This document shows positions 1-64,000 of a stretch of 64,000 nt of DNA, piece by piece. Position 1 is the stretch's first letter. Each line of letters begins with the position of its first letter. Origin of the DNA: Bolinopsis microptera (taxonomy: Eukaryota > Ctenophora > Tentaculata > Lobata > Bolinopsidae); contig NC_087075.1 in assembly GCF_026151205.1 (NCBI RefSeq), positions 13,343,628 to 13,407,627 on the forward strand, written 5' to 3'. The position numbers were made by a program, and so were the translations under genes. The notes beneath the pieces are model-generated. The model had not been told where the DNA came from and made no database searches. It saw only the letters and a list, made by a program, of their open reading frames with translations.

Positions 1-654
1 TGTTCTAAATTTTGTATTTATTCTCAACGATGATTTTAAGAAAGAAAGATAGAAAAAGTCGTTTACTCTGGACAAGCTTAATACAAACTTCTTGTCATTG
101 TAACGTCAAAGACCCTCCCGATTGATGTTTGATTGTATAAAATCCATATTTTCATAATTCACATTAGTAGTTCAGTGTCCCAGATCATGATAATCGTAAC
201 ATCGTAAAGTGTTGTGACATTTAATTAGTATTGAATAACTGCTGATAATAAAATATGTCATACCTAGCCTATTGCCAATAAACTTTCAGAACATAGAGTG
301 ATAACTCCCTGTTTAATAAATGGATTTGAAATATTTAAATTTGACAATAAAATGTATGATAATCATGTATCATCACTATCGATTTGCAGAATATATTTGA
401 ACGTGCACGCTGGAACGATCTACTGTCAACTCACAGAGGAACTTATATTTATTTAGAGAAAATTTGTGAAATTCATTTTTAGAGACGGCACTCAACTGAA
501 GATAAAGGAGAGAAGATGAGAAGAGATAGAACAGCCAATCCGTTGAGTCATGAACTCCACGAACGATCCATGACTCCGGTGGAGTCTCACACAGTGCATA
601 AAGTTATCACGTTATACACTGAAATCTTCAAACACACGGGGTGATTGTGCGGTC

Positions 655-1760
655 CCAAATTTTAGTAGAGTAGATGTTCTGTTTGATTCTGAAAAAGTAA
701 ATCCTAACAAGGCCCCTGGCCCTGATGGAATTCATGGAAGTCCTCAAAAACTGTGCCCCAAAGCCTTGCATACCCCGTAAGTTTTATTTAACCTTCTTTC
801 TCTAGCGGATGCATGACCCCCTGATTGGAACTGGCACGTGTAGTACCATGCACAAAAGGCGATAAGTATTCGGTTGAGAACTACAGCCTATATCGTTAAC
901 ATCTCTTGTAATGAAAGTCTTTGAAAGGTGCATAAAACTCATTATACCGCTCATGTTTCTGAATCGTTGTTGACTGACAACAACGGTTTTTGTAATGAAC
1001 GTTCCATCACAACCCAAATGAATACTTTCACGGACTATCTTGCACTTGCATTGTTAACAGTCCAGACTGATATAATATATTTGATTTGCGAAAGCTTTTG
1101 TATAGCGTTTTCGCATAACCTCATTTTAAGTAAATTAAAGAATATTTTAATGTCGTGGACAAGCTTAAATTATTTAATTCCTATCTGAGGGGCACAACAA
1201 CTAGTAGTGATAGAGCCAAACGTCTCTTCTCCTACCAGTCGGTCTGTGTCCCTCCAATTTCTATACTTGCCCTTTAGTGTTTTGTAATATTTTATAAATG
1301 ACATTGTTCTCCTGTGTCTCTGAAGCACAATCCAACGCCCTTTATGCAGATTGACACTAAAATTTTAGGAGATCCCTTGTTACCCTGTCCAACACATAAT
1401 CAAAAATGACAACAACAATTAATGATTGGTCAGTGAGAAATCGAATGAAGTTCCACCCACAAAAGTGCAAAGCCCTCTCTGTGTCCCTGCAAAGAAACGG
1501 CGGATACTTGCCATTCAATACCTTCTTTTCTTCTTTATAAACTTTCTGAAAGTGATATTGTCTTGGTGCCCTCTCCAGTCAGATTTAGAGTCGCGAATAA
1601 ACTCCAGGTTTAATGGGGTGCACAAGTAAAGGCGCTTGTTTCCAAAGCTACCCTACATGACTACTTAAGAGAACATGTCCTTTTCACTACTGAGAAAAGC
1701 AGAAAGATCGTTCCTTTTAGCGTTAATTAGGTCCTATATTTGAACATTGTTCTGTCATAT
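655..1760 (+). pseudogene. Decayed LINE reverse transcriptase remnant
   Basis: Broken frames read like the early blocks of a non-LTR reverse transcriptase: a KAPGPDGI motif near 705-730, then pieces resembling the block around ENYRPIS (near 870-900), a LLTD..GF..ERS..TQ-like piece near 965-1020, and a later MKFHPQKCKALSV piece near 1445-1480 that matches the thumb-proximal region. Stops and frameshifts interrupt every block, so no product is possible. It lies on the strand opposite ATP6V1D, downstream of that gene's visible exons, and may sit in its last intron. The clade cannot be fixed; the motifs fit jockey/CR1/L2-like APE elements. The rest of 1-2300 shows nothing I can name. Confidence 0.6.
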
Positions 1761-2327
1761 GGTCCTCCTCAATCTGCAACTCTCTTCAACATTTGTTGCT
1801 ATCCCAAAGAGAGGCTATAAATGATCAATGGAACCTTACTTCCGTTATAAAATACATAAACTGCTACGAGCAAAAAAACTATATATTCTCCTGTTAAACA
1901 AAGTTAAATTATAACGATCTTATGACCTTCTATAAAATAGTAATAGCATAATTCCAGTTCCCGCGCTCCTACATATATAGTCCATGCCTGTCCAGAGGCA
2001 ACCGATACACTAGCACAATGCTCAAATAATTGATAAGTCGATACTTCAACTTACATGAGTAACACTGTGCCCCTGCTCGATTCCTTTTCGAAATAGCTTT
2101 TTTCATAGGAACGCCTTCTGTTTAGCTCGGATAACCTGGATAAATATTATACATTACAAACTTTTGATCAGCTTAAAGATGGTAAAATAGAATTTTAAAA
2201 GGATATTTTATTTCAGCCGGGTTTCATAAATTAGGGATTATATTTAATTGATGGTAGAACTGTATTATTCGATGATTTTGTACATTTAGATCAAGCTCAA
2301 AGAAGAAGCACCCCGTCCCCTATTTAC

Positions 2328-3723
2328 CTTCTTTTTGTCTTGAACTTTCTTCAGTCTGTAGAATTCTTCCCTCTCCCTTTCATCGAGCTCTTCAACAATG
2401 TATGCTATCGTATTTTCATACCTGAAATTATTATTAGACTGTTTAAAAAAACTCGATAAGTTAAAAAAACTCGATAAGTTAGCTCATATATTTCAAACTA
2501 GAGTCCCTTTCCCTGACTCGTTCCCATTCCTAGCCTAAAATACTAAATAGAGAGGTAAACATAACAAATTAAAATATTAACAATCTTCTTTACCAACCTA
2601 GGGATGATTACATATTCGATACCGTTAACTCTCCTATTAGTAATCTTAATAGCTTCGTCCAATGTGATAAAGGTAGTCTGCAGAGATGCCAACTCTACCA
2701 GGAGTTTTATAGCTTTCTGAGCGGTGTCTTTACACCTGGAGACGGTCTGTCCTCCCTTTCCCAGTCCTGTGCGAGGGAGTGTGCTCATTGTTCGGTAACT
2801 TAACTAACTAAATTAACTAAATCAACTATAATAACTTTACCAACTTAATTAACTTAACCAATGAATTGACCGAATAATCTATTTTAAGGACAATATTACC
2901 TAATAGTTAAGATAGAATATCAGGGCGTATTATTTAGATGTACCTGTGAGCTGATACACATCACTACCCTCTGTGTGCATGGTAAAGTTAGTGAGCTGAA
3001 CCCCCGCCACATTGTCCTTTGTGAACTTTATCTTGTTCTGCGCCTTGTCTGCGTTCTGGATAACTGTCTGCCTGAGCAAGGTTAAGACCTGTCTATGAAT
3101 ATGTAGGATGAGATTTCTGCTTAATAACCTTAATTTAAAGTCGGAGAGTGAAATTTGTGCGAGATGTTTGGAGTTGGCTTTCATCACATCACTTTTAACA
3201 TTACTTACACTTGGTGACTTCCTCTTTCACCATAGAAGGACTCTCGCACTGCGAGTTGAAAGATTCCGACTGGCACCATCGGTACTAGCGGGTTAAATTT
3301 TAAAAATAATAATAATATTACTTACGAGATATCTCCGGCAGCATAAGCAGCCTCAGCCAGAGAAAAGTAAACCGCTTTCATCACATCGCCCATCACAGTC
3401 TTATTCTCTATTATCTTCTTCAGAGTGGTACGGAATTTCATGGTCAGGGCGTCACTTTTCTTCTTCAGCAGACTGTGCCCTTTTTGCGCTCCCTGGAACG
3501 TTGAACATAACAATAATATATTATTTGATAATTCATCAAAGAAAGACACGTGACAGTAATAAACCAATCCATCAGCTTCCATTATTGACCATCCAAACCC
3601 CACAGTCACTTTCACGATGTTGTATTAAAAGCAATATGACGGTAAACAAACCTTAAGTCTGACTTTCATCACCGTTAGGATCATTCTGGAGGGGAAGACA
3701 TTGACCCTGTCTCCTGCACCCAT
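2328..3723 (-). CDS. ATP6V1D: V-type proton ATPase subunit D (V1 central stalk), 3' incomplete
   Basis: Five exons with GT-AG junctions join into one frame: 3723-3652, 3492-3326, 3071-2944, 2766-2598 and 2421-2328, giving 210 codons. The start context reads MGAGDRVNVFPSRM, followed by GHSLLKKKSDAL, KDNVAGV, LLVELASLQT and EAIKITNRRVNGIEY, which are hallmarks of subunit D, the rotor shaft of the V1 sector that couples ATP hydrolysis to proton pumping. Phases are consistent at each junction. At the last one, a GTTGGT donor gives the R-Y-E junction that matches the family, whereas a GTAAAG donor 4 bp further on would break the frame. The family is usually about 247 residues, so about 37 C-terminal residues are missing. 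The remaining exon is not visible down to base 1 and is probably outside the window. It lies 590 bp downstream of ISY1 on the same strand. Confidence 0.93.
2440..2478. repeat. 18-19 bp tandem duplication
   Basis: The unit ttaaaaaaactcgataag occurs twice in direct succession in the intron between exons 4 and 5 of ATP6V1D. It is a small slippage duplication with no evident function. A degenerate AT-rich run of ttaactaa-like units follows at about 2795-2865 in the preceding intron. Confidence 0.7.
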
Positions 3724-4033
3724 CCTTACTAGGAAAAGGATTGATGAATATCGTTAAAAACTATTGTTACATCTGAAAGCTATGTCAAATATCGTGGAAG
3801 ATTATGGTTGTGAAGATTGGAATTATTCAAGAAATTGATAAAAGGAAGATGTAGGATCGTATTATTTTAATAACATGTAGGAAATCTGTGAACCCGATAA
3901 AGTAGACTTTTGTCATTCACGTCAAATAAATAGGGTAGATAATTATTATATCAAATGATAAATAAATTCATAAAAACTATAAAAGAGTTAAAATAAACAG
4001 TCTCTTCCCTTTGGTTTTACCGGGCTTTTCACA

Positions 4034-4184
4034 TTAGTTAGAGCGTAGGGGTAGGGGTAGGGTGGCAGCATGATATAAACTCTGCACAATATTAAGATCA
4101 CAGAAACAAATTAGTTAGAGCGTAGGGGTAGGGGTAGGGTGGCAGCATGATATAAACTCTGCACAATATTATGATCACAGAAAC
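4034..4184. repeat. 77-bp tandem duplication with GGGGTA tracts
   Basis: Two almost identical copies at 4034-4107 and 4111-4184 (offset 77 bp) each begin ttagttagagcg and contain a gtaggggtaggggtaggg tract. They differ by about one base. The pair lies in the 590-bp interval between the stop of ISY1 and the start of ATP6V1D, so it falls in the likely promoter region of ATP6V1D. The G-tracts could form a four-stranded structure, but that is inference only. Confidence 0.75.
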
Positions 4185-4312
4185 TTCTTCAGTTATCTCT
4201 GAAGAATATGATTACCCCAGCCTTGTCTGAATCTTGTGCATCTTTTTGAAGAACTGAACAGAAATAATCTATAATTCCTTAAACTAACTCCAAATTCCAC
4301 AATTCCACACCC

Positions 4313-7300
4313 TCAAAAGATAAGATTTCTCCCCATCAGAGTTTTAGCGTCCATACTAGTCTTCTGAAGGTCCTCGCTAGCGTATTTTAACAGCAACTCC
4401 ATCTTCTTCTTCCGGAGAAGCTCAATCTCTACGTCTTTTTGTGAGGGAACCTCTAGTGGTGCTATAGTGTGTTGGTCTGAGGTGTCATCTTCCGTATCAT
4501 CCTCCTTTCTCTTCTCCTAAAGTTTAACGGAATTAGTAAATAATGTGATATCATGACAATAGCAATATGTAGTGACGACAAGAGTCAAGAGTTTAAAATT
4601 TAACAACAACAAAGATCTCTCGCCTCCCACGTGAAATTTGAACTTTTGGACCAGAAAAAAGAAATCTAACCAGAAGTTCCTTCCTCCTCTTCTCCTCCTC
4701 CTCCCGCTCCTTCTTCTCCTCTTCCTCCAGTTCCTTATCCAATTCTCCTGTCTCTTTCTTCAACTTCCATTCTTCTATCGCCAGATGTCGTGCTGATAAC
4801 ATTAGCTCGGTAAATTCGAGGTTATCGTTTGTAAACAACTACAACCTACTCACAAGTATCAATGACATGATACCAAAGTGTATATAATTATATTGGGTAG
4901 TCAGCTAGATTTAAATCATTTAACAGCTGCTTAGGTATCAACATTTTAAATTTGTACAGAATATTTTTGAACCTTTTTTCTCCACCTCCACCTCTAATTT
5001 CAACAAAACTCCATCCTCATCATCTAGATAACCATAATAGTACGCATCTATATCCTTCATAAGATCACCTCTATTCTTACGAGGAGGCTGTGGAGGGGCC
5101 TCCTCGAATAGTTCCCGCACTCCTGGTAAATCTTTTGCTGCTCCGAAATATTTGTAACCTGTAAGGAGGAGAATTATACATCATGATAGGAATTAAGATG
5201 TGTGCCTACTAGTTTTTCGGAATCAAGAAACACATGATAAGAATAAAAATAAATCTTACAAAATCTATTATTAAAACACAACATTGACAAACTAATCCCG
5301 TCTAACAAATAAGAAGGTTACGCTCTTGGTGAAGTACTAACCGCGATTGCCTGGCAGCTCTTTCCCCTCGTGATCCAACATTTTAGGTCCTATTTTGTGA
5401 TAGTTGGGCCCGCCTAGTTCCACTATCCTATCCTGCCTGAAAAACAACTTGTTAGTTTATTATAAAAACAATGGTTATGATTCCCATTTCCCACCGTTAT
5501 TTCTACATGTGAAACAAGCCGATGATACAAAATTCAGTGTTAATACGGTGATCGTGAGATTTAGTTATCTAAATATGCTTACCAATGTCCCTTTTCCCGG
5601 ATAAGTTTATTAATTTCGTCGTTCAGATCTCTGATTCTGAATTCTCCCAGACCAGCATTTTGAATTTGGGAAACCTTTCTGGCAATCTCCTTAATGATCT
5701 GATGTCTCCATTTCTCAGCTTCTTGGAGACTGTGACATTCTGTTGCAAGATACGGTCTTTTTTCCTGAAGAAATTGATATTGATTATAATCATAAAGAGT
5801 GTGATTGTCGACCCTAGGTAATTCATAGACGGCCCCAACTAAATAATATAATGGATGCGTATACGCGCGCGCGCACGCGTAAAGCTTCCTTGATATTTGC
5901 CAACAGTTTTACACTACCATTCAAATAATTTTGCGCGCGTTCCGTCGAAATACTTCAGAAGACCCTTTTAACAACAAAACGCATTGGCAACCATATTGAC
6001 CACTGTGATACTTTAATGTTGACTATTGAATTTCAGTGTATTAACAAGTGAAAGGCTTAACTGAGGTCCACAAACTTTAGATTGTGCATTGGCGACTTAT
6101 ACAAGATATAATGACCGTCATGTTAATAAAGCAGTCAAGGATGCAAAAGAAGCCATCGACACACTCCTCTCAAGTTCCAGTGCTAAAATTGTTGTCTCCC
6201 TGCCCACTCCAACTCCTGGCCCAATAAGTGATCTAACAAATCAATTTGTTTCGGAGATCACCCAATTTGTCTCCACTAAAAGAGAGCTTAGTGACTTATA
6301 CCGGCGCCTCTTCACTGTAAACAACACTGGAAACTTCTCCCGAGCCATCTCTGCTGCTGAGTCATCTGAAGACTCTCCTAACCCTCTGAAGGAAGACCAA
6401 CTTCATGTCTCAGAGTATGGTCTAAAAAAACTCTGTATGAATATCAAACTTGGCCTATACCGTGCCTTTGGTATGAGATCCTATAGAAAGCAGCCCCCCA
6501 CAGAGCGTTAGAATAACCATGAAATTCAATAAAAAACAAGCCTCACGAGATCAACTCGCTGTAATGTCCTGGAACATTCAGGACAGCACAGGAGATGGGT
6601 CTAACAAATTTGAAAATAAAGAATTTCTTTCAATCCTCAATCAAGCTAACATTCTGTGTCTCCAAGAAACAAAGAAACAAGTTAAGATTGAAGGATACCT
6701 TTCTTTTAATAGCAACCGCAAAAATTCTCGCTCAGGAGGGGTCTGCATTCTTGCTGAAAATGATTTAAGAAAAGGTGTCTCTTGTGTGCCTTGTAGCGAA
6801 TCTGACGATATTATTGTTGTCAAACTTGACAAAAACTTTTTTAAGCTTGATTTTGACCTATTTTTAGTATGTTACTATATTAGCCCTGCATATTCGTCCT
6901 ATGTCAAAAAAAATCCAGACTATACTGCTAATACTTTCTCCGCTCTTGACTCCATCTGTATCAGACTACGTCAAAAGGGAGAGGTTATCATGTGTGGCGA
7001 TGCAAATGCAAGAACTGGAAAACTCCCAGACTATATCCTCTCTTGTAATGCACCTGCCATGCATGACATTTACAATGACATTGGACTTGAACATGACATC
7101 GAAGAACCCAGAAACAACTCTGACCTGACTATATCTGAACCCCACTGCCAACATTTTCTTGACATGGTTATTAATAACCAACTCAAAATTCTTAATGGCC
7201 GTACCCTCGGGGACACCACTGGAAAAATGACCTGTCACAAATACAATGGGAGCAGTGTGGTTGACTATTTCGTAATCACCTCATGGGCAAGGGATCATGT

Positions 7301-10300
7301 AAACTCTCTCCAAGTGAAGGAGTTTACATCATACTCTGACCATTGTCCATTAGTCTTGAAACTTACCACATTTGAACCATTTGTTGCCAACTTCCAGCTC
7401 CCAGACTTTTCTAATTTTCCTTGTGGCTATAAGTGGGACAGCAACACCTCTCACTCACTATTTAAAACAGCCCTTAACTCGCCCGAAATTGTTAGTAACC
7501 TGGAAAACATTGCAGCAAACGAATTTAGCAGCACCTTGGAGGGCAATCATGAACTGAACGATGCAATTACTAACTGTCTCCACAGTGCTGCTGATATAGC
7601 GTTAAAAGTGAAAAAACCTCCTAAAACTTCCGCCCACAAGAAATGGTTTGACCCACAAATCAACTCCTCGAGGCGAAACCTGAATAGGCTAGCAAACCGG
7701 CTAGGTAGTAAGCACTGCAACAATATTCTCAGACGTGAATATTACAAGCAGCGCAATAAGCACAGTAATCTTGTTAACAGTAAGAAATTATCTTTTCTTA
7801 GGAAGTTAAATGAAGCTATTGAAGAGGGTCATATTCTTGACTGGAAAAAATTTAAAAGGCTTAAACAAGAACATGACACTAGCCCCCTACTAGACAAATT
7901 CGATCTAGCTAGCTTTCATGATTTCTTTGCATCCCTCTATAAGAAACCAGACCAGGAGCCCGATCCCACTCACCACAATCACAATCATTACCCTGAACCA
8001 CCAGATCTGGATATCCTAAACAAGCTCATATCTGAACCCGAACTAACTTCTGCAATCAAAAAGCTCAAAAAGGGTAAAAGTTGCTCAAATGACTTGATCT
8101 CAAACGAAATGCTTCAGAGCCTAACTCCGCTTTGTCTCCAAGTCATCCTCAAAACGTTCAACCACTCTCTGGTCTCAGGTTACTATCCATGGCATACCAG
8201 TATTATCACTCCTATCTACAAATCAGGCAACCCCTTCAGCCCAGACAATTACAGAGCAATAGCAGTTGGCAGTTGTATGGGTAAGCTGTTCTCTAGCATT
8301 TTACTTGAACGTCTGTTATACTTCAAAAAGCTCTACTGTCCTGATCCAAAAGAACAGCTCGGTTTCTCGAAGGGTGCTCAAACTAATGATCACGTTTTCA
8401 CCCTTAAGACAGTCATTGATAAATACACTAAAGTTAAAAAAGCTCGTCTCTATGCATGCTTTGTTGATCTAAGAAAGGCCTTTGACACTGTATGTAGGGA
8501 CCTTCTTCTGCACAAAATAACATGCCTTGGAATTACCGGTAACTTCTTCAACTGCTTAAGTGATATGTACAAAAACTCAATTGCTCATATAAAAATCTCC
8601 AAACTCTTGTCCCCTAAAATTGATATTGGCAAAGGAACGGAGCAAGGACACCCCCTATCACCAGACCTTTTTAAAATCTATATTAACAACTTGTCATCTC
8701 TTCTGAAATCTGTTGGTGATTATCCAGTTCTTGCTGACGTTCTAATATCACATCTGCTCTGGGCTGACGATCTTGTCCTTCTTGCTCTAAGTCCCAAGGC
8801 CTTGCAAGTCAATATCAACATTCTATCTGACTTCTGTAACTCCATGGGCCTTGAAGTAAATATAAAGAAAACTAAGATTGTCATATTCAGCCCTCCCAAA
8901 AAGAAGCAGTCCCATGAAACATTTACATTGGGAGGTCAGCCCATCCAGCACACCGAAAAGTACTGCTATCTTGGCATAATATTCCACAGAAATGGATCCT
9001 TTACGGCAGCAAATACTGAGCTGAGGGCCAAAGCTCTCCGTGCTCTATATGGCCTTAAAGGCAATATAGTTAAAGATGCCCTCTCTCACCGTGCCCTTAT
9101 TATTCTATTTGATTCCTTAATCAAACCAATCCTGCTTTATGGCTGTCAAGTCTTATGCCCCCACTCTAAAACAATGAGATACCTTTCAAAAATAGATGAC
9201 AAAGCCAGCCCCCAGCATACCCTGAAGTACATTGCACAGGACCACTATGAGAAATTCCACCTAAAATTTATCAAGTGGTCTTTGTCCGTCCATTCAAAAG
9301 CATCAAATATAGGTTGCTGGGGCGAAAGTGGGCGCCACCCCCTATTCTTTGAAGCCTGCAAACTTGCAATAGATTACTATAGTCGCCTTGAAAGCACCGA
9401 AAATGAACTACTTTGTGCTGCATTTCACGAGCAGATCATGCTGGGCCTTCCTTGGTATACCAACATCTCAAAGCTTCTCACCAAATACAACTTCCCCCAC
9501 TCATCTTCATCAAAATCTAAGCTCTCCACCCAAATCAGTCATAATATGAGGGAAGAATTCGTGAATACCTGGAAATCTGCCAAGGCCTCCTCACCAAAAC
9601 TAGAATTCTATAACTTAATTAAACATGATTTTGAACCAGAGGCATACCTACGAATAATCAAAGTACCTGATTTTCGAAAAAGCTTGACAAGGTTTCGTAT
9701 CAGCTGCCACAACCTCTACGTTGAAAGGGGCAGATACGAAACCCCTCTTGTACCAAGAGAAGAACGTTGGTGCACTTACTGCTTTTTCAGTAAAGGGCTC
9801 AAACCTATCGAGGACGAAAGCCATGTATTAATTGACTGTTTGCTTTACTCCTCAGTTAGGGAAAAATTCAACTTTTATCCCCAAAACATCACTGACCTAG
9901 CCGGTCTGCTCTCCAACAAAAATCTAGATCCTACCAAATTTACTGCCACAGCAAGAGCAATCCATTCAATTCTCTCTGTGAACGAACAATATACAGCCTA
10001 TTATAAGAGCCCAGATTTCCACTCAAATACTGGCAAGTGCATAATGCTCTAGGAACTCAAAATAAACTCATGAACCATACAAATTTGATTTACTTAAAGA
10101 AAATAGCATTATATTATAACATTTCTATTTTATCCCTACACATTTGTAAATGATTAGAAGTGTGTAACTTAAATTATTTCAGAATTATAACTATTGTGAA
10201 CTCAATAAAATAATTATCACTTTTGTATCCTTGTATCCTTGTATCCTTGTATCCTACAAGTATTACTGGCACATTGTCAGATTTTTCTGGGTGTTTCAAA

Positions 10301-11397
10301 AGTGACCCAAAATTACTTATTCAATTTTTCTGATAACCTCCTTCATTTGTCTAAACTTGATTCAGTAACAGTTATTGATACAACTATACTATGCATATGA
10401 TTGAATGGTATTTTAATAATAATTACCGGTCCACCGGGGTTATGTAATTCTCTCTGATAAGTGTACCACCTAGACAGCATAGACCTGAGAGAGGAAGTTG
10501 TTAACTATGTTGGAAAGGATAGATTTGTTGCCCAATTTAAACTACATATAAAAACTGTAAGGTGCAAAAACCCCAAAAAAGGCAAGATCGGCAATAGAGT
10601 AAATTGAGGACGAGGCTGAAAGCCTAAGTAGGATTAGAAACAACTAAATATATACCAATTATAATCAGTGATAGACCGAGTCCTCGGCTTTACCGAGGAA
10701 TGACGATTTTTCCTCGGCCTTGTATTGGTCAGAAGAATGATTCCTCGGTTTGCCTCGGCCTCGGTTAAAAATCGAGATGCCATTCCTCGGCCTCGGCAAA
10801 ATTTGAAGATTTAACCGAGGATTTTTTACATATTTACCATGGAACAACATAGGCACTTTAAAAATTCTTCATTTTGGAAAATTGGTACGCAACTTTTGTT
10901 GAAAGTAAAATAGATTTTTCAAGGTTGAAAACTGTGAAGATTAAAACAATAACTATGAAAATTTAACAATAGAGCGTACATTTTAAATATAAAACTGCGA
11001 GCCAATAGGCGAAACCTTATGAAATGTCAGTTTGTTCAAAATTCATTGTCTGATGAGATTTCGATATTAGACTACTCTGATCCATTGTCTATCATGTCTG
11101 ACGGTACTATCCTGAGAAATTCTACCTCATTCTACATCCTAATCGTCAGCGAAATATCTGATGCAATTAATACTTTTTCTATACCAAAATTCCTCGGCCT
11201 CAGCCTTGGTCGAAATTAGTACTCCTCGGCCTCGGTTAAATTACAATATGCCTTCCTCGGCCTTGGCTTCGGTCGCAAATCCTGCCCTCGGTCGATCACT
11301 GATTATAATATAAAAGAAATGATATATTAAGATATTGGAAAAATGAAAATAATAGAAAACAATTAACTTACAATGCTTTTTCCTGGTTTCTTGCCAT
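4313..11397 (-). CDS. ISY1: Pre-mRNA-splicing factor ISY1, seven exons
   Basis: Exons (minus strand): 11397-11372, 10484-10427, 5764-5583, 5436-5342, 5158-4973, 4792-4671 and 4516-4313 (stop 4315-4313). All junctions are GT-AG and the phases agree (26+58+182+95+186+122+204 nt, about 290 codons including the stop, near the usual size). The N-terminus MARNQEKAL, then RPYLATEC, AEKWRHQII, QNAGLGEFRIRDLNDEIN, GPKMLDHEGKELPGNRG, YKYFGAAKDLPGVRELFE, YYGYLDDEDG and the C-terminal KKKMELLLKYASE match ISY1, a conserved component of the catalytic spliceosome (NTC-associated). Exon 2 (LSMLSRWYTYQ...) is short and diverged and is the least certain, but its phase and splice sites fit. A Glu/Lys-rich stretch in exon 6 is typical. 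Intron 2 (4.7 kb) holds an antisense LINE; intron 1 holds a MITE. Confidence 0.93.
6065..6511 (+). pseudogene. LINE ORF1 remnant: C-terminus of an SGNH-type esterase
   Basis: An open frame of about 148 codons with no ATG near its beginning. It reads IVVSLPTPTPG near the start and ends with EDQLHVSEYGLKKLC...LYRAFG. The D-Q-L-H segment fits the Asp-x-x-His block V of SGNH/GDSL hydrolases, which is known as the esterase domain of CR1-like ORF1 proteins. The nucleophile Ser block and the Gly-x-Asn-Asp block would lie upstream and are absent. I therefore read this as the surviving tail of an ORF1 cut by 5' truncation rather than a complete small protein. It ends 7 bp before ORF2 (6519), a normal bicistronic spacing. 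Confidence 0.7.
6519..10052 (+). CDS. LINE ORF2: APE endonuclease and reverse transcriptase (intact frame)
   Basis: 1177 codons without interruption. N-terminal APE-like endonuclease (about residues 12-285): MSWNIQ, LQETK, MCGDANA, VDYFVI and YSDHCP blocks carry the usual Asn, Glu, Asp and His residues. Reverse transcriptase (about 500-800): SCSNDLISNEML, NYRAIAVGS, FVDLRKAFDT (about 648), GTEQGHPLSP and LLWADDLVLL (about 747) with the catalytic Asp pair. A C-terminal C-x2-C...H-x4-C knuckle (CTYC ... HVLIDC) lies near residues 1085-1108. It nicks target DNA and primes cDNA synthesis in the nucleus on its own RNA. This is the only full-length uninterrupted TE polymerase in the window, so the insertion is likely young. 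Because ORF1 is truncated, this copy is unlikely to mobilise by itself. Confidence 0.92.
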   Translation: MKFNKKQASRDQLAVMSWNIQDSTGDGSNKFENKEFLSILNQANILCLQETKKQVKIEGYLSFNSNRKNSRSGGVCILAENDLRKGVSCVPCSESDDIIVVKLDKNFFKLDFDLFLVCYYISPAYSSYVKKNPDYTANTFSALDSICIRLRQKGEVIMCGDANARTGKLPDYILSCNAPAMHDIYNDIGLEHDIEEPRNNSDLTISEPHCQHFLDMVINNQLKILNGRTLGDTTGKMTCHKYNGSSVVDYFVITSWARDHVNSLQVKEFTSYSDHCPLVLKLTTFEPFVANFQLPDFSNFPCGYKWDSNTSHSLFKTALNSPEIVSNLENIAANEFSSTLEGNHELNDAITNCLHSAADIALKVKKPPKTSAHKKWFDPQINSSRRNLNRLANRLGSKHCNNILRREYYKQRNKHSNLVNSKKLSFLRKLNEAIEEGHILDWKKFKRLKQEHDTSPLLDKFDLASFHDFFASLYKKPDQEPDPTHHNHNHYPEPPDLDILNKLISEPELTSAIKKLKKGKSCSNDLISNEMLQSLTPLCLQVILKTFNHSLVSGYYPWHTSIITPIYKSGNPFSPDNYRAIAVGSCMGKLFSSILLERLLYFKKLYCPDPKEQLGFSKGAQTNDHVFTLKTVIDKYTKVKKARLYACFVDLRKAFDTVCRDLLLHKITCLGITGNFFNCLSDMYKNSIAHIKISKLLSPKIDIGKGTEQGHPLSPDLFKIYINNLSSLLKSVGDYPVLADVLISHLLWADDLVLLALSPKALQVNINILSDFCNSMGLEVNIKKTKIVIFSPPKKKQSHETFTLGGQPIQHTEKYCYLGIIFHRNGSFTAANTELRAKALRALYGLKGNIVKDALSHRALIILFDSLIKPILLYGCQVLCPHSKTMRYLSKIDDKASPQHTLKYIAQDHYEKFHLKFIKWSLSVHSKASNIGCWGESGRHPLFFEACKLAIDYYSRLESTENELLCAAFHEQIMLGLPWYTNISKLLTKYNFPHSSSSKSKLSTQISHNMREEFVNTWKSAKASSPKLEFYNLIKHDFEPEAYLRIIKVPDFRKSLTRFRISCHNLYVERGRYETPLVPREERWCTYCFFSKGLKPIEDESHVLIDCLLYSSVREKFNFYPQNITDLAGLLSNKNLDPTKFTATARAIHSILSVNEQYTAYYKSPDFHSNTGKCIML
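10225..10257 (+). repeat. (TTGTATCC)n LINE 3' tail
   Basis: Four consecutive units of ttgtatcc follow the ORF2 stop by about 170 bp, in place of a poly(A) tail. Short microsatellite tails are known at the 3' ends of CR1/L2/RTE-like LINEs, and this one marks the 3' boundary of the element in the ISY1 intron. Confidence 0.85.
10666..11301. mobile_element. hAT-type MITE in ISY1 intron 1
   Basis: A 636-bp non-autonomous element. The termini are CAGTGATAGACCGAG and, inverted, CAGTGATCGACCGAG (one mismatch), flanked on both sides by the 8-bp direct repeat ATTATAAT (10658-10665 and 11302-11309). Eight-base duplications and CAG-type ends are hallmarks of hAT transposons. Near both ends there are arrays of cctcggcctcgg-like units (about 10670-10820 and 11190-11290) that extend the inverted terminal structure. 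Internal short frames look like chance ORFs. It interrupts no exon. Confidence 0.82.
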
Positions 11398-12414
11398 TTT
11401 TCTTTCTTATCCTACTGAATAGTTTGGATGAGAATAATTATTCTCAAGTATAATATATCATGCAATCTATATTTTCAACGAGCAGAATATCACATTATTT
11501 TAGTTTGAGGACTGGGGAGGGATGAGAGGAAGCTGAATATCTGGAGAAAACTTTGTCCTACCGGTAGGATATATTCGAATTCACAAGACACGATCAAGGT
11601 ACTCAAATTTCTATTTCCAAAGAAAGCTTTGACTACTCCTACAAGATTAGCCTTGCTAAAAGTCGCCTGAAAAAGGCACTTCTAAAGCTGCAACATGCTT
11701 ATAATGATTCGGCATGGACCACAAGCGATTATGACATAATGCAGCTGTCATTTGAAAACAATCCCCTTCATCAAATTTAATCCAGTGATCTCGGCCCACA
11801 GGCTCCTCCTATTAAAAAAATTTTGATTTCGGTAAATGTGTGCTGACTCCACCACCTATGTAATTAACCTAATATTTAGTGTATTACAGGTAGAAATTGA
11901 CTTAGTAGGTAGGTATTTTTATCTTAGGTAGATATTAAGAATTTGGTTAATTTCTTAATTGTATGACTATTTCCATTACTGAGACGTTTTTAATATTTAA
12001 TTTAGAAGGGTTTTTGAAATTTTTAGGACTGGTTCACAGTGTGAACAGATTCCAGATTTATATATTTTTAAACTGATATTTAATAAATGATTAAAAGAAC
12101 CAATTTTAAAGTTGCCATTAGTTCCAAAAATACACCCATTATGCTCACCTAAAAACAACTCTAAATCAGTAGGCTGTCACTCTATTAATGCACCACACCG
12201 CTACCTCCACTGCACTAATAGTTATACAATAAATTCTACAATCCTAATTTTGTATCGTGATGGAGACCGGTGTTCATACAAAACATTTACTAGGTTGCCG
12301 TTTGGTGTGAGCAATAGCGAACAGCACGAACACTCCTTTGCCCCGTCAACCTATATCTAATCTATTTAAAGAGTGACAACCATACTGCACATTGAATTAG
12401 GATTCCGTTAAATA
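11398..12414. other. Upstream of ISY1: no gene recognised
   Basis: This stretch holds the ISY1 5' flank and AT-rich sequence. A piece of about 50 bp at 11579-11632 (acaagacacgatcaaggtac and on through a ccaaagaaagctttga motif) recurs at about 12733-12786, so it belongs to the repeat family described for 12480-13190. I see no convincing exon and no defined core promoter motif. Confidence 0.5.
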
Positions 12415-12479
12415 TCAAATTGATTTATTGTAAACTTGTTTAATATGTAATAAATGGCATAAAATTGAAATTTTTGTTT

Positions 12480-13190
12480 TTAAACTGAAATTTTTGTTTA
12501 ACTGAAACGGAAAATCATCAGAATACAAAAAGAAATTTTGGAAGATATTAGAAGAGGAGCTTTTCTGCCATCCCCTTGACTGAAATTTCACAGTTTTGAC
12601 TGAAATCTTGACCAGTGACCAATCAGTGAGGTTAGTGAGAGTGACACAAGTCGCCATCAACATACTGGAAGCAGTATATGTTTTGACTGAATTTTTCTTG
12701 AATGACCATCTTACAAGGTCACTGAGGTTGGGACAAGACACGATCAAGGTACTCATTTAGTTCTATTCCCAAAGAAAGCTTTGATAAACGCAAAATCGTT
12801 AGAATATAAAAAGAGATTTTGGAAGATCTTAGAAGAGGAGCTTTTTTTGCCGTCCCCTTCACTGAAATTTTGCGGTTTTGACTGAAGAAAGCTTTGAAAA
12901 ACGGAAAATCATGAGAATAGGAGAAATTTTGGAAGATTTTTGAAGAGAAGCTATTCTGCCCTCTCCTTGACCGAAAATTTGTGGTTTTTACTGAATTTTT
13001 GAACAATCAGTGAGGTTGATGAGAGTGACACAAGTCGTCATCAGATCAAGGGACTGTAATCTGTTTAAACTGGTAGGACACTTTCAGATTTCAGATTTTA
13101 GTGAACCAAATTTCACTGTTTTCAATTTTCTACAATGACCAGTTAGTGAGTTCACTGTGGATGGCACAAGACACGATTGAGGTCCTGAAA
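12480..13190. repeat. Degenerate tandem/dispersed repeat, about 120-bp units
   Basis: Three diverged copies share a core of the type gaaattttggaagat..tagaagaggagc and then a tcccttgactgaaattt-like segment, at about 12530-12600, 12805-12880 and 12925-12990. Interspersed segments of the form gagagtgacacaagtc and acacgat..aggt recur between them (12640, 13020, 13160). Translations on the minus strand are repetitive and I do not consider them genes. Confidence 0.6.
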
Positions 13191-13392
13191 GCTTAATCCA
13201 GTCAAGGCTGCACCTTCACGAGTTAAATTGGGGTTAATCATCAAGCTAAGTGGTCACAATGAATGATCAAAATTATGGTGTATTCAGCAGAGAACAACTT
13301 CGAAATCTTCCAGAGAGAAACGATGGGAATAAGTATGGATGAGGACTCCCCATCAATATGAAAACATTGTTAAGGAAGGAAAAGATTCTGTC

Positions 13393-13656
13393 AAAAACAA
13401 AGACAAAGACAAAGATATAAACAAAGACAAAGATATAAGCAAAGACAAAGATATAAGCAAAGACAAAGATATAAGCAAAGACAAAGATATAAACAAAGAC
13501 AAAGATATAAACAAAGACAAAGATATAAACAAAGACAATGATATAAACAAAGACAAAGACAAAGGCAAAGATATAAACAAAGACAAAGATATAAGCAAAG
13601 ACAAAGATATAAACAAAGACAAAGACAAAGGCAAAGATATAGACAAAGACAAAGAT
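13393..13656. repeat. (GACAAAGATATAAACAAA)n minisatellite
   Basis: About 15 copies of an 18-bp unit (aaagacaaagatataaac with c/g variants) and its 6-bp submotif aaagac. Because the unit is a multiple of three, all three forward frames stay open and give a Lys-Asp-rich repeat; the apparent ORF is a by-product. The minisatellite directly precedes the LINE remnant at 13680-15400. Confidence 0.85.
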
Positions 13657-13679
13657 CCTGTTCTTGATAAAGACTGCAT

Positions 13680-15400
13680 AGTTTGATCATTTCTCTGAGA
13701 TAACAGCTGATGAATTCAAGGACCTGGTATCAAAGATGTCCAACAAGTTCTGCTGCTTGGATCTGATCCCAGCATTTCTCTTAAAAAACTGTGTTGCTGA
13801 ATTGACACCTTTTCTACTCCACGTCTTAAACTCATCCTTAAAGACTGGAATCTTTCCCTCAGATACGAAGAAAGCAGTCATCAAGCCGACCTTAAAGAAG
13901 GAAAATGCTGATGTTGATATTTTCAGTAACTATCGACCAGTCTCTAACCTCTCTGCCTTCAAGATCCTAGAGAGAATTGTACTAAACCAGCTCTATGTCC
14001 ATCTCACGAATCATAGCCTTTACTCAGAAGTCCAATCTGGATACCGCCCTAATCACATGCACAGCTGTGAAACATTACTTGTAAGAATGTGTGATGATCT
14101 TAACAAAGAAATTAAAGCTGGGAACGTTGTTATAGTTGTACTTATACATGAACGTTGTTATAGTTGTACTTCTCGACTTAGGTGCAGCGTTTGATACCAT
14201 CAACCACACAGTCTTACTGGAAAAGCTTATGAAAGACTATGGAATTACTGGAAGTACACTGCAATAAGTAAGTAAAGTAAAAAATTATGACATAACATCA
14301 TCACACATGTCTACAAAGTATCAAATCACTATATGAAAAAATATAAATATCTTACCACCAAAATTAATGGATAAAGAGTATTTGTTTAGAGTTCCCCAGG
14401 GATCACTCTTGGGACCAATTCTCTCCATCATCTATATCATAGCTCTCCAGAATATTGCTGCTAAATATGGTCTTGATATACAGCTCAATGCAGATGAATC
14501 CCAACTGTACATCTCGTTTCAAACTAACCGTGTGGTACAGTTCACTGATGTCCAAGACAGAACAAACAGATGTCTTGCAGAGATAAAAGCATGGATGGTG
14601 AACAACTACATGAAACTGAACGAAACAAAGACAGAATTATTGGTGTTAGGAAAGAGCCATGATCTAAAAAAGTGTGAAATCAGGGTCAGACTGCAATTTG
14701 GAAGCACTCAAATTCTACCTATGGAGTGCAAAGAAGACAGCTGGAAGAGTCTGAGTGTCAAATTCGATGAAACCTTAAATATGGAAAGACAGATCAATAA
14801 TGTCAAAAGAAAATGTAGTTGGACAATGATGAACCTAAGAACTATTAGTTGTTACCTGGATGAAGGCATTAAATTGATGTTGGTGAGACAACTGGTTATA
14901 TTTAGATAAGATTACTGTAATTCTCTGTACATGAATCTACCCAAAACCAGATTAAACAAACGTAGATGATCATCTATAACATAGAAGACAGAACCACGGA
15001 CTTGGTTCCCTTCTATAAGAAGGCCCACATACTCCCTATAGACCAGCGAATCTTCTTCATAGTTTGTCTATTAACCCAAAAATCAGTGCACGGTACTGCA
15101 CCTGATTACATTAAAGCATTACTGGATGTGGATGTAGTGGATATAGAACTTTCAAACGCCATGACCAGGTCGAAGAGACCTGGTGACCATCTCAAGCTCA
15201 AGGTACCAAAGAATAAAAAGTCCAAAATTGATGACAGACATTTCTCAAGCCATGCACTGATTACAAGGAACTCTCATCCATTGATGTTAAGATGTAATAC
15301 TAATATCAACTTCATCAATAAAATTCACAAAGGATTCATGCGACGTATGAAAGACTATTTGGTTCAGCGCTCGATTTTCATATTATTTATGGTGTAAATT
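13680..15400 (+). pseudogene. L2/CR1-like LINE reverse transcriptase pseudogene
   Basis: Three frames together cover an RT. 13685-14135: FLLHVLNSSLKTGIFP, SNYRPVSNLSAFKILER and YSEVQSGYRPNHMHSCETLL; then an about 28-bp local duplication (gaacgttgttatagttgtac occurs twice, 14122 and 14151) shifts the frame just before the DLGAAFDTINH motif A. 14380-14900: VPQGSLLGPI, then NADESQLYISF, where the usual YADD is degraded, and WMVNNYMKLNETKTELLV. 14966-15397: a C-terminal region with LPIDQRIFF and SVHGTAPDYI, as in L2/Rex1/CR1 elements. Catalytic residues are lost and stops are present, so it is dead. The endonuclease is not visible. Its 3' flank is cut by the foldback insertion at 15562. Confidence 0.82.
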
Positions 15401-15555
15401 ATAATTTCGAAAATATGCGCGGCGCGCCTAAAATTATACTTAATACTACAGTTTCATTTAGAATAATATTTTTATTCGATCATATTTGTATTGTATCTCA
15501 AAAAAATTGTCTTTTCTCAATGGGCTTATAAATGTAAATAAAAACCTTAATACAT

Positions 15556-15561
15556 GTTGCA
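15556..15561. other. Target-site duplication GTTGCA, left copy
   Basis: Direct repeat immediately outside the left terminus; the second copy is at 21755-21760. The preceding t (15555) extends the match to seven bases if the right terminal t is assigned to the target. Confidence 0.75.
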
Positions 15562-15622
15562 AGTAGTGTAAGGGGAGTTTTTCGAGCTGTATTCACCCCA
15601 AAAATTGAGGTACATTTAGCTT

Positions 15623-15678
15623 TAGCACAGTTGACTAATCTGCCAGATTTTTTAGCCGGAGATTACAAGTTCGAATCC
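15623..15678 (+). promoter_or_regulatory. tRNA-like A-box and B-box pair near the foldback terminus
   Basis: tagcacagttga (15623-15634) resembles the Pol III A box and agttcgaatcc (15668-15678) is one base from the consensus B box GGTTCGANTCC; the spacing of about 34 bp between them is right for a tRNA-type internal promoter. Acceptor and T-stems do not pair properly, so it is not a functional tRNA. The mirrored copy is at about 21638-21693. It may derive from a tRNA or SINE head. Function is inference. Confidence 0.4.
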
Positions 15679-16483
15679 CAGTTGAAGCCATTCTTTTCTG
15701 CTTGATTGGTGCAGCGGTTTCAGGTCATCATCTTCGCCTGTCACATGACTTATCTAATCACGTGACTTGTGTAATTGAAGATGAAGCTGTACATTTATTT
15801 AATTTGATGATTCGTATTCTATTACAGATAGTCTCTAGATATAAATGAAACACCAAGTATCACTATCAACAGCGTTAACATCTGGCACGCGGCGACCTTT
15901 TATTTGTAAAGTGTGCTGATAAAGTGAGATAATGAATAATGTGCTTTCTAAATTTAACTAGGGACAGAGTGTACCGTTTCAGGACAACACCTGCAACTTT
16001 GCTTACACTATCATTCAGCGTTCAACTGTGTGTTGCGTAAATTTTGACTCTGCTTCAGCTTTAATTGTTATTATCTTTAACTTTAAGGTTAAGTTTTTAA
16101 TTGTTTTACCGTAGTCGGTCACGTAACACTGACTGTTTGATATGAAATCTAATTTATAAAGAGCACTTTCAGGATGCGGATGGTTACTCTACAGCAGCTC
16201 AAGAATACTACGTCATTGTATAGCCATAAGCCTTGTACAGCATAGTTACAGTAACATCTGTGCAATGTATTTGACACAAATCTCTTGTCAAGAACTGGTC
16301 TAGATATTTTCTACTTTCTAAAATTATATCATATGAATGAATACTGAATGATAATTATAATGTATTATTTAAATAAGTTATAATGTAGACAAGGAAACAC
16401 ACGTTTAGATTTTTGAAGATAACTTTAACAAAACTATATTCAATAACTCTATATCATATATATTATATATGTCCAAATACTTA

Positions 16484-17121
16484 TCAATAGTTAACAACGT
16501 TTTGGTTATAAAGTTCATGAATCTTCCTAACGATATTTTTGTTCTCGTTCATTAGTTTGTTGACATCAGATAGACTAGTAGTCGTGATAACTGCATCCAA
16601 TAGAGCTCGCTCTTCCATACTTAAAATTGTGGTGATATCTTGTCCACAGTCAACGAGAAGCTGCTCCAATGTCTCAAAAATTTCAGTTTTCATTATGTAA
16701 GAGAATAAAAAGTCGAAACATGTGTCTTCCTCTTTACATAATTTTCTTTGTAACAGGACGTCTAGAGTTTTGAGTAATTTCGACATCTTCACCTTTTTAT
16801 TTATTTGCTTGATTACTACACCTTTTCGCTTGCCTTTGCGTTGTCGAACAATACTAGATTCTGTTTTTGACTCATCATCACCGCTTGTTTCCTCAGAGTT
16901 AGAACCGTCTTGATGAGATCTTTCAGATATTGTTGTATCAGTATCTGAATATGTGCAGCAGCAGGATAATCCATTTCAACATCAGACACATCCGAGTTAG
17001 CTTTTGACACGATAGAGCTTGTGTCTGACTGTACGTTCTCTCGATGAAACCGACTTTTGTGTGAGGACAGACTTCGCTTGTTAGCGAATTGTTTATCACA
17101 GAGCGGGCAAAACACTGACAT
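16484..17121 (-). CDS. C2H2 zinc-finger protein, left-arm copy
   Basis: Mirror of the right-arm gene at 20195-20832, with the same two overlapping frames. The N-terminal frame starts MSVFCPLCDKQF and holds one C2H2 finger (C-x2-C-x12-H-x4-H); the C-terminal frame ends HELYNQNVVNY. Transcription would run outward from the central minisatellite, from a TATA box at 17157-17165. See the right-arm entry for the frame change between the two halves. No other domain is recognisable, and the protein is not related to any transposase I know. Confidence 0.6.
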
Positions 17122-17156
17122 CACTGATTGAAATGAACTGTTCCCGACAGTCTTCT

Positions 17157-17165
17157 CCTTATATA
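17157..17165 (-). promoter_or_regulatory. TATA box of left-arm zinc-finger gene
   Basis: On the minus strand it reads TATATAAGG, 35 bp upstream of the ATG at 17121. It is the exact mirror of the motif at 20151-20159, and lies at the junction of the minisatellite and the gene. Confidence 0.6.
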
Positions 17166-17204
17166 GGCGATCTCAAAAATTTACTCAAATATCGCTTAAT
17201 TTTA

Positions 17205-18488
17205 CTCAAATGTTATTCAATGCTTCAATACTCAATGTTGTTAATTTTTTGGTCCTATATTATTCGATGTTGCCCAAATGTTGCTTAGTGTTGCTTAATG
17301 ACCAATGTTGATTAATGTTGATCGATGTTGCTAGATGTTTCTCAATATTGTTCATTTGGTCGTATATTATTCAATGTTGCTAAAATGTTGCTCAAATGTT
17401 GTTCAAATGTTGCTAAAATGCTGCTTAAATGCTGCTTAAATGTTGTTCAAATTAAATGTTGTTTAACTGTTGCTTAAATGTTGCTTAAATGTTTCCTAAT
17501 ATTGTTAAATGTTGCCTAAATGTTGTTAAACATTGCTGAATATTGCTGAGTGTTGTTCAAATGTTGCCCAAATGTTGCTTAGTGTTGCTTAATGACCAAT
17601 GTTGATTAATGTTGTTCGATGTTGCTAGATGTTTCTCAATATTGTTCATATTTTGGTCTTATATTATTCAATGTTGCTAAAATGCTGCTTAAATGCTGCT
17701 TAAATGTTGCTCAAATTAAATGTTGTTTAACTGTTGCTTAAATGTTGCTTAAATGTTTCCTAATATTGTTAAATGTTGCCTAAATGTTGTTAAACATTGC
17801 TGAATATTGCTGAGTGTTGTTCAAATGTTGCCCAAATGTTGCTTAGTGTTGCTTAATGACCAATGTTGATTAATGTTGTTCGATGTTGCTAGATGTTTCT
17901 CAATATTGTTCATATTTTGGTCTTATATTATTCAATGTTGCCCAAATGTTGCTTAGTGTTGCTTAATTATCAATGTTGATTAATGTTGTTCGATGTTGCT
18001 AGATGTTTCTCAATATTGTTCATTTGGTCGTATATTATTCAATGTTGCTCAAATGTTGTTCAAATGTTGCTAAAATACTGCTTAAATGCTGCTTAAATGT
18101 TGCTTAAATGTTGCTCAAATTAAATGTTGTTTAAATGTTGCTTAAATGTTGCTTAAATGTTTCCTAATATTGTTAAAAGTTGCTTAAATGTTGTTAAACA
18201 TATTATTCAATGTTGCTCAAATGATGTTCAAATGTTGCTAAAATACTGCTTAAATGCTGCTTAAATGTTGCTTAAATGTTGCTCAAATTAAATGTTGTTT
18301 AAATGTTGCTTAAATGTTACTTAAATGTTTCCTAATATTGTTAAAAGTTGCTTAAATGTTGTTAAACATTGCTGAATATTGCTGAGTGTTGTTCAAATTT
18401 TGCTCAAATGTTAGTAATGCTGTCTAATGTTACCTAATATCGTTAAATATTGTCAAATGTTGTCGAATGTTGCTCAACGTTACTCACT
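17205..18488. repeat. Left minisatellite (AATGTTGCTTA-type units)
   Basis: Dense array of 11-12 bp units such as aatgttgcttaa, aatgttgctcaa and aatgttgttcaa, arranged in longer duplicated blocks of about 200-280 bp (for example 17490-17700 recurs near 17730-17940). It occupies the inner 1.3 kb of the left arm and has no coding potential. Confidence 0.9.
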
Positions 18489-18499
18489 GATGTATAATC

Positions 18500-18580
18500 T
18501 TTCATTGGTTATTATATGATTAAAAATAAATAAGTAATATATTTGAGAACTATTTAGCACCATTGAACAACATTAGGCAA
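18500..18580. other. Unique spacer of the foldback element
   Basis: 81 bp of A/T-rich sequence at the centre of symmetry. The base-for-base complementarity stops at 18499 and resumes at 18581. It would form the loop if the arms folded. The inner part (18558-18580) still contains minisatellite-like words (attgaacaacattagg). Confidence 0.85.
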
Positions 18581-18594
18581 GATTATACATCAGT

Positions 18595-20110
18595 GAGTAA
18601 CGTTGAGCAACATTCGACAACATTTGACAATATTTAACGATATTAGGTAACATTAGACAGCATTACTAACATTTGAGCAAAATTTGAACAACACTCAGCA
18701 ATATTCAGCAATGTTTAACAACATTTAAGCAACTTTTAACAATATTAGGAAACATTTAAGCAACATTTAAGCAACATTTAAACAACATTTAATTTGAGCA
18801 ACATTTAAGCAACATTTAAGCAGCATTTAAGCAATATTTTAGCAACATTTGAACAACATTTGAGCAACATTGAATAATATACGACCAAATGAACAATATT
18901 GAGAAACATCTAGCAACATCGAACAACATTAATCAACATTGATAATTAAGCAACACTAAGCAACATTTGGGCAACATTGAATAATATAAGACCAAAATAT
19001 GAACAATATTGAGAAACATCTAGCAACATCGAACAACATTAATCAACATTGGTCATTAAGCAACACTAAGCAACATTTGGGCAACATTTGAACAACACTC
19101 AGCAATATTCAGCAATGTTTAACAACATTTAAGCAACTTTTAACAATATTAGGAAACATTTAAGCAACATTTAAGCAACATTTAAACAACATTTAATTTG
19201 AGCAACATTTAAGCAACATTTAAGCAGCATTTAAGCAATATTTTAGCAACATTTGAACAACATTTGAGCAACATTGAATAATATACGACCAAATGAACAA
19301 TATTGAGAAACATCTAGCAACATCGAACAACATTAATCAACATTGATAATTAAGCAACACTAAGCAACATTTGGGCAACATTGAATAATATAAGACCAAA
19401 ATATGAACAATATTGAGAAACATCTAGCAACATCGAACAACATTAATCAACATTGGTCATTAAGCAACACTAAGCAACATTTGGGCAACATTTGAACAAC
19501 ACTCAGCAATATTCAGCAATGTTTAACAACATTTAGGCAACATTTAACAATATTAGGAAACATTTAAGCAACATTTAAGCAACAGTTAAACAACATTTAA
19601 TTTGAGCAACATTTAAGCAGCATTTAAGCAGCATTTTAGCAACATTGAATAATATAAGACCAAAATATGAACAATATTGAGAAACATCTAGCAACATCGA
19701 ACAACATTAATCAACATTGGTCATTAAGCAACACTAAGCAACATTTGGGCAACATTTGAACAACACTCAGCAATATTCAGCAATGTTTAACAACATTTAG
19801 GCAACATTTAACAATATTAGGAAACATTTAAGCAACATTTAAGCAACAGTTAAACAACATTTAATTTGAGCAACATTTAAGTAGCATTTAAGCAGCATTT
19901 TAGCAACATTTGAACAACATTTCAGCAACATTTTAGCAACATTGAATAATATACGACCAAATGAACAATATTGAGAAACATCTAGCAACATCGAACAACA
20001 TTAATCAACATTGGTCATTAAGCAACACTAAGCAACATTTGGGCAACATCGAATAATATAGGACCAAAAAATTAACAACATTGAGTATTGAAGCATTGAA
20101 TAATATTTGA
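18595..20110. repeat. Right minisatellite (TAAGCAACATT-type units)
   Basis: Complement of the left minisatellite: units such as taagcaacattt, gaacaacattt and aagcagcattt in repeated blocks. The blocks around 18880-19080 recur near 19290-19480 and 19650-19760. The array is longer than its mirror, so the two arms have diverged by unit gain or loss while the unique parts stayed near-identical. Confidence 0.9.
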
Positions 20111-20150
20111 GTAAAATTAAGCGATATTTGAGTAAATTTTTGAGATCGCC

Positions 20151-20159
20151 TATATAAGG
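20151..20159 (+). promoter_or_regulatory. TATA box of right-arm zinc-finger gene
   Basis: TATATAAGG, 36 bp before the ATG at 20195. It follows the minisatellite directly, so the minisatellite occupies the position of an upstream control region for both outward-facing genes. The start site would be near 20180, leaving a very short leader. Confidence 0.6.
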
Positions 20160-20194
20160 AGAAGACTGTCGGGAACAGTTCATTTCAATCAGTG

Positions 20195-20832
20195 ATGTCA
20201 GTGTTTTGCCCGCTCTGTGATAAACAATTCGCTAACAAGCGAAGTCTGTCCTCACACAAAAGTCGGTTTCATCGAGAGAACGTACAGTCAGACACAAGCT
20301 CTATCGTGTCAAAAGCTAACTCGGATGTGTCTGATGTTGAAATGGATTATCCTGCTGCTGCACATATTCAGATACTGATACAACAATATCTGAAAGATCT
20401 CATCAAGACGGTTCTAACTCTGAGGAAACAAGCGGTGATGATGAGTCAAAAACAGAATCTAGTATTGTTCGACAACGCAAAGGCAAGCGAAAAGGTGTAG
20501 TAATCAAGCAAATAAATAAAAAGGTGAAGATGTCGAAATTACTCAAAACTCTAGACGTCCTGTTACAAAGAAAATTATGTAAAGAGGAAGACACATGTTT
20601 CGACTTTTTATTCTCTTACATAATGAAAACTGAAATTTTTGAGACATTGGAGCAGCTTCTCGTTGACTGTGGACAAGATATCACCACAATTTTAAGTATG
20701 GAAGAGCGAGCTCTATTGGATGCAGTTATCACGACTACTAGTCTATCTGATGTCAACAAACTAATGAACGAGAACAAAAATATCGTTAGGAAGATTCATG
20801 AACTTTATAACCAAAACGTTGTTAACTATTGA
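20195..20832 (+). CDS. C2H2 zinc-finger protein, right-arm copy (frame change inside)
   Basis: Frame one starts at ATG 20195 (MSVFCPLCDKQFANK, one C2H2 finger with C-x2-C-x12-H-x4-H at residues 5-26), continues through a Ser/Asp-rich linker and runs to a stop at 20500. Frame two is open from 20341 to the stop at 20832 and begins after an overlap with a Ser/Glu/Asp-rich stretch (TTISERSHQDG, SEETSGDDESK), then a basic patch (RQRKGKRKG, a possible nuclear signal) and a helical C-terminus (LLKTLDVLLQRK ... HELYNQNVVNY). The acidic-then-basic composition of frame two carries on from the linker better than frame one does, so a one-base indel or small intron near 20290-20380 probably joins them into about 210 residues. 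The same break occurs in the left arm. DNA binding is inferred from the finger; no transposase domain is seen. Confidence 0.62.
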
Positions 20833-21754
20833 TAAGTATTTGGACATATATAATATATATGATATAGAGTTATTGAATATAGTTTTGTTAAAGTTATCTT
20901 CAAAAATCTAAACGTGTGTTTCCTTGTCTACATTATAACTTATTTAAATAATACATTATAATTATCATTCAGTATTCATTCATATGATATAATTTTAGAA
21001 AGTAGAAAATATCTAGACCAGTTCTTGACAAGAGATTTGTGTCAAATACATTGCACAGATGTTACTGTAACTATGCTGTACAAGGCTTATGGCTATACAA
21101 TGACGTAGTATTCTTGAGCTGCTGTAGAGTAACCATCCGCATCCTGAAAGTGCTCTTTATAAATTAGATTTCATATCAAACAGTCAGTGTTACGTGACCG
21201 ACTACGGTAAAACAATTAAAAACTTAACCTTAAAGTTAAAGATAATAACAATTAAAGCTGAAGCAGAGTCAAAATTTACGCAACACACAGTTGAACGCTG
21301 AATGATAGTGTAAGCAAAGTTGCAGGTGTTGTCCTGAAACGGTACACTCTGTCCCTAGTTAAATTTAGAAAGCACATTATTCATTATCTCACTTTATCAG
21401 CACACTTTACAAATAAAAGGTCGCCGCGTGCCAGATGTTAACGCTGTTGATAGTGATACTTGGTGTTTCATTTATATCTAGAGACTATCTGTAATAGAAT
21501 ACGAATCATCAAATTAAATAAATGTACAGCTTCATCTTCAATTACACAAGTCACGTGATTAGATAAGTCATGTGACAGGCGAAGATGATGACCTGAAACC
21601 GCTGCACCAATCAAGCAGAAAAGAATGGCTTCAACTGGGATTCGAACTTGTAATCTCCGGCTAAAAAATCTGGCAGATTAGTCAACTGTGCTAAAGCTAA
21701 ATGTACCTCAATTTTTGGGGTGAATACAGCTCGAAAAACTCCCCTTACACTACT

Positions 21755-22187
21755 GTTGCATGCTCTTTACATATGTGACTTGTATTCAAAACAGAGGTCG
21801 AAATTAGTCAAAAATCTTTCTCAAATGCCAATCATTGAAATAAGCAATGAAATCACCGACTCCAGCAATATCAATGAAACAAATCTCAAAGATCATCTCA
21901 TGGAAATTTTGTCTCCTTACTCAACTGTAATTCCTCAAAATCACCAGAGCCTCCATATTCACTGCCACCGCTCACTTGATATTCAACCAAACACCCCACA
22001 GTATATTCAATTTCAAGAAAGGCGCTCCTACAACTACATCAGGACCAAGATATGCTTTGCTATGCTTAAAAGCATAGTGGTATCAGTTCATGGTGTGAGG
22101 AGTCAAGAAGAAAAGAAAGTAACAAAAACGGTTGCTGACACAGCATTTGGACTTATACCTAATATGACCTCTTATGAGTGCCGTTAA
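21755..22187 (+). CDS. Unrecognised open frame after the foldback element
   Basis: An open frame enters from the foldback terminus and runs to a stop at 22187 (about 143 residues outside the element). Composition looks protein-like: EISNEITDSSNINETNLKDHL, then SLHIHCHRSLD, QERRSYNYIRTKICFAML and a basic C-terminal part. I recognise no family. It may be the 3' part of a gene or TE cut by the foldback insertion; the sequence left of 15556 does not continue it visibly. Low certainty that it is expressed. Confidence 0.25.
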
Positions 22188-22393
22188 ATTATTAACAGGA
22201 AAATTGTCTTAATTTTGGTTGATCGAATGTTTTATATCAGATGTTGATTTCTTAAAGATAGGTGTATATTTTTGCTATTATTTCTATGAAAGGGGAGGTA
22301 CAGATAAAGTACCAAACCTTATTGTGTATATTTGGTTGCAACTCCGGTAAATGATGAAACATGTCTCCTATGAGAGTGATACCGTGAGTTGCT

Positions 22394-22396
<3 letters not shown>

Positions 22397-22423
<27 letters not shown>
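22397..22423. repeat. Poly(T) run, 27 bases
   Basis: An uninterrupted run of 27 T. On the minus strand it is a poly(A) and could be the tail of a retroposed copy, but I could not define a source sequence or a target duplication. Confidence 0.8.
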
Positions 22424-22429
<6 letters not shown>

Positions 22430-22657
22430 GAAAGGCGCTCCTATGCTGTCAACTGTGTGTGCACTTATTTCCTTCGCTGCTCCGAAGAGCGAAATAGCTT
22501 CACCGAAGATATGCGTCAGCGTATTTCAAATGCACGAAACTTAAACAATTTTACTATCAATTTGGTAAGAACCTCGCGAATTAGTCATAATTAAGACTTA
22601 AGGATAACCCTGGCCCTGACTTCAAGCAAAGATGATTGTTTTCATTAACTTCTGTAA

Positions 22658-22744
22658 ACAATTATGACGGTCCATGATAATGGATCTATAATTTAATTTT
22701 AATCCTGTGTAAAATCCTTAATCCTGTGTAATCCTGTGTAATCC
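22658..22744 (+). mobile_element. SINE-like short repeat with (TGTAATCC)n tail, copy 1
   Basis: A body of about 45 bp (acaattatgacggtccatga ...) followed by atcctgtgta units. The same body and tail recur at 55452-55575, where a 7-bp target duplication flanks it. Microsatellite tails rather than poly(A) are usual for SINEs mobilised by CR1/L2/RTE-type LINEs. No Pol III boxes are present in this short body, so it is probably 5'-truncated. Confidence 0.6.
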
Positions 22745-23247
22745 ACTACGCGTGCCACGTACAAATTGGGCGTATTACCTAATAGTAATATTATACATTA
22801 CATGCATCATATACATTAAAACACAGTCGCGCCGCGCATTCATACATCATAGATCACAGGCTATCTATACATCACATCTCCGCAAGCAATCCTCGCGCGC
22901 GCCCAACTTTTTCGTTGCATGGTAACGAACGGAAGGAAGGACACACGACATATTTAAACCCACCTATCTCGTTCTCCAAAATCCACGTTTTTCTGGAAAA
23001 ACCTCCATTTGTTTACTGGGCCGCGCTCAGCCTGTCATTCCGCCAAATCTTTATTCGTATGTTAATGAACATAATAGCCTGGGGTCCTCAGGTAACCATT
23101 TGTAACCTTTCACTATTGCCTTTTTTCAAAAGGGTGAAAAGGAAAAAATGGAGAAAAATAGGAGTGTTTTCAAGAATGTTATAATTCTTTGCATTCTTGA
23201 TGGGACCCAGTCTGTCAGTAGTAAAGAATCAATAAAACTGCAAAAAA
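22745..23247. other. Flank of second palindrome; dispersed repeat, no gene
   Basis: Contains a piece (about 23015-23100, gcgctcagcc ... ctgtcattccgcc ... ataatagcctggggtcctcaggtaac) that recurs diverged at about 50845-50942, so it is part of a dispersed repeat of unknown type. The short open frames here are not supported by any family similarity. Confidence 0.45.
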
Positions 23248-23254
23248 GGGCACT

Positions 23255-23640
23255 ATCCGTCGCGGAGTCGAGTCCGCGGCGGAGCCGCCGGACTTCGAGC
23301 GGACTCCGAGCGGACTCCGGCGGTGCTCCGCCAAAATGTATTTACAGTGGACTCGAGTACATTTTGGCGGACTCCGAGCGGAGCCGAGCGGACTTTAAAG
23401 TCCGCCGCGGACTCCGAGCGGCTCCGCGGCGGCTCGGCGGAGTGTCCGCCGCGGACTAAGCCACTAGGCGGACTCCGGTCCGCCGCGGACTCCGGCGGAG
23501 TGCTTGGCGGACTCCGCCGGACCTCTCCGCCAGACTTGAATCCGGCGGAGTCCGGCGGAGCTTGGCGGAGTCACGTCCGCCAGCTCGGCGGACTCCGCTC
23601 GGAGTCCGCCGGACTCCAACAGAGTCCACTGACTTCCGAC
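23255..23640. repeat. GC-rich minisatellite, left arm
   Basis: Irregular array of cggactccg, gcggcggag and gagtccgcc words, strongly GC-rich against an AT-rich background. The word is itself nearly self-complementary (cggag/ctccg), so each arm can also fold locally. Open frames here, rich in Arg, Ser, Gly and Ala, are artefacts. Confidence 0.85.
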
Positions 23641-25439
23641 CTCCGTCTTCCGACCCTCGGCTAAATTTGTCACGTGACATACAACATAGCATTTTGCAAT
23701 ATTGTGGTCAGATGAAAAGGTCGCTAGTGATAAACCTTAACCATTACCCTCACAATGTCAATAGTGTACAACTCTAGTCCTAACTTTGACCCTATAATGT
23801 ATAAACGTTGACCCTAACCCTCCACCAAACCGTCCGCAGCGAAATATCAATGTCATTGACTGGTCACGTGACCAAAACAATTTTTGTCATATTATCTCAT
23901 ATGGGGAAGCGTTTTTAGTTTTACCCTACACGTTGCATGTGGCGTCATTCGGCCGGATCCCAGCAAGCAAAAATACGTCGACCATCACAGGACGACGCCA
24001 GCCAGCACTCTCTACGCTTTTCGAGCTCCGATCGTCCTGTGACGAAGTAAGGACGAAGCCTGAGGTCCTCAGGTAACATCGACCACCGATTGAAAATTCA
24101 AAGATTTTTTGACATAAAAGTCAAATGTAAAACTAAAATCTTGATGCTGATTGATTGACGACGTCAATTTTTGAGCACAGCGCGAGCGCATGCGGAAAAG
24201 GACCGCGTAGCTAGTCAAGATGTTGATAAATATTTGGCTTGTGGCGCGATGTGTTGCTTTAACTATAGCCCTCTCGCTTGCAGTAGCGCGCGACCGCCGG
24301 AAATGACTTGTGGAACAATGAACAAGTGCGCCCGCAGCGGCGCGAAACACGAAAGCACCTGGTTAGCTAAATGAACGCGATGTGCCTTGCATTGTAGGAT
24401 GAAATCCTACTAGCTGACGCCACTCGCAGCTGTGATGTTCGCTGTACGTCAGCGATCGAAATTTATACGCGTATCATCCGTTAAGATGTGCCACCCGACG
24501 CGCCACGCAATTTTTCTCGTTGCTCGTCGCACGTCGACGACCTCATTAAATTTTTGGAGAAAATCGCTCGCCAAAATTTGTTGGACCAGGACGATGTCCT
24601 AGCCTGGCAGCTCATTGCGCGGCGCGTCGCAACGAGCTTCGTTGTTCGTCGACGTGCGACGAGCAACGAAAAAAATTGTGTGGCGCGTCGAGTGGCACAT
24701 CTTAACGGGGGATACGCGTATGAATTTCGATCGCTGACGTACAGCGAGCAGCACAGCTGCGAATGGCGTCAGCTAGTAGGATTTCATCCTACAAGGCACA
24801 TCGCGTTTACCTAGCTAACCAGGTCATTTCTGCCTCCGGCGGTCGCGCGCTACTGCAAGCGAGAGGGCTATAGTTAGAGCAACACATCGCGCCACAAGCC
24901 AAATATTTATCAACATCTTGACTAGCTACGCGGTCCTTTTCCGCAATATGCGCTCGCGCTGTGCTCAAAAATTGACGTCGTCAATCAATCAACATCAAGA
25001 TTTTAGTTTTACATTTGACCTTTATGTCAAAAAATCTTTGAATTTTCAATCGGTGGTCGATGTTACCTGAGGACCTCAGGCTTCGTCCTTACTTCGTCAC
25101 AGGACGATCGGAGCTCGAAGAGCGTAGAGAGTGCTGGCTGGCGTCGTCCTGTGATGGTCGACGTATTTTTGCTTGCTAAAAACGCTTCCCCATATGAGAT
25201 AATATGACAAAAATTGTTTTGGTCACGTGACCAGTCAATGACATTGATATTTCGCTGCGGACGGTTTGGTGGAGGGTTAGGGTCAACGTTTATACATTAT
25301 AGGGTCAAAGTTAAGACTAGAGTTGTACACTATTGACATTGTGAGGGTAATGGTTAAGGTTTATCACTAGCGACCTTTTCATCTGACCACAATATTGCAA
25401 AATGCTATGTTGTATGTCACGTGACAAATTTAGCCGAGG

Positions 25440-25870
25440 GTCGGAAGACGGAGGTCGGAAGTCAGTGGACTCTGTTGGAGTCCGGCGGACTCCGAGCGGA
25501 GTCCGCCGAGCTGGCGGACTCCGCCAAGCTCCGCCGGACTCCGCCGGATTCAAGTCTGGCGGAGAGGTCCGGCGGAGTCCGCCAAGCACTCCGCCGGAGT
25601 CCGCGGCGGACCGGAGTCCGCCTAGTAGCTTAGTCCGCGGCGGACACTCCGCCGAGCCGCCGCGGAGCCGCTCGGAGTCCGCGGCGGACTTTAAAGTCCG
25701 CTCGGAGTCCGCTCGGCTCCGCTCGGAGTCCGCCAAAATGTACTCGAGTCCACTGTAAATACATTTTGGCGGAGCACCGCCGGAGTCCGCTCGGAGTCCG
25801 GCGGCTCCGCCGGAGTCCGCTCGGAGTCCGCCCGGAGTCCGGCGGCTCCGCCGCGGACTCGACTCCGCGA
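25440..25870. repeat. GC-rich minisatellite, right arm
   Basis: Inverted counterpart of the array at 23255-23640, with about 40 bp more sequence. It has the same gagtccgcc/cggcggact words. Confidence 0.85.
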
Positions 25871-25989
25871 CGGATAGTGCCCAAAAAAGAGTTGGAATCG
25901 GTTTTGGTGCCTGGAAAAAACCTTGGGAGAGAGAGGATGGATGAGCGGGAAAGAGAGAGGGATGTTATTCTGAGAGTGAAGGAGAACAT

Positions 25990-26918
25990 TGAAAGAGAGA
26001 GAGGGATGTGCAAGTAGGTTCTCTGGAGATGCAGAGCAGGTGGGGTGAGTGGAGAGAACTCGTAATGAAGACGGATTTGAGCTGGCATACACTTTTTAAG
26101 TATGGTGACTCACTTATTGGGTTCATGCTAAGTGCTGTGTACGGCACCCTCTTAACCCCCTCTATCATGGTCTCCAAGTGGAGTGAAGATGAGGATGGGA
26201 AGTGCAAGTTATGTGAGGAGAGCAAATTTTGGCTGGGTGTAAGGTGGCCCTTAGTCAAGGAAGGTACGACAAGGTTCTGAAGCAGATCTCTGAACAGGTT
26301 GTCTTCCATTGTGATCGCCGAGTTAACACTTATAGTTATAAGAACAAGGCCGGCGACGGAAGACAGTTCATTGAATTTGTTCCTGCTGGGAGGAGAAAAG
26401 CAGGTACAGACGACCGGAAGGCGGAAGGAGAGTCGTGGTTTTGGGATCCTGGGTGGGTCTCGGGATTGGATATATCCAATCCCGAGACCCACCCAGGATC
26501 CCACATAGTGCTGTCAGACATTGAGGGTCAGCTTAAGTTTCCCAGTGAGATTGTGGAAACACGGCTGAGGCCGGACCTTGTGATATTCTCAGGGTCGGCA
26601 AAGACGGTTATTTGGTGGGAGCTAACGGTACCATCTGAAGAGCGGATCGTTGAAACGCATGAGTACAAACTCGACCGGTACAGTAGCCTTCAGACTGAGA
26701 TTCAAGCGAAAGGTTGGTGTTATAATGCTGCAGACGAAGTTGGAGCTAGGGGAGTGGTTGCGCAGAGTTTGGAGAGAGCTGCGAGGAGGATTGGTTTTAA
26801 AGGAAGAGAGCTGAAGAAGCTGGTACGGGATAGTGGGAAAGAAGCAGCTCACTGTTCCAGATGGATCTACTTGTTATCAAGGAAGAGGGAGTGGGAGTTC
26901 AGGAAGGTTGGAGCTTGA
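25990..26918 (+). pseudogene. 3' end of a LINE with restriction-like endonuclease
   Basis: Two overlapping frames join near 26230. The first has SRWGEW, DLSWHTLF and CKLCEESK; the second continues AGCKVALSQGRYDKVLKQI, so a C-x2-C...C cysteine knuckle spans the frame break (the His is lost at the break). Then LRPDLVIFSG, VIWWELTVPSEE, AADEVGARG and a basic C-terminus to the stop. A Cys/His knuckle followed by R-P-D ... E-L-T matches the restriction-like endonuclease end of RLE-type non-LTR elements and related RT proteins I recall. The polymerase part is absent upstream: the palindrome ends at 25882 just before it. An in-frame 62-bp perfect palindrome is embedded at 26442-26503. Confidence 0.65.
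26442..26503. repeat. 62-bp perfect palindrome inside a coding frame
   Basis: 31 bases (tgggatcctgggtgggtctc...) are followed at once by their exact reverse complement, with no spacer. The host frame stays open through it and reads WDPGWVSGLD then ISNPETHPGSH. It has the form of an inverted duplication created during repair or replication. Confidence 0.95.
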
Positions 26919-27600
26919 GAGTTCACTTAACATCTAATAGTCCATGCTGCTTAAAGCATCAGTATTTTCAAGCTTTATGGAAACCTTTTTTTATCAAACT
27001 ACCCCGGTCCTGCATTTCAGTGTTAACTTTTATAGTTTTACTTTTACAAGCCATTCAAATTTCTGCGTGAAGTGGTTTTTATCTTAGACAACTTTAGGTT
27101 AACCTTAACAATTAACATCACGTGGAGCTTTCCTAGCACTGTTTCATTATCTCCCCTGAGTAATATGAACTATAACAGCGTCGGACAATGTCATTGGCAA
27201 CACGATTTACCGTATTAGCGGGGACTAGCTCATGAACTATGTTGTTGAGTGCCATAATTTCGTTGACTTTTTCCGCCAAGTGACCCTTGAAAACATCATA
27301 TGGTGTTTGGTTGGAGCCTTCTGTTTTGCTGTATAGCATTTCAGTCACTCCGCAGTTTATTAACTGTGTCTCAACTCCGAGATTTTTGAATGGATTTTAA
27401 GTGGACTTAATAGTTTCATAATTTATCATTTTTAAGTGGATTTTATAGGTTGGCGCGTGTTACATCTCCAGTGATCCACCAAAACACAAGAGCACATATA
27501 ATTTGATACATATGAAATATTGGTAATCTTGTTTTGCTCTTATGAGTGGATCAATCATTTATTTTTAATTGTAGTTGACGAAATGAGAGTCTCCACTCAG
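26919..27600. other. No recognised gene
   Basis: AT-rich sequence. A minus-strand open frame at 27133-27348 (71 codons, starting MTEMLYSKTEG) matches no family I know and has no splice or promoter context that I can defend. Confidence 0.4.
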
Positions 27601-28199
27601 TGTGTTAAAACATAATTCTTTGTCGACGTTTCGGCTACATGCCTTTGTCATAAACAGGACGTACTGAAAACTTACATAGCTGCAAAGATACAATGTTAAA
27701 ATAATCTATTAATACTACGAAATATAACAACAACAAATAACATCTTGAAACACAACAACAACCACAAATTTTTCCAAAAGAAACATAAAATATAACGGCT
27801 AAAAGAATCCACACCGCAACAAGCCGTGAACAATTCCTCATAGTACTACAAACATTTTACCAAGATAGCTCCTTCATAAAACTGATTAATCAAAAATTAT
27901 ATAGGTTTATAAGTTCAATATTACATTAACTTCCAAGTATATTTTATCCAATCACCTTCATTTACGGACTCAGACAATTGAGTATTTATTTCTGGGTTTT
28001 CACGTTTTATTAGAACCGACTGCCACAATTGACGGTCCACATAGTCTTTACATCTTTTTCGAACTGTAAACCGAAACGGTATGTTTGGCATTGAAATGTC
28101 TGCATGCTCCTCTAGGTAGTGCTTCCCGATGGCCGTAGATTTGTTGCCATCCCTTACTGATTTGTAGTGCTCCCAGGCTCTACTTCTTTTAAACCTACG
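27600..28199 (-). mobile_element. Penelope-like element, 5'-truncated 3' end
   Basis: On the minus strand a coding tail (28199-27921) is followed by about 300 bp of untranslated sequence and a motif around 27624-27655 reading ATGACAAAGGC...GCCGAAACGTCG. The GAAACGTC word after a short hairpin resembles the hammerhead-ribozyme-related sequence of Penelope-like elements, although the CUGAUGA part is not canonical. The 5' truncation point abuts the start of the open frame at 28193 on the other strand. Confidence 0.6.
27921..28199 (-). pseudogene. GIY-YIG endonuclease C-terminus of a Penelope-like element
   Basis: An open frame of 92 codons on the minus strand ends at the TAA at 27923-27921. It reads SVRDGNKSTAIGKHYLEEHAD, then IPFRFTVRKRCKDYVDRQLW and LIKRENPEINTQ. 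The I-G-x-H block, the basic F-x-V-R block and the E-N-P-x-I-N end fit the C-terminal GIY-YIG nuclease of Penelope-like elements. The GIY and YIG strands and the whole RT are missing, so it is a fragment. Confidence 0.65.
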
Positions 28200-29440
28200 T
28201 CAACGTCAACATCATTGCAAAAAAACTCGACCAGAAGCGCCTAAGTGTTTATGACATCGAACTGGAGAACAACTCTCTCCTAACAATCTTCCCAGACACC
28301 TACCAGCATATGAACATCAGCTTGCCTAGCGAAGGGATTCATCCAAAGGGCAAAGGAGATTTTAGTATTATCATAACACCTTGCTTTGTCAAAACAGAGA
28401 ACACTCTGGATCTTGCGATTGAAAAGCAACAAACCGAAGTCCTCAATTGTTCAGTAGAACACACCGAAATTGTCCCAAATTCGTCTACCCCTGAAGAGAC
28501 TGTTTCAAATTCCTCCTCTACCCCTGAGAAGACGACACCTACTGATCCTAATGAGGCAGAACAAACTAAGACTGTCTCGAATTCTTGTGTCCCTGTGGAG
28601 ACGTCAGCAAATGACCCCATAGAAGTAGAGCACGCTATGACTGTCCAAAATACTTCTACCCCTGAGAAGACAACAGACACTGATCCCGCAGAAGCAGAAA
28701 AAACTAAAAGTGTCTCAAATACTTCTACCCCTGAGAAGACGACAGCAAATGACCCCGTAGAGAAGGCGACAGTTCCTGACTCCAATAAAGCAGAACAAAC
28801 TAAGACCGCCTCAAATACTTCTACTCCTGAGAAGACGACAGCAATTGAGTCCGCAGAAGCAGATCACGCTATGACTGTCATAAATTCGTCTACCCCTGAG
28901 AAGGCGACAGTTACTGACTCCAATAAAGCAGAACAAACTATAAAGACTGCCTCAAATACTTCTCATCCTGAGGAGACGACAGCTCCTGCCCCACCGAGTG
29001 TGGAGACACAGAGCACCATCGACCCCTCGAAAGAGTCGGCACCGGACGCGGCATTCATTGATACCAAAACTCTTAAACTGTTTCTGAGTAAAGAAACATT
29101 GGTGCAACTTGCTGACCGAAACTCGAAATCTAAAATCATCGAGCTGGTGAAGCTGTGCCACATGAGAGTAGCGCATACTTCAGAACAAAACAGGAAGATG
29201 GTTCTTGACCACCTGTTGGATGCTTCGCAAGGAAAAGTGAAACTCCAGCCGAGTCTAATCGATAAACTTGTCAAGAGACTTAATGATGAAGCAGTCACTG
29301 CCGAACTGATGAACATGGGTCTTGAGGTGCCTCAAAGTGCTAGAATGCGTAAAAACGCCCTTGAAACCTACCTCAATAATGAATTCAGTACTCTTAACTC
29401 AAGTGACTTCAATGAAACCTGTTGCTTGGAAAAAAAGTAG
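28193..29440 (+). CDS. Repeat-rich ORF with SAP-like end (putative LINE-associated ORF)
   Basis: The frame is open from 28193, just after a TAA, with a first ATG at 28310; the sequence between is also protein-like (KKLDQKRLSVYDIELENN), so the true start was probably lost where the Penelope fragment joins. Residues about 60-220 from the ATG are six to seven imperfect repeats of about 22-26 residues (STPEKTT, DP.EAEQTKTVSN). The C-terminal 110 residues are charged and helical (LKLFLSKETLVQLADRNSK ... MNMGLEVPQSARMRKNALETYL); the last part resembles a SAP-type DNA-binding helix pair. It stops at 29440 after an A7 run and a +1 frame continues as the next ORF. It precedes element A by 1.2 kb and may be its most 5' ORF; that link is inference. 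Confidence 0.45.
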   Translation, partial: TYVNVNIIAKKLDQKRLSVYDIELENNSLLTIFPDTYQHMNISLPSEGIHPKGKGDFSIIITPCFVKTENTLDLAIEKQQTEVLNCSVEHTEIVPNSSTPEETVSNSSSTPEKTTPTDPNEAEQTKTVSNSCVPVETSANDPIEVEHAMTVQNTSTPEKTTDTDPAEAEKTKSVSNTSTPEKTTANDPVEKATVPDSNKAEQTKTASNTSTPEKTTAIESAEADHAMTVINSSTPEKATVTDSNKAEQTIKTASNTSHPEETTAPAPPSVETQSTIDPSKESAPDAAFIDTKTLKLFLSKETLVQLADRNSKSKIIELVKLCHMRVAHTSEQNRKMVLDHLLDASQGKVKLQPSLIDKLVKRLNDEAVTAELMNMGLEVPQSARMRKNALETYLNNEFSTLNSSDFNETCCLEKK

Positions 29441-30428
29441 AATCGGAAGCCCTAAGACAAAAAAACAAAACCCAAAGGGAAAAAAAAACAAGAGCAACAA
29501 AAAGACTAGGGCAACCAAGAAAACTAACGACAATGCAGCTAACACTACCGCAGAAACGAGAAATTGTGCTAATGTCACTTCGGATAGCAATGCTATATTA
29601 CATGCCACTCAGCAGAACGGAGAGGATGATAAAATCACTGAAAACACCGATGAACCGTCTGCACAAGACTCAAAGACTGCTAGGTGTTTTCCTACCACAC
29701 CAGAAGAATCTGCTGAACCACATGAACTTGTCCCCAAGAAAGGCAAACCAAAAATCGGAAGAACAGAGGAAAAAAAACCAGACCCAACAAATCAAGCTAC
29801 TGGAAGCCTTGGAATGAGCAATCCAGCATTTGAAAAACCCCTCAAAATACTTGAGAATAGTATTCTCAAGCTCCAAGAAACAACGAGCAATCAACAAGCT
29901 CAGCTGGAACTTTTCAAGAAAGACCAAATAGCCAAAAGCGTCGACGCAGAGTTGTCAGACCTGAAAAGCAAAGTGCTATCTCTCTTAGAGATGATAAAGA
30001 TTCAGCAAAGCACCCTTGACAACCTTGTTAATCAAAGATCGACTCAAGAGCAACAAGTTGGGACTTCCAAAGCTCTACTTACAAATCCACCCAAACAAAT
30101 GATGAACAGAGAAACCCAAACTACAAACCCCCATGATCACAAAATAAATGACAGAGGGACTCATACCGAAACATCATGTCAAACAGATCAACCAGCTTAT
30201 AATACATCACCATCTCTGATTGAAAGCAAAGAAACCCAGACCATCCTTATGATCAGAGAAGCGCCCTCGCCAAACCAGAGATCTACCACTTGTAGGGCTA
30301 CAGCTAACAATATTGAACAACAGCCGGAAAATAAAGAAATTCCTCCCAACAGAGCTGACCAAACTGAAGAAAAAACCCAAACTAGTACTCCATCACAATA
30401 TCGTAATACTTTCAACACTACTATATAA
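29430..30428 (+). CDS. Coiled-coil, Lys/Thr/Gln-rich ORF continuing the previous frame (+1)
   Basis: The frame is also open upstream to 29322, but the meaningful part begins at the A7 run where the preceding ORF stops. It has a basic N-terminus (KKQNPKGKKNKSNKKTRATKK), an acidic middle, a coiled coil (ILENSILKLQETTSNQQAQL ... LSDLKSKVLSLLEMIKIQQ) and a C-terminal series of short TQT and ETQT motifs (RETQTTN, GTHTETSCQT, SKETQTI). I recognise no family; basic plus coiled-coil layouts are common in LINE ORF1 RNA-binding proteins. One extra A in the homopolymer would explain the split from the previous ORF. Confidence 0.4.
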   Translation, partial: KKSRIGSPKTKKQNPKGKKNKSNKKTRATKKTNDNAANTTAETRNCANVTSDSNAILHATQQNGEDDKITENTDEPSAQDSKTARCFPTTPEESAEPHELVPKKGKPKIGRTEEKKPDPTNQATGSLGMSNPAFEKPLKILENSILKLQETTSNQQAQLELFKKDQIAKSVDAELSDLKSKVLSLLEMIKIQQSTLDNLVNQRSTQEQQVGTSKALLTNPPKQMMNRETQTTNPHDHKINDRGTHTETSCQTDQPAYNTSPSLIESKETQTILMIREAPSPNQRSTTCRATANNIEQQPENKEIPPNRADQTEEKTQTSTPSQYRNTFNTTI

Positions 30429-30469
30429 CAAATAATTTGAGGAATGGTATGTTACAACTCCCCCGAAGG

Positions 30470-30535
30470 GGCGTACTAAGCTAAGGGTCATCTACACTCT
30501 ATTAGGGTCATCTACACTTTACTAGGGTCATCAAC
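30470..30535. repeat. Short triple repeat AGGGTCATCTACACT
   Basis: Three copies of (a)gggtcatc(t)acactctatta, period about 22-23 bp, in the 200-bp gap between the coiled-coil ORF and the PHD ORF. It may be part of the leader of element A. Function unknown. Confidence 0.6.
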
Positions 30536-30624
30536 TCTGAAGTCCTAATCCCCTCCAAAACAAAACACTTAACGGGAGCCGACCCCAAGTCGGATCTATT
30601 TGGTCAGTATTACTTATATTTGAT

Positions 30625-32690
30625 TTGAGAATGGCGACAAATACTAGGAAGAATTCAGGTACTCCTAAAACATCTAATAGCTTGTCTCGCAACATTTTAG
30701 CTGAATCTACAGTGGACAATGAAGATCAGGAAAACAGGAAACATAGGGACAAGAAGAAATGTCCATGTCAACGCTCTTTTAACGGTAAAGTTTACCTCAT
30801 TGACTGTTCTAAGTGTCATCAAGAGTGGCATGTGGACTGCCTGTCTATGAAGGGTATAACGAGGTCAGCTATCAACTCCATGGTAGAATGGCTGTGCCCA
30901 TACTGCTTCGTGGCACCAGTATCAACACTGAAGAAACAGAGAGGTGAATTTTGTTACAGCTGCAGGAACACAAGGGCTTTGCAACAGGCCAACTCAGATT
31001 TTGAAGCATCTACAGCTGTTAAGAATCTTGAAACTGTCAGTGCACTCGTGGCATCAGCAAGCTCAGCAGGCTCAGCTCTTGAAAAATTTGACTTCGAACA
31101 GTTCTCTAGGAACCTTGACACTCTCTCCCAGTTCGACGTTCACCTTCAACACCTGCTTCTTAAGGAGAACTCCCTTAATGGGCTAAATAATGAAATAAAG
31201 CTTCATGACAAATCATTAGAATCAATCAATACTAATATTGCCGAACTTCAGAAGGACCTGAAACTTCTGTCATCCAGACCATCTACAGAACCATCCTCAC
31301 CCTCAGCTTCATCTGAGCAGTTTCTGAAGGACATCTCTGAACAGCTCACTGTACTCTGTGCCAATGAGCACACTGCAGCTGCAGGCATAAGTGAATTGAA
31401 ACAATCCTTAGACTCATTACAGCCATTGCATAATCCTGGCCACTGCATTCCTCCCACCCCATTGCATCCAGGACCTCCTACTCAGCACCTTCGTTCTCCA
31501 GTCCCTACAGTCCCTGTGCAGCTACCCAATCATGAGCAGAAACCTGTGGAAATGTTCAAAGATGACTACATTGATCAGCAAACAGCAAATGATTTAGGAG
31601 AACTTTTTGTTAAGGACAGCAGTCACTTCAAAGTTGAGAACGACCGCTCCTGCCTAACATATGGGGAAAGGTATGATTACCCAGGTTCCAAGTCATCTGA
31701 AAAGCCACAGGCAAATACCATCGGTTCTCAAGGAACTCATTGACAAAATCAATAATGAGTTCTGCCAGGGTGATCTACCTCAGATCAACAGCTGCTTAGT
31801 AAATCGGTTTGAAGGAACAGACAGCAAGCTACCTAGACACTCTGATGACGAGGCTACCATCCATCCAGAGTCTAAAATATTCACTGTCTCGCTTGGTTCT
31901 GCATGTCAGGTTTCTTTCTCTGACTCTCACACAGGCACTGATAAGCACAAGCAGCAATGTGACCCACGGTCCTTGTATGTTATGACACGTCATAGCCAAG
32001 CACTGTTCGACCATCGTATTGATGCAGGTGATATAGAAGGGCTACGTTACAGCATCACACTTAGATCCGTGAATTCGTTGAACAGAAATGCCACATGCAT
32101 CATCGGGGATTCAAACACTGGAGGCTTGAAATTTGGTACTGATCCTGCTAAGTCATTCGGCAAGTGGTTACCTGGCAAACGCATCTTCGCTCCGGTCATT
32201 GATAATATAGATCCTTATGTCACGTTGGGGTATAGAAACTGTGTAATATTGTGCGGGGTCAACGACCTCAAAAACGAAGACGTCAAGAACCAACATGATA
32301 TTGAAATTATTTATAACGCATTAGCTTCAAAGATTGCACAGATACAATCTGTCAATCCGTGTATACATGTTTTTGTTTGTCCAGCAATTCCCTCTAAACG
32401 TGCTGACTTAAATAGAAAACTTATATATTTTAACAGTTTGATTCGACGTAGGCTGCTCCCGTCCAATTTTGGTGTCAGTTATGTGGATGGATTTGATGAG
32501 TTCTGTGATAGAGATGGTCTACTTGACCGCTCTCTCTCTCTCGCGACCTCAACAAACACCAAAAACCAGACTTCCTTCACCTCAACTGGAGGGGACTAGC
32601 AAAGTTAGGTCAATTTATTCGTAACACTGTTCTTCTCAGGATTAACGGTGGTATCGACAAAAGGAAGAGGAGGTCCACAAAGTAGACAGT
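30625..32690 (+). pseudogene. Element A ORF1: PHD finger, AlkB-like dioxygenase, SGNH hydrolase
   Basis: Frame one (30625-31743): basic N-terminus, a PHD-type zinc finger (KKCPCQRSF ... CSKCHQEWHVDC ... EWLCPYC, about 30757-30906), then a coiled coil (NLDTLSQFDVHLQHLLLKEN; HDKSLESINTNIAELQKDL), a Pro-rich linker and the start of the next domain (LTYGERYDYPGSKS). A one-base shift near 31690-31710 leads to frame two (31661-32599): AlkB-like 2OG/Fe(II) dioxygenase with NRFEG, PRHSDDE (His and Asp ligands), SLYVMTRHSQALFDHRID (distal His) and RYSITLRSV (2OG-binding Arg pair), followed by an SGNH hydrolase with IIGDSNTGG (Ser), CGVNDL (Gly-x-Asn-Asp). A third shift near 32545 gives the final PDFLHLNW (Asp-x-x-His). 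All catalytic residues are present but the frame is broken at least twice. Confidence 0.82.
31730..32085 (+). other. AlkB-like domain of element A
   Basis: Metal ligands His and Asp lie in P-R-H-S-D-D-E (about 31838-31858), the distal His in F-D-H-R-I-D (about 32006-32023), and the R-x-S-x-T-x-R signature about 32045-32065. The order and spacing match the double-stranded beta-helix core of AlkB homologues, which remove alkyl groups from bases in DNA or RNA using Fe(II), O2 and 2-oxoglutarate. Substrate is unknown. Confidence 0.8.
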
Positions 32691-32733
32691 AGATCCTTCA
32701 GGGATGTGACTGCTGGAAGAGAAACTGGTCCTG

Positions 32734-35700
32734 TTGTTCCTGCTGCTGCTAGTCAGGGTCACGTGGATGGCTACCAACCACATGACTCCCCTCATTAAGG
32801 AGGTATGTCTTGTCTGTTCTAAGAACATAGTCATCGGCCAAACAATAGTTGAATGTTTCCACTGTGACTGCATAATGCACCATAAATGCTATCGCAAATC
32901 CAATACAAATAGCCAATCTAATGAGTTTTACTGTACTCGTTGTATCCATTTAGACAAGGTTAAATACAACCCATTTAAACTACTCACTGACAATGACAAC
33001 GACGACAACAACCTAGACGAATACACAACCAAAATCTCGAATACTTTAAATAATTGTAACTCATACACTGCATCTGACCTTACCAATATTCTCTGCAACC
33101 AAGTAAAGAAACAATCATCTATTCTCTTTCAAAATATTGATGGAAATAAATCAAATTTTGACAACCTTGCCATTGAAACCTGTAGGTACAAAACAAAATT
33201 CTCCGTAATAGGCCTTGCTGAAACCAACACTGGGAAAGAATTAAGCAACCTATTTCAGCTCGACGGTTATAATAGTTACTATCAGGACACAGCACCTAAC
33301 AAACAAAAGGGCACTGGAGTAGCCCTTTATGTTGACGATAGATTAAATGCTACAGTAATTGAAAATATATCACAAGTCAGAGAACATCTAGAAATACTTG
33401 TCTTATCATTAAGTAACGAAGATCAACCTGTTAATGTAGGTGTTTTGTATCGTCCACCAAGTGGCTGTATTTCCCAAGCTCTAGTTGAACTTTCTAACCT
33501 TCTTGATCACATGCCGAAGTTTAGTTATCTAGCTGGAGACTTTAATATCGATCTTCATGATAAAGATAACAAAATGTACAAAAATATGAAGAAATATTGT
33601 TCAGTAAAGGATTTTGTCCGTTAATATCTATTGCTACTCACGAAGTAGGTATGGACATGTAGTTAGAATGCAGACTCTAGACTACCGAGGTTTCTGTTGA
33701 ACTGGAAGCCAAACTATGGAAAGAGGTCAAGGGGCAGACCCCGTAAGAACTGGAAGTCCTGCGTACTCGAAGATGCTGCTAGGTTTACAGGTGTTGAAAA
33801 CATCGACAACGACACAACAGAAGCTTTGGCTACCAACCGAGTACAGTGGAGACATATGTTACGCCGCCAACGCGATGTGTGTGATGCAGGCCACTCCAAC
33901 GACTAGGAGGAGACCTTACCATGTAACATGTATGTAACTCACGAAAAACCAGGCTGTAAAGCATCTTGCATAGACAACATAATTACCAACGACATTGAGA
34001 ATGTTATTACTTCAGGCACCCTAAAAGAACGAATAACTCACCACTCGCCTATTTTTAACATATTTAACTGGAATGTTGAAGTCAACTCTGGAAAAACTCC
34101 TATTAAACAGTATTACGATTTCTGTCAATCAAATGTTAACGGCTTCCTAGTGGATCTTGAAGATGAGCTTAAAACTAAAATAATCCATAACTTTACTGAA
34201 TTCTATTGCATGACACTTACAAAAACTGCATCGAAAAATCGTTTAAACTAGAAACCCCGAAAACCTCTAAGAGAACTGTTAAGGTTAACCCTTGGATAAC
34301 TCCCGGTCTCATTTGCTCAATTAATAATCAGCATAAACTGTACGAAAATTAGGTTGAGATAAGAAATAGAAAATGTAAACTCGGGGAAACTGATAACAAG
34401 GGCGGGATTTGCCAGTGCCCTGAATGCTCACTAAAACGTAGTCGCTACCTTATCTACAAAGAATACAGAAAAGTCCTAAAGAAAACACGTCAAAACAGTG
34501 AAAACAGATTACTTCTCTGGTAAATTTGCAGAAAATAGCGGGAATAGTAAAAAGACCTGGGAACTAATTAATAGTATAAGAGGAAAACGGCGGCGTGAAA
34601 TAAAGCCGCTGTTCACCATAGACAACGTTAAGATAACGAACAGGAGGATCATAGCAAACGAATTCAATAAGTATTTCGTATCATTGGCCTCTGACCTAAA
34701 TACTGCTTACAATGAACTTGGTCAAATGAACATAAACAATCTACCTAGTTTCTATGACTATTTACCGCTCTCAAACACCTCCAGCATTTACATGCATGAC
34801 TGCACAACAGACGAGGTTAGCAAAATCATATCTGAACTTAAGAACGGTAAGGCAAGTGATATTCCTATTCATGTTGTAAAACAGTCCTCAAAAATAGTCA
34901 CTCCTCTACTTACTGTACTGTACAATGAATGTATGAAAGATGGCATATTCCCTGATGACCTTAAGATTGGAAGGATTAGTCCAATTCACAAGAAAGATAA
35001 CCAGGAACTCCTTGAAAATTATAGACCTGTGTCGACACTTGCAGTATTTGGTAAAATATTTGAAAAAATTATATTCAACAGATTATATAGCTTCTTTCAT
35101 TCACAGAATTCCTTGTATGAAAACCAGTATGGATTCCGTAAAAATCATTCGACTAGTTATGCTTTAAATTACTCTTAGCAAAGCTTTTGATACAATCTCA
35201 CATGAAAAGTTACTGCATAAGTTAGAAAATTATGGGATCCGTGGAAATGCAAACAACCTTATAGCAAGTTACCTGTCGAATAGATACCAGTATGTCTCAG
35301 TATTAGGTGAAGACTCTGAGAAACTGCCCGTTGTCTACGGAGTGCCCCAAGGGTCCTGTTTAGGTCCCCAGCTGTTTATCATCTACATAAATGACATCCG
35401 AAACTCATCAATTATAGGAACGTTTATACTATTTGCCGATGACACTAACATATTTATTGAAGAAACATGTGTCAGAAGACTGTACGAAAAGGGAAATGAA
35501 GTTTTAGCATCTGTTTATAAGTATATGAAACTAAACTTATTACATATTAACATTAAGAAATGCTGTTTTATCCACTTTAGACCGTCACGTGCCAAAGAGG
35601 AAGTAGAAAATGACGAGAACATATTAACTTTGAACAATGTTGTCATTAAAAAAGTCCAAGAAGCTAAATTTCTAGGTGTCATTATCGATGATCAACTTAA

Positions 35701-36030
35701 TTGGAAAACTCACACACGGTCACTTAACTCAAAACTTAAATGTGAAGTAGGTAAGTTATGCAGAATACGACACATTGTCCCTAAACAGTATTATAAGGAT
35801 TTATACCATACTTTATTCGAATCACATTTGGGATTTGGAATATCTGTATGGGGTGGTATCAGCAACAACCGACTCGAACCTCTCTTTAAAACACAGAAAA
35901 AGTGTATAGGAATTCTATTTGGGGATAGAGAAGCTTACTTAGAAAATTTAGAACTTGTGCCCGGACACGACCATTTGGTGAGCAAAGACTAGGTGTGGAC
36001 TTTTACAAAAAAGAACACTCTAAGCCCTTG
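32734..36030 (+). pseudogene. Element A ORF2: PHD finger, APE endonuclease, RT (broken)
   Basis: 32734-33624: second PHD-type finger (CLVCSKNI ... ECFHCDCIMHHKC ... YCTRCI), then the endonuclease: LFQNIDGNKSNFD, GLAETN, GVALYVDDRLNA, LYRPPSGC and LAGDFNIDL. A 292-bp LINE fragment interrupts it at 33645-33936. It then resumes with CKASCIDNIITN and HHSPIF to 34251, a frameshifted part with NPWITPGL to about 34490, RT 34500-35178 (KNGKASDIPIHV, ENYRPVSTLAVFGK, QYGFRKNHSTSYA), then 35179-35990. Compared with element B about 25 residues are deleted right before LSKAFDT, which removes the first catalytic Asp. GVPQGSCLGP and FADDTNIF follow. Not functional. Confidence 0.88.
33645..33936 (+). mobile_element. 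Nested 5'-truncated LINE 3' end with 9-bp target duplication
   Basis: Inserted into the element A endonuclease and flanked by ACTCACGAA (33636-33644 and 33937-33945). It encodes the last residues of another RT protein (YGHVVRMQ, KRSRGRPRKNWKSCVLEDAARF, NRVQWRHML) ending in a stop at about 33906, with only about 30 bp after the stop and no poly(A). The GRP-x-x-x-W-x-D tail is typical of many APE LINE RT C-termini. The coding sequence of element A continues in the same sense after it. Confidence 0.8.
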
Positions 36031-37747
36031 TCCTTTCCTCCATTCTCCCGTGCTGAAGAGTCTGCTGAAGAACTTGAAATCCAGGATAAACCTACAGTAA
36101 AACAACGGGCTTCAAAGAGTGATTGTCCTTGCCGATCAACATCAGATGGTAAGGAATGGAAGTTCAAGTGTACCAGATGTTTTCAGCACTGGCATGCTTC
36201 CTGTTGCAATCTCAAGGGTGCTAACAACATTCAGCACGATACACCTCTTGAAGCTTCTCTGAATATGATTCTCTCAGAATGGCTATGTCCATGGTGTTTC
36301 GATACATCATTCCCCAGACCAGGCTCCAGCATGTCAGCCAAGATGGACAACAACCTAAAGAGCTCTGTAGACTACAGCCAGAACATACAGGCTATATCAG
36401 ATGCTATTTCTAATGCTTTTGGTAACAGTATGCCTACTGTGGAGATTGTATCCCTGGAGACAAGACTGAAGAAGCTGAGTCAAGAGATTCATGAATTTCA
36501 GCAGTCCAGAAGTCCATCTGAAGCACCACCTGCTACAGAAATCCCCTCCCTAAATGCACAGAACCTCCAGTGTGTGATTACCTGGTCGATGTGCTAAGTG
36601 CTGAGATCCTCAAAGAAGTTACAGAGTTTCTCCTGGAGAGCCAAGCTAGTAATAAGTTCATCCCGAAGAATGGAAGACAGGTCCTTAAGTTTGGGGAAGA
36701 CTACTCTTATACTGGTGATTCAGACCCACCCCTATCCCCCACAATCCCAGCACCCCTTGCCTCAGCCATAGACGCAGTTACATCAAAGTGCAGACTGACC
36801 CATAAGCCCAACTCCATCCTAATAAACTACTACCCTCCCTCAGTTGATACCACCACTAGTAGCAAGCTCCCTTTTCACTCTGACGATGAGTCTGAGATTA
36901 TTGCTAACTCAGAAATTGCTACTATCAGCATAGGCGACGTCAGGAAGGTGTGCTTTAAGTGCATCTATGAGACCGGAAACGAAGCCTCAACTGAGTATGT
37001 TCATAGTGTGAGTCCAGAATCTAACTCAGTGTATGTGATGACACGATCGTCACAAGCCTGGTATCGTCACGGTATTGATGAAACAGGTCCAGCTGAAACT
37101 CAGTCTTCTGTGCAGACAGGAAGGTTCTCCATCACACTGAGAACTGTGAGCAAACAGTTTAGCCGGAGCTGCATCATCATGGGCGACTCTAACACCAAGC
37201 CCATCAAGTTCGGTGTCGGTACTGGAACCCTTGGACAGTCCTTCCCAGGTGAACGTGTTAAAGCCAACAAGGTCAGTGCAATAGACCCTAAGCTCTGCAT
37301 TGGTTATAGCAACGTCATCTTAGTTTGTGGGACCAACGATCTACGAGTTGAAAATGTGCAGTCACCTGGTGATATACACCAGCTGGTAGACATTCTCCAC
37401 CTGAAAATCCAGCAACTGTGCCCTAAGGCGAAGTTGTTTGTCACAGCAGTTTTACCGTCTAGACTCCCTAAGATGAATAAAAACATTATGGCATTCAACA
37501 GCTTGGTTGATGAAATGTTGTACTCTAGCTTTAACCAGACTGTATGGCACCTTGGTGTGGCCACTTTTTAGACGGTAAAGGGTTGCTTGCTATGAAACTC
37601 ACGAGAAATGGTGATGAAATCCATCTCGGAGAGCTTGGTATTGCTAAATTTGTGAGATGTCTGAAACAGTGGGTGTATGTGAGGGAGAGACAGGAGAGAG
37701 TAAGACAAAGGAAGGCCACCCGACCAGTGGGAGTTTATCCCACTTAG
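36030..37747 (+). pseudogene. Element B ORF1: PHD finger, AlkB-like dioxygenase, SGNH hydrolase
   Basis: 36030-36597: PHD-type finger (SDCPCRSTSDG ... CTRCFQHWHASC ... EWLCPWCF, about 36118-36300) and a short coiled-coil (VSLETRLKKLSQEIHEFQQ). A one-base shift near 36555 leads to 36570-37571: DYLVDVLSAEILKEV, then the AlkB-like core with INYYPP, LPFHSDDES (His103, Asp105), SVYVMTRSSQAWYRHGID (His167) and RFSITLRTV (Arg185, Arg191), then the SGNH domain with IIMGDSNTK (Ser207) and VCGTNDLR (Gly-x-Asn-Asp). After another shift the last block (37560-37747) holds RNGDEIHLGELG with Asp-x-x-His. It shares all catalytic residues with element A although the intervening sequence is strongly diverged, so the residues were under selection. 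PHD plus esterase is known for CR1 ORF1; the AlkB domain is the addition. Confidence 0.85.
36680..37150 (+). other. AlkB-like domain of element B
   Basis: Longer than in element A at the N-terminal lid (FGEDYSYTGDSDPPLSP then PLASAIDAV). The N-x-Y motif (INYYPP), H-x-D (FHSDDE), distal His (YRHGID) and R-x-S-x-T-x-R are all present in AlkB order. The best family-level comparison is with ALKBH-type demethylases and the AlkB domains of some plant RNA viruses (from memory). Substrate unknown. Confidence 0.82.
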
Positions 37748-37753
37748 TCTATC

Positions 37754-40700
37754 ATGATTATGAAACTTATTAAAGATGTGTGCGACCCCTGTAGTAAATA
37801 CATTAATATTGGCCAGCCACTCTTAGAATGTGAAAATTGCAGCAAAGTTGTTCATACTAAGTGCTTCAGATCCGCGAAATTTACAAGCAAAAACGGTCTA
37901 TGGATGTGCAGTGATTGCTGTAGTACAATAGAAGATAGGTATTGCCCATTTCCAAGCAGCCAAAGATATGATGATTCAGATAAATTCTATGATACAAACA
38001 ACCAGGAAGATGTCACCATAGCTAAATTCTCTTCAATACTTGAAGACTGTAAGCGTTACACAAAACAAGAACTAGCAAACTCAATCAGCAAACTTTTTCC
38101 TGAGAAAAATAAAAATTCTGCTTATCTGCCCGCTCTGTTTTGCAATATAGATGGGTTTGCTAGTAATTTTGACAGCTTTTTAATAGAACATAAGACCCTC
38201 CCGTGTAATTTTGATGTCATTGGATTGGCTGAGACCAACATCGATCCAAGCCAACAAGGCTTATACAAATCCCCTCCTATACAACATTTTGTCAAGTACC
38301 ATTCCCTGATAAGAAAAAAGGAACAGGAGTATCCTTATATGTCTCTGATCGCCTGAATGCTGTAGTAATCGAAAATCTATCTCACTGTACAAAAGATATT
38401 GAGTGCTTATTTGTTGAAATTACTCTTAGCTCGGGTGATAAACTGACATATGGGGTTGCTTATCGTCCTCCAAATGGCTGTAGTGAGACCTTTTGTCAAA
38501 CTCTTGAGGATATATCTAAGCAGTTGGCTGGTAAAAAGTTCCATATTCTTGGCGATTTTAACTCTAACCTCCTCAATGTACAAACCTCCAGCCAGCTATT
38601 TGAGGACACGTTACTTCGTAACAATATGTATCCTACTATATCACTTGCTACCCACTTCCGTCCTAACTGTAAAAACTCATGTATTGACAATATCCTCACA
38701 TCAGAGATAGATCATGTACTTCTCTCCGGTGTATTGAATGATAGGATTGGTGACCATGCCTTTATATTCACCTTCACGTCAATTCCTACCGAAAACAGTA
38801 CTGAAAAACTTAAACATGTTCGCTACTATGATTATTCAAGTTCCAAACTCACTAATTTTGTTAATGAACTCGAGGTGAAGGTGAATGACTTGACTCCCTC
38901 GGTAAACTTCAATGAGTTCTTGGACTGCTTCAATGAAACACTTGATAAACACTGTAAGCTTGATGTACCAAAAGTTACCAAAAGGACTCCCAAACTCAAC
39001 CCGTGGATTACCGATGGAATCATTGTCTCAGTTGAAAGAAAACATGAACTCTGTAGAGACTGGTCAAGCACTGTAACAAATAGAAACCCTGAGGGTAATG
39101 TACTGCTATATAAAGTCTTCAGTGACTACCGAAGAATGCTTAAAAGTATTATCAAGGTCGCCAAACGATCGTACTACTGCAATGAAATCCATAAAAATAT
39201 AGAAAACAGCAAAAAAACGTGGCAGATAATCAATGAGCTCAGGGGCAAGAAAAAGAAGCAAACTAAGCCTCCCTTTATCATAAACAACGAACGAATCATG
39301 AATCGTAGAGTCATAGCCAATGGATTCAACTCTTACTTTGTTTCTATTGCCCCTAAGCTCAATGAAACACTTAGTAGCAGTGAGGCCTCTGGTTTACCAA
39401 TTCTCCCTATAAAAACATTCTATGATTTCCTTGGAAAGACTAATGAAAAATCGATTATGTTAGAAGACTGTACACCTTATGAGATAACGGAAATAATAAA
39501 AGGATTTGAAAATGGAAAAGCAAGTGATATTCCTGTTAGTGTAATCAAAAGATCATCTCACGTAATTACACCGATCCTTAGTCGATACATCAACATCTTA
39601 ATGTCTAATGGCACGTTCCCCGACGTTCTAAAGACTGTAGAATAACTCCTGTATTTAAGAGGGAAACCCTGAAGAGATAGAAAACTACCGCCCAATCTCT
39701 ACTCTCTCTATATTTGGTAAAATCTTTGAAAAGATCATTTACTCAAGAATATATTCGTTTGCTAGCTCACAGGGTATAATATCTAAAACACAATTTGGCT
39801 TCAGGCAGTCACACTCTACTTCACATGCAGTTAATCACTCAGTAAACCTTATAACTGAATCTCTAAAACTTAAGCATCATGTCTTAGGCATATTCATAGA
39901 CCTTAGCAAAGCTTTTGATACAATAGATCATGGTACATTACTTGTCAAATTACAGGGCTATGGGATACGTGGGGTGGCAAATGATCTTATAAAAAGTTAC
40001 TTAACAAATAGATCACAATATACTGAAGTTGTTGGTGAGAAATCTGACGCCTTGAAAATACAGTTTGGAGTCCCTCAGGGTTCGATTCTTGGACCTCTCT
40101 TATTTCTCCTATATATTAATGATATCGCCAACAGCTCCAGTTTGGGATCATTTGTCACCTTCGCTGATGACACCAATATATTTGTGACTGGGAAATCTAA
40201 AAAGGAGGCATATATGCGTGGTAATTCTCTTTTAGCTAGTTTATATTCCTACATGCGAGCAAACAAACTCCATGTCAACTTGTCTAAATGCTGTTTCATT
40301 CACTTTAAACCAGCATCGTCCTCCCAGACTGACAATAATTCTGAATATACTCTAACCATTGATAACTTTCCAATAAAACAAGTTGCATCTGCTAAGTTTC
40401 TGGGAGTCGTCATCGATGAAAAGCTAACCTGGGAAGAACATATAAAATCACTTAGGCGTTCTCTCAGCCATGCAACATCAACTCTCTGCCGCCTACGCTG
40501 CTCCCTCCCAGATTTCTTACACCGCCAGTTGTATTACACTCTATTTGAATCACACCTCTCCTATTGTATCACGGTTTGGGGTGGGGCAGCCAAAACTCGT
40601 ATAAGTTCTGTATTCAAAGCACAAAAATATTGTCTCAGGGTACTGTTTGGCGACAGGGAGGCATACCTAGATAAATTTAAGACCTGTGCTCGTGCTCGAC

Positions 40701-41146
40701 CGTTTGGCAACCAAAATCTGAACAAAAAATTTTTCTTGAAAGAGCACACGAAACCTTTGTTCAAGGAACACGGAATACTTGCCGTCCAAAACCTGTACAC
40801 TTACCATTGTTTCCTTGAGCTCTATAAAATCATGAAATTCCGTGCTCCGATTTCCCTCCATGAAAATTTCACCTGCTCAAGTAGGAAACCCACCCTTATA
40901 CTAAGCCAAGCAGACCCCCCTGACAACTTCAATAGCAGAACGACTCGTATTTGGAACGTAATTGTGCCTAAGCTTGGTATACGTGACTACTGTCTAAGTG
41001 TGGCCTGCCTGAAGTCTAGGATGAAGCAATCACTGCTCGTCAACCAGCATAACCATGCTGATCTTGATTGGACAAACAAAGATTTCGAATGCTCTAATAT
41101 AAATTTTGACATTAAGTCCACCCTAGGGTCCACACATCCAAAATGA
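37754..41146 (+). pseudogene. Element B ORF2: PHD finger, APE endonuclease, RT
   Basis: 37754-38356: PHD-type finger (CDPCSKYI ... CENCSKVVHTKC ... WMCSDCC) and endonuclease start (LFCNIDGFASNFD, GLAETNID). After a shift near 38320: GTGVSLYVSDRLNA, AYRPPNGC, ILGDFNSNL, SCIDNILTS, IGDHAFIF (endonuclease Asp, Asn and His blocks), then the linker to 39645 with NPWITDGI and NGKASDIPVSV. After another shift: ENYRPISTLSIFGK, TQFGFRQSHSTSHAVNH, GIFIDLSKAFDTIDH, GVPQGSILGPLLF, FADDTNIF and AKFLGVVIDEKLTW, ending at 41146. All RT catalytic Asp residues are intact. The copy is interrupted by about two frameshifts only, so it is fairly recent. Confidence 0.9.
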
Positions 41147-41340
41147 TTATCTTGAAATTGAAAATTAGCTGGGTGTGCATTTTCCTTTGTCTTACTAACG
41201 TGTGTGAGCGCAGTGTAGTGAGAAAGTGTTTTTAACAGATTTATTATTAGACTTAGGATTATGATTTTTAATATATTACATTGATATAAGATTTATTTTT
41301 GATAGGTACTTAATAAAGTTGATGAATTTCCCTCCCTATT

Positions 41341-42400
41341 AAAATTTTAAACCCATTTAGTGAAAATTGATAAACGAAGATCTAGATATTGATACATATT
41401 ATAACCAACATTGCTTATATTCTGCCTTGTAAACAAAGAGCAAATCTTCTTAATGCCTTCTTCCTGTCCTAAAACTAAAACTTCATCCTATTAAAGTAAA
41501 GGCCAGTTGTTACCACAAGCTATTATACCGTCCCTCTCAAAAACATGCCTCAGCCTCCATCAAAAACAATTTTAGTTTTCAGTCCTTCTACGTACGGAAT
41601 CAAACGTTAATAAGCTTGCAGCTTCCGATGAAAATGTATTCAACTTTGTGTCATGCTTGAATTGGTTTTGGACCTCTTCAATGCTTTTAATTTATTTATT
41701 ATTGTTATTTGGTATTATGAGCTGATATGTATATATACATACGGTATCTAAAATTAAGCGTATAGCGAGCATATTTAACAATTTTTAAGCAATAATGTAT
41801 TGCGAGCAGCTGTAACTTAAATATCGCATAAAAATCATATAATTATAACACAAAACTAAAATTTTATTGGAATCTAGGTTAAACTAAGATAAAATTAATA
41901 TCAGCCCCTTCGCCACTCTCAGCAGTCAACCAGGGCTCATAAAAGCTTAACAGCGCCTGGGTCCGTTCACCAACTGTGCTAATGTGAGTGGCGGTGTGGT
42001 AAATGGTAAAACCCATTTTAACAGCGTGAATATTTCTCAAATATAAGCGCGCTAGCTGCTAGCATACTTGTATCATTTAATTTTTAATCAAATTTATTCG
42101 GATATATATTTATTGATTATGTATTGAATTGGTGATAAATAATAAAATTGTCTTTTCTCAAAAAATTGTCTTTTCTCTAGTTTCCAAAAATCTACCGAGC
42201 TAGTGTTCTGGTGTGCACAAAAGCCCCTAAGCCCGTGCATTCCTTGCCCCGCTAGCTGCCAGTCCTTGACAAACTTCCAATAGCAAAGATCAACTAGTCA
42301 TTTACAAATTGAGCACTATACAATTTTAATTGTTTTAAATATTTGACTTTGTAAAATGAGCTAAAACATTGATTTATTAGTTTCATTGATTTATTAGTTT
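41341..42400. other. No recognised gene
   Basis: AT-rich interval after element B. A word aaaaaattgtcttttctc occurs at about 42163 and also at 15502, at the end of another LINE remnant. At 42368-42404 an 18-bp unit (ttgatttattagtttcat) is repeated twice. Nothing coding. Confidence 0.45.
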
Positions 42401-42402
42401 CA

Positions 42403-42753
42403 TTGTTTAAGAATCAGAAATTGTTAACTGTTCACAACCTGTACAAGTACACTTGTCTCTTAGAACTATTCAAAATTAATAAGTTAGAGGAACCATTATC
42501 ACTGTACTCATCATTTAACAGGTCACCACGACGAGAGGATTATTTCATCACATCACAACCATCCTCACAATTCATCTACCAATCATCCTACATGTGGAAC
42601 AGCTGTCGACAAACATCAAGTAAGATAAGTTTTAATACTCCGACAAACGGGTTTAAGAATACATTGAAAATTGCTTTACAAGAATTGCAATTCAAGCATG
42701 ATACACTTGATTGGTGTGAGCTTAATTTTGCCACGAATAAGCTCAAGTTTTGA
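42403..42753 (+). pseudogene. C-terminal fragment of an element A/B-type RT
   Basis: A frame of about 116 codons starting inside the gene, with no proper start. It reads LTVHNLYKYTCLLELFKI, then EEPLSLYSSF, YQSSYMWNSC and DTLDWCELNF, aligning with the last 110 residues of element B ORF2 (NLYTYHCFLELYKIM, HADLDWTNKDF). It is a 5'-truncated relative of elements A and B, on the same strand. Confidence 0.75.
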
Positions 42754-43566
42754 TTAATGTGAGTTACTAAAATAACCACTTATCTTTCCTCATACATGCA
42801 ACCACTGCACTCCAACTAAACACATTATTTACCACAGTCCACACACCATACTCCACAGATGATATATTTATATATACACACAAACACACTAGTACCGAAC
42901 AATTGCACTGTAAAACATGCTCACGATACACTCAAAATTAGAAATATTCGGCTCGTATATGAAACTTAGCGACTTACACTCAGTGTACACCCAGTGTTAA
43001 CCAGTATTACACACTAGTAAATTCTACGTAACGCGCGAAAACAATAATTCTGTAGCGTTTTCATTGTCACATCTCACGTCGACGGGATTAAACACGCGCG
43101 CGCGTAACAACTTATCTTACTGCTAACTCAGCGACTAAACACACAACGACTTTGACAATTGACAGATGACTAAACAATTGTGAGTTATGACGGACTTAAC
43201 TGTATGGGTCAACTACTGAAACTATATTGTTTACTATCTTATTCATTATACTGGACATGAGATGACGAAGTATCTTAAGCAGCACTTTATACCCCCACTT
43301 AGAACTTGATTAGTCACGAACAATAGAATCATCAAAAACCAATACAATAAAACATCTTGATCAATAAATGCCTAGCAGCACCAAACAGCAGCCGTGTACC
43401 TTTTTCGACTCCGTGGAGTCCCTGATGGACTTTTGTTTACTTTTGTTAATAATCGGACCAACCTTTCTTTCTCGAAACATGTATCCTATTGTATTTCATT
43501 ATAGTATTAAGATGTAAAATATACTAGATATTACAACGAAATAGAGGTATACCAAATTGGCCCTTG
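42754..43566. other. No recognised gene
   Basis: AT-rich sequence with a short (cg)n stretch at about 43095-43106 (acacgcgcgcgcg). No coding or structural signal I can defend. Confidence 0.4.
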
Positions 43567-44119
43567 ATATGAACGGGGGGGTACCAATGGCATAAAATGG
43601 AGACAAATGGCATAAAAATCGTCAAATGGCATAGAAATTTCATGGCATAAATGGAAATTTAGCTTGGCCAATTCTCCATTTATGCCAATTTATGCCATTA
43701 ATTTAGGTCTTCATATTTGACCTTTAGGATGACTTTAGATTCGCAAATACTATTAGTACTTGAATAAGAGACATGTTTCATGCTTTATAACGCTTGGAAT
43801 GATCGTTAACGTCAAAGATTCATATGACAAATAACTAAATAAAGAAAATAGAAATGTATTATATCAAATATATACCAAACATTTCACTATTCAAGAATAC
43901 AAACATTGACAACACAACGATTTTGAATGTCATCAAGGAACAATGCATCTGATGTATTTGTCTTCGACGAGTAGCCATACATTAGGAGATCCATTGATTA
44001 GGCTATGTTCCTGGCAGTATTACTTCATCGGGCATGATTATAAGAAATAAATCTAACCACTCCTGTTGCAAAGTTCTGCTGAGATTTGAAGACTTTAAGA
44101 GTTTCTGTACTGCCAGCTT

Positions 44120-44990
44120 TCAAAACTGTTGAACATCCGCATTCAGGTTGATTGTATATATGCGAACATCAGAAGACACTCCAAACGCGTCCCCCTTGAA
44201 TCTTGAAAGACGAGATTTTGTTGATAAAGTGCTTCTTCCTCCATTGAGCGTGAGTGTCTCAAAAGACCGGAAGGATAGTGTTCCATATTTATCTGTTGAT
44301 ATTGTTTCTCCATCATCACAATCATCAACTCCAGGTTCTACCTCATAAGCTAAGTCGTCCTCATACTCGAGGCATCCAGCTTCATCATCTACAGCTTCCC
44401 AAGAAAGTTCTTGGCCATGGACGATTGGCTTCCCACTCCGTTCTTCAGGATCTGCGACTGCGGCGAACACAGGGAAATTGTTTCTTTTCCCTTCTCGAAT
44501 GCAGTCCCTCGATGCCCTGTCCAGCGTTTTTGCCAACTTGCCTAGGCTTATCATACCACCAGTCCATTTCACAATTCACTCGTTCTGCTTTCTGGCCTGT
44601 AGATTTAACCTTTTTGAGGTGAACTGTAGGATGCAAAACTGTACTTCCCCGGCATGTGCAATTGCAGATGTGTCTTCATGTAATGATAAAGCACTGTACA
44701 CATTCTTTCTCTCCATTCCATGGGCCATAGTTATCGCATCCATATTTCTTGAGCGACCAGATGAAAAAGAAACCCGAATAAATGCAAACAGTTGCTCATT
44801 CTGATCACTTCCAAGGTAATAAGTGACGATTTCAGCATTAGGGAATTGCTTCTTCAGCAGAGTTAAATACAAAACAAGACCGTCACAAGTACATATAAGA
44901 TCAAGGTACGTCTGATTCGTTATGCTGACAGCTGAGTAAGTATTCTCTTTCCAAGTAACGAAAAATGTTTTTTCTCAAACTGTTCCATTT
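44120..44990 (-). pseudogene. Transposase-like remnant within the 43.6-47.0 kb transposon
   Basis: On the minus strand, 44872-44576 reads LLKKQFPNAEIVTYYLGSD, QNEQLFAFIRVSFSSGRSRN and MDAITMAHGMERKN. 44572-44120 continues in another frame with LAKTLDRASRDCIREGKRN and an acidic region (EYEDDLAYEVEPG). The N-E-Q-x-F-A-F-I-R ... G-R-S-R-N stretch looks like the C-terminal catalytic-glutamate region of some cut-and-paste transposases, but I cannot place it in a family. The N-terminal DNA-binding region and the first catalytic Asp residues are not visible. Confidence 0.4.
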
Positions 44991-45394
44991 TTATTATACT
45001 TTATAGTTTAGAGTCTAATTTGGCATGATATCAGATCATGTGATATTACATGGCCCAATCCCCATGGAGAGCATTGCCAGAGCAGTTGGCCAGAGAGCTC
45101 CATAGAAGTAAGGGGCCTACTCTAGCCAACAGCTCTAATACATTTCCTTCCTCAACTTCATTTTCTTCATCTAACTGCTGCTGCTGCTCAGCAACTACTT
45201 GACAGCTGGCACAGTGACAATTGTCTGCGTAGTGTATCTGTTAGCCTCAATTTTGCCTCAAGGAGGGAAGGTAGCCTCAATCCAACCTCACATAAGTTTC
45301 GATAAAGTCTCAATAACCTTCGGGCTACAATTACAAGTTTTATAGTGGGTCTATAACATTTTTCCGTACATTAAAGTTAAAACTTAAAATGCGG

Positions 45395-46140
45395 TGTTGA
45401 CACATTAGATAGTCACAATACCGAACATGCTCGAAAATATACACAAAAGTATACTTGTTAGCCTCATTTCACCCTCTCACAAGGTGGTTAGCCTCATTTT
45501 CACCTCAAAAATTTGAAGCTATAATCCGACGGAATTTCATGTGCAACATAGATATCAAGTAACTTGTGAGTTGTTAACCTGTTTCCGTACATTAAAGTTA
45601 AAATGCGGTCGAATTTTTTATTAGCCTCATTTTGGTCTCCTACAAGTAGACTCGGCGATTTCTGAAATGTTGAGTTTGAAGAGGATGAATCGCAATCTTT
45701 ATTGTTGACGTGTTAGATAGTCACAATACCGAACCAACTCGAAAATATATACAAAAGTATACTTTTTAGCCTCATTTCACCCTCTCAAAAGGTGATTAGC
45801 CTCATTTTCACCTCGAATATTTGAAGCTTAAATACCGATTAAATATAATCCCAAGGAATTGCATGTGCAACATGGATATCAAGTAACGTGTGAGCTGTTA
45901 ACCTGTTTCCGTACATTAAAGTTAAAATGCGGTCGAATTATTTATTAGCCTCATTTTGGCCTCCTACAAGTAGACTCAGCGATTTCTGAAATGTTGAGTT
46001 TGAAGAGGATGAATCAATCTTTATTGTTGACATATTAGATAGTCACAATACCGAACCAACTCGAAAATATAAACAAAAGTATACTTGTTAGCCTCATTTC
46101 ACCCTCTCAAAAGGTGGTTAGCCTCATTTTCACCTTTTTT
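45395..46140. repeat. About 310-320 bp tandem repeat, 2.4 copies
   Basis: Units begin near tgttgac..attagatagtcac at 45395, 45703 and 46026 (periods about 308 and 322). Each contains gttagcctcatttcaccctc, a second ttagcctcatttt and tttccgtacattaaagttaa. A further gttagcctcaatt word occurs at 45239 and 46520. The array lies inside the transposon and has no coding potential. Confidence 0.8.
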
Positions 46141-46944
46141 TTATTTTTTATCAAGACACTTATTTTACTTCGGAGTATTCCAACAGCCACATTGTTACAC
46201 AAGTGCAACCAGCCAATTACAGGAAGCCGAAGGATTTGTTTTTTTTAGCCAGTGACGGTTAAGGTAGTGTGTACCATACTTTCTTCGCCCGAGACTTTGC
46301 TGCAATGTGCAGCTCCTCATTTAACCCTCACACCCGATTTCTCGAGTATTCGGCTGAGTAGACCGGGGGGCTGCATAGACCACTCAGGATCCTTAGCTGA
46401 ACGTCAACGACCCCCAAAGCTTAGATCTCGATCAAGTATAATCACTATGGATTATACTTGCAACTTGGATATCATGGACGTAACATGAGAAAGTTCTTTT
46501 TTGAAAGTGGTGAGGCTAATTTGTTAGCCTCAATTGTCCCTCGCAGTTAAATCACTCCTACTGAGTCTAGTGAGTGAGCTTGGAGGTCGCCGAACATCTC
46601 ATTTTAAAGCCGTATCGATTTTCTATACGCATACCAAAAATCAAATGCGTAACTAAAACAGAAATGAAATTACAGAAGTTTTAAATTTTTGTCAAAAAAC
46701 GAACTTTTAGGGGTGTTTCTAATGACCAGGGTCAGTACAACAAATAGAGATAAAGGTGGACAGTACTAGTGGGGTGCAGACTATTCGTTATTAAATTCTC
46801 AGTTCAAAGTTTTAAAATTTCATATTTCGAATGGCATAAAATGGAGACAAATGGCATAAAAATCGTCAAATGGCATAGAAATTTCATGGCATAAATGGAA
46901 ATTTTGCTTGGCCAATTCTCCATTATGCCATTTATGCCATTGGT

Positions 46945-46945
<1 letters not shown>

Positions 46946-46976
<31 letters not shown>
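46946..46976. repeat. Poly(C) run, 31 bases
   Basis: 31 consecutive C at the right terminus of the transposon, against seven G at the left terminus. On the minus strand both termini read G-run then TACCAATGGCAT. Confidence 0.95.
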
Positions 46977-46984
46977 ATATGAAC

Positions 46985-49900
46985 TATAACCGTTTTGATG
47001 GTTTTAAATTTTGTATGTTGTAAGCACTTTAGTTTGTGAAGCGTTTACTCCTCCCCCTCAGCAAGACAGCTAGATTATAGATTAATGATAATAATTGTCA
47101 AATGTCGTTATATATTATATAACAGTTATAAATGTTCAATAGTTGTAGAGCGACTTCAAGAGTAGTGGTCCACAGGGGTCCGAAAAAGCCGTACAGGCAC
47201 TTGGGTCCTTATCCTTGTCACTAATCTCAATTGGATTCGGTTTACACAAAGCATGAACATTTAGACGTACACATTGACACAATATTTATTAGAAAGCAAA
47301 AAGTATAAAATAATACGTGCGTGCGCGGCCTGAGCCGCGCCGCATAAGAACGGATGCGTGCAGGGGCTGGAGTACGCTTGTATGTAAATTAATGAAATGT
47401 TGCATTGTAAATATTTAGAATTGACGATATATTTTGATCTAAAAGTAAATTATACAAAGCTGGCTTTGGATTTAGGTAAGATTATAATTTGTTTTTTTAA
47501 AAAACCACGGATAATTTTAAATTTATTTCTATTTGTCGTATAATCATAAACAATTTAATCATGTTTTTAAGAATGCGCGGCTTTGGCGGCCAGTTATTGA
47601 CTTATACATTAAATTGAATTTTAAATAGAAATGTGAATATATTATAATTTAAAACTTTCAAAACGGAGGCTTATAAATATTATTATATTATGATTGTAAA
47701 ATAAAGGATAAAATTTTAAATTTGTTTCACTAAAATTTGTTTCACTTGAACAGTTCAATATGATGGAGCCCTGCTCAGTTGCTAGATCGACTATGGGCCT
47801 ACCGCTGTTGCACAGGGTGATGATTCGTTCCGCTTGAAATTGTAGATTTGTGTCCACAAGCTCACAACTTGATAGTAGGTGCAGTGCTAGGAAAGAAAAA
47901 TTTTTTTTTTTTAGGAAAGAAAAATTTTTTATTTACCACAAAACAATCAATACATAATGTTATATTCATAAATAAATTCAAATTTCAATTTCAAACACAT
48001 ATACAGTACGCCGCGCACACAGCCACAATTTTCAATTGTTCAGAAATTCGTAGGTCAGCTGTAGGCGGGTGGCGATTACGATTTCACCTCTTGAGGGAAT
48101 CCTACGCATGTTGTTAACTGTCAGACTTTGGACAAGGAAATGTTCTCGCGCCGTACGTTTATTATGGTAAAGCATTTTGGTACCAGAACGACAAATCTGT
48201 TCAAAATGAAAAGTTAAAAAGTTCGAAAATACAGTGTTTTTGTGAATAACTTAGAATATATTTCTAATGATTTTCTCACGGTCTGACTGATAGATTTTCT
48301 TTAAACTTTCCAGATAGTTACATCGTTATATGGCGGATAATGTGTGAGAGTATTGGAGTATTTATATGTGCCAAACTTAAGATATGACTTAAAACACAAG
48401 AAAGTATATATATATATAGTTTTAAACTAATTACAACACTACAAATCTATTACATTTATTGAGGATGACTGTAAAGGTACATTTTACCGACATTTGAAGT
48501 CAAGGCGTTGTTTTACTGACAGTTGTGGCTGACTAACAATATATATTATATAATATCTTGTATATATTATCAACACCGACTTTTAATGTGTAGGAGTACA
48601 GCAACGAAATATATATATATATATATACAAGATATTGCGAGCGTCCTGTTACTCTCTTAGATGCAATCTCTGTAAAGTATTGGACGAGAACTGATTTTAA
48701 GTAAGGATTTTAAATCAAGTTCAGGATTAGAAAAAAGTTCTCCGATTTGCAGTTTGAATAGTATGTGCTTGTGACGCATCCGGTATCAGCATAATCTCAG
48801 AGTAAACATGTCTCGCGTGCATATCTTCTTTATCTTTTTTAGCAGAACTCTTTCCTCGGAAAGTCACCGAGTAAAAAGTCAGATGACTGTAACAAAGCAG
48901 CAGAAATCCCAGACATTGATAGCCCTCTCTCATCATTATGCTGAAATTTAAAAAATACAATTCGTGACTCTACAATGGTATAATTGAGACTTTTCAAATC
49001 TCAATCAGGTTTTAATTATCTCAGTTACTCGCCAGATTTTGAACGATTAGGCGCTAGACAGTATGATTCTAAAGATTTACAATCTAAAACTTTGTACTAC
49101 CTTTGTTCATCCTTAGAACAATTACATCACGAAGTACTCCAGCGGACGAAGCACTCCAGCGGACATCTGAGCAGAAACGATTTCACTCGACCAAGGTACT
49201 GGAGCTGAAAAATTCAGAGTCATATTTCTTTTGTAAACAAGTGAAAAAGAAGTACTAAATTACAAACAATGTCATTAAGCTTATTAGTGATCATGGATGA
49301 AGATAACAATGTAATTAGGAACAATGTAAACATGGAATACAGCATCGTATTGATTTAATTGAGTGGGTCTCAGAATTAATTTGAAGATAACACACTTTTT
49401 AAAAAGTTTAAACCAGTCGGTCGGATTAACAAGTAAACGAAATACAGTAGTCCCGGTAACGAAGCTTTAATATACCACTCATCATGCGGAACAGTGTGTA
49501 AAATATAACATTAAAATAATTCACTGGCTAAACATTTCAGGTTACTAAATGATTGAATGTGCCTGTGTACCATTAGCATTAATATAGTACATAATACGGT
49601 GTAGTGTGTTCTATTCGTACTATACACTATTTTTATATTAATTTATCGTGCATTGCTGGGAAGGCTGTTAATTTAGGATAGAGTTATTGTGGCACTTATA
49701 TCAGTTTGCTCTTTTGCAGTTGTTCTCACACTGCTAAGTAAAAGTTTTACAACTTAAAAGCAAATTTAAAATTATTCTACACAGCCCACCTGTATAAAAT
49801 CAACCCAGGAAGTTAAGTTATTAAAGCTTTAAAGGCAAAGCAGCGTGTACGAAACCATAATATCAAAACTTCCTTTTCTCTAGATCTCTTAAAATATTGT

Positions 49901-50990
49901 ACTAAGAACTAAAACAAATTCAATTAGGAATTGAAAGCAGTCTTCATTACGAAATTTAATACACATATGACTCGCTCCATGCACGAACAAAATTAAAATA
50001 ATAGACCGAATAGAAATTACATCAAAGATCAATTAACAAGTATATTAATTGAGTGTATCATTAATTAAGTCCTCCAAATCCAGAGCACTGGAAGAGAGAG
50101 CTGGGTTGAGTGATAAGTGAAGAAGTGAAGAAAGCTCATTATAATGATTACGTGCACATGTTACATGCTAGTGGAATGAGTATACTAGTATAGATACACC
50201 TGTAGGTACTTCAAGTGGCTTTCCAGAGGCTGATGAAGAGGGTGATGGTCTTATATTACAGTATTTCGGTTGTAGTTGGAGCTAGGAGAGAAAGCATAGA
50301 GGTCCACATGAGAAGTTATCCGTCTGCTGAGACTGCTGTTGGCACGGCAAGACACTGATATATTTCACATTCCTTGCTGTTGGATGTTCTTCTCTTCAAA
50401 AAATCCGGTCACCATCCTCACGCACTCACTAGATGATTTAGTTGCTACAGGAACTAACTGGCAGGCGATTATTAATCTTCGATGCTGGCTCTATTTTCCT
50501 AAAGAGTGGAGAAATGGTAACAGGCTTCACTCCCTATTCCACCCACTGAACGGTCTCCTCAAACACATCTAGCTCATACCCCAGGTTTTTCTCAAACTTC
50601 TTTTTCTTTTCTATAGTAGACCTGTTTCTCATAAGATATATGAATGTAACAGCAGGAATTTCATCCCCGACATGTTATATAATGAATATCTGTACCTATT
50701 AAGCTCATTCCTTGTGATTTTGCTCACAAATTGATGTGTTTATTCTATTCCGTAGCAGCTGTGCGCAAATATCCAACAGATGAAATATATCTAATGGATT
50801 TTTAAAAGTCACCTCATGATATCTGTCAAATAAGATGTACTTATGGCTTACTGGGCGACGCTCAGCCAGCACTGTCATTCCACCGAATCTCTATCTATGA
50901 TTATGGACATAAATATAATAGCCTGAGGTCCCCAGGTAACTTGTGGCTTAACTTGGTTACAGGATGGTCTCTAGGGTTGGATTTCACAGT
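46985..50990. other. 4-kb interval without a recognisable gene
   Basis: AT-rich DNA. It contains (ta)n runs at about 48402-48419 and 48608-48626, small inverted words (atatcttgtatata / tatatacaagatat) around 48550-48640, and a local duplication of ttaggaaagaaaaatttttt near 47887-47930. A minus-strand frame at 48727-48960 begins MMREGYQCLGFLLLCYSHL, which looks signal-peptide-like, but nothing else supports a gene. A diverged copy of the dispersed repeat at 23015-23100 lies at about 50845-50942. Confidence 0.4.
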
Positions 50991-51237
50991 TTAAGCTTTG
51001 TGGTGCCACAGCTCATCGAAGCTTATGAGGCCGCCGGATTTGATGAATTGCGGGATCTCCGGTTTTGAAGAGTCTGCCAGCTTTCCTCCGTATGGTGGCA
51101 GCATACCAGGGAACTGCTTCTCGGCATAGCGGGCCACTTGGGGAGCAAAGTCCACAACAGATATTGACGGAATATGCTGCCATGATCTAAGGAACTGAAC
51201 GTAATCCGATGCCCCTTCATGCAGGTAGAGGACCTTA
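50991..51237 (-). CDS. HMGXB3-like gene fragment, 3'-most piece
   Basis: Minus strand, 82 codons ending at the TAA 50993-50991: VLYLHEGASDYVQFLRSW, then HIPSISVVDFAPQVARYAEKQ and GGLISFDELWHHKA. The D-Y-V-x-x-L-R ... V-V-D-F-A-x-x-V-A-x-x-A pattern fits the C-terminal (KDZ-like) region of large cysteine-rich proteins annotated in invertebrates as HMG domain-containing protein 3-like. It is collinear with the pieces upstream on the same strand (53161-52898, 53671 and above). Whether it is spliced to them or left over from a broken copy cannot be told. Confidence 0.45.
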
Positions 51238-51339
51238 AACCCTACACATATTCATGTGGACACATAACTGTGAGAAGTCCACCACTCTTCCCAGCAATCT
51301 GTACAAACTTTTTAGTGAACGAATAGTGATCTGTGTTGT

Positions 51340-51730
51340 GTTCATGATCTTACCATGAATCAGGTTGAGACTGAGTTATCTGCCTCGGGGCTGCCCCTAC
51401 AATATCCACCAAGGGGTGATTCAACTATGCTAAAACATGCGATGGAAAACAAACGCATTCCACTGAGTGTAATCCACTCGTGTGTAAGACGGAATGTCAG
51501 TCAAATCCCTGTTAAAACGTATTCCATCGAAGAAAATCTGCACCCACTGTAACCAGGGCAGTTGGTTACAGAAGGAGGCAGTGACGACTGTTGACATACA
51601 TGTTAAGTTCTGTTTCACCTGTCAGACTCCATATCGATACACATTACACAGATGTCTCGGAAGGGTGTTCACTGTTCAATAACAACAACCATACAATTGT
51701 AGACTGTCAGCTTCTGGAAACCATCTTCAC
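51340..51730 (+). pseudogene. Inverted duplicate of the HMGXB3-like cysteine region
   Basis: Plus-strand copy of the minus-strand region 53790-54190, with a few substitutions: NQVETELSASGLPLQYPPRG, ENKRIPLSVIHSCVRR, then in the shifted frame KKICTHCNQGSWLQKEA and KFCFTCQTPYRY, then NNNHTIVDCQLLETIFT. It is cut at 51730 by a LINE fragment. Both copies carry the same frame change, so the duplication postdates it or the frame change reflects splicing. Confidence 0.65.
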
Positions 51731-52160
51731 CAGACTGGCATTGTTTGTTGCTACTGTGGAGTCAATACTTCTTTATGGTTCTGAAACGTGGACGTTGACA
51801 GAGCAATTGAAGAAACGCATTGATGGCTGCAACACTAGAATGATAAGGATGGCACTAAATGTGGATTGGAAGCAGCGCAAAACCAACAAAGAAGTCTATG
51901 GCAACCTACCGAGAGCAACCATGAAGATCCAAGAGCGCAGGATGCGACTAGCAGGCCATATCCACCGGCACCCAGAACTAGTCGCAAACCGCTTGCTACT
52001 CTAGGAACCAACTCATGGGGTACGGAGTAGGGGGAGACCAGCCATGACTTATGTTGATAGCCCACGAGCTGACACGGGTCTCAACGACACTGGAGAAATG
52101 AGCAGACTTATGGCGGATAGAGTTCTATCCAGAGACAGCGCATCAATACTCGGACGCTGA
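51731..52160 (+). pseudogene. 5'-truncated LINE C-terminus inserted in the inverted duplicate
   Basis: Reads ESILLYGSETWTLTEQLKKR, IDGCNTRMIRMALN, YGNLPRATMKIQERRMRLAG, HIHRHPELVANRLL, then after a stop RSRGRPAMTYVD. The I-L-L-Y-G-S-E-T-W block and the R-x-R-G-R-P end are typical of APE LINE RT C-termini. The 5' junction is exact: the HMGXB3-like sequence stops in mid-frame at 51730. No clear target duplication or tail was found. Confidence 0.75.
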
Positions 52161-52897
52161 AGCCGCCTTAAGCCCACATCCAGAAAGTTAAAAATTTCCT
52201 CGCAGATACACATTTTCTGTTTTCTGTGGCCCGCTCGCTTCGCTCGCAAATTTTCCTTTTTTGCAATGTCGGCGAGTGAAGCAAGACAGTCTTAAGCATT
52301 CGGAGCTAGGCCCCAGAACATTTTTTTGCGTTTTTGCTTGGCCACATTAAAATCTACAATAACAAAATATCTGAAGTCCTTCAAAATAGTGTATTACAAA
52401 ACGGCTTTCTCCTACAACCCACAAGTAAAACATGGCCAGCTTGCACCATCTGTCGTAGTTATCACAAATTATTATTATATGTGTAATGTGCCTTGCAGAG
52501 TAGAGGCAACCATGTCCTGAGAAATATAGAGTGCATACAACTTAAACTTTCGCACAGACAGGAATTGAAGATATGTTCGCCGCAGGCAAAAATTCTTGAT
52601 GATTTTTCCCACACAGAAGGCCTAGAAGCAATTTGGCAATAGAGATCATTTTCAAACACAGTTTCAAGAACGATTCAAAGAACTGTTAGTTTTTTCCTCT
52701 TTCATTTGTCAACAATTTTGGATTGTTTTTAGAAAATCTCCTCTTTACCCCAGAAAATTCATGGTAAAAAATTCAGATCGTAGACTTTATAAATTTCCTC
52801 TTTGGCACCAAAAATTTCCTCCGAAATCGAAAATTTCCTTGCAGATTATCTGCTATGGTTTCTGGCTGTGGGGCCTTAGGTCAGTCAAGTCAGTAAG

Positions 52898-53161
52898 TCA
52901 GTCGAGTTCTATTATTCTCTCCACCCGTTGTCTCAGTGTCCCCTTCTTGTTTAATTTAAGCATGTCAATCATCCCGTATATGACGTTAGATCCGGGTTTC
53001 TGCTTGGTGATGTTCCACAAGTCATCAAATTGTATGGGGTAGACATCAGGTTTGCCGTCAGAGCCTTTATCTATTGCTTTCACATCAAAGAGGATGACAG
53101 GGGAATGTCTCCCACACTCTCTACAGGACAGAAAGTCTAGAGGTGTCTCCTTCATGCCCAT
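52898..53161 (-). CDS. HMGXB3-like gene fragment, middle piece
   Basis: Minus strand: MKETPLDFLSCRECGRHSPV, ILFDVKAIDKG, QFDDLWNITK, YGMIDMLKLNKKGTLRQR. The C-R-E-C-G...P-V-I-x-F-D-V block is the part following the cysteine-pair region in HMGXB3-like proteins. A TA-flanked MITE (53165-53670) separates it from the preceding piece; removing the MITE brings them together with a one-base frame difference. The downstream end at 52898 has no clear donor. Confidence 0.45.
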   Translation of the reverse strand: MGMKETPLDFLSCRECGRHSPVILFDVKAIDKGSDGKPDVYPIQFDDLWNITKQKPGSNVIYGMIDMLKLNKKGTLRQRVERIIELD

Positions 53162-53164
53162 ATA

Positions 53165-53670
53165 CCTTACAAGACATATTTATGGCGGCCTAATTTGCGA
53201 CGACCGAAATTTTGGCGGTCCGAAAATATGGCGAAATTGAACAAAAACCGTCAAATTTCGGACGTCACAGAAAATAAGGGTATTTTTCATCATTTTTTGT
53301 GACAGTAAGCAGTAAGGAAATTTCTGAAATCGGTAAAATCATGTTCAAACTTAGTCTGTATTAAGACTGTAAGACTTTCATGTTAGCACATACATGTATT
53401 TTAATGCAAATTTAAACTGTATTGCTTGACATTCAATTCGTCATTGGTGTGGTGATAATTTGTCCCAAGATGCCAGAATTTATTTATTTTACTTGATATT
53501 ACTTTTTAGAAACAAAATAAAGCAGTGAAGGCACAGTCATTGAAATAAGCTAAAATAAAAGATAATGCGACGGATTCTATTATGACGACCGAAATTTTGG
53601 CGGTCCGAAAATATGGCGAAATTTTCGGAAAACCGCCACATTTCGTACGTTATAAATATGTCTTGTAAGG
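53165..53670. mobile_element. 506-bp TA-flanked MITE
   Basis: Terminal inverted repeat CCTTACAAGACATATTTAT at both ends, with TA on each side (53163-53164 and 53671-53672). Subterminal blocks gacgaccgaaattttggcgg and ccgaaaatatggcgaaatt occur near both ends (53199-53238 and 53584-53622) in the same orientation. A TA duplication points to the Tc1/mariner group. It splits the HMGXB3-like gene. Confidence 0.8.
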
Positions 53671-54200
53671 TAGATTAAAGAGGAGGAAGGCATCCCTTAG
53701 GGTGTTGGTGGTAAGGTGGGGGCTGTCAGACTCCATTCGGAAAGTATCGACTAGTGTCTTGGATATGGGGTGTCCAAAGGTGGTGAAGATGGTTTCCAGA
53801 AGCTGATAGTCTACAATTGTATGGTTGTTGTTATTGAACAGTGAACACCCCTTCCGAGACATCTGTGTATGTGTATCGATATGGAGTCTGACAGGTGAAA
53901 CAGAACTTAACATGTATGTCAACAGTCGTCACTGCCTCCTTCTGTAACCACCTGCCCTGGTTACAGTGGGTGCAGATTTTCTTGGAGGGAATAAGTTTTG
54001 ACAGGGACTTGACTGACATTCCGTCTTACACACGAGTGGATTCCACTCAGTGGAATGCGTTTGTTTTCCATCGCATGTTTTAGCATACGCTCTACAGTTG
54101 AATCACCCCTTGGTGGATATTGTAGGGGCAGCCCCGAGGCAGATAACTCAGTCTCAACCTGATTCAGGGTAGGATCATGAACAGTAGATGGATTCTTACT
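53671..54200 (-). CDS. HMGXB3-like gene fragment, cysteine-pair region
   Basis: Minus strand from about 54200: NPSTVHDPTLNQVETEL, QYPPRGDSTVERMLKHA, then LSKLIPSKKICTHCNQG, WLQKEAVTTVDIHVKFCFTC, QTPYRY and, in a third frame, TIVDYQLLETIFTTFGHPIS, LRDAFLLFNL. Two Cys-x-x-Cys pairs followed by a Y-R-Y segment and L-L-L-E-x-I fit the region before the KDZ-like part in HMGXB3-like proteins. Two frame changes are needed, so it may be a pseudogene, or small introns may be present. A plus-strand duplicate lies at 51340-51730. Confidence 0.45.
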
Positions 54201-54530
54201 GTCGACATGTTTGCAAAACCTCGGTAAAACTCGGCTTGGTAAAGTTTTTAATTTGTATCGTACATTTTGAACGTTAAGATCAAAATGTACGATAAAATGT
54301 AATTCAAACATCAAGCATTTGTGAGATCAATTATAAACGTTGCATAGAAGATAAACTGAAGTTTCACCCGGGTAACAGCTGATTATCAAGCCTGGAAACA
54401 AGTTATTTAGATGGATTTGAGCATGACGAGTGACGACATATGTAACTCGAGATCACACATAAGCCCGGCAATATCCAAGTAGCCCGATGGCCGACACGTG
54501 TTCACGAACAGTTTTTCCACTTGTACTAAC

Positions 54531-54638
54531 CGATTTGACAGTGCTGCATGTCTTGATAGCAGGTTTTTTGATATCAGGTTTCTTGATAACAGGTTTCTTG
54601 ATAGCAGGAATGCTCTCAATCTTCGGACTACTCTTTGG
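54531..54638 (-). CDS. Candidate small exon of the HMGXB3-like gene
   Basis: Exactly 36 codons between a good acceptor (ttgtttttcag) and a donor (tcg|gttagt): PKSSPKIESIPAIKKPVIKK and on, with four I-K-K-P-type repeats (AIKKP, VIKKP, DIKKP, AIKTC). Disordered, basic. It is on the same strand and 0.35 kb upstream of the cysteine-pair region, and its 108-bp length preserves frame. Assignment to that gene is inference. Confidence 0.35.
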
Positions 54639-55376
54639 CTGAAAAACAATAGTTATTTCAATGAATGTTTATACCAAATGAAAACGAATGTAGGATAGTA
54701 CACATTGCTGCGATAAGTTATGAAGCGTACGTTACAACATTCATACTATAGCTATGTTACATCGATTCTTTGACATTTGACAAGATATACTTACAGGGAG
54801 AAAATCATCCTAGCTCGAACTGTATGTTTCTTGGAGCAATTTGTTCATTTGTGATGAAATATTGTTCCTGGGCAGGTAACAGTTAAATTAAATAAGTTTT
54901 GGAATGTAAGTCAAAACCATGTAAATCTATTAAGTTGATCAACCAAATAATGGCATAGGTGGTGTCCAACCGTGTCCATGTCGATTGGGCGACATCTGTC
55001 CGACAACGACATCTGTCCGACAGCCGAATTAGGGATTTCGGACAGATATCGCTGTCGGACAGGAGTCGTTTTTGGCGACATCTGTCCGAATTTCGGATCA
55101 TATTGTAATTTCGGTTCACATTCGTATTTCAGAAGCTCACGGGTAATCTTCAAATCTTGTGACTTTGCTCCCATTGTTCTAATGCTGATGTGATCCATTG
55201 AGATATGATCCATCGATGATTCGATACATGATTGACTAGTTGAGAACAGGAACGTCAGATCGTGCTAGCCGTAAACTAACAAGCTGGCGATCACATCACA
55301 GTACATATAAGACAGCGGTATGGAGATTAGTTATCGCAATCCACAATTGCAACTAATCTTCAGTTTATCCCTGGAC

Positions 55377-55993
55377 CCAAACAAGGCTCGGAGAACCCTG
55401 TCCTGAATGGCTTCCGATACGTCTTCGACAAACGAAGAGACGACACCACCCACAATTATGACGGTCCATGATAATGGATCTATAATTTAATTTTAATCCT
55501 GTGTAATCCTGTGTAATCCTGTGTAATCCTGTGTAATCCTGTGTAATCCTGTGTAATCCTGTGTAACTGTGTAATCCACCCACTAGAAATATTCGGATTT
55601 CCGAAAGGGTTGCAGAGCCCGCATCTCTACCGTGGACAAACAACTGATCACTCCTACTACAGTACTACTGCCCACCATGCTGAAATGACCGTCCACGTCA
55701 GCAAACAGAACTTGAAAAGAAAAGCTTCTGGTGGAGATCAACCGACGAAATACCTCGTATCTGAATCAGTTGGTGGATTGGGTTATGAATCTAGAGCAAA
55801 GCTTGGTTTCCAGCTATCACCCCTCAACAGAATGGTACAGAGCTGCAGAAAAGCAGCAAACAGACACCCTTCCAACCCTTCTAATCTGGAAACACTCTCC
55901 ATTCCTGCAAACTATATGCTCTCTACTGACAATGAACCAGTGATGCTCTGGGACTCTGGATGGGACGAAAATACTCGACGATCTTTCCTTTAA
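55377..55993 (+). pseudogene. FLYWCH-domain / MULE-type transposase remnant
   Basis: Before the SINE-like insertion: ENPVLNGFRYVFDKRRDDTT. After removing it, the frame continues H-stop-KYSDFRKGCRARISTVDKQL, which fits a FLYWCH zinc finger except that the conserved Trp codon is now TAG and the next Cys is Tyr. After a frameshift: HHAEMTVHVSKQNLKRKASG, LNRMVQSCRKAANRHPSN, LETLSIPANYML and MLWDSGWDENTRR, as in FLYWCH proteins linked to Mutator-like (MULE) transposases. The catalytic part that would follow is absent, so it is a dead fragment. Confidence 0.55.
55452..55575 (+). mobile_element. SINE-like repeat with (TGTAATCC)n tail, copy 2
   Basis: The same body as at 22658 followed by about eight 10-bp atcctgtgta units. 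Flanked by CCACCC (55446-55451 and 55576-55581; CCACCCA if the next base is counted). It interrupts the FLYWCH remnant in frame. This establishes the repeat as a mobile unit. Confidence 0.75.
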
Positions 55994-57291
55994 GGGACTG
56001 CTAAGAAAGCAGATCATATATTATATGGCGGACGCGGAGCATTGGGTAGATCATATCTCAAATTGGAAATGTTACGTATACAAATTAGTGAGTAACAGTT
56101 CATGAGTTCAGATCATGTCTCTAAATGGAAATGTGTGGAAATGTGTTGAAATCAGATGATAATTTCGGACAGATGTCGTTTTTTTTCTGGTACCTTGAGT
56201 CGGACAGATCTCGCTGTCGGACACGAGTCGTGTTACCGACTTACCGACCATGTCACGGCGCAAAGGCTCAGGTCGTTGCACTTTTAACAATAACAATTTT
56301 AATGATTAACTGGTTTAGCTGGCAACCTCTGAGGTATGGATTTCGTCTCTACTACATCGGCTAAAGGTTTACTCTGTGGTTAGATTTGTCCCATTAGCTT
56401 CAATCAAAATCTATCGTGATAGTTAAAGTATTAGGAAATAGTTTGGCCCCACTAAAATCTTGTTTTAAGAAACACCAATAAAAGCAACACTTTTGGTTCA
56501 TACCTTTACGTAAAAAAACATGTAACTTTTCACGTTTGTTATATCAGATATAATGGTCACCACGTCATCATTCTGTCGAGTCCAAGTTCCTGAAATTTAG
56601 ACCCTTTAAAATTAAAATCGATGATATCAATCACAAACAATCTTCCTAACTTAACTTGTTACAATATTTTAATTGCATAACTTGACAAAGACTCACCACT
56701 ACGTTCCCTACTGTAGCTTATGATATCAGTCAGTAACTCATTCATTCAATCGTTTAAAAACTGACTTTCAGCAGACAAAGCTCCAAACTTTTGCTATGCA
56801 GTCTATACAATGTAATTCAGTTAATATAATAATTTTAATAGATCCAAAATTAAATAACAATAAATCCCAGTTTGGTAACACGACATCTGTCCGACAGCGA
56901 CATCTGTCCGACAGCACTATTTTCGTGTATTTGAAGTGATATCTCAAATTTGGCACATAGAAATTTATCCAAACTTGCACAAGTTATTTGTCTTTAAGCT
57001 ATCTTACTATCTAGAAAGTTTCAAGAAAATTGTATCGTTGGATCTCCAGATATATGCTTTGGAACCACTGAAACAACCGAATTGCATATATTTTTTGTGT
57101 TTAAGGTAATATCTTAAACTTGGCACATAGAAACTCGCTCAAACTTACACAGATTATTCGTCCTATAACCAACATACTTTGTGGAAAGTTTTAAGAAAAT
57201 CGTACGGTAGGATCCGACATAAACTATTGTCCAAATAACCTATTTTCTGAGTCGGACAGATGTCGCTGTCGGACAGATGTCGCCCAATCTG

Positions 57292-57501
57292 ATGGTTCCA
57301 ATTAGATTTAGACCTCTTCAGGGAAACACAGTATTCCAGTATATTTATTTCTAGTTCCTGGCATCCAATAATTTTATTTTATTCCCCTTGATGGTTCCAA
57401 TTAGATTAAGACCTCTTCAGGGAAACACAGTATTCCAGTATATTTATTTCTAGTTCCTGGCATCCAATAATTTTATTTTATTCCCCTTGATGGTTCCAAT
57501 T
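57292..57501 (-). repeat. Two satellite units in inverted orientation
   Basis: Two consecutive units of the 99-bp satellite, reverse complement of the main array, lying between the TIR unit (ending 57289) and the motif at 57502. The pair reads tgatggttccaattaga... onward. Confidence 0.9.
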
Positions 57502-57522
57502 GATTGGGCGACATCTGTCCGA
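57502..57522. other. Transposon-end motif at the satellite inversion point
   Basis: gattgggcgacatctgtccg, the same 20 bases that begin the TIR unit at 54983. It sits exactly where satellite orientation switches. The 14 bases before it (tgatggttccaatt) also follow the right end of the TIR unit at 57290. Confidence 0.85.
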
Positions 57523-60500
57523 AAAAATTAAAATAAAATTATTGGATGCCAGGAACTAGAAATAAATATACTGGAATACTGTGTTTCCCTGAAGAGGTCT
57601 TAATCTAATTGGAACCATCAAGGGGAATAAAATAAAATTATTGGATGCCAGGAACTAGAAATAAATATACTGGAATACTGTGTTTCCCTGAAGAGGTCTT
57701 AATCTAATTGGAACCATCAAGGGGAATAAAATTAAATTATTGGATGCCAGGAACTAGAAATAAATATACTGGAATACTGTGTTTCCCTGAAGAGGTCTAA
57801 ATCTAATTGGAACCATCAAGGGGAATAAAATTAAATTATTAGATGCCAGGAACTAGAAATAAATATTCTGGAATACTGTGTTTCCCTGAAGAGGTCTTAA
57901 TCTAATTGGAACCATCAAGGAGAATAAAATAAAATTATTGGATGCCAGGAACTAGAAATAAATATACTGGAATACTGTGTTTCCCTGAAGAGGTCTTAAT
58001 CTAATTGGAACCATCAAGGGGAATAAAATAAAATTATTGGATGCCAGGAACTAGAAATAAATATACTGGAATACTGTGTTTCCCTGAAGAGGTCTTAATC
58101 TAATTGGAACCATCAAGGGGAATAAAATTAAATTATTGGATGCCAGGAACTAGAAATAAATATACTGGAATACTGTGTTTCCCTGAAGAGGTCTAAATCT
58201 AATTGGAACCATCAAGGGGAATAAAATTAAATTATTAGATGCCAGGAACTAGAAATAAATATTCTGGAATACTGTGTTTCCCTGAAGAGGTCTTAATCTA
58301 ATTGGAACCATCAAGGAGAATAAAATAAAATTATTGGATGCCAGGAACTAGAAATAAATATACTGGAATACTGTGTTTCCCTGAAGAGGTCTAAATCTAA
58401 TTGGAACCATCAAGGGGAATAAAATTAAATTATTGGATGCCAGGAACTAGAAATAAATATTCTGGAATACTGTGTTTCCCTGAAGAGGTCTTAATCTAAT
58501 TGGAACCATCAAGGGGAATAAAATAAAATTATTGGATGCCAGGAACTAGAAATAAATATACTGGAATACTGTGTTTCCCTGAAGAGGTCTTAATCTAATT
58601 GGAACCATCAAGGGGAATAAAATAAAATTATTGGATGCCAGGAACTAGAAATAAATATACTGGAATACTGTGTTTCCCTGAAGAGGTCTAAATCTAATTG
58701 GAACCATCAAGGGGAATAAAATTAAATTATTGGATGCCAGGAACTAGAAATAAATATTCTGGAATACTGTGTTTCCCTGAAGAGGTCTTAATCTAATTGG
58801 AACCATCAAGGGGAATAAAATTAAATTATTGGATGCCAGGAACTAGAAATAAATATTCTGGAATACTGTGTTTCCCTGAAGAGGTCTTAATCTAATTGGA
58901 ACCATCAAGGGGAATAAAATTAAATTATTGGATGCCAGGAACTAGAAATAAATATACTGGAATACTGTGTTACCCTGAAGAGGTCTTAATCTAATTGGAA
59001 CCATCAAGGGGAATAAAATTAAATTATTGGATGCCAGGAACTAGAAATAAATATTCTGGAATACTGTGTTTCCCTGAAGAGGTCTTAATCTAATTGGAAC
59101 CATCAAGGGGAATAAAATTAAATTATTGGATGCCAGGAACTAGAAATAAATATACTGGAATACTGTGTTACCCTGAAGAGGTCTTAATCTAATTGGAACC
59201 ATCAAGGGGAATAAAATTAAATTATTGGATGCCAGGAACTAGAAATAAATATACTGGAATACTGTGTTTCCCTGAAGAGGTCTAAATCTAATTGGAACCA
59301 TCAAGGGGAATAAAATAAAATTATTGGATGCCAGGAACTAGAAATAAATATACTGGAATACTGTGTTTCCCTGAAGAGGTCTTAATCTAATTGGAACCAT
59401 CAAGGGGAATAAAATAAAATTATTGGATGCCAGGAACTAGAAATAAATATACTGGAATACTGTGTTTCCCTGAAGAGGTCTAAATCTAATTGGAACCATC
59501 AAGGGGAATAAAATTAAATTATTGGATGCCAGGAACTAGAAATAAATATTCTGGAATACTGTGTTTCCCTGAAGAGGTCTTAATCTAATTGGAACCATCA
59601 AGGGGAATAAAATAAAATTATTGGATGCCAGGAACTAGAAATAAATATACTGGAATACTGTGTTTCCCTGAAGAGGTCTTAATCTAATTGGAACCATCAA
59701 GGGGAATAAAATAAAATTATTGGATGCCAGGAACTAGAAATAAATATACTGGAATACTGTGTTTCCCTGAAGAGGTCTAAATCTAATTGGAACCATCAAG
59801 GGGAATAAAATTAAATTATTGGATGCCAGGAACTAGAAATAAATATTCTGGAATACTGTGTTTCCCTGAAGAGGTCTTAATCTAATTGGAACCATCAAGG
59901 TGAATAAAATTAAATTATTGGATGCCAGGAACTAGAAATAAATATACTGGAATACTGTGTTACCCTGAAGAGGTCTTAATCTAATTGGAACCATCAAGGG
60001 GAATAAAATTAAATTATTGGATGCCAGGAACTAGAAATAAATATTCTGGAATACTGTGTTTCCCTGAAGAGGTCTTAATCTAATTGGAACCATCAAGGGG
60101 AATAAAATTAAATTATTGGATGCCAGGAACTAGAAATAAATATACTGGAATACTGTGTTACCCTGAAGAGGTCTTAATCTAATTGGAACCATCAAGGGGA
60201 ATAAAATTAAATTATTGGATGCCAGGAACTAGAAATAAATATTCTGGAATACTGTGTTTCCCTGAAGAGGTCTTAATCTAATTGGAACCATCAAGGGGAA
60301 TAAAATAAAATTATTGGATGCCAGGAACTAGAAATAAATATACTGGAATACTGTGTTTCCCTGAAGAGGTCTTAATCTAATTGGAACCATCAAGGGGAAT
60401 AAAATAAAATTATTGGATGCCAGGAACTAGAAATAAATATACTGGAATACTGTGTTTCCCTGAAGAGGTCTAAATCTAATTGGAACCATCAAGGGGAATA

Positions 60501-62268
60501 AAATTAAATTATTGGATGCCAGGAACTAGAAATAAATATTCTGGAATACTGTGTTTCCCTGAAGAGGTCTTAATCTAATTGGAACCATCAAGGGGAATAA
60601 AATTAAATTATTGGATGCCAGGAACTAGAAATAAATATTCTGGAATACTGTGTTTCCCTGAAGAGGTCTTAATCTAATTGGAACCATCAAGGGGAATAAA
60701 ATTAAATTATTGGATGCCAGGAACTAGAAATAAATATACTGGAATACTGTGTTACCCTGAAGAGGTCTTAATCTAATTGGAACCATCAAGGGGAATAAAA
60801 TTAAATTATTGGATGCCAGGAACTAGAAATAAATATTCTGGAATACTGTGTTTCCCTGAAGAGGTCTTAATCTAATTGGAACCATCAAGGGGAATAAAAT
60901 TAAATTATTGGATGCCAGGAACTAGAAATAAATATACTGGAATACTGTGTTACCCTGAAGAGGTCTTAATCTAATTGGAACCATCAAGGGGAATAAAATT
61001 AAATTATTGGATGCCAGGAACTAGAAATAAATATACTGGAATACTGTGTTTCCCTGAAGAGGTCTAAATCTAATTGGAACCATCAAGGGGAATAAAATAA
61101 AATTATTGGATGCCAGGAACTAGAAATAAATATACTGGAATACTGTGTTTCCCTGAAGAGGTCTTAATCTAATTGGAACCATCAAGGGGAATAAAATAAA
61201 ATTATTGGATGCCAGGAACTAGAAATAAATATACTGGAATACTGTGTTTCCCTGAAGAGGTCTAAATCTAATTGGAACCATCAAGGGGAATAAAATTAAA
61301 TTATTGGATGCCAGGAACTAGAAATAAATATTCTGGAATACTGTGTTTCCCTGAAGAGGTCTTAATCTAATTGGAACCATCAAGGGGAATAAAATAAAAT
61401 TATTGGATGCCAGGAACTAGAAATAAATATACTGGAATACTGTGTTTCCCTGAAGAGGTCTTAATCTAATTGGAACCATCAAGGGGAATAAAATAAAATT
61501 ATTGGATGCCAGGAACTAGAAATAAATATACTGGAATACTGTGTTTCCCTGAAGAGGTCTAAATCTAATTGGAACCATCAAGGGGAATAAAATTAAATTA
61601 TTGGATGCCAGGAACTAGAAATAAATATTCTGGAATACTGTGTTTCCCTGAAGAGGTCTTAATCTAATTGGAACCATCAAGGTGAATAAAATTAAATTAT
61701 TGGATGCCAGGAACTAGAAATAAATATACTGGAATACTGTGTTACCCTGAAGAGGTCTTAATCTAATTGGAACCATCAAGGGGAATAAAATTAAATTATT
61801 GGATGCCAGGAACTAGAAATAAATATTCTGGAATACTGTGTTTCCCTGAAGAGGTCTTAATCTAATTGGAACCATCAAGGGGAATAAAATTAAATTATTG
61901 GATGCCAGGAACTAGAAATAAATATACTGGAATACTGTGTTACCCTGAAGAGGTCTTAATCTAATTGGAACCATCAAGGGGAATAAAATTAAATTATTGG
62001 ATGCCAGGAACTAGAAATAAATATTCTGGAATACTGTGTTTCCCTGAAGAGGTCTAAATCTAATTGGAACCATCAAGGTGAATAAAATAAAATTATTGGA
62101 TGCCAGGAACTAGAAATAAATATACTGGAATACTGTGTTTCCCTGAAGAGGTCTTAATCTAATTGGAACCATCAAGGGGAATAAAATTAAATTATTGGAT
62201 GCCAGGAACTAGAAATAAATATACTGGAATACTGTGTTTCCCTGAAGAGGTCTAAATCTAATTGGAAC
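57523..62268 (+). repeat. 99-bp satellite array, about 48 units, higher-order structure
   Basis: Units of 99 bp (ggggaataaaat[a/t]aaattat ... ctaattggaaccatcaa) repeat head to tail with very few differences. Diagnostic variants (gtttccc/gttaccc, tatactgg/tattctgg, gtctta/gtctaa, aataaaa/attaaat, ggggaa/ggtgaa) recur in a fixed order. The gttaccc variant occurs in pairs 198 bp apart starting at 58969, 59959, 60751 and 61741, i.e. 990, 792 and 990 bp apart (10, 8 and 10 units). The array ends abruptly at 62268 in mid-unit. No coding content. Confidence 0.95.
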
Positions 62269-63400
62269 CCTGTAGGCGCCGCGCACAGGATCTATTTAAT
62301 TGTTATCTTACAATTACATGTCGCATTTCTTAATTACTAGAGCCAAAATTTCAGAAGCAAAATAATTTAAAACATATTTCTGTCGTTCACGCAGTACAGG
62401 CCGTGAGCACTGCGATCTAATTAATAGATCGAAAAATAATAATGGAGAAATTCCAAAAACCGCGCGCTCGTTATTTGTGATTAAATTGAGTGCTATTATA
62501 TGCGCGCCTCTGTGAACAGCAGTACCGCTCAAGCATGAAGTACTAAGCGGTACGCAGTTCTGCGTGAGGCGTAGACATTTGTAGCACACGTTTCATTCAA
62601 CTAATCAATTATGTGACATGTAATTATATTAAAGCAAAAAGAATATTAATTTTAGTAATAATTGACGTAAACATATGTGTTTAAATAACATTTATAATCT
62701 AGCGAGTTACCAATAATATAATACTATTTGTTTGTATTATTGATTATATATGTTTACACTAGCCTATATTATGATGGAGATATACATTATATAATTGCTC
62801 CAATATTCAACACTGCTAAACAACAAATACCTACTCGCCCATCGATGAAGCAGTCGCCAAAACAAAGCTCAAAGTTAATATACCTTCGTACTTCGTTTTG
62901 GAAACTGTAGAATGCCAGTAAATAATTATAATTTGTGTTTCAATCGTGTATTCGATGGGCAAGCACTCGCCACTCGAGGCCGAGACAAACGGCACCGGCT
63001 CCGCCCTGCAACCATGAAGTAATGTAAGCAGTAAGGCGGGGCGGTGGTGTGCGCCGTTTATACGGCCCACAGCACGAGACATTTTGAGCTCCAAGACTTA
63101 CGACTATAAAAGTCCCGAGTTAAACGTAGCGACTTACCATCGTCAGCCGTCAAAAATTTAGAATTTGTATGTTATAAACTCTACATCTGATATCAGTATA
63201 ACATGTAATTTAGTTTGTTATTGGCTAAATTTTTAACTCGATTAAGCGATGCAGACGGATGAACTAGGCTCCTCCTCCGTCAAAAACACAATGAGAGGGG
63301 ATTGTGGAAGGACACGAACACTATTCGTTAACTCGTACCCCGGGTACCCCCTAGAACTATATGTCCCATCAGATCACAGGCAAATAAATATCACTTCTTA
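62269..63400. other. No recognised gene
   Basis: Mixed AT-rich sequence with a short GC-rich stretch near 62965-63070. Minus-strand frames at 62314-62589 and 62831-63094 match nothing I know. Near 63290-63370 there is a stretch with gtaccccgggtaccccc that I cannot interpret. Confidence 0.4.
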
Positions 63401-63410
63401 ATCAGAATTC

Positions 63411-64000
63411 AGTGAAATTTTTGTCACACCACTCAGTTCCATACCGGTTTTGAGCTCTTAGAAGTGACTGTTTAAGTAAATTCTTGATAGATCTGCATGT
63501 GGAGGTGAAATTTAACGGGCCAACTTTACGGAATTCATTCCACAGCCATGCAGATTTATAAACAAATTGATTAGTTGGAGAGGGCGTAATGAACAGATTA
63601 TCTTTCCTATTTGATATGTTGAATAAGTAGTATAACGAAATTGGTACTCGTGACTTAATGATCTTAAAAAGTTCCATTAAACAACGGTATCTGTACAGGT
63701 TCTCTGTAACAAGTAATTCATGTTTTGTGAATAGAGGCTTAGTGGACTCTTTAACATAGAATTCAGATCCTAGACGTTGAGAATTAATTGGTCTTGCTCT
63801 AGCACATGTCTTGAACTTGTCTACATAAGCTTCATAGTCTCCAAATAGAATCCTGATACACTTCTTTTGAGTAATAAATAGCGGTTTTAACTGATTATTG
63901 GGAATACCTCCCCAGACAGAAATAGCATAACCTAGGTGTGATTCAAAGAGGGAATGATATATTTGCTTATATAGTGATTCTGGTAAGCATTTCTTAATAC
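63411..64000 (-). pseudogene. C-terminal RT region of an element A/B-type LINE, runs off the window
   Basis: Minus strand from the right edge: LYKQIYHSLFESHLGYAISV, WGGIPNNQLKPLF, IRILFGDYEAYVDKFKTCAR, ARPINSQRLGSEFY, ESTKPLFTKHELLV, NLYRYRCLMELFKI, KSAWLWNEFRKV and TEWCDKNFTEF, with the stop just before 63411. It aligns throughout with the end of element B ORF2 and with the truncated end of element A. The frame is continuous in the window, so this copy may be less decayed; the catalytic RT part would lie beyond 64000. Confidence 0.85.

Follow-up and report, generated by a model that had tools for sequence, protein, structure and literature searches.

Two LINEs, A and B, in a 64,000-nucleotide stretch of Bolinopsis microptera DNA (hereafter the window) were confirmed by profile search to encode, as judged from sequence, a genuine AlkB-type Fe(II)/2-oxoglutarate (2OG) dioxygenase domain in ORF1, flanked by a PHD-like finger and an SGNH esterase. 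The curated cut-off of PF13532 (2OG-FeII_Oxy_2), 31.2 bits, was exceeded in both (Table 1), as the original prediction of an AlkB domain in these ORF1s had proposed, and it was likewise passed by C, D and Helitron proteins. The predicted AlkB domain is thereby placed in ORF1 of three LINE reverse transcriptase (RT) lineages (A/B, C and D) and in the Rep-helicase protein of Helitrons.

Table 1. Features of the elements in the window.
Feature	Position	Strand	Evidence and remarks
Family C LINE copy, 5'-truncated	6104..10256	+	Terminal part of ORF1 (resembles SGNH by eye; Pfam gave no match), intact 1191-aa ORF2; AlkB part absent
Element A, main part	30404..36029	+	blastn; spans the 5' end, ORF1 and ORF2 nearly up to where the RT frame ends; split by B
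PHD-like finger, A ORF1	30760..30906	+	PF00628 19.3 bits, E 0.0012, below Pfam cut-off of 24
AlkB 2OG-Fe(II) dioxygenase domain, A ORF1	31688..32065	+	PF13532 52.5 bits, E 9.7e-14; HSDDE..H..RYSITLR
SGNH/GDSL esterase domain, A ORF1	32093..32530	+	PF13472 24.5 bits, E 4.5e-05, sub-cut-off; start set by eye at GDS block
ORF2 of A, frames broken	32710..35992	+	N-terminal zinc finger and endonuclease (both sub-cut-off), reverse transcriptase
Element B, 5'-truncated, inserted in A	36030..42402	+	blastn against copies among L040-L056
PHD-like finger, B ORF1	36124..36297	+	PF00628 11.1 bits, E 0.42, below cut-off; PHDvar_NSD E 0.012
AlkB domain, B ORF1	36693..37142	+	PF13532 70.4 bits, E 3e-19; RFSITLR
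SGNH domain, B ORF1, partial	37173..37466	+	PF13472 15.3 bits, E 0.028, sub-cut-off; start by eye
ORF2 of B, frames broken	37748..41146	+	Zinc finger PF00628 2.5e-05; PF14529 0.0034 (endonuclease-like, sub-cut-off); RT PF00078 1.5e-35
Element A resumes past B	42403..43574	+	99.2% to L072
Extra 3' match to L072	46976..47746	+	97.5%; probable 3' terminus of A past a further interruption

Two elements had originally been placed at 30625..37747. Both are there, but neither is whole within that interval, as A starts at 30404 and B lies inside the 3' part of A. When fetched A copies were compared with the window by blastn, the match started at 30404 for both L003 and L008 (99%). The ORFs at 28193-30428, 5' of A, were left out of the element because a Pfam search of them gave no match and the fetched A copies align only from 30404. 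B copies among L040-L056 matched from 36030 (L056 from 36039) at 98.8-99.4% identity. In both window copies ORF1 is split across two frames. The ORF2 parts of A were also found in its copy L072, spread over two frames (RVT_1 2.5e-37), and the endonuclease in the L072 proteins scored 22.6 bits with Exo_endo_phos, slightly below the cut-off of 24.5. ORF2 of C gave RVT_1 9.5e-28 and Exo_endo_phos_2 1.6e-06, and that of D RVT_1 3.3e-39 and Exo_endo_phos 6.3e-06; A, B, C and D carry the RT and AP-type endonuclease of LINE ORF2, the endonuclease of B scoring well short of its cut-off. The family C copy at 6104-10256 bears LINE hallmarks (5' truncation, a TTGTATCC-type 3' repeat tail, and TACAAG flanking both sides as a target-site duplication, by eye) and is 99.95% identical to L071, the ORF1 of which contains AlkB (PF13532 3.6e-22).

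Relatives of A and B with 98-99% identity elsewhere in the 265-Mb genome, recovered in the originally proposed search for intact copies, carry ORF1 as one open frame (750 or 697 aa). The A and B families, like the C, D and Helitron carriers, are young, and the window copies of A and B themselves are broken; an earlier supposition that the elements had died fits only the latter. To speak of two diverged copies was likewise an understatement, the genome search with PF13532 having returned 587 first-look candidates, of which 150 were scored, with all matches listed exceeding the cut-off.

The motifs of A and B read in the order first described: HSDDE, a distal His ahead of Ile-Asp, and R-x-S-x-T-x-R (RYSITLR and RFSITLR, respectively). 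Thirteen residues, including H-x-D, the distal His and R-x-S-x-T-x-R, were invariant across 11 aligned LINE and Helitron sequences; the Fe ligands and both 2OG arginines were conserved in all 11. With respect to the family signature R-x-N-x-T-x-R, the residues H, D, H, R, T and R were kept and the Asn position was Ser throughout. The closest solved structures were human ALKBH3 (E 1.7e-29), the profile match to which covered the core, and ALKBH2 (2.6e-23), with E. coli AlkB far behind (8e-11). Compared with the 2OG site of ALKBH3, the Asn of RVNLTFR was replaced by Ser in the aligned elements and the Tyr of N-x-Y by Phe in A. The HSDDE of ALKBH3 was HSDNE in some element families, and the substrate may therefore differ from that of ALKBH3. 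Assignment of HSDNE to the substrate-range position D135 of E. coli AlkB was dropped, the loop length being off by one and the mapping ambiguous.

A looser AlkB motif pattern matched 61 of the 73 fetched loci, and the window. The loci overlap: two of them, L001 and L039, are the copies in the window itself, and L069 contains L015, L070 L028, L071 L035 and L072 L002. Of the 12 loci missed, L053 has a stop within AlkB, L054 differs by a single substitution in the final motif, L056 has a broken AlkB frame, L061-L068 are incomplete or decayed so far as they were examined, and L073 is the second portion of a Helitron.

The proposed order PHD-AlkB-SGNH stood by profile for AlkB; the flanking domains of the window copies fell below their cut-offs (24 bits for PF00628 and 32.9 bits for PF13472) and were recognised by eye, from the Cys/His pattern of the finger in A and B and from the esterase blocks. 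GDS, G(V/T)NDL and D-x-x-H blocks were visible in the longer copies L003 and L040, and the GDS, GxND and DxxH motifs of LINE ORF1 type IV were seen by eye in A, B and L022. The Pfam GDSL match was sub-cut-off in each LINE protein scanned (PF13472 1.8e-06 in the A copy L072) and absent in C. An SGNH-type esterase adjoins AlkB in A/B, D and the Helitrons, and by eye only in C. These SGNH domains were clearly alike among A, B and L022 only (E 3e-69 to 1e-32), that of the B copy L040 sharing 35-36% identity with A and 49-52% with L022. The SGNH domains of D and the Helitrons matched B weakly (1e-05 and 6e-05) and C gave no match; on these grounds the idea that AlkB and SGNH travel as a joint pair was not kept. 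Searched against the PDB, the SGNH domain of L022 gave weak matches only, the best (E 0.0079) to a putative platelet-activating-factor protein.

RT identity was 57% between A and B and 28-32% for A/B-C, A/B-D and C-D, and AlkB identity among the four carrier lineages was 26-33%. The Helitron L073 has Rep (Helitron_like_N, 1.5e-23) and PIF1 helicase (5.9e-23) in a single open frame. Among the matches listed, the Helitron Rep domain was present in all six AlkB frames of at least 2000 aa; of 41 Helitron Rep matches, no more than 6 fell in a frame that also has a listed AlkB match. For 28 of the 149 AlkB matches listed, one of the 150 listed RT matches lay downstream on that strand at a distance of 1.5-8 kb; the same listed matches gave one pair with RT upstream and two on opposite strands. 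First-look candidates in the genome numbered 6502 for RT versus 587 for AlkB, and AlkB is probably missing from the majority of its elements that have an RT. Few RT or Rep carriers having the domain, it is therefore not needed for movement in general.

Cellular sequences in the trees were ALKBH2/3-like only, and the element AlkBs fell outside them. Without the long-branched family C, the LINE and Helitron AlkBs formed a single clade, separate from the small number of cellular genes included (support 100/98); with C they lay on one side of a branch with lower support (79/81 and 92/91). The test of a LINE-only clade gave marginal rejection when C was included (p-AU 0.033 and 0.032) and no rejection when C was omitted (0.199), the clades for testing having been picked after the first tree was viewed. 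Nesting of the Helitron AlkBs inside the LINE AlkBs was not kept, since the LINE-only clade survives without C.

Selection on the domain, as originally suspected, was borne out by dN/dS values of 0.04-0.29 (purifying) for the AlkB core between subfamilies, with the catalytic residues kept. Between A and A2 the core gave 0.165 (95% 0.07-0.30) and the SGNH side 0.083, at least as constrained. In C pairs the core gave 0.048 and 0.043 and the rest of the same ORF higher values (0.13-0.28); in six Helitron pairs the core gave 0.16-0.29 (one resting on two differences) and the flanks 0.36-0.94. Of the parts measured in family C and the Helitrons, the AlkB core was under the strongest constraint. A, B and L022 are mutually too distant for dN/dS (dS infinite or >2). 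Selection of this kind tells that the AlkB domain matters, not the reason why.

We tentatively favour a role in template repair, in which the AlkB enzyme would strip copy-blocking methyl groups from the element's single-stranded intermediate. Both LINEs and Helitrons pass through such an intermediate. The enzyme would ride in the nucleoprotein particle of the element and act on LINE RNA, perhaps first-strand cDNA, or on Helitron single-stranded DNA, oxidising Watson-Crick-face methyls (m1A, m3C, perhaps m1G) that would halt reverse transcriptase or strand copying; more full-length insertions would result. The PHD-like finger of A and B might tether the particle to chromatin; SGNH would have a task of its own, for example on lipid. 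The original suggestion of methyl marks or damage being removed from the RNA or cDNA of the element itself, or from its target, is a plausible one. In the laboratory, according to the available text of PMC7968990, E. coli AlkB clears m1A and m3C ahead of reverse transcription and its D135S variant clears m1G. With somewhat greater reserve, it is proposed that LINEs and Helitrons may share one captured, element-specific AlkB stock repairing alkylated single-stranded intermediates, a mobile, self-contained template repair in animals swapped between unrelated elements. If so, base-methylation damage or marks would be a genuine obstacle to transposition, one severe enough that unrelated elements bring their own eraser, and a LINE RT with its native AlkB would be nature's counterpart of the AlkB-plus-RT mix used in tRNA-seq laboratories. 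One enzyme module is, moreover, found in both class I and class II transposons of a single genome.

An unlikely alternative is that the domain serves counter-defence as an epitranscriptomic eraser, removing host silencing marks (m6A on element RNA, or 6mA) or rewriting host RNA marks. In its favour, Dabe is said to have reported 6mA in ctenophores in 2015. An AlkB-type domain captured by orchid Ty3/Gypsy elements is an RNA demethylase in vitro and was proposed to oppose m6A control, as described in the available part of PMC9289625. The best scores here, however, were to ALKBH3 and ALKBH2, not to the m6A eraser ALKBH5 (E 0.001) or to ALKBH1 (E 2e-05); in human cells ALKBH5 suppresses rather than helps L1, by the available account in PMC7873242; and an RNA mark would leave the Helitron copies unexplained unless 6mA were targeted. 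The Helitron copies and the ALKBH3/2 resemblance would favour single-strand repair over counter-defence.

It is improbable that the domain opens integration sites, with PHD on histone tails and AlkB demethylating target DNA or a chromatin protein. PHD-like fingers do start both ORF1 and ORF2 in A and B, but the pairing with AlkB is not general, a PHD search of the scanned C, D and Helitron proteins (L071, L069 and L030/L073) having given no match. Enzyme domains are sometimes retained for binding alone, and the Ser found at the 2OG-site Asn of ALKBH3 in 11 of 11 element sequences could be taken to mean a catalytically idle fold kept as a nucleic-acid-binding clamp. We consider this improbable, the Fe ligands and both 2OG arginines being invariant over four so divergent carrier lineages and the core so constrained in C and the Helitrons. 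A chance location within elements, the AlkB stretches being host genes or processed copies of them, is scarcely credible and, in our view, refuted for A-D and the Helitrons: the host has ALKBH2-like (L009) and ALKBH3-like (L010, L011) sequences of its own, but unbroken AlkB-SGNH frames repeat in many dispersed near-identical copies, and without C the element AlkBs stand apart from the cellular genes tested.

Among known systems, CR1/L2-group LINE ORF1s with PHD and/or esterase were reportedly described by Kapitonov and Jurka in 2003. ORF1 types III and IV of this group have these domains (Metcalfe and Casane 2014, PMC4120745); within the available text of that paper, the likeness extends to the PHD finger, the esterase, a PHD starting ORF2 (one L2 subgroup) and a modular ORF1 exchanged between RT lineages, and no oxygenase, 2OG or AlkB is mentioned, whereas here AlkB lies between PHD and esterase. 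Human ALKBH3 and ALKBH2 share the catalytic motif layout of the elements and, with most families, an equivalent (F/Y)G-x-x-Y-x-Y loop, but are stand-alone cellular enzymes with RxNxTxR in place of RxSxTxR. Helentrons, which are Helitrons with a CR1-like endonuclease, are a precedent for LINE-shared modules. Helitrons with extra domains likewise have Rep and PIF1 helicase, the N-terminal SGNH and AlkB domains being what sets the present ones apart; among the papers listed by a literature search, none named Helitron and AlkB domains together. The AlkB domains of plant RNA viruses were reportedly treated by van den Born in 2008. They occur in Alphaflexi-, Betaflexi- and Closteroviridae (via the available part of PMC9289625), again in a parasite, with an RNA genome and a proposed role in RNA repair. 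The orchid Ty3/Gypsy elements, in the same available text, have a retrotransposon-captured AlkB-type demethylase as well, but as an additional, separate 2-ODD/AlkB ORF of a plant LTR element, active in vitro; the domain predicted here is ALKBH3/2-like and lies within ORF1 of LINEs or the Rep-helicase protein of Helitrons.

The genome searched comprised 264.7 Mb in 232 contigs; in the PF13532 and reverse transcriptase (RT) searches, matches lay at megabase positions on contigs C1-C13 and only below 100 kb on higher-numbered contigs. Thirty-two (32) matches to the ionotropic glutamate receptor channel family were also obtained, and the genome is taken to be that of an animal. In agreement with the original prediction, ORF1 of both window LINE copies, A and B, encodes a PHD-like finger, an AlkB domain and an SGNH esterase in that order, and AlkB scored well over the Pfam cut-off in each; PHD and SGNH fell under cut-off in both copies. 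The A/B-type ORF2 combined RT with a zinc finger and an endonuclease-like part. One L2 subgroup likewise carries a PHD at the ORF2 start, according to part of PMC4120745. The window also holds a copy of family C, another AlkB-carrying LINE family, which ends in a 3' tail of TTGTATCC repeats, is flanked by TACAAG at both ends and is a very young insertion. The long frames upstream of A gave no Pfam match and were absent from other A copies. RT-like fragments of another LINE were seen at 13682-14909 (frames judged by eye).

Features of the AlkB-carrying elements and related loci (L, loci fetched from the same genome; other coordinates, window)
Feature	Location	Length (aa)	Remarks
Element A, start	30404		Same match start in two other copies
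Element B, start	36030		5'-truncated; within 3' part of A
Element A, resumption after B	42403		
PHD/C1-like zinc finger, A	32806-32943		ORF2 start, 5' of endonuclease
PHD/C1-like zinc finger, B	37781-37918		ORF2 start, 5' of endonuclease
Family C copy	6104-10256		5'-truncated; ORF2 intact; 99.95% identity to L071
Two overlapping long frames	28193-30428		Directly upstream of A; TPEKTT-type repeats, coiled-coil-like part
Family C ORF1	L071	851	AlkB 3.6e-22; no GDSL match; SGNH-like blocks by eye
Family C ORF2	L071	1191	RT 9.5e-28
Family D ORF1	L069	646	AlkB 5.7e-23; GDSL 8.3e-06, under cut-off
Family D ORF2	L069	998	RT 3.3e-39
Helitron protein, one frame	L030:40-3399 + L073:1-6846	3388	SGNH, AlkB, repeats, DUF6570, Rep, PIF1
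ALKBH3-like host sequence	L011:1063-1950		
Open frame	L011:2662-3438		About 700 bases downstream of ALKBH3-like part

Element A was matched across the full 939-base query at 98-100% identity at least 12 times, and a second subfamily, A2, was found at 80-83% (40 of 67 candidates scored). Element B gave at least 18 matches across the full 1121 bases at 98-100%, plus partial matches (40 of 64 candidates scored); both counts include the window copy. ORF1 of A occupied a single frame of 750 aa in two of seven distinct copies other than the window's (L002-L008) and of 698-737 aa in three more, while that of B was 697 aa long in 12 of 18 motif-bearing loci, the window's own left out. Judged by these near-identical copies and full-length open frames, both families are young, and the earlier view of dead copies is not supported at family level, given such intact copies elsewhere in the genome. 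Single B copies have decayed, with a stop in AlkB of L053 and a substitution in that of L054.

The PF13532 genome search returned 587 candidates, of which 150 were scored; all listed matches exceeded the cut-off, and 145 of the 149 tabulated lay within frames of at least 300 aa. A and B shared 57% identity in RT, against 28-32% among A/B, C and D, so that three RT lineages were counted. When the AlkB-SGNH part of L022, an A/B-type relative, was used as query, at least 106 matches were obtained (105 of 871 candidates scored). They fell into identity classes of about 95, 48, 46, 44, 38, 36 and 35%. Every class had members that covered the greater part of the query within a single open frame, which indicates several subfamilies within the A/B type alone. 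In the Helitron protein the scores were 1.1e-06 for SGNH (under cut-off), 1.5e-23 for Rep and 5.9e-23 for PIF1; its C-terminal 382 aa had no Pfam match and contain an H-W motif, which we take to resemble Ulp1-type proteases. All six tabulated AlkB frames of at least 2000 aa also bore a Helitron Rep match; only 6 of 41 Rep matches shared a frame with a listed AlkB match.

Thirteen positions (H, D, E, T, S, G, M, Q, H, R, S, T, R), among which are the Fe ligands together with the two 2OG arginines, were invariant among 11 aligned LINE and Helitron sequences; G, Y, L and N were also invariant in a nine-row alignment. Where ALKBH3 has the 2OG-site Asn, all 11 element AlkBs have Ser. The Tyr of N-x-Y is replaced by Phe in A.

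Selection was estimated between subfamilies as Nei-Gojobori dN/dS, with 95% intervals from codon resampling. For the AlkB core, values were 0.165 (0.07-0.30; 84 codons) for A against A2, 0.133 (0.00-0.24; dS high) for D against its second subfamily, D2, and 0.048 (0.02-0.09) and 0.043 (0.01-0.10) for C pairs. Six Helitron pairs gave 0.158-0.288; two differences underlie the value of one of these pairs, and another pair has an upper bound of 0.67. AlkB is thus under selection in every measurable lineage. The predicted selection is supported for the AlkB domain of A, given this ratio and the invariant catalytic residues; B lies outside the measurable set, its sole partner (L022) having a dS above 2. 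The remaining ORF was looser in C (0.13-0.28) and the Helitrons (0.36-0.94), where AlkB is the most constrained part measured. The SGNH side of A against A2 gave 0.083, constraint at least equal to that on AlkB, and the flanks of D against D2 were saturated or similar to the AlkB core.

A profile built from the element AlkBs matched ALKBH3 (1.7e-29), ALKBH2 (2.6e-23), ALKBH8 (6.9e-13), E. coli AlkB (8e-11), ALKBH1 (2e-05) and ALKBH5 (1e-03). The host's own sequences include an ALKBH2-like one (L009) and two ALKBH3-like ones (L010, L011). Trees were built with L009, L010 and human ALKBH2 and ALKBH3 as cellular rows (L011 in the first tree only), without viral, bacterial or other ALKBH sequences. 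A single branch separated the element AlkBs from the cellular rows, supported at 92/91 (19 rows) and 79/81 (14 rows); with family C removed, its support rose to 100/98 (12 rows). Grouping of the Helitron AlkBs with human ALKBH3 and L010 was rejected both when family C was included (p-AU 0.027) and when it was left out (0.0039), the groups having been picked after a first tree was viewed. The end of the open frame downstream in L011 presumably resembles an IAH1-type SGNH hydrolase, judged by motif, and these two neighbours might hint at how AlkB and SGNH came together.

Transposon esterases are already on record for several clades and in chordates, cnidarians and sponges, and the SGNH esterase of zebrafish ZfL2-1 binds phospholipid (both from part of PMC3905857); the esterase alone is therefore not new. 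AlkB is known in orchid Ty3/Gypsy elements (excerpts of PMC9289625). No oxygenase is mentioned in a 2014 survey of Jockey-superfamily ORF1s (PMC4120745). No report of AlkB in LINE ORF1 or Helitrons was found in the open-access literature searched, with Repbase reports and subscription papers outside the scope; an earlier mention is possible. Enzymatic ORF1 in LINEs and AlkB in transposons are thus already known, and what appears new, as far as found, is AlkB within an enzymatic LINE ORF1 together with AlkB in Helitrons.

Transposition proceeds through RNA in LINEs and single-stranded DNA in Helitrons; ALKBH3 acts on single-stranded RNA and DNA, and ALKBH2 on DNA. Reverse transcriptases are halted by N1-methyladenine and N3-methylcytosine, both of which E. 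coli AlkB clears for tRNA sequencing (PMC7968990, in part). The putative element enzyme would repair the strand being copied, LINE RNA or Helitron single-stranded DNA. Because both intermediates are single-stranded, ALKBH3 has such substrates and these lesions halt RT, this would be the simplest role common to both carriers. The main rival is removal of regulatory methyl marks, a role suggested for the Gypsy elements of orchids, the AlkB protein of which is active as an RNA demethylase in vitro (sections of PMC9289625); we regard this role as less likely here.

In a comparison of L015, L025 and L018 with L003, L040 and L030, the residue after H-x-D, near residues that set AlkB base preference, is Asn for families A2, C and D, whereas A, B and the Helitrons have Asp, which may be a sign of differing substrates.
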